Part shown: positions 1-32,003 of the stretch, one piece after another
How the letters are laid out: the number at the start of each line of letters is the position of its first letter
Numbering within the stretch: the stretch's first letter is position 1
Source of the DNA: Deltaproteobacteria bacterium
GTDB lineage: Bacteria > Desulfobacterota > Binatia > UBA9968
Direction: 5' to 3'
DNA length: 32,003 nucleotides
Assembly (NCBI GenBank): GCA_009692615.1
Contig: SHYW01000054.1
Location: forward strand, 1 to 32,003
The notes under the pieces: generated by a model
Told to the model about the DNA's origin: nothing
Databases searched by the model: none
What the model saw: only the letters and a program-made list of their open reading frames with translations
Made by a program: the position numbers and the translations under genes

Positions 1-186
1 ACGCACACACTTGGCCTATATCGAACCAACTCCAACAAGGTGGGGTTCCGCTATGGCCAGGTTTCTAACTTACGACCTCAACCCAACGCACTACCCTGAC
101 ATAATCGCGTTGCTGTTAACATGACATATTGACGTTGCCACGACACGAACTTGGCTGCCAGGTCCGTTAAAGTGACGTGCAAGGAA
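1..186. other. Window edge, no recognised gene
   Basis: No supported gene is seen in this stretch. Two plus-strand frames stay open from the window edge for about 110 to 120 bases and then stop. They could be the tail of a gene cut by the edge, but neither peptide resembles a family I recognise. It also holds no tRNA-like fold or clear hairpin. Confidence 0.3.
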
Positions 187-834
187 CTAAGCGGCGGATT
201 GAGGTGTGTAGGTCAATTGGCGGTCAACCAGCGCCGCGAAGACCGCCAGCAAATTGTCATGGGGCCGCGCGTTGCCGTCGCTCTCTACGGCGAATAGATC
301 GATGACCTGGTGGATCGCTTCGATGGTCGAATAGAACTGCGGCCGCGGTTGGCGCCGGATGCGATAGCTCGATGGCGTCACCGGCGTGAAACTAACCGTC
401 GGCAAACGGCGCAAATTTTCGCTCAAACCGATCATCTTACGCACGCTCTTCCAAGTGCCGTCGAGAACGAAGACCACCAGCTGTTGCCGCCGCGGGAATA
501 GAGCCGCGCGTTCGCCACGATTCAAGTTCGAGAGATTGATTGAATCGGAGCTGGGATAAAGCACCACAGAAAAATTCTTTGGATCGTCGATCACCTGATT
601 GACGCGCCGGTCAGAGCTGAAATCGACGCCCTCGTTGAGTGTCGAGTTATTCAAACACAGATGGGCCATGCGGCCGGTGCCGAGGCGATGCTTCGCTTCG
701 CGCGGCTGGCTTAGAATTATAAAGCGCGGCTCGGATGCGAACGACCGGATGAGCGGGCAGTAGCAACCGCTCAGCGGCCGGCGGCAGCGCCAACAGCAAG
801 ACCGATACTCGCTCGGCACCTGAAAAGGCGTCAT
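187..834 (-). CDS. DTW-domain tRNA-uridine aminocarboxypropyltransferase (TapT-like)
   Basis: This family transfers the 3-amino-3-carboxypropyl group of S-adenosylmethionine to uridine in tRNA (acp3U) in the cytoplasm. The family signature is visible: a cysteine cluster near the N-terminus (C-x2-C, then C-x-C) and a central DGTW motif in the context FVLDGTWKS. The reading frame also opens with a TTG at 864, giving 225 residues. I prefer the ATG at 834 (215 residues), because neither start has a strong ribosome site and the conserved cysteines lie downstream of both. It follows the methyltransferase gene on the same strand after about 40 bases, so the two may be co-transcribed with comF. Older annotations call such genes only DTW-domain proteins. 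The family call is secure; the exact tRNA target is inferred. Confidence 0.85.
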   Translation of the reverse strand: MTPFQVPSEYRSCCWRCRRPLSGCYCPLIRSFASEPRFIILSQPREAKHRLGTGRMAHLCLNNSTLNEGVDFSSDRRVNQVIDDPKNFSVVLYPSSDSINLSNLNRGERAALFPRRQQLVVFVLDGTWKSVRKMIGLSENLRRLPTVSFTPVTPSSYRIRRQPRPQFYSTIEAIHQVIDLFAVESDGNARPHDNLLAVFAALVDRQLTYTPQSAA

Positions 835-876
835 TGGCGGTCCAACCGTTTCGATAGGAATCAAATTTGAAATAGT

Positions 877-1458
877 TCAGCCCAGCCTTTGTGCGACGAT
901 ACCGGCGCGAAACGACCCGCCGCCGGCATCGGGAAACTTGCCTTCGCGGTAGGAGAGAACGCGAAAGTCGTCAAAGCTTTTGAGCAGCTCGTTATGGCCC
1001 AGCAGGTAAGCGGGATTTTTCGGCTGGCCGATTTCTTTCTGGTCGATCAAATAGGTTTCGTAGATAACGTAACCGCCAATCTTCACCGCTCGCTTAATTT
1101 GTGGCATCAGCGAGCGCTGTAAGTAATTGAAGCTGACGATCAGTTGATACGCCGCCGCGCCGAGATGAACTTGCTCAAGATCGACCTGCTGCCAATCGAT
1201 GGTCAATCGTTTCGCTTCGGCGTGGCTTCGTCCAGCCGCCAATGCGACACTGGAAATATCCATGGCGACGACTTCGAAGCCCAGCTCAGCAAGATAAAGC
1301 GCATTTCTCCCCTTGCCGCAGGCCAGATCCAACGCGCGCCCGCGCGGCACCGGCCAAGCATCGGCTTCGATCATCTGGCGCAAAAAGCTCGCCGGCTCCT
1401 CGCCAACCTGCGACTGCGCATGCTGCGTATCCCATCTAACTTCATCGTCCCTAGACAT
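877..1458 (-). CDS. Class I SAM-dependent methyltransferase (TehB/UbiE-like fold)
   Basis: A 193-residue cytoplasmic protein with a clear S-adenosylmethionine binding motif I, LDLACGKGRN at residues 43-52. An acidic motif II, VVAMDIS, follows at about 63-69. The compact single-domain layout resembles TehB-like or UbiE-like methyltransferases; the substrate cannot be read from sequence. The ATG at 1458 is preceded by GGAG six bases upstream, which supports the start. It lies 19 bases after comF on the same strand and ahead of the DTW gene, suggesting a small three-gene unit. A role in RNA or metabolite methylation would fit the neighbour, but this is only contextual. Confidence 0.85.
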   Translation of the reverse strand: MSRDDEVRWDTQHAQSQVGEEPASFLRQMIEADAWPVPRGRALDLACGKGRNALYLAELGFEVVAMDISSVALAAGRSHAEAKRLTIDWQQVDLEQVHLGAAAYQLIVSFNYLQRSLMPQIKRAVKIGGYVIYETYLIDQKEIGQPKNPAYLLGHNELLKSFDDFRVLSYREGKFPDAGGGSFRAGIVAQRLG

Positions 1459-1477
1459 GCTTTACTCCATCGGCAGT

Positions 1478-2245
1478 TTAGTAAACCGCGCGCGCCAACG
1501 TGAGCACGTAGACTTCCTTGGCGCCGCCGCGCTTGAGCGTTCGGCTGCACTCGTTCACCGTCGCACCGGAAGTATAAACATCGTCGACCAACAAAACGAT
1601 TTTGCCTTTAACCGACTTGTCCGGATGGAGCGCGAAGGCGCCGCGCACGTTGCGCCGCCGCTCATCTTCCGGCAATTGGGTTTGCGGCGGCGTTTCTTTG
1701 GCGCGCTGGAGAATGAACGGGTCCACCGGCAATCCATAGGCGCGGCCAACTTGTTTGGCCAGTAATAGAGATTGATTGAAGCCGCGCCAGCGCAATCTTT
1801 TCGTATGCAGCGGCACGGGCACGATCAGATCGGCTTGGCAGGCGGCGAGAAATTCTCCGCAGCCGCGCGCCAGCAGCCGGCCCAGCGGCTTGCCAAGGGA
1901 CACCTTGCGGCCGTATTTATATTTCTGCACCACTTGGCGCAGCGGATGTTCGGCCAACTCTTCTCTCGGATAACAGGCCCAAGCGCGCGCCGCGGCAAAA
2001 CGCGGCGGCCGCTCCAGGCAAACGCCGCAAGTGTGATCGTCGCCGCTGGCATCGAGAAACGGCCGGCCGCAAACGTTACACAATGGGTGGGCCACCAGTT
2101 GAATCTGTTCCCAACAAGGAGTGCAGAAAAACTCCGCGTCCCGGCCGTCGATCCTTCCCGCGCACGCGCGGCAGCGGGGCGGATAAAGCCAGTCGATCAG
2201 CCAATCGAAGCGCTCGGAAAAGTTTGGTCTTGCCGCAAGTTCCAT
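1478..2245 (-). CDS. ComF family phosphoribosyltransferase-like protein
   Basis: A 255-residue protein of the ComF/GntX type, related to DNA-uptake helper proteins. The N-terminal third holds four cysteine pairs (C25/C28, C41/C44, C56/C59, C73/C76), typical of the double zinc ribbon. The C-terminal half is a type I phosphoribosyltransferase fold, with the PRPP loop LLVDDVYTSGAT near residues 217-228. An in-frame ATG exists at 2353, but that extension would run into the creatininase upstream region. The ATG at 2245 has GGGGTG just upstream and starts right before the zinc ribbon. ComF proteins support competence in some bacteria and are of unknown function in most. A decayed second copy lies at about 4215-4463. 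Confidence 0.9.
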   Translation of the reverse strand: MELAARPNFSERFDWLIDWLYPPRCRACAGRIDGRDAEFFCTPCWEQIQLVAHPLCNVCGRPFLDASGDDHTCGVCLERPPRFAAARAWACYPREELAEHPLRQVVQKYKYGRKVSLGKPLGRLLARGCGEFLAACQADLIVPVPLHTKRLRWRGFNQSLLLAKQVGRAYGLPVDPFILQRAKETPPQTQLPEDERRRNVRGAFALHPDKSVKGKIVLLVDDVYTSGATVNECSRTLKRGGAKEVYVLTLARAVY

Positions 2246-2370
2246 AACGCACCCCAGTCTATCAAATCCGCGCTCCAACTGGGAAAGCAAAAAACCGGCG
2301 GCCGATCTCCGAATTGACGGGGAACATACGGCCATGATAGCTGACGTAATCATTAACTTGGGAGATCAAC

Positions 2371-3111
2371 ATGAAGCTCGCCGAATTGCATTGGCCGGAA
2401 GTAAAACAGCTAAACCGTGAGAACACTGTTGCCGTCATTCCCGTCGGCTCGATGGAACAGCATGGACCGCACCTGCCCTTTTCGGTGGACATTCACGTTT
2501 CCTCACGTATCGCCGAAGAGCTCGAAAAGCGCATGCCGGAAATCCTTCTAGTGCCGTCCATCTGGACGGGAGTCTCGGCACATCATATGGACTATCCCGG
2601 CTCAATTACACTGCGCGCGAGAGTCTTCATCGATCTGCTGCACGACGTCTGCGCGTCGCTGCATCACCATGGATTCCGTGAAATCGTATTGCTCAACGGC
2701 CACGGCGGTAACCGTTCGAGCTTAGAGGTCTTGGGGCAGGAGCTCTTCGTCGAATTCGGACTAACGGTCAATACCCTAGCCTATTGGGACCTCGTGCCTG
2801 ACTTAGTCAAGTCGCTGAAAAAAACTAAATCCACTGGCATGGGCCACTCCGGCGAGCTGGAAACATCCTTGATGCTTTACTTGGCGCCACATCTTGTGAA
2901 TCAGAAAGAAATTCCCCAGGGCGAGCTAGGCATCGAAGCACCCGGCCCGACAACCGGCATTAAGCGCTACGTCAACATGAAAGAGCACTCGATTCCGGGC
3001 GTCATCGGCATGCCCTCGGCGGCGACTGCGGAGATCGGCAAGAAACTCTACGATGGCGCCCTCGACGCCCTGGAGAAAGCCATGCGGGCACTACAACAGC
3101 AGCATCACTAG
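2371..3111 (+). CDS. Creatininase family amidohydrolase
   Basis: A 246-residue protein of the creatininase (creatinine amidohydrolase) superfamily, metal-dependent hydrolases of cyclic amides or related C-N bonds. Metal-binding elements are present in order: GSMEQHGPHLP (residues 26-36, E29 and H31), D40, GHGGN (110-114) and GHSGELETS (158-166). The length is normal for the family. The start is supported by GGGAG seven bases upstream. It is divergent from comF and convergent with a solute-binding protein gene only 23 bases away. The family also includes members acting on formamides and on the mycofactocin precursor, so creatinine itself should not be assumed. The adjacent binding protein hints that it may hydrolyse an imported compound; this is inference. 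Confidence 0.88.
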   Translation: MKLAELHWPEVKQLNRENTVAVIPVGSMEQHGPHLPFSVDIHVSSRIAEELEKRMPEILLVPSIWTGVSAHHMDYPGSITLRARVFIDLLHDVCASLHHHGFREIVLLNGHGGNRSSLEVLGQELFVEFGLTVNTLAYWDLVPDLVKSLKKTKSTGMGHSGELETSLMLYLAPHLVNQKEIPQGELGIEAPGPTTGIKRYVNMKEHSIPGVIGMPSAATAEIGKKLYDGALDALEKAMRALQQQHH

Positions 3112-3134
3112 AAAGATCGCTGCAGCCGTCCGCG

Positions 3135-4160
3135 CTATTTCTTAAAAATCTTGCCGTATTTTTCGCCCAGCTGTTTGTATTCGCTCTCGCTTCGCTGAAT
3201 CGATTCCACGAATTTGATAGCACTGGCATCTTTGAGCGGTGGCGCGACACCGCGCAGATTGACGAACTCACAATCCTTGGCCAGCGCTTCCATGCTCTCT
3301 TTGCTGTACCAGTGATCAATAAATAGCTTGGCGGCGTTCGGATTGGCGGACTTCGAACCGACCGCGATATAATTGGTTTCTCCCAGGTAAGCCGGCAGAC
3401 GCACGTAGTCGAGCGGGACGCCGTTCTTCCCCATGTCACAGACGTATTTGATGTAGGCGATTCCGATCGGCTTTTCCCCGGAAGCGATCGCTTCCACCGC
3501 CGGAGTTAGGGAACGGTGCAATAACGGCCGGCTCGCCGCCAACCGCTGGACATACTCATCCTCTTTCGCACGATCGCCGAGCACAAGATGTAAACTCGCC
3601 AACCAGCGCACCATCGAGGAGTGCGATAGCGGGTCGGACATGGTGGTCTTGCCGTCCCACTTGGGATCGACATAATCCCAATAAGATTTGGGCGCTTCAG
3701 CGGCACTGACCAAACGCGTGTTGTAGACAAAGCCAATGATCGAGCTGCGGTAGTTGGGACTGAAAAATGGGTGGTGAAACTGCTTGTCGAAGTTCTTACT
3801 TTCGGGGGTCTGATATTTGAGAAACATGCCGTCCTTACGCATGATCTCCATGGCGTCGACGCCGGTAAAGAAAACATCCCAACCCACCTTTCCCTGACGA
3901 AATTCGGCAATCGCCCGCTCCATCACGGCGGTCGTCGAGGCCCGCCAGTAGGTTATCTTGATCGCGGGAAACTTCTTCTCGAAGCCACCCAACACCTCTT
4001 TCATGACTTCTTCTTGGAGCGAGCCATAGATGGTCACTTTGCCTTCCTTCTTAGCTCCCTCGATAATCGCTTTCGCTTGGCCGTGCGCAGGCATCAGACT
4101 GACTCCGAAAACCAACAAAGAGACAATCGCAAAGCGCAACACTTGAATTTGGGCTTTCAT
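3135..4160 (-). CDS. Iron(III)-type extracellular solute-binding protein (orphan)
   Basis: A 341-residue periplasmic binding protein of the Fbp/extracellular solute-binding family 1 type. A signal peptide with a hydrophobic stretch of about 16 residues ends near MPAHGQA. The mature part begins with the usual pattern of 'EGAKKEGKVTIYGS'. A GTG at 4172 opens the frame four codons earlier, but GGAGG sits just ahead of the ATG at 4160, which I take as the start. No permease or ATPase gene lies beside it, so it must borrow a membrane partner or serve another role. In these lineages such proteins probably bind organic anions or metal chelates rather than free iron. It converges with the creatininase gene. 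Confidence 0.88.
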   Translation of the reverse strand: MKAQIQVLRFAIVSLLVFGVSLMPAHGQAKAIIEGAKKEGKVTIYGSLQEEVMKEVLGGFEKKFPAIKITYWRASTTAVMERAIAEFRQGKVGWDVFFTGVDAMEIMRKDGMFLKYQTPESKNFDKQFHHPFFSPNYRSSIIGFVYNTRLVSAAEAPKSYWDYVDPKWDGKTTMSDPLSHSSMVRWLASLHLVLGDRAKEDEYVQRLAASRPLLHRSLTPAVEAIASGEKPIGIAYIKYVCDMGKNGVPLDYVRLPAYLGETNYIAVGSKSANPNAAKLFIDHWYSKESMEALAKDCEFVNLRGVAPPLKDASAIKFVESIQRSESEYKQLGEKYGKIFKK

Positions 4161-4214
4161 GGGGACCTCCACGGCAAGACTGTTTTAGATCGAGTCGGAT
4201 TGGGAATATCAAAC

Positions 4215-4463
4215 TCAGCTGGTTTTTGCCAAGGTCATAGCGTAGACATCCTGGGCTCCGGTGCGCTTCAAGGTTCGGCTACATTCGTTAATCGGCGCGC
4301 CGCAGGCATGAATGTCAGCGGCAACGGCCAATCAATGGGATAATTGAAACGGCCCGGCGACGTTGAAGATGAATTCGGCGCCATAAAGCCGAGCCGACTC
4401 GATCGAAAACGGTTTGAATTTCGAGCGAAATGCGCTGGCAACGAGAAACGGGACACCAGAAAG
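4215..4463 (-). pseudogene. Decayed ComF C-terminal fragment
   Basis: Reading the minus strand in the frame that stops at 4215-4217 gives a peptide closely like the end of the intact ComF at 1478-2245. Both share NECSRTLKR, followed by GAQDVYAMTLAK here against GAKEVYVLTLAR there. Upstream, ADIHACGAPI matches DDVYTSGATV, and NVAGPFQL matches NVRGAFAL. An in-frame stop at 4332-4334 and loss of the residues between those blocks show that it cannot make a working enzyme. The PRPP loop is ruined. The frame is open back to a stop at 4464-4466, but homology beyond about 4370 is weak, so the left boundary of decay is uncertain. It lies directly downstream of gpmI. Confidence 0.75.
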
Positions 4464-6008
4464 CTAGGAATCAAGAATCAGCGACCTGCCCGTCATCTCC
4501 ACTGGCTGAGGCAAACCGAGAAGCTGCATGACCGTCGGCGCGACATCGATCGCGGTGCCTTGATTGAGCCGGCAGTAACGATGCTCTTCATCGATCAAAA
4601 TCACCGGTACCAGATTGGTGGTGTGCGCCGTGTGCGGCATGCCGGTGTCGTAGTCGATGAGCTGCTCGATGTTGCCGTGGTCGGCGGTGATGATGATTTT
4701 ACCTTTTTTTCCGAGCACGGCGTCGACCACTTTGCCCAAACACTCGTCGATCACTTCCACCGCTTTGACCGAAGCTTCGAAGTTGCCCGTGTGGCCGACC
4801 ATGTCGGCGTTGGCGTAATTGGCGATCACCATACCGACATCTTGCTCGCGCAAATATTTTACCAGCGCTTCGGTCAGCGGCCGGGCGCTCATCTCCGGTT
4901 TCAAGTCGTAGGTCGCGACATCTTTGGGCGACGGGATGAGAATCCGTTCTTCACCGGGATATTTTTTTTCCTCGCCGCCGTTGAAGAAATAAGTCACATG
5001 CGCGTACTTCTCGGTCTCGGCGATGCGCAATTGCTTCACCCCCGCCTGGCTCGCCACTTCGCCAAGAATTTTGCGAATCTCGCGCGGCTGATAGGCGACG
5101 GGAAAGTTAAATGTTTCGTCATATTGCGTCATGGTCGTGTAGCTCGCCAGTTTAACGTAGCGTTGGCGCGGGAAATCGTTGAAATCGCCATCCATCAAAG
5201 CGCGCGACAATTCCCGCGCCCGGTCGGCGCGAAAGTTAAAAAAGATCACGCCGTCGCCGTCGCGCATGAGCCCATCGGGAGCCACGTCGGTAATAACTGT
5301 TGGCAGGACGAATTCGTCGGTGATCTTTGCTTTGTAACTGGCGCGAATCGCATCCAACGCGGACGGCGCCTGGTTGCCGATCCCTTGGGTCAGACAAACG
5401 TAAGCTTTCTCGACCCGGTCCCAACGTTTGTCCCGATCCATGGCATAATAGCGGCCACTCACGGTGGCGATTTTCACGTTGGGAAATTGCGTCAACTTGC
5501 CGTTCAGATCGACCATGAACTGTTCGGCGCTATTGGGCGCCGTGTCGCGGCCGTCGAGAAACAGATGGAGAAACACTTGGTCGAGCTGCTCGCGCTTGGC
5601 CATTTCCAAGATCGCCGCCAAGTGTAGCTGATGACTGTGCACGCCGCCGTCGCCGAGCAGCCCCATCACGTGCAATCTATTGCTCGTCGCTTTGGTCTTA
5701 CGCAGCGCGTCCAACAAAACTTTATTGTGATAAAAAGTTTCCTCGTCGATGTCTTTATGAATCAGCGTCAAGTCTTGATAGACCACCCGGCCGGCGCCGA
5801 GGATCATGTGGCCCACTTCCGAGTTGCCCATCTGGCCCGCCGGCAGACCGACATCGACGCCCGACATGGAGAGTCTTGAATTAGGATAATCGCGCAGCAA
5901 CGCGTCGAGATGGGGCGTCGTCGCGTTGGCGATGGCATTGAATTCTTTACGCGGATTGATGCCGAAGCCGTCTAAGATAATCACAACCACGGGCTGAGTG
6001 CTGCTCAA
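4464..6008 (-). CDS. gpmI: 2,3-bisphosphoglycerate-independent phosphoglycerate mutase
   Basis: Interconverts 3- and 2-phosphoglycerate in glycolysis and gluconeogenesis, using two manganese ions and a serine phosphoenzyme. The 514 residues fit the family. The alkaline-phosphatase-like domain begins with LDGFG (D13) and contains GNSEVGH with the catalytic serine at about 63. Later motifs include DGRDT, YYAMDRD, FFNFRADRARE, NYANADMVGHTG and the metal-binding TADHGN near the C-terminus. The start is a TTG at 6008, chosen because AAGGA lies eight bases upstream and no ATG precedes the catalytic aspartate. It is the last gene of the housekeeping block and follows rsfS after 49 bases. Confidence 0.97.
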   Translation of the reverse strand: MSSTQPVVVIILDGFGINPRKEFNAIANATTPHLDALLRDYPNSRLSMSGVDVGLPAGQMGNSEVGHMILGAGRVVYQDLTLIHKDIDEETFYHNKVLLDALRKTKATSNRLHVMGLLGDGGVHSHQLHLAAILEMAKREQLDQVFLHLFLDGRDTAPNSAEQFMVDLNGKLTQFPNVKIATVSGRYYAMDRDKRWDRVEKAYVCLTQGIGNQAPSALDAIRASYKAKITDEFVLPTVITDVAPDGLMRDGDGVIFFNFRADRARELSRALMDGDFNDFPRQRYVKLASYTTMTQYDETFNFPVAYQPREIRKILGEVASQAGVKQLRIAETEKYAHVTYFFNGGEEKKYPGEERILIPSPKDVATYDLKPEMSARPLTEALVKYLREQDVGMVIANYANADMVGHTGNFEASVKAVEVIDECLGKVVDAVLGKKGKIIITADHGNIEQLIDYDTGMPHTAHTTNLVPVILIDEEHRYCRLNQGTAIDVAPTVMQLLGLPQPVEMTGRSLILDS

Positions 6009-6057
6009 GGATATGTCCTTTCACTGGGGCTTTTCTACCGCGAGTGAGAAAGCAATT

Positions 6058-6468
6058 TTAAGGCGACAAGTTTTCGTCGGCGGTTTGAAACTGTTGGATC
6101 ATTTTGGCGTAAGCATCGGGAAGTTTCGCGCGTGGCGCATGGCCCCACAGGCCATCGAGATCGTAGAACTGGCGCACCGGTTCGTAGAAGATGTGCACGA
6201 TCACGTCGGAAAAATCCATCAACAGCCAATGGCCGCGTTGCGTCCCTTCGACCGCGAAGGGCTTGAATCCTTCTTCGATGCCGTCGTCTTCCAATCCCTG
6301 GGCGATGCTTTGCACCTGGCGGTCCGAGCGGCCCGAACAGACGATGAAATAGTCGGCGATGGATGTATGCGCGTGAACGTCCAAGACGGTCAAGTCGCAG
6401 GCTTTGCGGTCCAGCGCGGCGCGAACCAGGAGGAGAGTTTTATCCCAAGAGCTAATATTTTTTTTCAC
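6058..6468 (-). CDS. rsfS: Ribosome silencing factor RsfS
   Basis: A 136-residue protein of the RsfS/YbeB/Iojap family. It binds ribosomal protein L14 on the large subunit and blocks subunit joining when nutrients are scarce. Conserved segments are visible: DLTVLDV, ADYFIVCSGRSDRQVQSIA, GHWLLMDFSDVIVHIF and the C-terminal FYDLDGLW. The start is a GTG at 6468, ten bases after the nadD stop; no better start lies nearby and the ribosome site is weak, so translation may be coupled to nadD. Its place between nadD and gpmI is typical of the conserved cluster. Confidence 0.95.
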   Translation of the reverse strand: MKKNISSWDKTLLLVRAALDRKACDLTVLDVHAHTSIADYFIVCSGRSDRQVQSIAQGLEDDGIEEGFKPFAVEGTQRGHWLLMDFSDVIVHIFYEPVRQFYDLDGLWGHAPRAKLPDAYAKMIQQFQTADENLSP

Positions 6469-6478
6469 GGTGACACCG

Positions 6479-7135
6479 CTATGCCTGCCGGCCGGCGTAG
6501 AGGCCGCGCCGCTTGATGAACGTTTCCACTGCCGACGGGACTAAATAACGAATCGATTTCCTTTGCCGGACCAAGGCGCGGATTTCCGAAGCTGAGATGG
6601 CGATGTCGGTTAGCTCGATAAAGTGTACGCGTGTGCCGCTCCGATGCAGAAAATTGTTACGCTTGGAATCATAACAAAAGAGTTTTTTGACGGCAACGCC
6701 GGTGCCTTTGAGAGGGTTGTGCTCTTTGCTACCGGGCCGCGAGGTGACGATGAAGTTGCACAAAGAAAAAATCTCGCCAAAATCTTTCCAGGTGCCGATC
6801 TCCCGAAAGGCGTCCAGGCCGATGATGAAATAGAGCGAGTCGCCTTTCTTCAATTTGCCGGCGAACTCACGAATGGTATCGATGGAATACGACAAGCCGG
6901 GCCGAGCCAGCTCTACGGTCGAGACCGCGAAACGCGGATTGCGCGCCACGGCCAAACGCACCATGCGCAAACGGTCCTGCGCCGGCGTCGTGGTCTGGCC
7001 GCTTTTATGCGGCGGCATCGAAGCCGGAATAAAAATCACTCGATCGAGGCGATAAGTTTCGCCGACCTCTTCGGCGCTACGCAAATGGCCCCAATGAATC
7101 GGGTCGAAGGTGCCGCCGAAAATGCCGATTTTCAT
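6479..7135 (-). CDS. nadD: Nicotinate-nucleotide adenylyltransferase
   Basis: Joins nicotinate mononucleotide and ATP to form nicotinate adenine dinucleotide in NAD synthesis. The 218 residues start with MKIGIFGGTFDPIHWGHL, which holds the nucleotide-binding (H/T)xGH-type motif. ISASEIR near the C-terminus is the second adenylyltransferase signature. The frame stays open to 7315, but that extension would overlap the 3' end of proA and run through a repeat; the ATG at 7135 begins exactly at the conserved fold. The ribosome site is weak (AAAGG about 14 bases upstream). It is followed closely by rsfS. Confidence 0.95.
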   Translation of the reverse strand: MKIGIFGGTFDPIHWGHLRSAEEVGETYRLDRVIFIPASMPPHKSGQTTTPAQDRLRMVRLAVARNPRFAVSTVELARPGLSYSIDTIREFAGKLKKGDSLYFIIGLDAFREIGTWKDFGEIFSLCNFIVTSRPGSKEHNPLKGTGVAVKKLFCYDSKRNNFLHRSGTRVHFIELTDIAISASEIRALVRQRKSIRYLVPSAVETFIKRRGLYAGRQA

Positions 7136-7190
7136 TAGAACGTGAAGCGACCTTTCGGCATGCGATGGGCTGAATTGGGAAAAAGGTTTT

Positions 7191-7250
7191 TCGTCTGGCG
7201 TCTGGCGTCTGGCGTTAACTCCAAACCTAAGACGCAAGACGCTAGATAAG
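7191..7250. repeat. Intergenic hairpin with tandem-heptamer arms (proA-nadD)
   Basis: The left arm contains three copies of GTCTGGC in tandem (7193 onward). The right arm (7229-7246) is roughly the reverse complement, built from AAGACGC and AAGACGCT units. The two arms could pair over about 18 bases with a few mismatches around a loop of about 15 bases. The hairpin lies between the proA stop and the nadD start and is not followed by a T-run, so it is not a standard terminator. It shares its architecture, not its sequence, with other loci in this window. Confidence 0.75.
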
Positions 7251-7283
7251 AGCCATTTGGTCGAATTGCGATTGGTAGATTCG

Positions 7284-8549
7284 TCATTCGCGAACCTGAC
7301 CGTCGCCAAAGACAATAAACTTGGTAGTCGTCAACTCTTCCAATCCCATCGGCCCAAAAGCGTGAATCTTGCTTGTGCTGATGCCGATCTCGGCGCCCAA
7401 GCCCAGCTCGCCGCCGTCGTTGAAGCGCGTCGAGGCGTTGACGATGACCGCGGAAGAGTTGACCCGATCGATGAACTCGCGGGACTTCTGATAATTGTTC
7501 GTGACGATGGTTTCGGTGTGTTCCGAGCCGTATTTTTCGATGTGCGCGATCGCGTCGTCCATGTCTTTGACCACGCGCACGGCGAGAATCAAATCCAAAT
7601 ATTCCGCCGACCAGTCCTCCTCCGACGCCGGCTTGATTCCGGCTACCAGCGCGCAGCTCTTTTCGCAGCCGCGAATCTCGACGCCGGCAGCTCGATACTT
7701 GGCGAACATCGAAGGGAGAAACTTAGCCGCGATCGCTTCGTCAACGAGCAGCGTCTCCATGGCGTTGCACACCGACGGCCTCTGCACCTTGGCGTTGAAG
7801 CAAATCTTCTCGGCCATCTCCAGGGACGCATCGGCGTCGACATAAACATGGCACACGCCTTTGTAATGCTTGATCACGGGGATTTTCGAATTGGCCACCA
7901 CGGCGCGGATCAATTCCTCGCCGCCGCGCGGAATAATCAGATCGATATACTCTTCCAATTGCAGCAGTTCGGTCACCAGCGCGTGATCCTTGAGCTGAAC
8001 CACTTGCACGGCATCGGCCGGCACGCGCGTCTCGGCGCAGGCTTGGCGCAGCACCGCGCCGATCGCTTGATTGGAATGATGCGCTTCGCTGCCGCCACGC
8101 AGAATCACCGCGTTGCCGGATTTGAGACAGAGCGCCGCCGCGTCCGCCGTCACGTTGGGACGCGCTTCGTAGATCATGCCGATGACGCCCAGCGGAATCC
8201 GCATGCGGCCCACCTGTAAGCCGTTGGGCCGGCGCCACATCTTGACGACCTCGCGCACCGGGTCGGGCAGCGCGACCACATCGCGTAAGCCCTGCGCCAT
8301 CGCGCCGACGCGATTTGAATTGAGCGCGATGCGATCGAGCACCGCACTCGACACACCGTTGGCTTGGGCGAATGCTAAATCTTTTTTATTTTCTTCGATC
8401 AAGAAAGCGCTCTGGGCTTCGAGCTTGTCGGCCATCAGCGTCAGCGCGCGATTTTTTTCCGCCGACGACAACGGCGCCAACAGGCGCGCGGCGATCTTCG
8501 CCTGCTTGCCCAGCCGCAGGGCTTCTTGTTTTAGCGTTTGATCCGACAT
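7284..8549 (-). CDS. proA: Glutamate-5-semialdehyde dehydrogenase (gamma-glutamyl phosphate reductase)
   Basis: Reduces gamma-glutamyl phosphate with NADPH to glutamate semialdehyde, the second step of proline synthesis. The 421 residues are the usual length. Recognisable segments are GVIGMIYEARPNVT (121-134), the ALCLKSGNAVILRGGSEA region (140-156) and RPSVCNAMET with the catalytic cysteine at 261. The C-terminus GPMGLEELTTTKFIVFGDGQ is characteristic. It starts seven bases after the proB stop, so the two are surely co-transcribed. The enzyme works with the unstable product of ProB, which fits the tight pairing. Confidence 0.97.
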   Translation of the reverse strand: MSDQTLKQEALRLGKQAKIAARLLAPLSSAEKNRALTLMADKLEAQSAFLIEENKKDLAFAQANGVSSAVLDRIALNSNRVGAMAQGLRDVVALPDPVREVVKMWRRPNGLQVGRMRIPLGVIGMIYEARPNVTADAAALCLKSGNAVILRGGSEAHHSNQAIGAVLRQACAETRVPADAVQVVQLKDHALVTELLQLEEYIDLIIPRGGEELIRAVVANSKIPVIKHYKGVCHVYVDADASLEMAEKICFNAKVQRPSVCNAMETLLVDEAIAAKFLPSMFAKYRAAGVEIRGCEKSCALVAGIKPASEEDWSAEYLDLILAVRVVKDMDDAIAHIEKYGSEHTETIVTNNYQKSREFIDRVNSSAVIVNASTRFNDGGELGLGAEIGISTSKIHAFGPMGLEELTTTKFIVFGDGQVRE

Positions 8550-8556
8550 GGACGTT

Positions 8557-9693
8557 TCACAGTATCACTAAATCGTCGCGATGAATGATCTCTTCGTAGG
8601 CTTTGTAGCCCAAAACTTTTTCAATCTTGCTTGTATGCAATCCTCTGATCCGATTCAACTCCTGGGCGCTATAGTTGACCAAGCCGCGGGCGAACTCTTT
8701 GCCGGCGAGATCCAAACAGCGCACGCACTCGCCGACGCCGAAGACACCGCGCACTTCTTTCAAGCCCGACGGCAACAAGCTCTTGCCCTTTTGCACGACC
8801 GCGTCGTAGGCGCCTTGATCGACGACCAACTCGCCGCCCGGTTTCAAATTGTAAGCGATCCAATGTTTGCGATTGGGCAAACGGTTCTCTTCCGGCAAGA
8901 TCAGCGTGCCGACCTGGGTTTTAGCGTCGAAGACTTTTCCCAACACGCCGCTCCGCAAGCCGCTGGCGATCACGGTGGGAATCCCCGCCAATGCGGCTTC
9001 TTCCGCGGCCGCCAACTTGGTGGCAATGCCGCCGGTGCCAAGCGCGCTCATGCTGGCGCCGCCGATCGCTTGGCGCATGCCGCGCGCGTCGCTAATCAAG
9101 GGAATCAGCGCGGCATCTTCATGGCCGCGCGGATCTTTGTCGTAGACGCCTTCGACATCGCTCAAGATGACCAACAGATCGGCGGCCAACAACGTCGCCA
9201 CCAGCGCCGATAGATGATCGTTGTCGCCGAATTTCATTTCTTCGACGGCGACGGTATCGTTTTCGTTGACGATGGGAATGATCGACGACTCCAAGAGCAT
9301 TTCAAACGTATGCTTGGCGTTGATGTAGCGCTGACGGTTGGCGAGATCGTCGGCGGTCAAGAGCACCTGGGCGACGCATTTGTCGAATTTCGAAAAGGCG
9401 CGCTCATAGAGCGCCATGAGTTTGATTTGCCCCACCGCGGCAAGCGCCTGCTTTTCAGGAATACTCTTGGGCCGTTCGGTCCGTCCAAGCCGCGTCATGC
9501 CAGCGGCCACCGCGCCGGAGCTGACCACGACGATTTCTTTCTTGCGCTCGTGCAGAAGGGCCAGTTCGCGCACCAAACCGCGCAAGCGGTTTTCCTCGAT
9601 CCCCGCGCTCGACGAAAGAATCTGGCTGCCGATCTTGACGACGACCCGGTGCGCCCGTTTAAGGATTGGCTTCTTGTGCTCCAGCTGGCTCAT
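8557..9693 (-). CDS. proB: Glutamate 5-kinase with PUA domain
   Basis: Phosphorylates glutamate with ATP, the committed step of proline synthesis, and is normally inhibited by proline. The 378-residue protein begins with the amino-acid-kinase fold: VVVKIGSQIL, VVSSGAVAAGM, NENDTVAVEE, then GTGGIATKLAAA. A C-terminal PUA domain of about 75 residues follows from roughly residue 295, as in the long form of the enzyme. The ATG at 9693 lies 35 bases inside the end of obgE, and no later plausible start precedes the kinase motif. Overlap with obgE suggests translational coupling, although the terminator after rpmA separates this pair from rplU-rpmA. Confidence 0.97.
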   Translation of the reverse strand: MSQLEHKKPILKRAHRVVVKIGSQILSSSAGIEENRLRGLVRELALLHERKKEIVVVSSGAVAAGMTRLGRTERPKSIPEKQALAAVGQIKLMALYERAFSKFDKCVAQVLLTADDLANRQRYINAKHTFEMLLESSIIPIVNENDTVAVEEMKFGDNDHLSALVATLLAADLLVILSDVEGVYDKDPRGHEDAALIPLISDARGMRQAIGGASMSALGTGGIATKLAAAEEAALAGIPTVIASGLRSGVLGKVFDAKTQVGTLILPEENRLPNRKHWIAYNLKPGGELVVDQGAYDAVVQKGKSLLPSGLKEVRGVFGVGECVRCLDLAGKEFARGLVNYSAQELNRIRGLHTSKIEKVLGYKAYEEIIHRDDLVIL

Positions 9694-10714
9694 GATCGCT
9701 CTCGCTCTGTTGCTTCAATTCATCCAGTTTGCGGCCAATTAAATAAACCAGCGCCTGCACGCCCTCAGTGGTGGCGGCGGAGATGACGTGCAGCGGGCGA
9801 AACGTTTTGGGCAGTTTCTTGCCCAGCAACTTGGCCTTTTCCCGCCCCTCGGGTAAATCGATTTTGTTGGCGACGACGATCTGCGGCTTGCCGATCAGTT
9901 CCGGATCGAAAAGCTCCATCTCGCGGTTGATAGCCTTCCACGCTGCCAACGGATCTTTATCATCGAGCAACGAGGCATCGAGCATATGCACCAACACCCG
10001 CGTGCGCATGACATGGCGGAGAAACTTATCGCCCAGGCCATGGCCTTGATGCGCCCCTTCGATCAACCCGGGAATATCCGCGGCGATGAAACTTTTCCCT
10101 TCGCCGTAACCCACCACGCCCAAGTTGGGCACCAGCGTGGTAAACGGATAATCGGCAATCTTCGGCCGCACCGCGGAGATCACCGAGATCAATGTCGACT
10201 TGCCGGCATTGGGCAGGCCAATGATTCCCACGTCGGCGAGCAAGCGCAGCTCAATTTCCAGATCGCGCTCGGCGCCGGGCTCGCCGGGCTGACAGTAACG
10301 CGGGCTACGGTTGGTCGACGACGCGAAATGGGCGTTGCCTTTACCGCCCCGGCCGCCGGCAGCGACCACGGTGCGCTCGCCGGGAGTTTTCATGTCAGCC
10401 AGCAGCTCGCCGGTGGCAGCGTCGCGAATCAACGTGCCGACCGGAACTTTGATGATGTAATCGTCGCCGCGCCGGCCGTCACAGCCGGCGTCGGCGCCGT
10501 GTTTGCCGGGACTCGCCTTGCATTCTTTGCGATAGCGCAGATCGAGCAGCGTCGCCAGTTGCCCGTCCGCTTCAGCGATCACATCGCCGCCGTGGCCGCC
10601 ATTACCGCCATCGGGCGGGCCGCGGCGAACGAACTTAGCGCGATAAAAACTGACGCAACCCGGCCCGCCGTTACCGGCGATAGCGCGGATCTTGGTTTCG
10701 TCGATGAATTTCAT
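9659..10714 (-). CDS. obgE: GTPase ObgE/CgtA
   Basis: A ribosome-associated essential GTPase of 351 residues, acting in 50S assembly and stress responses. The N-terminal glycine-rich Obg domain runs to about residue 158 (GGNGGHGGDV, GGRGGKGN). The G domain holds P-loop GLPNAGKS at 166-173, switch DIPGLIEGAH and specificity motif NKID. There is no extended C-terminal Obg-C domain of the kind seen in some Firmicutes. The ATG at 10714 begins the conserved MKFIDE. The 3' end overlaps proB by 35 bases. Upstream lies an intergenic repeat and then the rpmA terminator, so obgE needs its own promoter or read-through. Confidence 0.97.
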   Translation of the reverse strand: MKFIDETKIRAIAGNGGPGCVSFYRAKFVRRGPPDGGNGGHGGDVIAEADGQLATLLDLRYRKECKASPGKHGADAGCDGRRGDDYIIKVPVGTLIRDAATGELLADMKTPGERTVVAAGGRGGKGNAHFASSTNRSPRYCQPGEPGAERDLEIELRLLADVGIIGLPNAGKSTLISVISAVRPKIADYPFTTLVPNLGVVGYGEGKSFIAADIPGLIEGAHQGHGLGDKFLRHVMRTRVLVHMLDASLLDDKDPLAAWKAINREMELFDPELIGKPQIVVANKIDLPEGREKAKLLGKKLPKTFRPLHVISAATTEGVQALVYLIGRKLDELKQQSESDHEPAGAQEANP

Positions 10715-10721
10715 GTCAAAA

Positions 10722-10812
10722 TAGAATCCAGGAGTCAGAATCCAGAAGCAAACTCGGATCGCAATGATCGTGTCACAACTTCCGACTACTGAATTCTGAC
10801 TTCTGTATTCTG
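10722..10812. repeat. Intergenic hairpin with tandem AGAATCC/CAGAAGT-type arms
   Basis: The left arm (10722-10748) and the reverse complement of the right arm (10781-10812) align well. Each alternates AGAAT and CAG-type blocks, for example AGTCAGAAT in both. The spacer is about 30 bases. Arms are made of repeated units of about seven bases. It lies in the obgE upstream region, between obgE and the rpmA terminator, and may affect the obgE leader. Confidence 0.75.
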
Positions 10813-10841
10813 CCTCGTCCCATCATCCGCTTCTCCCGGGC

Positions 10842-10867
10842 AAAAAAAAAGCCCCTTCCGGGGCTTT
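10842..10867 (-). terminator. Rho-independent terminator of rplU-rpmA
   Basis: Read on the minus strand this is a perfect stem AAAGCCCC/GGGGCTTT (10848-10855 with 10860-10867), a GGAA loop and a run of T residues. It sits 20 bases beyond the rpmA stop codon. It should end the two-gene ribosomal transcript before obgE. Confidence 0.93.
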
Positions 10868-10887
10868 ATCGATTGCGGCAGCGAAAG

Positions 10888-11145
10888 TTATTGAGCCGGT
10901 AGGACTTCGACTTTTTTGCGGACCTTGCTGTGCCGCCCATACTTCACGACGCCGTCGATCAACGAGAACAACGTGTAGTCGCGGCCCATGCCAACGTTCT
11001 TGCCCGGGTGAATCTTGGTGCCGAGTTGGCGGACTAAAATATTGCCGGCGCGCACGGTCTCCCCGCCGAACACTTTCACGCCCCGTCGTTGCCCATTGCT
11101 ATCGCGCCCGTTGCGCGAACTGCCGCCTGCTTTTTTATGTGCCAT
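10888..11145 (-). CDS. rpmA: Large ribosomal subunit protein bL27
   Basis: An 85-residue ribosomal protein of the 50S subunit, whose N-terminal tail reaches the peptidyl transferase centre. The start [18 protein letters not shown] and the internal [18 protein letters not shown] segment are diagnostic. No N-terminal extension of the Firmicutes type that needs protease removal is present. It follows rplU after 13 bases and precedes the terminator at 10842-10867. The usual ysxB/prp gene between L21 and L27 in Firmicutes is missing, consistent with a Gram-negative-like lineage. Confidence 0.98.
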
Positions 11146-11158
11146 CCTAGTTCCTCAA

Positions 11159-11473
11159 CTACGCGTCGATCGCGGTTATCTTCAAAGCGGTTTGATATTG
11201 CCGGTGGCCTTGCCGGCGCATGTAGCCTTTGCGGCGCTTTTTCTTGAACACGAGGATCTTCTTGGCGCGGTCTTGGCCGACGATCTCGCCGGTGACCTTC
11301 GCATTGGTAACTAAAGGGGCGCCAATTTTAGCTTCGCCGTCGCCACCGACGAAAAGGACATCGTCCATGGTGATCTTCTCGCCGACTTCGCCGGCGAGCT
11401 TTTCGATCTTGACAACATCGCCCTCGGACACGCGGTATTGCTTACCGCCGGTTCTAATGACTGCGTATTTCAT
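11159..11473 (-). CDS. rplU: Large ribosomal subunit protein bL21
   Basis: A 104-residue 50S protein that contacts 23S rRNA. It begins [19 protein letters not shown] and carries the C-terminal [15 protein letters not shown] signature typical of the family. The ATG at 11473 is preceded by GGGAAA on the minus strand. It is the first gene of the rplU-rpmA transcript. A candidate promoter lies 20 to 50 bases upstream, and lemA is divergent on the other side. Confidence 0.98.
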
Positions 11474-11493
11474 AGGATTTTCCCGAAGGGTAT

Positions 11494-11522
11494 TGTTTAA
11501 AGTAAAAAACAGCCGAAGTCAA
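11494..11522 (-). promoter_or_regulatory. Candidate sigma-70 promoter of rplU
   Basis: On the minus strand a TTGACT box (11517-11522) is followed after 17 bases by TAAACA (11494-11499). The -35 box is good and the -10 box is poor. Position, about 20 bases upstream of the rplU start codon, is right but leaves a short leader. Confidence 0.35.
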
Positions 11523-11652
11523 CCAAAGCGGCTACTTAGGCGGAAATGAGACGGCCCCTTGCCAAACCCAAACAGACTTCTTAGATTAATCGACAATAGC
11601 CGTCAGATGAGTCTCGCGACGAATAACAACCTAAAAAACTGGGAGCACACCG

Positions 11653-12252
11653 ATGCGAAAATTATTTTGCAACTCTAGTCTCATCGTAGCATTAGGACTG
11701 GTCACGCTGCTATCGATCTCCAGCTGCGGCTACAACGATCTTCAGGGCTTGGATGAAGAGGTGAAAGGCGCATGGGCGGAAGTCCAGAACCAATATCAAC
11801 GGCGCGCCGACTTGGTGCCGAATCTAGTCGCCACCGTAAAAGGCGCGGCCAACTTCGAACAGGAGACACTGCAAAAAGTCATCGAAGCGCGGAGCGCCGC
11901 GACCTCGATCAAACTCGACGCCAACGCGCTCAGCGACCCTGCGCTGTTTAAAAAATTCGAAGAGGCCCAACGCAACCTCTCCGGTTCGCTCTCACGGTTA
12001 TTGGTAGTCGCCGAACAGTATCCCGATTTGAAAGCCAACCAAAACTTCCGAGATCTCCAGGCTCAGCTCGAAGGCACGGAAAACCGCGTCGCCGTCGCCC
12101 GCGGCCGCTATGGCAAGTCGGTTGTCGAATTCAACAAGAAGGTTCGCTTCTTTCCCTCGAGCCTGACCGCGCAGTATTTGCTCGGCATGAAAGTACGCGA
12201 AAACTTCACCGCCGACGAAGCGGCGCAAAAGCCGCCGCAGGTGAAGTTTTAA
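11653..12252 (+). CDS. LemA family lipoprotein
   Basis: A 199-residue LemA family protein, a membrane-anchored helical protein of unclear function often linked to envelope stress. The N-terminus is a lipoprotein signal with lipobox ISSC and the modified cysteine at 25. The family core follows: NDLQGLDEEVKGAWAEVQNQYQRRADLVPNL, where W and the RADLVPNLV segment are highly conserved, then LSRLLVVAEQYPDLKANQNF and the later RGRYGKSVVEFN. GGGAG eight bases upstream supports the ATG at 11653. It leads a plus-strand set with two TPM-domain genes, a common arrangement. The lipobox predicts attachment to the inner or outer membrane. Confidence 0.93.
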   Translation: MRKLFCNSSLIVALGLVTLLSISSCGYNDLQGLDEEVKGAWAEVQNQYQRRADLVPNLVATVKGAANFEQETLQKVIEARSAATSIKLDANALSDPALFKKFEEAQRNLSGSLSRLLVVAEQYPDLKANQNFRDLQAQLEGTENRVAVARGRYGKSVVEFNKKVRFFPSSLTAQYLLGMKVRENFTADEAAQKPPQVKF

Positions 12253-12375
12253 CTAACGGCGCGGAATGCTCCACTGAAAACGTTCAACGACAAACATCAT
12301 GTCAGGCTTTGCGGCGTTCGCCGAACACCGCACGGTCTGGTCCTGCTTAGCTTTCTATTCCTCTTTTTCCATTCC

Positions 12376-13098
12376 ATGGCTAGCGCCCTCGACATCCCCG
12401 CCCTGCGCGGCCGGGTGAATGACTACGCCGGCGTGATGCAATCCAACCAAGCTCAATCATTGGAAGCTCAACTGGCCCAGCTCGAACGCGACACCGGTCA
12501 TCAAGTCGCGGTGCTGACGATCCCTACATTGGATGGCGAAGACATCGAAGGGTTCAGCATCCGCGTCGCTGAGAATTGGAAGATCGGCAAGAAAGGATTC
12601 GACAACGGCGTTATCTTGATTGTCGCGGTGAAAGACCGAAAGCTTCGGCTCGAAGTCGGTTACGGCCTAGAAGGATTGCTGCCCGATGCCATGGCGAAGC
12701 GGATTAACGCCGACTACATCGTGCCGCATTTTCGCCAGCAGGATTACGCCGGCGGCATCGTCGCGGGCATTGGCGCCGTCGATAAATTACTGCGCAAAGA
12801 ACCGCTGCCAGAGTCGGCGCGCAAGCAAACTCGACAGCGCGGCTTCCAAATCAATTCCACCGCCATGCTCGCGATCACCTTCGCGATCCTCGGCCTGATG
12901 GCGGCGGCCTCGTCGGGAAATCGCCGCGGCAATAACAATAATTTGTGGGGCACCCGCGGCCGGCGCGGGCCAACAATCTGGGGCGGCCCCGGTGGCTTTG
13001 GCGGTGGCGGTTTTTCCGGCGGAGGAAGCTCCGACGGTGGTGGATTTAGCGGCGGCGGCGGCAGCTTTGGCGGCGGCGGCTCCTCCGATAGTTGGTAA
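12376..13098 (+). CDS. TPM-domain protein, YgcG family, with Gly-rich tail
   Basis: From the first ATG this has 240 residues. A TPM domain (about residues 10-140, with LDIPALRGRVNDYAGVM, FDNGVILIVAVKDRKLRLEVGYGLEGLLPD) is followed by one membrane helix at about 162-179. A C-terminal glycine/serine tail (FGGGGFSGGGSS pattern) ends the protein. Such proteins are exported and anchored, with the TPM domain outside. The start is doubtful: the frame continues open upstream to the lemA stop and encodes a typical signal-peptide core, VLLSFLFLFFHSMASA, before this ATG, yet no ATG, GTG or TTG lies there in frame. The real start may be a CTG at 12337 or 12343, or a one-base error may hide it. Its partner is the TPM gene that follows three bases later. 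Confidence 0.88.
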   Translation: MASALDIPALRGRVNDYAGVMQSNQAQSLEAQLAQLERDTGHQVAVLTIPTLDGEDIEGFSIRVAENWKIGKKGFDNGVILIVAVKDRKLRLEVGYGLEGLLPDAMAKRINADYIVPHFRQQDYAGGIVAGIGAVDKLLRKEPLPESARKQTRQRGFQINSTAMLAITFAILGLMAAASSGNRRGNNNNLWGTRGRRGPTIWGGPGGFGGGGFSGGGSSDGGGFSGGGGSFGGGGSSDSW

Positions 13099-13100
13099 TC

Positions 13101-13727
13101 ATGAAAGCGGCAAACTTTTTCACCGCAGCCGAACAAGAACGCATTCGTCAAGCCGTGATCGCGGCCGAGTCGAAGACCGCCGGCGAGATCGTGCCGATGA
13201 TCGTGACCTCCTCGGCGCGCTACACCGAAGTCGAACTGTTGGGCGTCATCGTTGGTTTGTTCATCGGCATGATCGCCGAAGGCGTTTGGAGCGATCCGTG
13301 GGCCTCGCCGTTTTTGAATCTCTGGCCGGTGGTCGGCGCTTTGATGGGTTTTCTCACGAGCCGCATCGCAGCGGTGAAACGCTTGCTGGCATCGCAAAGT
13401 CGTATCGCCCAAGCCGTGCACACAACTTGCCTGGCAGCGTTCACCGAACAGGGGCTTCACTACACCAAAGATCACACCGGGATACTGATTCTAATCTCTC
13501 TGCTCGAACGGCGCGTCCACGTGCTGGCCGATCGCGGCATCAATCAAAAAGTCAACGCCGGCACTTGGGATGAAGTCGTAAGAATTCTCGCCGACGGACT
13601 CAAGTCGGGCAACGCTTGCGATGCATTTTGCCAAGCGATCGCTCGTTGCGGCACCACTCTCGCTGAACATTTTCCGCGCCATGCCGATGACAAAGACGAG
13701 CTGCCCAATCGCCTCGTCACCAAGTAG
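13101..13727 (+). CDS. TPM-domain membrane protein
   Basis: A 208-residue second TPM protein whose ATG lies two bases after the preceding stop; an in-frame TTG at 13092 inside the preceding gene is less likely. The TPM domain is split by a membrane pair: FFTAAEQERIRQAVIAAESKTAGEIVPMIV, then two hydrophobic segments (LLGVIVGLFIGMIAEGV and LNLWPVVGALMGFLTS). The rest carries LISLLERRVHVLADRGINQKV, a classic TPM block. The lemA-TPM-TPM triplet is conserved in many Gram-negatives, and the products probably form one envelope complex. Biochemical role remains unknown. The C-terminus is charged and cytoplasmic-like. Confidence 0.9.
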   Translation: MKAANFFTAAEQERIRQAVIAAESKTAGEIVPMIVTSSARYTEVELLGVIVGLFIGMIAEGVWSDPWASPFLNLWPVVGALMGFLTSRIAAVKRLLASQSRIAQAVHTTCLAAFTEQGLHYTKDHTGILILISLLERRVHVLADRGINQKVNAGTWDEVVRILADGLKSGNACDAFCQAIARCGTTLAEHFPRHADDKDELPNRLVTK

Positions 13728-13787
13728 CGCTACCGGCGGCTTTCGGCTATTCTCCGCTCAATTCATCGCGAAAGGATCGAACCATCC

Positions 13788-14771
13788 ATGCGTCGGAAAA
13801 ATATTTTGCTCGCCTTCGTTTTCGTTTTGCTAAGCGCAGCCGCCCAATCGGCTCGCGCCCAAGATCGCTTCAACTTCGCTTACATCTCGCCCAACGCCGG
13901 CTCGTCGTCGGTGCTATGGATAGCTAAAGAAGCCGGCATCTTCAAAAAGCATAACCTCGACGTGAACGTCATCTACATCGAAGGCACGCCTAAGGCGCTC
14001 ATGTCGTTGTTTGCCGGTGAGCTTCACGTCGTCGCCGGCACCGGCCCGGCGGTCGCCAGCGCCAAAGTGCGCGGCGCCGATGTGAGTATGATGATGGGCT
14101 TCGAAGTTTTTCTGCCGTATTACTTGGTCGCGCAGCCCAGCATCAAAACAATCGAAGAGCTGAAAGGAAAAATCGGCGCCAACCATACCGCGGCCACCTC
14201 CGCGGATTTCGCCATCCGTCTCGGTCTCAAAAGCATCGGCCTCGATCCCGACAAGGACGTAAACTTGCGCGTCGTCGGTGCGACCAATTTGCGCTTGATT
14301 ATGATGCAGCAAAAACAAGCCGACTTTACGATCATCAGCACGACGGAACGGGAAGAAGCGGAAAAGATGGGACTCAGAGTCGTCGCCGATCTCGCCAGCA
14401 AAAAGATCCCCTACCCGCACAGCGGCTTGATCAGCAGTCAAAAGCTGCTCAAAGAAAAGCGCGACGCCATGATGCGCTTCGGCCGCGCCACGGTGGAAGC
14501 GATCCATTTTTTCAAGAACAACAAAGCGCCGACCCTGGCGATCCTGAAAAAATACGCCAAGAGCGATCTCACCACGCTCGACAGCGCGCACGCATACTTG
14601 AAGAACGCGATCCCGGACATGCCCTATCCCACGCTCGAAGGCATGAAGACGATCTTGAACGAAATGGGCCGCAGCCGCCCCGAAGTTCTAAAATACGACG
14701 CCGCGTCGATGGTCGACGGCAGTATCGTCAAAGCGATCGACGACGAAGGATTTTTGAAGAAGCTGAAGTAG
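13788..14771 (+). CDS. NMT1/THI5-like solute-binding protein (orphan)
   Basis: A 327-residue periplasmic binding protein of the NitT/TauT (NMT1/THI5, SsuA-like) type. A signal peptide (hydrophobic ILLAFVFVLLSAAAQS) is cleaved near ARA-QD. The mature start FNFAYISPNAGSSSVLWIAKEAGIFKKHNLDVNVIYIEG is the usual ligand-binding first lobe of this family. AAAGGA lies 11 bases upstream of the ATG. No permease or ATPase gene is adjacent. Nitrate, sulfonates, pyrimidine precursors and aromatic acids are known ligands in the family; this one cannot be assigned. A related orphan protein is at 24911-25891. Confidence 0.88.
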   Translation: MRRKNILLAFVFVLLSAAAQSARAQDRFNFAYISPNAGSSSVLWIAKEAGIFKKHNLDVNVIYIEGTPKALMSLFAGELHVVAGTGPAVASAKVRGADVSMMMGFEVFLPYYLVAQPSIKTIEELKGKIGANHTAATSADFAIRLGLKSIGLDPDKDVNLRVVGATNLRLIMMQQKQADFTIISTTEREEAEKMGLRVVADLASKKIPYPHSGLISSQKLLKEKRDAMMRFGRATVEAIHFFKNNKAPTLAILKKYAKSDLTTLDSAHAYLKNAIPDMPYPTLEGMKTILNEMGRSRPEVLKYDAASMVDGSIVKAIDDEGFLKKLK

Positions 14772-14811
14772 CGAACAACGCTCGGTGCGCCGCTTGACAG
14801 ATCCACCAATT

Positions 14812-16101
14812 CTATCGAGATTGGCGCTTCGAATTGCCAATTTGTTCCGTTGGATTTGGCATGGCGCTGATTTCAAACTTTCCGCGCCGAACATCGACAA
14901 GAAACTGCCTCTCGATTGTTGGTGGTAATCCGCCATGATGATTCCATCTCTCCGCGAGCTGAAACAAGCCAGATTCGACCACACGAATGCCGCTGATTGC
15001 GCCCAGGTTGGTAGCGTTCCCATCGCTATACTTGATCGGCGTCTGTGAACTGTATAGCGGCGTGACGTCTAATTGCCCATCCACGGAAAAGATCGTCGAT
15101 TGCTGAGGACTGACCGATCCAAGAATCACCAGCACGCGATTGCCGTACGACGCGACGGGAGTTGTGACGAAGAGAATGCTTTCGTATGGGATATCCGAAT
15201 ACTCAAGCGATTTAGTCTGGGTTTTAGAAAAACCGACGAAGGCCCCCGCGATTTCATTTTGCACAACGAACGGCAGGTGTGTAAACGCCAAACGGACTCC
15301 CGCCTTTTCCATGTTCTTAATAAGCTTAACAAGCGAATTGTTCCGAATGTTTTCGAGCGCCTTGAATTCCGGGTATCTGCGCCAAAACAGGTGAACTCCA
15401 ATGACCAGAGCCGGCAGCTCATCTTCCTGACGATTGGGTCGGGATTGCAAGGCGGCATCGATTTCATCTTCATCCAAAGGGCCCGCAAAGGCTCTCTCGC
15501 CTTTGTCAAAACGCGCGGTCCAATTAGTCTCGCTCTCCTTGGTGCCATCTTCTTTCCAGTAGGTCCAAAGGCCATAGCGATAGCGGTTTTTAAAAAGCTC
15601 TTCCGCCTTTATTTGCCCGTTCTCGTACCAACTCGTTGTTTTGCCGTCGCGTTTGCCGTCGACGTAATTCTCCTCGACTTCCTTATTACCGTTTTTAAAA
15701 TACGTCGTTCGAGTGCCGTGTAGTTTGCCATTTTTGAAATTGTTTACAGTCGACACAAGACCGTTTGCGTCCCAATAGGTTTCCGCCCCGTCGAGTTCCC
15801 CCTTTTTATAGTGCTTCTCGTATTTTGTCTGATTGCTTAACCACACGGTCTCTTTTCCATCCAACAATCCACTTTTGTAGTCTTGCTCGGCGACTTTGCC
15901 GCCGATTTCATTCCACATGATCCACAGTCCACTAAAGTCCTTCCGCGGCGCGATGCGCCCATCAACATGTTTTGGAAATACGAATGCCTGAAACATGTAG
16001 AGGCGTTTGTGCCACTGAGGATTGCCAAAGGCAAGGACGAGGACGGCGGCGCACGTGAGAACCAGGATCAGACCGAGTGAACCGAGGGCATACTTTTTCA
16101 T
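14812..16101 (-). CDS. MORN-repeat membrane-anchored protein with unrecognised C-terminal domain
   Basis: A 429-residue protein. Residues 5-27 form a membrane anchor or uncleaved signal. From about 55 to 185 lie about six MORN_2-type repeats (YxxGxxxG and WYENGQIKAEELFKN patterns), like the YwqK-type antitoxin and phosphatidylinositol-kinase-linked proteins. The C-terminal part, from about 225 to 400, starts LPALVIGVHLFWRRYPEF and matches no family I can name. It has a mix of strands and helices by eye and no obvious catalytic motif. It is transcribed against the SBP gene at 13788, with only 40 bases between. Its codon choice looks more AT-rich than its neighbours, which may indicate transfer. 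The MORN part is firm; function is unknown. Confidence 0.75.
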   Translation of the reverse strand: MKKYALGSLGLILVLTCAAVLVLAFGNPQWHKRLYMFQAFVFPKHVDGRIAPRKDFSGLWIMWNEIGGKVAEQDYKSGLLDGKETVWLSNQTKYEKHYKKGELDGAETYWDANGLVSTVNNFKNGKLHGTRTTYFKNGNKEVEENYVDGKRDGKTTSWYENGQIKAEELFKNRYRYGLWTYWKEDGTKESETNWTARFDKGERAFAGPLDEDEIDAALQSRPNRQEDELPALVIGVHLFWRRYPEFKALENIRNNSLVKLIKNMEKAGVRLAFTHLPFVVQNEIAGAFVGFSKTQTKSLEYSDIPYESILFVTTPVASYGNRVLVILGSVSPQQSTIFSVDGQLDVTPLYSSQTPIKYSDGNATNLGAISGIRVVESGLFQLAERWNHHGGLPPTIERQFLVDVRRGKFEISAMPNPTEQIGNSKRQSR

Positions 16102-16289
16102 TGCCCGCTTCCCTCTCCAGAGTCGCTGGATGGATAAAACCGGGAACTACTCATATTTTTACTCCGCGCTACCTTTCGTGCAAACGGCAGGATCGATTGA
16201 AAGGAGCACGGACAATCCTGCCCGCGCTTGATACGAGACCGACAGTGAGCCAGCGCTACATATTGTCGCAATTCAGGAAACGTAATGTA

Positions 16290-16715
16290 TTACGACAACA
16301 CAGTGAGGCTTTGTCGTCGCGCTGCACGGGAAAGCTTTTCATCAAAACAAGCAAACGTCACCGCCTGGCTCCCCTGCTCGCCAACAATCACGGCGGAAGC
16401 AAGATGAACTGCATCGTAACCTCTGAGTCCGAATGTTTCGGCTAATTGGCCGGCGCGTCTTATAAGGACGTCCGAAACATCGACGATGAAAAAGGTTTCC
16501 CAGTCATTGTCGAAATCCTGAACAATGGTTCGGTAGTCTCGTAGGGTCACCGCTTGCTCTCGGCGCTTCCGAGCAAACGCAGCTCGCGCTTCGACGTAAG
16601 CGATGCGCGACGTTGAAGGCATTTCGGCGGCATCGACCAGTTGTTTTATCGTAGCGCTGTCCGTTTCGGGCACATACAGCTTCACCAGAGCGCTGGTATC
16701 CAGATAGAGAATCAC
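16290..16715 (-). CDS. VapC-type PIN-domain toxin
   Basis: A 141-residue PIN-domain ribonuclease, the toxin of a type II toxin-antitoxin pair. The four acidic residues of the PIN active site are present: D6 (YLDTSALVKLYV), E42 (YVEARAAF), D101 (GYDAVHLA) and D125 (FACFDEKL). These bind magnesium and cut RNA, often tRNA. The gene overlaps the antitoxin by four bases (ATGA-type junction), so translation is coupled. Toxin action is expected only when the antitoxin is degraded. The target RNA cannot be inferred. The protein ends soon after the last acidic residue, as usual. Confidence 0.92.
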   Translation of the reverse strand: MILYLDTSALVKLYVPETDSATIKQLVDAAEMPSTSRIAYVEARAAFARKRREQAVTLRDYRTIVQDFDNDWETFFIVDVSDVLIRRAGQLAETFGLRGYDAVHLASAVIVGEQGSQAVTFACFDEKLSRAARRQSLTVLS

Positions 16716-16981
16716 CGGCGCTCCTCGATGACAATTTGCGAAACGGGTTTGCCTTTTACGGTCACCCGCCTTGAGGCTCCCTTTGGCTTACCCCCCTTCC
16801 ACGAGCCGATTCCTTTGCGAATAAGCGCTTCGGCGATTTGAGCGCTCGAACTTTGCCTAGGAGGCACCAGCATCGCTATCGATTCGCCCCGTTCGGTGAT
16901 CTCAACGGGACGTCCTTGTTTCACGCTACGGAGATAGTGGCTCAGTTTGTTTTTTAGTTCTCTAACGCCAACAGTGATCAT
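16712..16981 (-). CDS. Phd/YefM-type antitoxin
   Basis: An 89-residue antitoxin of the Phd/YefM (prevent-host-death) family. The start MITVGVRELKNKLSHYLRSV is the DNA-binding fold and the later RGRPVEITERGESIAMLVP matches the family core. The C-terminal charged stretch is likely the toxin-neutralising, protease-sensitive part. AAGGAGGAG lies a few bases before the ATG and a consensus-like promoter is at 17002-17030. It is expected to repress its own operon. Phd antitoxins commonly pair with Doc, RelE or PIN toxins; here the PIN toxin overlaps by four bases. Confidence 0.92.
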   Translation of the reverse strand: MITVGVRELKNKLSHYLRSVKQGRPVEITERGESIAMLVPPRQSSSAQIAEALIRKGIGSWKGGKPKGASRRVTVKGKPVSQIVIEERR

Positions 16982-17001
16982 ACGCTCCTCCTTGTGGCGT
17001 C

Positions 17002-17030
17002 ATTATACAAATCACATGGCTACATAGCAA
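17002..17030 (-). promoter_or_regulatory. Promoter of the toxin-antitoxin pair
   Basis: On the minus strand TTGCTA (17025-17030) is separated by 17 bases from a perfect TATAAT (17002-17007). Initiation would fall near 16995, leaving a leader of only about 14 bases that consists mostly of the strong ribosome site before the antitoxin ATG at 16981. Confidence 0.75.
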
Positions 17031-17056
17031 AGCCGTCCAGCACCGGCGGATTCTTC

Positions 17057-17140
17057 GGAGGGCGTATGCCATACGCCCCTACGAAACCCAATCTATCTCT
17101 GCGCCCTTTGCGTCCCGGCTGCCCTGAGCACCGACGAAGG
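17057..17140. repeat. Composite repeat: GGGCGTAT palindrome, nonamers, CCTGAGC-type element
   Basis: A perfect stem GGGCGTAT/ATACGCCC (17060-17067 with 17071-17078) is followed by 18 bases and then two nonamers, CTCTGCGCC (17097-17105) and CTTTGCGTC (17106-17114). Next is CCTGAGCACCGACGAAGG (17123-17140), a variant of a dispersed CCTGAGC...GAAGG repeat. The composite has a partner at 19295-19363 on the other side of the ligase gene. Confidence 0.75.
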
Positions 17141-17155
17141 GTGCGGTCAATCTTC

Positions 17156-19213
17156 CTACTTCCGCACCAACCGTACATCCACCGCCGCCACACCGCCGCC
17201 TTGGGCGCGCACCATGATCGGATTGATTTCCATGTCCGAGAGTGAATTGCGATGCACCGCGAAGATCTCCGACAATCCGACCATCGCTTTCACCAGCGCA
17301 TCGATATCGCGCGGGCCTTGGCCGCGCACGCCTTCCAAAACTTTGTAACCGCGCAGCTCTTTGAGCATCGCGCGCGCTTCTTTTTCGTCGACCGGCAGCA
17401 AGCGTATCGATACGTCTTTCAAAACTTCGACGAAGATGCCGCCAAGACCGACCATCAAGAACGGCCCGTACTGCGGATCGGTGCGGGCGCCGATCAATAC
17501 TTCAGTTCCCTGGACCATTTCTTGAACAAGCAATTGCGCCTTGCCGGAAGTTTTCGCTAAAAGTTTCTGCCCGTCCGCTTGCACTTCATCGGCGTTCTTC
17601 AAGCCGAGCACTACAGCGCCGGACTCGGTTTTGTGCACGACATCGGCAGCGATCAATTTTAGCGCCACCGGAAAACCTATTTCCTTCGCCCGCGCCGCCG
17701 CGTCCGCCGCCGAATCCGCCAGCGCTTGCTTGGGCAGACCGATGCCTTTGCTCTGCAAAAGCTTGTTCAACATCTCGCCTTCGAGCACCGCCGGGTTGCC
17801 GTTTGGCTCAGGCAATTTTGGCACGCCGGCAATTCTCCGTTCGCCGTACAAACCCAATCCCGCCAACGCGCGCAACGTCGGCTTGATCGCTTGCAAGAAC
17901 GGCATGCGCGCTTCTTCCTGAAACGCTCGGCTCTCGTCGGTGCAGCTATAAGTGGAACGGCCGAAGGCCAGCACCGGCTTGTCGGTCGATTCGAGCACGC
18001 TTTTGAATAAATCGGCATTCCGCGTCTGACCGCGCGGTAGTTCGCCGTGGATCGCCAGCAGATCGACGCCGGGATCTTCGGCGTGCAGTTTAACGATGTT
18101 GATGAAGCCCGCTTCATCGCCAAAACCGGCGACGCCGCATTCAAGCGGATTCTCGACGGCTAATTCAGGTGGAATGAGCGGGCGCACCGCTTCTTTGGTC
18201 TTGTCGCTCAACTGCGCCAAGTTGGTGTTCAAGTCTTCGCAGTGATCGCAGATCAAACCTTTCATGCCGCCGGAGTTGACCACGATCGCGGCGCGGCTGC
18301 CCTTGGGAAATCTGCCAAGCATGAAAGCGAGCGTGATCTCGGTCATGTCTTCCAACGTCGGACAACGAATGATGCCCAAGCGTTTGCACATGGCGTCGAA
18401 CACTTCGTCGGCGCCGGCCAACGATCCGGTGTGCGAGATCGCTTGGCGTTTGCCCATCTCGGAGCGACCGAGTTTCACGGCCAAAATAGGTTTACCTTTT
18501 TGCAAAGCTCGCTCCGCCTCCGCCATGAATTCGTTGGGGCGGCGAATACCTTCGATCATCAGCGTGATCACTTTGGTGTCAGGATCGTCGATCAAGAATG
18601 AAAGATAATCGACCAGATCCAAACTCACTTCATTGCCGCTAGAGATCGCGTAAGAGAAGCCGATGCCGCGCTCGGTGGCGCCTTTGATCCAGTTGCCGAG
18701 GGAGCCGCCGCTCTGAAAAATTAAACCGACCGGACCTTTTTTTAGCAGCGGCGTCACGGTGGGAAAGGTCCACAACCCTTCGCCGACGGAATAGGAACCC
18801 ATGCAGTTGGGCCCGCAGATCACCATGCCGCTCTTGTCGCACAGCTCGCGCATTTGCTGCGCCCGCTCTTTGCCTTTTTCGTCGTCGCCCTCGCCGAAGC
18901 CGGCGGTGTAAATCGTCGCCGAGCGCGTTCCCAACTTCGCCGCTTCTTCGAGCACGCCGAGCACGGCGCGGGTTGGAATGAGAATCAGCAACTCGTCGGG
19001 AACTTCCGGGCAAGCCGCGAGACTCGGATAACACTTGTCGCCGTAAAGCTCTTGATAGTTGGGATTGATCAGATAGACGCCGCCGGGATATTTCGCGCCT
19101 TTCAAATTGCGATAAATCCCCTGGGGCCATGCGCCCTTTTGTGAAGCGCCGATAATCGCCACCGACTTGGCGCGGAGTAAATTTCCAACCGGTTTCGCCG
19201 TGAAAGTTGCCAT
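17156..19213 (-). CDS. ADP-forming acetate/acyl-CoA ligase, fused subunits
   Basis: A 685-residue fused protein that would convert an organic acid, CoA and ATP to acyl-CoA, ADP and phosphate, or the reverse. Domains in order: CoA-binding Rossmann (SVAIIGASQKG near residue 17), flavodoxin-like succinyl-CoA-ligase parts including the phospho-histidine region SHTGSLAG, and a C-terminal ATP-grasp domain (GFPVALKLIAADVVHKTESGAVVLGL). The frame stays open to 19390, but that extra 59 residues is translated repeat DNA. The ATG at 19213 has AAGGAAA seven bases upstream. It follows the ABC ATPase on the same strand, suggesting that the imported acid is activated here. The acyl substrate is unknown. Confidence 0.93.
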   Translation of the reverse strand: MATFTAKPVGNLLRAKSVAIIGASQKGAWPQGIYRNLKGAKYPGGVYLINPNYQELYGDKCYPSLAACPEVPDELLILIPTRAVLGVLEEAAKLGTRSATIYTAGFGEGDDEKGKERAQQMRELCDKSGMVICGPNCMGSYSVGEGLWTFPTVTPLLKKGPVGLIFQSGGSLGNWIKGATERGIGFSYAISSGNEVSLDLVDYLSFLIDDPDTKVITLMIEGIRRPNEFMAEAERALQKGKPILAVKLGRSEMGKRQAISHTGSLAGADEVFDAMCKRLGIIRCPTLEDMTEITLAFMLGRFPKGSRAAIVVNSGGMKGLICDHCEDLNTNLAQLSDKTKEAVRPLIPPELAVENPLECGVAGFGDEAGFINIVKLHAEDPGVDLLAIHGELPRGQTRNADLFKSVLESTDKPVLAFGRSTYSCTDESRAFQEEARMPFLQAIKPTLRALAGLGLYGERRIAGVPKLPEPNGNPAVLEGEMLNKLLQSKGIGLPKQALADSAADAAARAKEIGFPVALKLIAADVVHKTESGAVVLGLKNADEVQADGQKLLAKTSGKAQLLVQEMVQGTEVLIGARTDPQYGPFLMVGLGGIFVEVLKDVSIRLLPVDEKEARAMLKELRGYKVLEGVRGQGPRDIDALVKAMVGLSEIFAVHRNSLSDMEINPIMVRAQGGGVAAVDVRLVRK

Positions 19214-19294
19214 GTAATTTCCTTCTAATGTAAGAGATTGGAATGCTATGTCATAGACCCTAGGTGACTGCAAGAATTGCTGCGGTGAAGTCGG

Positions 19295-19363
19295 AAGGGC
19301 AACCACAGGGGGTTGCCCCTTACAATTCCGATTCTTCTTTGCGCCCTTTGCGCTCTTTGCGGT
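19295..19363. repeat. Composite repeat: GGGCAACC palindrome plus CTTTGCG nonamers
   Basis: A stem GGGCAACC/GGTTGCCC (19297-19304 with 19311-19318), then 18 bases, then three tandem nonamers CTTTGCGCC, CTTTGCGCT, CTTTGCGGT (19337-19363). The palindrome centre differs from the partner at 17060-17078, but the order, orientation and 18-base spacing are the same. Translated on the minus strand the nonamers give AKSAKGAK, a peptide often mis-annotated in such genomes. Confidence 0.8.
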
Positions 19364-19367
19364 TAAA

Positions 19368-20450
19368 TCATCCTCGTTCAGCAAACACATGCCAACGCTG
19401 CGCCGGAAACTCGACGGCCGCGTTCTGTCCGACGGCGACTTCGGTGTCGCCGGCGAGCTTGACGAGCAGCGTCACGCCGTTCAATTCAACTTCCAACAAT
19501 GCCGCGTCGCCGAGATAATTTTTACTGGTGATTTTACCGAGCTTCGTCGTAACCCCGTGGCTCGGCGCGGGCGAAACCTGCACATGCTCCGGGCGAATCG
19601 CCAGCGTCACGCCGGTTCCGGCAGCCATGCCATCGGGCACCGCGACCGCCATCGCGCCAAGCGGACAATCGACGCGGTCTTTGCTTTTGACTTCGCCCTT
19701 GAAGAAATTCATCTCGCCGACAAATTGCGCGACGAACAAACTCGCCGGCTTTGCGTAAATGTCCTGCGGCTGGGCGATTTGAATGATCTCGCCTTGGTTC
19801 ATCACGCAAACCCGATCGCCCATGCTCAGCGCTTCCGCTTGATCGTGGGTGACATAGAGCGTCGTCACGCCCACCGCTTTAGTAATTTTTCTCAGCTCGA
19901 CGCGCATCTGCTCGCGCAAGCGCGCGTCGAGATTGCTGAGCGGCTCATCCATTAAAAGAATTTTCGGCTCGGTCACGATGGCGCGCGCCATGGCGACGCG
20001 CTGTTGTTGGCCGCCGCTCAAGTCCGTCGCCGGCCGGTCTTCAAGACCGTCGAGTTGAACGAGCTTCAATGCCGCGCGCACTTTGGGAGCGATTTGATCC
20101 TTGGCGATCTTGCGCCGGCCTTTGATCAGCGGGAAGGCGACGTTGTTGAAGACGTTCATATGCGGCCAGATCGCGTAGGACTGAAACACCATGCCGATGT
20201 CGCGCTTTTCCGTCGGCACGTAGACGCCGCGCGCCGGAGAATTTACCAACGTGCCGTCGATTTCTAATTCGCCGGCGTCGGGCCTTTCCAATCCGGCGAC
20301 GCTGCGCAGCGTCGTAGTCTTGCCGCAGCCGCTCGGGCCGAGCAGTACGCAGAATTCTTTCTCGGCGATTTCCAAATCGATGCCGCGCAGCGCTTCGACG
20401 CGCCCACGCCGGCTATCGAACCATTTTCGCAAACCACGGATGCTGATCAT
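19368..20450 (-). CDS. ABC transporter ATP-binding protein (iron/spermidine-type, with TOBE domain)
   Basis: A 360-residue ATPase that drives the adjacent permease. Walker A is GPSGCGKTT (38-46), the Q-loop follows, the signature is LSGGQQQR (144-151) and Walker B is ILLMDEP (164-170) before LSNLDARLRE. The last third is a TOBE domain of the kind found in PotA, FbpC and CysA. GAGGA lies upstream of the ATG at 20450. The TGA at 19368-19370 is at the edge of the nonamer repeat. It is third in the set SBP-permease-ATPase-ligase on the minus strand. A substrate such as iron chelate or organic anion is likely; polyamine is possible but not supported by the binding protein. Confidence 0.95.
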   Translation of the reverse strand: MISIRGLRKWFDSRRGRVEALRGIDLEIAEKEFCVLLGPSGCGKTTTLRSVAGLERPDAGELEIDGTLVNSPARGVYVPTEKRDIGMVFQSYAIWPHMNVFNNVAFPLIKGRRKIAKDQIAPKVRAALKLVQLDGLEDRPATDLSGGQQQRVAMARAIVTEPKILLMDEPLSNLDARLREQMRVELRKITKAVGVTTLYVTHDQAEALSMGDRVCVMNQGEIIQIAQPQDIYAKPASLFVAQFVGEMNFFKGEVKSKDRVDCPLGAMAVAVPDGMAAGTGVTLAIRPEHVQVSPAPSHGVTTKLGKITSKNYLGDAALLEVELNGVTLLVKLAGDTEVAVGQNAAVEFPAQRWHVFAERG

Positions 20451-20468
20451 GGATCCTCGCTACGCTCG

Positions 20469-20546
20469 AAATTCCAGATTACAGATTCCATATTTCAGAT
20501 TTGATCAGATGGAAAAATTTTGAATCTGGAATTTGAAATCTAGAAT
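20469..20546. repeat. Intergenic hairpin with tandem ATTCCAGATT-type arms
   Basis: The left arm repeats ATTCCAGATT-like units, and the right arm (20515-20546) is an imperfect reverse complement (AATCTGGAATTT). It lies between the permease and ATPase genes and could modulate their ratio. The architecture matches the other tandem-arm hairpins in the window but the unit differs. Confidence 0.65.
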
Positions 20547-20568
20547 CGCGCTCAACGCCTCGCCCTCA

Positions 20569-22320
20569 CTATCCCAACTCGACTTCACCGATTCGAGCAA
20601 AGATGAATTTCAACAGACCGACGACTACCACGGCGAACAAAACTAGAATCACGCCCAACGCCGCGACCTGGGGCACCCAACCGCTGCCCCAAAACTGCCA
20701 GACGATGGTCGAGATGACGACGTTCTTGCGCGTGCCCAGGGTCAATGCCATGGTCACTTCGCGATAGGCGAGCATGCTGATCCAAATCCAGCTGTTGAAA
20801 ATGCCGCTCGCCACCAGCGGCAAGACGATCCGGCCGAGCACGCGCGCCGTCGACGCGCCCGCCACCTTGCCCGCTTCTTCCAGCTCGCGGTGCACTTGGA
20901 TCATCACGCCGTTGGTCGTGCGCGTGCCGTAGGCGATCCACGAGATCGTGTGCGCCAGCGCGATGATGATGACGGTGCCGTAAATCGGAAAATAAACTCG
21001 GTAGGCGAGACTCAAATAGGCCAGCCCGACGCCGAGAAGAATGCTCGGAATCGCGTGCGGCAAAAACGCCATGGTGTCCAGCGAACCACGGAAGCTCACC
21101 TGGGTGCGCACGACGATCCAGGAAACTAGCACGCTCAGCACCATCGTCGCGGTCGGCACCGCGATCATCAGAATCGCCGTGTTGATGAACGGCAGCGCGT
21201 CGACAAAATCGAAGATCGTCGCGAAATTGTTGAGCGAGATTTGTTCCCAGGCTTCGGCGGAGGGCAATTGCAAGTGCGGCAGCAAGGAAGCCCAGAGCAG
21301 CACCAGAAACGGAATGAACACTTCCATCGATAGATATAAGAACGAAAACGCCAGCGCCGCCCATTTCCATTTTCCCAATGCGATCTCGCGCGGCCGGTAA
21401 CCGCGCCCGGTGATCACCGTGTATTTTTTGCCATGCTGCACCAAGCGCACGTAAAAATAAGCGAGCAGCAGACCCGCCGCGAGCATCACCGCGCCATAGG
21501 CGCCGGCGATGCCGTAGTTGGGCAGACCGGTGGGCGGATTGGTCGATGTGAAAATCGACGCGCTGAGCACCAGTATGCGCGCCGGGAAACCGATGATCGC
21601 CGGCACTTCGAACACGGCGATGGCCGACATAAATAAATAAACCATCACGCCGGCGATGGCCGGCCAGGTGATCGGCACGTTGATGCGCAGAAAAGTTTGC
21701 AGCTTGCTGACCCCGGCAGTATAAGCCGCCTCTTCGAGAGATGGGTCCATGGTCCGGTACGCCGCGCCCAACATGAAAAACGCCGACGGCACGAACGATA
21801 CGCCTTGAATAAACGCCATGCCGGGTATGTTGTAGAGACTGATAATTGGTTCGTCGAGACCGAACAATTGCATCGCCCACTGGTTGACCAAGCCGATGCG
21901 CGGGCTTAGCAAAAGAATCCACGCGATGGTGCGCAGAAACACCGGCACGAGAATGCCCACGGTCATCAAAACATAGATAGTATTTTTGAACGGAATGTCG
22001 GTGCGGTTGAGCAGCCACACCAGCGGCACGGCGAAGGCCAGAGCCACGACCACCGTGCCGCAGGCGAACATCAATGTGTTGAGGAGAATTTTGTAGGTGC
22101 TTGGCGCGCTATAAACCGCGGCGAAGTTGGCCAGCGTCAGCGGCCCGCCCTCGCCGGGAAATCCCGTGCGCAGGCTCATCAGCACCACCATCACCAGCGG
22201 CACGCCGACCATGACGAGAAGCAGTGTTAATAAACCGCCGGCGAACCAGTCGATGCCCCCAACGCGTTCCCGCGTCGCGCCGCCCAGCGCGCTCAATTCT
22301 GCCGCCTTTACATTGGCCAC
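20569..22320 (-). CDS. ABC transporter permease, fused two-unit (FbpB type)
   Basis: A 583-residue inner-membrane protein with two fused permease units, as in iron(III)-type importers of the FbpB class. Each half has a set of membrane helices and one EAA loop that touches the ATPase: EEAAYTAGVSKLQTFLRINVP in the first half and EEAGKVAGASTARVLGRIVLP in the second. The start is a GTG at 22320, with a weak ribosome site. It lies downstream of the binding protein gene after 76 bases that contain a hairpin. This is the only permease in the window, while five binding proteins are present. Confidence 0.94.
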   Translation of the reverse strand: MANVKAAELSALGGATRERVGGIDWFAGGLLTLLLVMVGVPLVMVVLMSLRTGFPGEGGPLTLANFAAVYSAPSTYKILLNTLMFACGTVVVALAFAVPLVWLLNRTDIPFKNTIYVLMTVGILVPVFLRTIAWILLLSPRIGLVNQWAMQLFGLDEPIISLYNIPGMAFIQGVSFVPSAFFMLGAAYRTMDPSLEEAAYTAGVSKLQTFLRINVPITWPAIAGVMVYLFMSAIAVFEVPAIIGFPARILVLSASIFTSTNPPTGLPNYGIAGAYGAVMLAAGLLLAYFYVRLVQHGKKYTVITGRGYRPREIALGKWKWAALAFSFLYLSMEVFIPFLVLLWASLLPHLQLPSAEAWEQISLNNFATIFDFVDALPFINTAILMIAVPTATMVLSVLVSWIVVRTQVSFRGSLDTMAFLPHAIPSILLGVGLAYLSLAYRVYFPIYGTVIIIALAHTISWIAYGTRTTNGVMIQVHRELEEAGKVAGASTARVLGRIVLPLVASGIFNSWIWISMLAYREVTMALTLGTRKNVVISTIVWQFWGSGWVPQVAALGVILVLFAVVVVGLLKFIFARIGEVELG

Positions 22321-22368
22321 GGTATTCTTTTACGGTTCTTCCGGTTGCGATTTTTGCACGGCCTTGTA

Positions 22369-22390
22369 GGGGCGAAAAATCTTTCGCCCC
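22369..22390. repeat. GGGGCGAAA/TTTCGCCCC palindrome between binding protein and permease
   Basis: A perfect nine-base stem with an AATC loop (22369-22377 with 22382-22390). It is of the dispersed TAGGGGC palindrome class. On the minus strand it lies just beyond the binding-protein stop and could protect that mRNA or lower expression of the downstream permease. No T-run follows on the minus strand. Confidence 0.7.
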
Positions 22391-22396
22391 CCAAAC

Positions 22397-23425
22397 TTAT
22401 AGACCGGTAAAGCCAAAGATCTTGCCGTACTCGCGCGACAGACGGTCGACGGTTTCTGCGTGCTCCTGATTGATGTAGACGACTTTTTTCCCCTGCACAT
22501 ATTTATGCGCCGGCGTGCCGGGGATCAGCACCGAAGTCTGGCCGGCATACTTATCCCAAATTTTTTGCGCCTCCGCGGTCGCGAGAAATGCCGCGAACAG
22601 GTGGCCGGCCTTGGGATGGGCTGCGTTCTTCGGCACGCCGGCATGATAGGCCGGCGCGATCAGCGGCGACACCGCTTCGGCGAAAACCACCGGCGCGGTT
22701 TTGTTCTTGTCCGACTTCGCCTCGCTGTCGCTCAACGACACCGCGACGACGATTTCACCCAACAGCAAGCGGTTGTAGATTTCGCCAAGCCGGCCGAGAA
22801 TCAAATCTTGCTTGGTCAACTCCTTGACAAAATGCGTCGTCCTCTCCTCGCCCCAAGGGCCAACCGCCAAGCGCGCCATGTGATGGGTCGCGCTCGACAC
22901 GCCGATCTTGCCTTTCCATTTCGGGTTCAACAGATCTTCCCAACTCTTGGGTATATCTTTCGCCGACACCAACTTTTTATTGTAAGCCGGCAAAACGAAT
23001 TGATTGGCGAAGCTCACCGAGCCTCCGTCATATTGAATCGCTTTGGGGTCGACGCCGACGCTCTTGTAGTCGAAGGCTTGATGCATCTTCTTGACCCAGA
23101 GAGTCGCATGGTGGGCGTCGGTGACGACCATCAAATCCCACTCCGGCGGCACGCCGCTGGCCCCCAGACCGACGACTTTGCCGATGTCGCGCGTCATGTT
23201 GCCCGAAGGGCTGTACTGCATCTTGACGTTGACGGCGTATTTTTTATTGAACGCCGCGCTCAAAGCCTGGGCACCCTGAGGTGTCAACGTTGACGGCGCG
23301 TAAAACTCGATGGTTCCTTCCTGCTTGGCGCCTTTGATCAACTCGTCGATAGGAGCGGCGCCGGCGTTGGCCCCGCGGCTAAGCGCGAGAATGACCAGCA
23401 GACAGCAAACGAGAAAACTTTTCAT
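22397..23425 (-). CDS. Iron(III)-type extracellular solute-binding protein of the ABC set
   Basis: A 342-residue periplasmic binding protein that should feed the permease at 20569-22320. A signal peptide (FLVCCLLVILALSRGANA) is cleaved near GANAGAAP. The mature part shows the family pattern ELIKGAKQEGTIEFYAPSTLTPQGAQALSAAFNKKY. The C-terminal region keeps EYGKIFGFTGL. AAGGAG six bases before the ATG supports the start. The upstream space contains two overlapping dyads and the LVIVD gene further up. The ligand may be an iron chelate or organic anion; the neighbouring CoA ligase favours the latter. Confidence 0.92.
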   Translation of the reverse strand: MKSFLVCCLLVILALSRGANAGAAPIDELIKGAKQEGTIEFYAPSTLTPQGAQALSAAFNKKYAVNVKMQYSPSGNMTRDIGKVVGLGASGVPPEWDLMVVTDAHHATLWVKKMHQAFDYKSVGVDPKAIQYDGGSVSFANQFVLPAYNKKLVSAKDIPKSWEDLLNPKWKGKIGVSSATHHMARLAVGPWGEERTTHFVKELTKQDLILGRLGEIYNRLLLGEIVVAVSLSDSEAKSDKNKTAPVVFAEAVSPLIAPAYHAGVPKNAAHPKAGHLFAAFLATAEAQKIWDKYAGQTSVLIPGTPAHKYVQGKKVVYINQEHAETVDRLSREYGKIFGFTGL

Positions 23426-23452
23426 ATCGACTCCTTTGCGTTTCGAAAACCT

Positions 23453-23484
23453 ATCGCGACTCCGCGCGATAAGATCGTTTATCG
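23453..23484 (-). promoter_or_regulatory. Two overlapping inverted repeats upstream of the binding-protein gene
   Basis: ATCGCG-(6)-CGCGAT (23453-23470) and CGATAA-(6)-TTATCG (23467-23484) are each perfect six-base dyads with six-base centres. They overlap by four bases, about 30 to 60 bases before the start codon. They may be an operator pair or a folded leader. No clear -10/-35 pair was found beside them. Confidence 0.4.
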
Positions 23485-23531
23485 TAATAACTCGCCGAAT
23501 CCTTCCCTGCGGTGAATCATCCTTTTTTTAA

Positions 23532-23558
23532 TTTTGCGCTCTTTGCGTTCTTTGCGGC
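23532..23558. repeat. Three tandem CTTTGCGNN nonamers
   Basis: Units TTTTGCGCT, CTTTGCGTT and CTTTGCGGC lie between the LVIVD stop and the binding-protein promoter region. They belong to the same family as the arrays at 17097 and 19337 and the copies at 25995. Confidence 0.75.
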
Positions 23559-23565
23559 CAATCCC

Positions 23566-24765
23566 TCATTGAATCTTCGGCCCGGTATATTCCAGCACGT
23601 ACAAGCCGCCTTTGATCCGATCGGTCACATAAATCAGCCCGTCGGTGTCGACGTAGAGGTCATTGAACATCGGCGCCTTCTGTCCCTCCGGCGCCGGCGG
23701 AATGAAGTAGCCCACTTCTTCCGGTCGATACTGGTTGCGAATGTCGAACACACGCAGGCCGGCGTTGTAGTAGGTGACAAAGATAATATTTTCACTTTGA
23801 AATGACCCCGGCCGGTTCTCGTGCACGTTGTGCGGGCCGAAGCGCAGGCCGCGGCTGCAAAAATCGCCTTGCGGCACCGGACAGGTGCTGACGATCACCG
23901 GATTTCGCTCTTCGCGGATGTCGATAATCCACACCCGCTTTTCACCCTCTTTGCAGTCGTATTTCACCGATTCGTCCACTGCGACGACGAGTTTTCTTCC
24001 TGGCAGCGGCAACGTCGTGTGCGCGTAGCCGCCGAAGGGCGGGCTCCAGTCGATGTGGCTGATCGTTTTCGGTTTACCGATGTCGGAGATGTCGAGGATC
24101 GCCATGCCGGCATCGACCAGCGCGACGTAGGCGCGCTCGCCGTGCGGCACCGCGCCATGAACGTAGAAATGTTCGCCGGCGAACGGCGTCCAATCCGCCG
24201 GCGTGTCTTCGCCATCCTTAGTGCCGGGAATCCACCAGCGCCCTGCTTCTTTCGGACTCGTCGGATTAGAAATATCCGCGATCAAATAAGCCCGCTCGCG
24301 AATCCCCGGCAGATAGGCGCCGACATGGGCGTACTTGCCGTCGCTGAACCACATGCGATGCACGCCTTTGCCGGGCAATTTAAGATAGCCGATCTCGCGC
24401 GGCTCGGTGGGTTTCTCGATGGAATAAACTTTGATGCCCGCTTCGTTGGGCACGCTATCGGGAACCGATTTGTCGAAGTAGGGCCGCTCCTGATTTTGTA
24501 TCAGTATATCGCCGACAATCTGCACTTTATGCGCGTGAGTATTCGCCGCATGCGGCATCTGCGTGATCAACCGCGGCGCGCTGGGATCGGCAACGTCGAG
24601 AATGCTCAGCGCCATCGGCGAGGTACCGAGATGCGCCAAGTAAATATAGCGGCCATGCTTGACCAGTTGCATGCCGTCTCCATGGCCGTTCAAGTCATGG
24701 TGGCCGATCACCCGCATGTTGAAGCATTCGCTCTTGGCTTGCATCGCGGCGATTTCAGCACTCAT
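23566..24765 (-). CDS. LVIVD-repeat beta-propeller protein
   Basis: A 399-residue protein with about six LVIVD-type blades, for example LSILDVADPSAPRLI, LIADISNPTSPKEAGRW, AILDISDIGKPKTISHI, VWIIDIREERNPVIV and VFDIRNQYRPEEVGYF. Such repeats form a beta-propeller that usually works as a binding scaffold. No signal peptide is seen, although many relatives are exported. GGAG seven bases upstream supports the ATG at 24765, and a strong promoter lies at 24803-24832. It is first in the minus-strand set with the ABC importer and ligase, though 140 bases and a repeat separate it from the binding-protein gene. Enzyme activity is not indicated. Confidence 0.88.
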   Translation of the reverse strand: MSAEIAAMQAKSECFNMRVIGHHDLNGHGDGMQLVKHGRYIYLAHLGTSPMALSILDVADPSAPRLITQMPHAANTHAHKVQIVGDILIQNQERPYFDKSVPDSVPNEAGIKVYSIEKPTEPREIGYLKLPGKGVHRMWFSDGKYAHVGAYLPGIRERAYLIADISNPTSPKEAGRWWIPGTKDGEDTPADWTPFAGEHFYVHGAVPHGERAYVALVDAGMAILDISDIGKPKTISHIDWSPPFGGYAHTTLPLPGRKLVVAVDESVKYDCKEGEKRVWIIDIREERNPVIVSTCPVPQGDFCSRGLRFGPHNVHENRPGSFQSENIIFVTYYNAGLRVFDIRNQYRPEEVGYFIPPAPEGQKAPMFNDLYVDTDGLIYVTDRIKGGLYVLEYTGPKIQ

Positions 24766-24802
24766 GCATTTACTCCAGTGAATAGTTATCGAAGGCTGGG
24801 TT

Positions 24803-24832
24803 CTTATAATGGCGCGAGCGCGCGCTTGTCAA
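24803..24832 (-). promoter_or_regulatory. Promoter of the LVIVD gene
   Basis: On the minus strand a perfect TTGACA (24827-24832) is followed after 18 bases by TATAAG (24803-24808), a five-of-six match to the -10 box. The start point would be near 24796, giving a leader of about 30 bases that includes the GGAG site. Confidence 0.75.
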
Positions 24833-24910
24833 TCAGTATTCGGCTAGTAGTCAGCGAACGGACAGTGTGCTAAGTACACCCAACGAATGCGAAAGACGCC
24901 GGAGCTCATG

Positions 24911-25891
24911 ATGAAGAAACAGCTACTGATATTCGTCTTACTCGTCCTGTGTGGTTTCGCCCGCACTTCCGACGCGCAAATCAAACGCATCGCCGTCGCC
25001 TACAGCGCCGTCAGCGCGACGCAATCGTCGTTCTTCGTCACCAAAGAAGCCGGCATCTTCGAGAAGCACGGCCTCAACGTCGACCCGGTATACGTCGCCA
25101 GCGGCACCAAAGTCGCCCAAGCGGTGATCGCCGGGGAATTTCCCGTCGCTTTGGCCGGCGGCACTGTCGTGAATGCAACACTGGCTGGCGGCGACATCGT
25201 CATCATTGGCGGTTTGGTCAACGTGCCGTCGTTCTACGTCTACGTCCATCCATCGATCAAACGGCCGGAGGATTTCAAAGGCAAATCCATCGGCATCACC
25301 ACCTACGGTTCGTCGACGGACTTTTCGATTCGCTATCTGATCAAAAAATGGGGCATGGAGCCGGACCGCGATATCAAGATTTTGCAAATGGGCGGCCAGC
25401 CACAAATCGTCGCCGCCATGGTCGGCGGCAGCGTCCAGGGCGGCGTACTGTCTTCGCCGGCAAACTACCGCGCCGCCAAAGCCGGCTTTCACCAGCTCGT
25501 CGATTTCAAATCCGTCGGCCTTGATTATCCCACCGTCAGCCTGGTATCGACGCGCTCGTTCATCAAAAAGGATCCCCAGACCGTGCGCCGCTTCATGATG
25601 GCCTATAGCGAAGGCGTCGAGCGGCTCTATCGCGACAAGGAATTCACCATGAAGGTCATCGGCAAATACACCAAGACCGACGACCGCGAAGGCTTGGAAT
25701 CCGCCTTCGCCTTCGCCACCACATTCATCGAGCGCCCGCCGCACCTGCCATACAAGGCGGTGGAAACCATCTTAGCCCAGCTCGGCGAGAAGGACGCCAA
25801 AGCGCGCGAAGCCAAGCCGGAAGAATTCATCGACCCGACATTCTACAATGAGATGGAAAAATCCGGCTACTTCAAAACCATCGCCCGCTGA
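24911..25891 (+). CDS. NMT1/THI5-like solute-binding protein (orphan)
   Basis: A 326-residue periplasmic binding protein of the NitT/TauT type. The signal peptide (LLIFVLLVLCGFARTSDA) precedes IKRIAVAYSAVSATQSSFFVTKEAGIFEKHGLNVDPVYV, the conserved first lobe. Three in-frame ATGs are possible (24887, 24908, 24911). GGAG at 24901-24904 best fits the one at 24911. It is divergent from the LVIVD gene and lies ahead of the LigB-like dioxygenase. An imperfect dyad GTGTGC-TAA-GTACAC (24865-24879) is in its upstream space. It resembles the protein at 13788-14771 in layout and also lacks a local permease. It may bind an aromatic acid, which is inference from the neighbour. Confidence 0.88.
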   Translation: MKKQLLIFVLLVLCGFARTSDAQIKRIAVAYSAVSATQSSFFVTKEAGIFEKHGLNVDPVYVASGTKVAQAVIAGEFPVALAGGTVVNATLAGGDIVIIGGLVNVPSFYVYVHPSIKRPEDFKGKSIGITTYGSSTDFSIRYLIKKWGMEPDRDIKILQMGGQPQIVAAMVGGSVQGGVLSSPANYRAAKAGFHQLVDFKSVGLDYPTVSLVSTRSFIKKDPQTVRRFMMAYSEGVERLYRDKEFTMKVIGKYTKTDDREGLESAFAFATTFIERPPHLPYKAVETILAQLGEKDAKAREAKPEEFIDPTFYNEMEKSGYFKTIAR

Positions 25892-25906
25892 CGCTACGAC
25901 TCTCGG

Positions 25907-26032
25907 GTTCGGATTATCCTCTCGCAAAGCATGTCCTGAGCCAAGTCGAAGGAGCGCAAGGCTCGCAAAGTTTCGGATTTAATTTTTTTCCGAACTTAGC
26001 GCCTTTGCGCCTTTGCGGGAGATAATCCGAAT
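25907..26032. repeat. Large inverted repeat with a short element nested in one arm
   Basis: The left arm (25907-25977) and the right arm (25989-26032) pair through TTCGGATTATC...GCAAAG and AGCGC...TTTCGGA blocks. The left arm carries an extra 23 bases (25930-25952) that read CATGTCCTGAGC...GAAGG, a dispersed short repeat. Without that piece the arms match closely. The right arm contains CTTTGCG-type units (25995-26020). The loop is AT-rich. The structure follows the binding-protein stop and may end its transcript. Confidence 0.8.
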
Positions 26033-26102
26033 CCCCGTCAGCGTTTACACGACGCAAACCATCATGCTAAACAGCCAATGACCCATTCGGAGGAAGAAGC
26101 CC

Positions 26103-26954
26103 ATGGCGCAGATCGTTTCGATCATCGGCATCACGCACAATCCATTTATGCCGCGCCTGTTCAAACAGCCACAGCAACCGCCCGGCGCCGCCAAAGTCAA
26201 AGAACGGATCGCCATGATGCGGGAGAAACTCGCCGAGGCCAAAGTCGACGTGCTGGTATGCATCGGCAACGATCATCTGCACCAATTTTTTATGGACAAC
26301 ATGCCGGCCTTCATGATCGGCAAGATGGAGCAGTACGACGGAATTTTTTACGACGAAGAGCGCGAGTTCGGTTTGCCCAAGTACAAACTCCAGGGCGACC
26401 TCGACGTCTCCGACGCGATCATGGAAGGCGCCTTCGACCGCGGCGTCGATTTTTCTTATTCCAATGAATTGACCATCGATCATTCGATCGTCGTGCCGAT
26501 GATGTTCGTCCGCCCCGAGATGGATATCCCCATCGTGCCGATCCTGACCAACTGCATCGCTCCACCGATGCCGCGGCCCAAACGCTACTTCGAAGTCGGC
26601 AAAGCGCTGCGGGCCGCCATCGACAGCCTGCCGACGAATAAAAGAATCGGCGTGTTGGTCAGCGGCCACCTGTCGCTAGAAATAGGCGGCCCGAAAATGT
26701 TCGAGCCACGCTTGACCGATCCCAAATTCGACGCCAACGCGGTAGGCTGGATCGTCAACGGCAACATCGACGCCGCCACGGAAGCCTGCGCGCCGGAAAA
26801 AATAATCGAATACGGCAACATGACCAGCGGCTATCTGAACTTCATCATGATGATGGGCCTCGCCAATCTAGCAAAACCCTCCTACGCTGAAGGTTTGGAC
26901 GCCGGATTTCCGGCAATCCCGTTCTTCAACTGGGATGAACAGGTCAAAGTATAA
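26103..26954 (+). CDS. Class III extradiol dioxygenase, LigB-like catalytic subunit
   Basis: A 283-residue catalytic subunit of the LigB family, which opens catechol-type rings using non-heme iron or manganese and oxygen. Key elements: H12 in GITHNPFMPR, the GNDHLHQFF segment at about residues 55-63, and GHLSLEIGG with the likely catalytic histidine near 189. The C-terminal part is typical of protocatechuate 4,5- or gallate-type enzymes. GGAGG lies upstream of the ATG. A LigA-like small subunit follows 590 bases downstream, with two genes between. Substrate is inferred as an aromatic diol or its carboxylate. Related proteins include MEMO and AmmeMemoRadiSam parts, but the LigB match is better. 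Confidence 0.9.
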   Translation: MAQIVSIIGITHNPFMPRLFKQPQQPPGAAKVKERIAMMREKLAEAKVDVLVCIGNDHLHQFFMDNMPAFMIGKMEQYDGIFYDEEREFGLPKYKLQGDLDVSDAIMEGAFDRGVDFSYSNELTIDHSIVVPMMFVRPEMDIPIVPILTNCIAPPMPRPKRYFEVGKALRAAIDSLPTNKRIGVLVSGHLSLEIGGPKMFEPRLTDPKFDANAVGWIVNGNIDAATEACAPEKIIEYGNMTSGYLNFIMMMGLANLAKPSYAEGLDAGFPAIPFFNWDEQVKV

Positions 26955-26972
26955 ACGTCGAAAGAACTACCT

Positions 26973-27245
26973 ATGGACTTGAAGATTCTCTCAACCGTCT
27001 TCACTTCGGTCTTCATCGCCGAACTCGGCGACAAGACCCAACTCGCGACCATGCTGTTCGCTTCGGACAAGGACACCAGCAAACTGACGGTCTTTCTCGG
27101 CGCCGCCGCTGCGCTCGTGGTTACTTCCGCCATCGGCGTCGCCGCGGGCTCGACCATGTCGCAGTATGTGAGCGAGAAGACGTTGCAGTACGTCGCGGAA
27201 ATCGGTTTTATCGCTATCGGTATTTGGACTTTGGTGAAAGCGTAG
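26973..27245 (+). CDS. GDT1/TMEM165 (UPF0016) cation transporter
   Basis: A 90-residue inner-membrane protein with three membrane helices and the family motif ELGDKT (residues 17-22). Single-module GDT1 proteins of this size act as dimers and export or import Mn2+ or Ca2+. The GDK acidic motif lines the ion path. It starts 18 bases after the LigB stop and precedes a small conserved gene by five bases, so all appear to be in one transcript with LigA. The TAG at 27243-27245 ends it. Confidence 0.9.
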   Translation: MDLKILSTVFTSVFIAELGDKTQLATMLFASDKDTSKLTVFLGAAAALVVTSAIGVAAGSTMSQYVSEKTLQYVAEIGFIAIGIWTLVKA

Positions 27246-27250
27246 TCGTT

Positions 27251-27517
27251 ATGAAATACTTTGAGTTTCTTAGTGACATTACAACCCGGACTAGTCCGAT
27301 GACAACGAAAAAAACACGCACAAAAGTCCGCTTCGCGGTTTGCATAGACAATACGGAATATCCCGCTTCCCTAGAACTGCATAAATTGTATCGGGTCGTT
27401 TCCGACAAGGACGCGCAGAACGATGGAGATTTGCGGATTATCGACGAAAGTGGCGAAGACTACATCTATCCCAACGACTATTTTTTGCTGCTGGACACTC
27501 CTCGCGGCATTCTATAG
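27251..27517 (+). CDS. Small conserved hypothetical protein
   Basis: A short protein of 72 to 88 residues. It contains VRFAVCIDN, ASLELHKLYRVV, GDLRIIDESGEDYIYP and a hydrophobic C-terminus. This resembles a family of small conserved proteins common in environmental genomes, but I cannot name a function. Possible starts are 27251 (five bases after the preceding stop) and 27299; both have weak ribosome sites. It has no signal peptide or membrane helix. Its place between GDT1 and the LigA-like gene suggests co-expression. The D-E-S-G-E-D block could be a functional acidic patch. Confidence 0.7.
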   Translation: MKYFEFLSDITTRTSPMTTKKTRTKVRFAVCIDNTEYPASLELHKLYRVVSDKDAQNDGDLRIIDESGEDYIYPNDYFLLLDTPRGIL

Positions 27518-27539
27518 TCGCCCAATCAACGGAGGCCCC

Positions 27540-27851
27540 ATGAGCAAATACCTAATGAATAAACTGATCCATCTCGTCAACATGGATGAAAAAGCCGAAG
27601 AAAAGTATTGCGCCAATCCGCGCGCCTTCGTTGAGGAGTGGGAGAAAACCCAGAAGTTAAAATTATCGCCCGAAGAACGCGAAGCTCTGGCGGCCAAAGA
27701 TTACGGCAAGCTCTACGCCCTGGGCGCCCATCCGTTCACGCTCTGGAGTTTCACCGAAGCAGTCTGGGTCCATGAAAAAGGCCGCGAGGCGCTCGTCGCC
27801 GATTACAAAGCCCAGGCGGTGAAAGCTGGGTATCCGAGTTTTAAAACCTGA
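27540..27851 (+). CDS. LigA-like small subunit of class III extradiol dioxygenase
   Basis: A 103-residue all-helical protein of the LigAB alpha-subunit family. Helix patterns MSKYLMNKLIHLVNMDEKAEEKYCANPRAFVEEW and LSPEEREALAAKDYGKLYALGAHPFTLWSF are characteristic: the small subunit covers the active site of LigB. GGAGG a few bases upstream supports the ATG at 27540, although the frame is open further back to 27423. It is the partner of the LigB-like gene at 26103-26954. Its stop overlaps the 3' end of the Rieske gene on the other strand by 11 bases. Confidence 0.85.
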   Translation: MSKYLMNKLIHLVNMDEKAEEKYCANPRAFVEEWEKTQKLKLSPEEREALAAKDYGKLYALGAHPFTLWSFTEAVWVHEKGREALVADYKAQAVKAGYPSFKT

Positions 27852-29166
27852 GAGGAAGGCAATAGGCAATAGTTCGGAAAAAGATCAGATCCGAATTCTT
27901 ACTATTGCCTAATGCCTGTTGCCTCGTATATTCCATCCAATCGCTCACTCCGCTGACCAAATCCGAAATCACCAACAGGTGCGATAAATTGTTTTTCTCT
28001 GCGTCGCGAATCACATGGGGCGGCTCGCCGCCGGCTTGGATGTCGCGGATGGCTTTTTCCATGAGCTTGCGCGCCGCGACGATGGCGATGTCCGACGACA
28101 CGATATTTTCCTGAGTGCGGTTTTGCACCGCGCCCTGGCTGCCGGTAGCGAAGGCATCGTGACTTTGAAAGCCGCTGCCCATGCCTGTGTAAGTTTGCGT
28201 CTGCATCGACGCGCGGTCTTGCATGAAATTATTAGTTTCGTTGCGCACCGGCCGGTAGTGCTCGTCAATTTCACTACGCGCCTTGGCGATCGCCGCGGAA
28301 TCCAGCGGCTCTTCCCGATTGAAAAAGAAGCAATACTTCCAATGATGCGTGTCGTCGATCGGTACATGCCAGTTGATGCCATAACCTTGTCCGCCGGTTT
28401 GCCCGGGAAAGGTGCTCAAATTGGGCAGGACGAAGTTCGACACGCGCAAATAAATTTTATCGCCGCCCATCTGGCGCACGGAATAAATGCGCACGCCGAA
28501 GTCAGTGATCTCAACCTCCAGCGCCGGCGGCTGAGCTTTGGCGATTAGATTGTAATGCGACTCATCGCTGCCGCGCACGCCGGTGTAGCTCTCTTCTTTA
28601 TGTTCGAGAAACTTGTGCAGAAACGACAGATGCACCGGATCGATGTTGCCTTCATTGGCCTGCAGGTAGTTGCATTCATGATAAACTTTGTAGACGCAGA
28701 CGTGATCGGTCGGCTGATTGAGAAATTCATAGTTGGGCAACAGCGGCGCTTCGCCCGGTCCCATGTAAGTAAAAATAATTCCGCCACGCTCCTGGCACGG
28801 ATAAGCCAGATGATGAATCTGGTCGCGATTGACGCCGCAGCCGGGTTCGCCGGGCTGTTCCAAACAACGGCCGTGAATATCGTAGAGCCAGCCATGATAA
28901 AGACAGCGCAGCCCGCCGTCTTCGATGCGTCCGTAACTCAAGTCCGTGCCGCGGTGCGAACAGTGAATGCCGAGCAAGCCGATGCGTCCCTGATCGTCGC
29001 GAAACAACGCCAACTCTTCACCGAGAATTTTCACCGGCAGCGGCGCGCCGCCGGCGGGCAATTCTTCCGCCAGGGCCACCGGCTGCCAATAACGGCGCAG
29101 CAGCTCGCCGGCCCGCGCGCCAGGGCTGGTTTGCGTCAACAGTTGATTTTCTTCGTTGGTGATCAT
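27841..29166 (-). CDS. Rieske non-heme iron oxygenase, large subunit
   Basis: A 441-residue large subunit of an aromatic-ring-hydroxylating oxygenase. The Rieske [2Fe-2S] centre is at C69-x-H71 and C88-x2-H91 (motifs IHCSHRGTD and RCLYHGW). The catalytic domain has NEGNIDPVHLSFLH (171-184), which contains the iron-ligand histidines and the bridging aspartate D176. It resembles phthalate- and vanillate-type enzymes, which need a separate reductase not seen in this window. It follows the binding-protein gene after 25 bases. The last 25 or so residues, before the TAA at 27841-27843, are translated from the repeat at 27851-27925, so the native end was probably a little earlier. Confidence 0.92.
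   Translation of the reverse strand: MITNEENQLLTQTSPGARAGELLRRYWQPVALAEELPAGGAPLPVKILGEELALFRDDQGRIGLLGIHCSHRGTDLSYGRIEDGGLRCLYHGWLYDIHGRCLEQPGEPGCGVNRDQIHHLAYPCQERGGIIFTYMGPGEAPLLPNYEFLNQPTDHVCVYKVYHECNYLQANEGNIDPVHLSFLHKFLEHKEESYTGVRGSDESHYNLIAKAQPPALEVEITDFGVRIYSVRQMGGDKIYLRVSNFVLPNLSTFPGQTGGQGYGINWHVPIDDTHHWKYCFFFNREEPLDSAAIAKARSEIDEHYRPVRNETNNFMQDRASMQTQTYTGMGSGFQSHDAFATGSQGAVQNRTQENIVSSDIAIVAARKLMEKAIRDIQAGGEPPHVIRDAEKNNLSHLLVISDLVSGVSDWMEYTRQQALGNSKNSDLIFFRTIAYCLPLRF
27851..27925. repeat. Hairpin with GGCAATA-type tandem arms, entering the Rieske 3' end
   Basis: The left arm contains GGCAATAGGCAATAG and the right arm (27891-27925) the inverse (CTATTGCCTAATGCCTGTTGCCTC). Both arms end in TTCGGA/TCCGAA. 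It sits between the convergent LigA-like and Rieske genes and supplies the Rieske C-terminus and stop. It may work as a bidirectional terminator. Confidence 0.8.
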
Positions 29167-29191
29167 GTCTCGATTATGACCGTCCCTAAAT

Positions 29192-30307
29192 TTATTTCAA
29201 AAGCTTCGCAGCCAGCGCGGTCGCCGGCATGCGAATTTTTTTCACCGACGACTCGAGATGGGTTTCTAATTTCAAATAATCATCCACCGTCATCACATCT
29301 TTGCATCCCTGGCTGCCGTATTCCTTCAGCCACTCGGTGTTGACGTCGAGGCGGCGCGACCCTTGAGTCATTGCTCTACCGTAAAGTTCTTGGCCCTCTT
29401 TACTGAGCAGCCAGTTGACAAAAATCTTGGTGGCATTCGGATGGGGCGGATTTTTAACCACGCTGATCACGCCGCTGCCGTTGTTGGCGTGGGCGCCCTC
29501 TTTGATGCGCGACACCGGCTTCACCGGCAGCCCGGCTTTTATGAACGGCTCATAAGTGTAATGACTCAAGCCGACGGTGAAGGCGAGCTTGCCCTTGGCC
29601 AAACTGTCCGCCATTTGACGCTGGTTTTGCGTGATCAACATCTCTTGCTGCGCCAGCTTAGTCAAAAACTCTTCGCCTTTAACTTTCCAGATAAACGACC
29701 AAGTATTTTGCCCGGAGCCGGGATTGCGCGGATCGAGAAAACCGATGCGCCCTTTCCATTTCGGATTGAGCAAGTCATCGAAGGATCGAATCTCGCTCGC
29801 GTCCGCTTCCTTGCTATTGTACCACCAAGTCTCGCTGGTGTAGCAGAGAAACGCATAGGCGTGCTTCTTCGTGCTGATGTTGTCTTCCCAAATATGGCCA
29901 CCCCACCAATATTTCGGGTCCTTCACTTCCGGCAGGATCAAATAAGAATTCAAATCGTCCGCCGAACCCGCCGACACCATCGCCAACGGTGTCGCGCCTC
30001 CGGCGACGAGAATATCGTAATAGCGCACGCCCGCGCTGTACTCGGTATTGATGCGGGTTACGTTCTCCGGTCCGCGTGCCGACATCAGTTCGATGGAAAT
30101 GCCGAATTTACTTTTGAACCTCTCGCCGATGAGCACGCGCAGCTCGTTGCTGGCGGGAATGCCGACGACGACGATGCCTTCCTTCTTCGCCGCGGCGAGC
30201 GTTTTGTCCCATTCCGCTAGCGCTTGCGCGGAAACTGCATAGGCCGCGCACGTCAACTTCAGCGCGAGAACCAGCGACACCGAATTGAATTTAGCCAATC
30301 TCTTCAT
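29192..30307 (-). CDS. Iron(III)-type solute-binding protein of the UbiD/Rieske operon
   Basis: A 371-residue periplasmic binding protein with a signal peptide (SLVLALKLTCAAYAVSAQ) and family patterns such as WDKTLAAAKKEGIVVVGIP at the mature N-terminus. The frame is open to 30520, but the ATG at 30307 starts the signal peptide; the upstream part lies in ubiD-like coding DNA. The ATG is seven bases after the UbiD stop and the gene ends 25 bases before the Rieske gene, so the three are one operon. No permease is adjacent. It probably binds an aromatic carboxylate or its chelate; this is inferred from the neighbours. Confidence 0.9.
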   Translation of the reverse strand: MKRLAKFNSVSLVLALKLTCAAYAVSAQALAEWDKTLAAAKKEGIVVVGIPASNELRVLIGERFKSKFGISIELMSARGPENVTRINTEYSAGVRYYDILVAGGATPLAMVSAGSADDLNSYLILPEVKDPKYWWGGHIWEDNISTKKHAYAFLCYTSETWWYNSKEADASEIRSFDDLLNPKWKGRIGFLDPRNPGSGQNTWSFIWKVKGEEFLTKLAQQEMLITQNQRQMADSLAKGKLAFTVGLSHYTYEPFIKAGLPVKPVSRIKEGAHANNGSGVISVVKNPPHPNATKIFVNWLLSKEGQELYGRAMTQGSRRLDVNTEWLKEYGSQGCKDVMTVDDYLKLETHLESSVKKIRMPATALAAKLLK

Positions 30308-30314
30308 GCGCGCT

Positions 30315-31769
30315 TCAAGCTCCGGGAAACGGTATGACGTTGCGAAATTTCTTGATGACACTTGCGCGCAGCTCGCGGCTCGAGCGGCTGACTTTAGGAA
30401 ACTTGTCTTTCCAATGAAACGGCCGCACGGCGTAGAAAATCGCTCTTCCGTTGGTGTGATCTTTATTTTCTCTTTTCTCCGGCGGCATGCGCGGATCGAG
30501 CGGCGTCGACCACGCACCATCGATAATGTCGATATTGGTCGGCGGATCGACCCGCGTCATCATCGCCCACAAAACTTCTTTCATGTTGGTTGGATCGATG
30601 TCGTCGTCGACCACCACAACATAGCGCCCATTGCGCGCCGACGCCGCGCAGCTGACGGCGGCGATACCGGCTTGCTTAGCATGGCCGGGAAATTTCTGCT
30701 CGATGGCGACCACGGTCATGTAAGGCGAATGATTGTAGACGCCGACGACGTTTTGTACGCCGGCAGCTTCCAATTGATCCCAGAGAATTCCAGCCGTCGG
30801 ATTGCCGTCGATCTTCATCGCGCCGGTCCACAACGGCGCCTCTTCTTCGAGGATCGGATCGTTGCGGTGATAAATTGCTTTAACGCGGATCACCGGCTGC
30901 GCTTCGCCGGTGCCAATCGTGCCGCCGGAATAATAACCCGGCCATTCGCCGAACGACCCCTCGGCGCGCGCTTCTTCGCTGGGCGGTGGAATCTCGCCTT
31001 CGATGGCGATCTCCGCGCCGGCGGGAATCGGCAAGCCGGTTACCGGGCCGCGAATGAATTCCAGCGGCTGGCCCATCAAACCGCCGGCGTAATCGAGCTC
31101 TGATTTGCCATAGGCTAGTTTCGTATGCGCCAGAGTGAAGAGCAATGGATCGCTGCTGAACGTCGCCACCACCGGACAGCTTTTTCCCTGCTGCCAATAC
31201 TTCGCGCAAATCAGCCGGCCGTCTTGCCCAGGACTCATCCACAGGCCGAGGAGATTTTTCTCGTGCAGCTGAATCCGGTACGTGCCGGCATTGATGAAGC
31301 CGCTGTCGGGGTCGGCGTTGATCAGACAATCGCCGGTGCCGATGTAGCGCCCGCCGTCGCCGTCATGAAAACGTGGCGCGGGAAATTTAAAGAGATCGAC
31401 CTTGTCGCCCTCGATGACATTTTCCATCAGTGGCGCAGTTTTCACCGCCGCGGCGGGAATGGACTTGCCCGACTTCATCTTACGCGCTAGCAGCCGCACC
31501 ACTTCGAGCTTGGTTTTATCCGGTGAAATGCCGAAGGCCAAAGCAGTCCGTTTATAGTTGGCAAAAGCGAGACTGACCAGACGAAAGCCGGCGGGATAAT
31601 CCTTGATCTTGTCGAACAGCAGCATCGGCCGCTCGTCTAGCTCAGCGGTCGCTTCGATCAACGCGCCGATCTCGTTGTTCCAATCCGCGCCTTCGATCAA
31701 GCGCCACGCGCTGATTTTCTTGGCTTCCTCGATGAAGCCGCGGAAGTCGTGATAGGGAAGTGTGTCCAT
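30315..31769 (-). CDS. UbiD family prenylated-FMN (de)carboxylase
   Basis: A 484-residue UbiD-like enzyme that adds or removes a carboxyl group on aromatic or unsaturated acids using prenylated FMN. Conserved elements: GTYR with R165, EGSFGEWPGYY with E270 and E275 (the catalytic acidic residues), and the metal-binding VDDDIDPTN at about 387-395. The size fits the family. GGAG eight bases upstream supports the ATG at 31769. It leads the operon UbiD - binding protein - Rieske oxygenase. No UbiX gene, which makes the cofactor, is in this window. Substrates could include phthalate, protocatechuate or similar acids. Confidence 0.95.
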   Translation of the reverse strand: MDTLPYHDFRGFIEEAKKISAWRLIEGADWNNEIGALIEATAELDERPMLLFDKIKDYPAGFRLVSLAFANYKRTALAFGISPDKTKLEVVRLLARKMKSGKSIPAAAVKTAPLMENVIEGDKVDLFKFPAPRFHDGDGGRYIGTGDCLINADPDSGFINAGTYRIQLHEKNLLGLWMSPGQDGRLICAKYWQQGKSCPVVATFSSDPLLFTLAHTKLAYGKSELDYAGGLMGQPLEFIRGPVTGLPIPAGAEIAIEGEIPPPSEEARAEGSFGEWPGYYSGGTIGTGEAQPVIRVKAIYHRNDPILEEEAPLWTGAMKIDGNPTAGILWDQLEAAGVQNVVGVYNHSPYMTVVAIEQKFPGHAKQAGIAAVSCAASARNGRYVVVVDDDIDPTNMKEVLWAMMTRVDPPTNIDIIDGAWSTPLDPRMPPEKRENKDHTNGRAIFYAVRPFHWKDKFPKVSRSSRELRASVIKKFRNVIPFPGA

Positions 31770-31856
31770 GGGTTGTCTCCAACAAAGAAACTTATCAACG
31801 GCGGTGGACTCTAATGTCCAAGTTACAAAGCTACAACCAGCTGCCTGTTCACTCCG

Positions 31857-32003
31857 TCATACCGGCGAAGGCCGGAAGGTGGATTCACATTTGAAGTGCA
31901 ACAGGTCACGAGTAAATACCTCAGCCGGGGTTTGGTAGTTAAGACACTTTCTCGGAGTGTGATTATAGCAACGGACCAGCGAGAGCAAGCGCTCATCGGA
32001 AAG
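31857..32003 (-). mobile_element. IS30-type transposase, C-terminal fragment
   Basis: The minus strand is open from the window edge for 48 residues to the TGA at 31857-31859. It contains YNHTPRKCLNYQTPAEVF and LLHFKCESTF, typical of the end of an IS30-family DDE transposase. The rest of the gene lies beyond the window. The final residues (FRPSPV) are read through a CCGGC/GCCGG short repeat, so the native tail may have been replaced there. The element lies 90 bases upstream of the UbiD gene. Confidence 0.85.
31862..31875. repeat. CCGGC-GAAG-GCCGG intergenic palindrome
   Basis: A short palindrome of the widely dispersed GTCATNCCGGCGAAGGCCGGAA type (here with the first bases TCATA). It forms the junction with the transposase coding sequence. 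Confidence 0.6.

Follow-up and report, generated by a model that had tools for sequence, protein, structure and literature searches.

A candidate aromatic-acid operon and a conserved LigB-LigA pair, apparently of separate history, meet tail to tail in an uncultured bacterium

The stretch of DNA analysed here (32,003 nucleotides, hereafter the window) comes from an uncultured bacterium, and its positions 26103-31769 hold seven genes that were borne out as real and placed as an earlier note on this DNA had described, with a plus-strand unit facing a minus-strand operon. Genes were called by a codon-score script, and all Pfam bit scores quoted for window genes lie over the cut-off. The plus-strand unit consists of a LigB-fold protein with an altered active site (26103..26954, 283 aa; Pfam LigB, 100.3 bits), a single-domain GDT1 protein (26973..27245, 90 aa; Pfam GDT1, 78.3 bits), a small open reading frame of no family (27299..27517, 72 aa; no Pfam match) and a LigA-like protein (27540..27851, 103 aa; Pfam LigA, 27.9 bits against a cut-off of 25.3, scanned with a longer start). 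On the minus strand lie a UbiD-family decarboxylase (30315..31769, 484 aa; UbiD, 180.5 bits, also UbiD_C and UbiD_N), an extracellular solute-binding protein downstream of it (29192..30307, 371 aa; SBP_bac_8, 48.6 bits, also SBP_bac_11 and SBP_bac_1) and a Rieske oxygenase of the phthalate-dioxygenase/LigX type (27841..29166, 441 aa; Rieske, 66.5 bits, and LigXa_C, 114.3 bits). The spacing of seven bases reported between UbiD and the binding protein was confirmed (30308-30314). Comparison of the six larger genes with two genomes of the same genus (G001 and G003) gave dN/dS values of 0.05-0.11 in 10 computable comparisons, leaving out LigA against G003 (saturated) and Rieske against G003 (no Rieske at that locus); these low values indicate that the genes are more than chance open reading frames.

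The overlapping 3′ ends singled out in the earlier note do exist, as an 11-base overlap of the LigA-like and Rieske genes. The last 21 residues of the Rieske protein have no counterpart in G001 and sit over a dispersed inverted repeat (27851..27925) with seven BLAST matches, itself included, in the 1.38 Mb of genome searched; in G001, moreover, the two genes stand ~80 bases apart. We therefore rejected the overlap as a meaningful feature, since it looks incidental.

Both enzymes of the minus-strand trio retain their catalytic residues. The best solved relative of the UbiD protein is 7pda (374 bits, nearly full length), and the alignment places R165, E270 and E275 at the R-E-E positions that we take to be catalytic, so that the window protein resembles the 7pda branch of the family in both its match and these residues. 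At the metal site N160 and E253 are kept, and Asp183 stands where 7pda has His. This change was set aside as evidence, as the column varies (86 His, 30 Gln and 13 Asp among 150 rows); the equivalent residue is Asp in G001 and His in G003 and G007. Among substrate-specific NCBIfam models no UbiD match exceeded the cut-off, and literature searches on 7PDA and on UbiD with Binatota found no paper. The Rieske protein retains its motifs intact (CSH, CLYH, DPVHLSFLH and QDR), and its nearest solved chains (7fjl, 9ina and 7fhr) are of the phthalate-dioxygenase type, one being titled a putative phthalate 4,5-dioxygenase.

The order UbiD, binding protein, Rieske is kept in four of the seven genomes of this UbiD clade (the window, G001, G007 and G019), which span several genera and whose trio proteins are 66-87% identical; in the tree, the trio-bearing UbiDs fall in one supported clade (support 98/97). 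Partial versions occur as well: UbiD and binding protein without Rieske (G003), this UbiD missing but binding protein and Rieske both present (G006), UbiD without an adjoining binding protein (G039) and binding protein alone (G015). A count over 78 UbiD loci leaves out seven in which no UbiD was called, two of which (L035 and L070) show a Rieske gene adjoining UbiD. In G007 and G019 the trio runs on into a dehydrogenase-like gene and then a cupin and a permease, giving the operon order UbiD, binding protein, Rieske, dihydrodiol dehydrogenase, (binding protein), cupin, permease; G019 has an additional cupin upstream of UbiD. The best solved relative of the G007 downstream gene is 4,5-dihydroxyphthalate dehydrogenase (338 bits; a literature search on the dehydrogenase structure found no paper). 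No dehydrogenase, reductase or permease forms part of the window trio, and a copy of the G007 dehydrogenase (74%) lies elsewhere in the genome from which the window comes, on contig C99, where another UbiD and another Rieske belong to the same operon. The cupin of that operon has Cupin domains, with weak NCBIfam matches far below cut-off; no solved relative of it was found, nor did it match a candidate cupin gene that precedes UbiD in G003.

Gene content and residues together support the suggestion that the trio suits catabolism of an aromatic (di)carboxylate. Its Rieske type is that of the aerobic ortho-phthalate 4,5-dioxygenase pathway, to which the related operons of G007 and G019 add a 4,5-dihydroxyphthalate-dehydrogenase-like gene; the trio differs from that pathway in having a UbiD-family protein within the operon and, in the window copy, in lacking the dehydrogenase. 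To our knowledge, the usual dihydroxyphthalate decarboxylase (Pht5) is not of the UbiD type. The aerobic phthalate pathway, as reviewed, includes a 4,5-dihydroxyphthalate decarboxylase, and the passages on UbiD found in that review deal with anaerobic phthaloyl- and isophthaloyl-CoA decarboxylases (PMC13040137).

The LigXa_C domain of the Rieske protein is also compatible with an O-demethylase. Were the enzyme LigX-like, the trio would import, demethylate and decarboxylate a methoxylated aromatic acid, as the score of that domain (114 bits) and one NCBIfam Rieske match to a monooxygenase, far below cut-off, might suggest. We consider this unlikely, given that a putative phthalate 4,5-dioxygenase is among the nearest solved chains and that the G007 and G019 operons encode a dihydrodiol-type dehydrogenase, for which demethylation has no need.

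The solved structures to which the binding protein is weakly related bind iron(III) or pyridoxal phosphate rather than aromatics, and its NCBIfam matches, far below cut-off, are 2-aminoethylphosphonate binders. Its SBP_bac match places it with the ABC-type solute-binding proteins, and its N-terminus, judged by eye, resembles a signal peptide. Orthologues (69-81% identical) adjoin this UbiD and/or Rieske in five of the six genomes where they were seen (G001, G003, G006, G007 and G019, but not G015), and the next relatives in the 20 genomes searched are at 54%.

The earlier note had called a binding protein within a decarboxylase operon unusual, a view that we rejected for this genome: in 40 control stretches, picked by number from the contigs that have no UbiD match, 90 of 736 genes (12%) encode binding proteins (0 to 10 per stretch, with none in 13 of the 40), which extrapolates to ~420-660 in a genome of 5.05 Mb. 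Such abundance raises the alternative that the binding protein adjoins UbiD merely because genes of its kind are everywhere and is unconnected with the enzymes; among 591 control genes, 58 have a binding-protein gene close by on the same strand, and the catabolic regions in which UbiD genes sit may be rich in binding proteins in any case. Against it, 14 of 47 UbiD genes (those of at least 300 aa, the UbiD in the L088/L089 overlap being counted once) have such a neighbour, roughly four times the control frequency (odds ratio 3.9, p 2.6e-4), although the HMMs used for counting derive from genes in the vicinity of UbiD and may favour those regions; a 20-stretch version of the control gave similar odds (14/47 versus 33/294). 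With the trio order also kept across genera, we regard chance adjacency as very unlikely. A neighbouring binding protein is weak functional evidence in this lineage unless set against the base rate. Literature searches on UbiD with binding proteins in metagenomes and on orphan substrate-binding proteins found no paper.

The plus-strand unit has a different distribution. Among 35 genomes of the order, 25 have a LigB-like protein at least 70% identical to the window copy; a LigA-like gene adjoins LigB in 22 of 27 loci, and GDT1 lies between the two or adjoins LigB in 11 of the 27. The GDT1 protein contains, besides its profile match, the sequence AELGDKTQ, which includes what we take to be the GDT1 motif (E-x-G-D-K-T), and the small protein recurs near LigB in G010 and G017 (77% identical over 61-62 residues). 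Upstream of LigB in the window lie an NMT1-type binding protein (24887..25891, plus strand; NMT1, 79.7 bits) and a divergent LVIVD-repeat protein (23566..24765, minus strand; Pfam LVIVD); a copy of the former at least 61% identical adjoins 10 of the 17 mapped LigB loci, and the latter is likewise found in 10 of 17, the window included in both counts. A divergent operon also recurs by LigB, all on the minus strand: a second solute-binding protein (22397..23425; SBP_bac_11, SBP_bac_6 and SBP_bac_1), an ABC permease with two permease domains (20569..22320; BPD_transp_1) and an ABC ATPase (19368..20450; ABC_tran and TOBE_2).

The LigB-like protein shares with LigAB protocatechuate 4,5-dioxygenase, a class III extradiol enzyme, a neighbouring LigA-like gene and the two iron-ligand histidines (His12 and His58, invariant in 24 aligned copies), and its predicted model (pLDDT 71.5) shares the fold of 1bou_B (TM 0.69). 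It differs where Leu192 aligns to the base histidine (LigB His195) and where Gly243, in an alignment to paralogues, aligns to an iron-ligand glutamate (LigB Glu242, a role and numbering that we assume); the His and the Glu are each absent in 24 of 24 copies. NCBIfam matches lie far below cut-off only. Because both residues are missing, ordinary ring opening by this protein is doubtful, and it is probably not a standard extradiol dioxygenase.

These observations bear on the proposal that all seven genes form one module binding, hydroxylating, decarboxylating and opening a single aromatic acid, the last step falling to LigAB. The units do adjoin in G000 (this genome), G001 and G003, the last without Rieske, and in G015 with the binding protein only; at loci L053 and L071, from other genomes, this UbiD type also has more ordinary LigB relatives nearby. 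LigB mostly keeps other company, however: the trio or part of it adjoins in just these 4 of the 17 mapped loci, several of the other 13 being on short contigs, and the altered active site is seen in every aligned copy. A single pathway thus seems distinctly unlikely. The proposal of a joint module is borne out in part: the trio fits aromatic (di)carboxylate catabolism, its order persists across genomes, and two relatives carry a dehydrogenase-like gene after it, whereas the ring-opening step is the doubtful one; and conservation of gene order, which the earlier note had proposed looking for, holds for the trio and extends to the joint arrangement in few loci, in part.

We somewhat favour a reading, drawn from sequence comparison, in which two units of separate history meet tail to tail: a shortened aromatic-acid operon and a conserved LigB-LigA pair, the trio representing a cut-down phthalate-type pathway whose decarboxylase is a UbiD protein. 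In the periplasm, the binding protein would capture an aromatic acid with one or two carboxyl groups, and the Rieske enzyme, with a reductase encoded elsewhere, would dihydroxylate it. A 4,5-dihydroxyphthalate-type dehydrogenase supplied from contig C99 rather than the trio would restore the ring, UbiD with prFMN from a single UbiX would remove a carboxyl group, and another enzyme would open the ring. The second unit (LigB-like, GDT1 and LigA-like) is an order-wide one that has neighbours of its own and a LigB-fold protein lacking two catalytic positions. If this is true, a UbiD decarboxylase operates in an aerobic dihydroxylation pathway, and an order-wide LigB-fold protein could not use the standard extradiol mechanism.

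A very large, lineage-specific binding-protein set is also known from Rhodoplanes sp. Z2-YC6860 (434 genes in 8.2 Mb, >6% of genes; PMC5994714), but those are of the tripartite tricarboxylate type and ours are ABC-type NMT1 and SBP_bac proteins in sampled genes, so that the counts cover different families. More speculatively, and on balance rather unlikely, this Binatia-related family may have evolved a repertoire of mostly orphan ABC-type binding proteins denser than that of Rhodoplanes and, with dozens of UbiDs served by one UbiX, a modular aromatic-acid toolkit, in which the trio would be a capture-hydroxylate-decarboxylate unit with UbiD replacing the usual dihydroxyphthalate decarboxylase and LigB-LigA would be a new, non-extradiol enzyme. 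Among the matches listed in a literature search on UbiD expansion, none was on point by title. The genome contains 48 UbiD matches and a single UbiX match (240.8 bits against a cut-off of 108.9), and this scale was the most surprising observation of the analysis.

Gene calling and a Pfam scan confirmed the seven genes named in the earlier note: a minus-strand trio of UbiD (30315..31769), a binding protein (SBP, 29192..30307) and a Rieske oxygenase (27841..29166), and a plus-strand unit of a LigB-like protein (26103..26954), GDT1 (26973..27245), a small ORF (27299..27517) and a LigA-like protein (27540..27851). Comparison with same-genus relatives indicated purifying selection on the six larger genes. 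The contig stops at 32003, placing genes 5′ of the window UbiD outside view.

The most surprising part is the genome-scale expansion of UbiD and binding proteins. The 5.05-Mb genome (186 contigs) holds 48 UbiD matches against a single UbiX match, along with 43 Rieske-domain matches, a few of these in short frames. Of 39 genomes, 33 (counting the present one) have from 16 to at least 60 UbiD matches each, and none was found in six genomes of other families; the relative G012 yielded 126 first-look UbiD candidates, the best 59 of which were scored. For binding proteins, two sets of 20 unselected 20-kb stretches (L176-L195 and L249-L268) disagree in their genome-scaled totals (~656 vs ~492, or ~581 vs ~416 under a stricter threshold). 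Profile searches returned at least 150 NMT1 matches (the best 150 of 479 first-look candidates were scored, and all 150 matched), 120 SBP_bac_6 matches (4 under cut-off) and 80 permease-domain matches (2 under cut-off; several genes carry two). First-look NMT1 candidates number 42–482 within the window's family, 16–61 elsewhere in its order and 4–8 in six other families of the same class.

The earlier note had called a binding protein beside UbiD unusual, a description that does not hold for this genome, where 90 of the 736 genes called across the 40 stretches encode binding proteins. A close same-strand binding-protein neighbour accompanies 14 of 47 UbiD genes vs 58 of 591 control genes (odds ratio 3.9, P = 2.6e-4). 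Near other UbiD genes, proteins at L097:2100-3104, L099:5631-6593 and L022:5695-6708 are weakly NMT1- or phosphonate-binding-protein-like; they may be binding proteins, or else enzymes sharing this fold.

The enzymes are of known kinds; their combination and lineage are unusual. Mono-aromatic degradation enzymes have been attributed to Binatota (PMC9535955, in part), and binding-protein over-representation in Rhodoplanes sp. Z2-YC6860 offers a comparison case (PMC5994714, in part). UbiD, aromatic, substrate-binding and ABC transporter are absent from the available main text of the Binatota study by Murphy et al. 2021 (PMC8262859), as is UbiD from available portions of four SAR202 enzyme-family expansion papers. 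Our search of openly accessible published papers found no description of a UbiD or binding-protein expansion of this type.

In the UbiD tree, the window copy clusters with those of G001, G003, G007, G013, G019 and G039 (support 98/97), with the contig C99 copy of the same genome in a sister clade. The search for conserved order proposed in the earlier note bore out in part: UbiD-SBP-Rieske is kept in the window, G001, G007 and G019, but is incomplete in G003 (UbiD-SBP, without Rieske ahead of LigA), G039 (UbiD adjoining a LigB relative, without an adjacent binding protein), G006 (binding protein and Rieske, without window-type UbiD) and G015 (binding protein alone); the G013 contig stops just downstream of UbiD. 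UbiD was called in 71 of 78 public-genome loci. Of these, 43 are relatives at ≥55% identity, 10 with a Rieske gene and 22 with a binding protein no more than three genes from UbiD; among the 28 below 55%, the numbers are 2 and 12. The solved chains closest to the Rieske protein are 7fjl (232.7 bits), 9ina and 7fhr; 7fhr carries the title putative phthalate 4,5-dioxygenase. The G007 and G019 operons extend further, with genes for an oxidoreductase, a cupin and a permease; among solved structures, the oxidoreductase is closest to 4,5-dihydroxyphthalate dehydrogenase (337.6 bits). G019 has another cupin upstream of UbiD. By sequence, a phthalate-type role is plausibly predicted for the trio. UbiD and dihydroxyphthalate decarboxylase are both treated in PMC13040137 (in part).

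The earlier note had joined both units in one candidate aromatic-carboxylate module, which we consider unlikely, as the LigB unit has other recurrent neighbours across 17 distinct mapped loci (L136 and L164, being one place, counted once). An NMT1 binding protein adjoins LigB in 10 of these, an LVIVD gene occurs in 10, a zinc alcohol dehydrogenase absent from the window also in 10, and divergent binding protein-permease-ATPase genes in several. Twenty-four relatives carry LigB at 70–90% identity across 226 residues or more (25 of 35 genomes, counting the window's own), with fragments at contig ends in G024 and G032 and a 40-residue fragment in G021; seven of the 35 showed no such copy. Of 27 LigB loci, 22 showed LigA and 11 showed GDT1 within the flanks retrieved.

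All 24 aligned LigB copies keep His12 and His58, with an invariant leucine (Leu192) at the base-histidine position and glycine (Gly243) at the iron-glutamate position (presumably His195 and Glu242 of LigB). A structure predicted for the LigB-fold protein (pLDDT 71.5) matches extradiol dioxygenases, and its top hits are 2-aminophenol dioxygenase chains. A paralogue on contig C72 keeps the base histidine and iron glutamate but has glutamine for the second iron histidine; because it too is altered, active-site variation in the LigB superfamily is not rare.

The small ORF had no match in a family profile scan; copies 77% identical lie near LigB in G010 and G017, where additional fragments of both LigB and the small ORF adjoin full LigB (L160 in G010, L162 in G017), as if the spot were partly duplicated. 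At 19368-25891, an ATPase-permease-SBP-LVIVD operon and an NMT1 binding-protein gene are transcribed away from each other, an arrangement that recurs beside the LigB unit in relatives; an acyl-CoA-ligase-like gene (17156-19390) adjoins the operon. Within 1.38 Mb of the genome searched by BLAST, 25896-26050 is a dispersed repeat (34 matches including itself), and the contig end at 31811-32003 is repeat-like (4 matches including itself).
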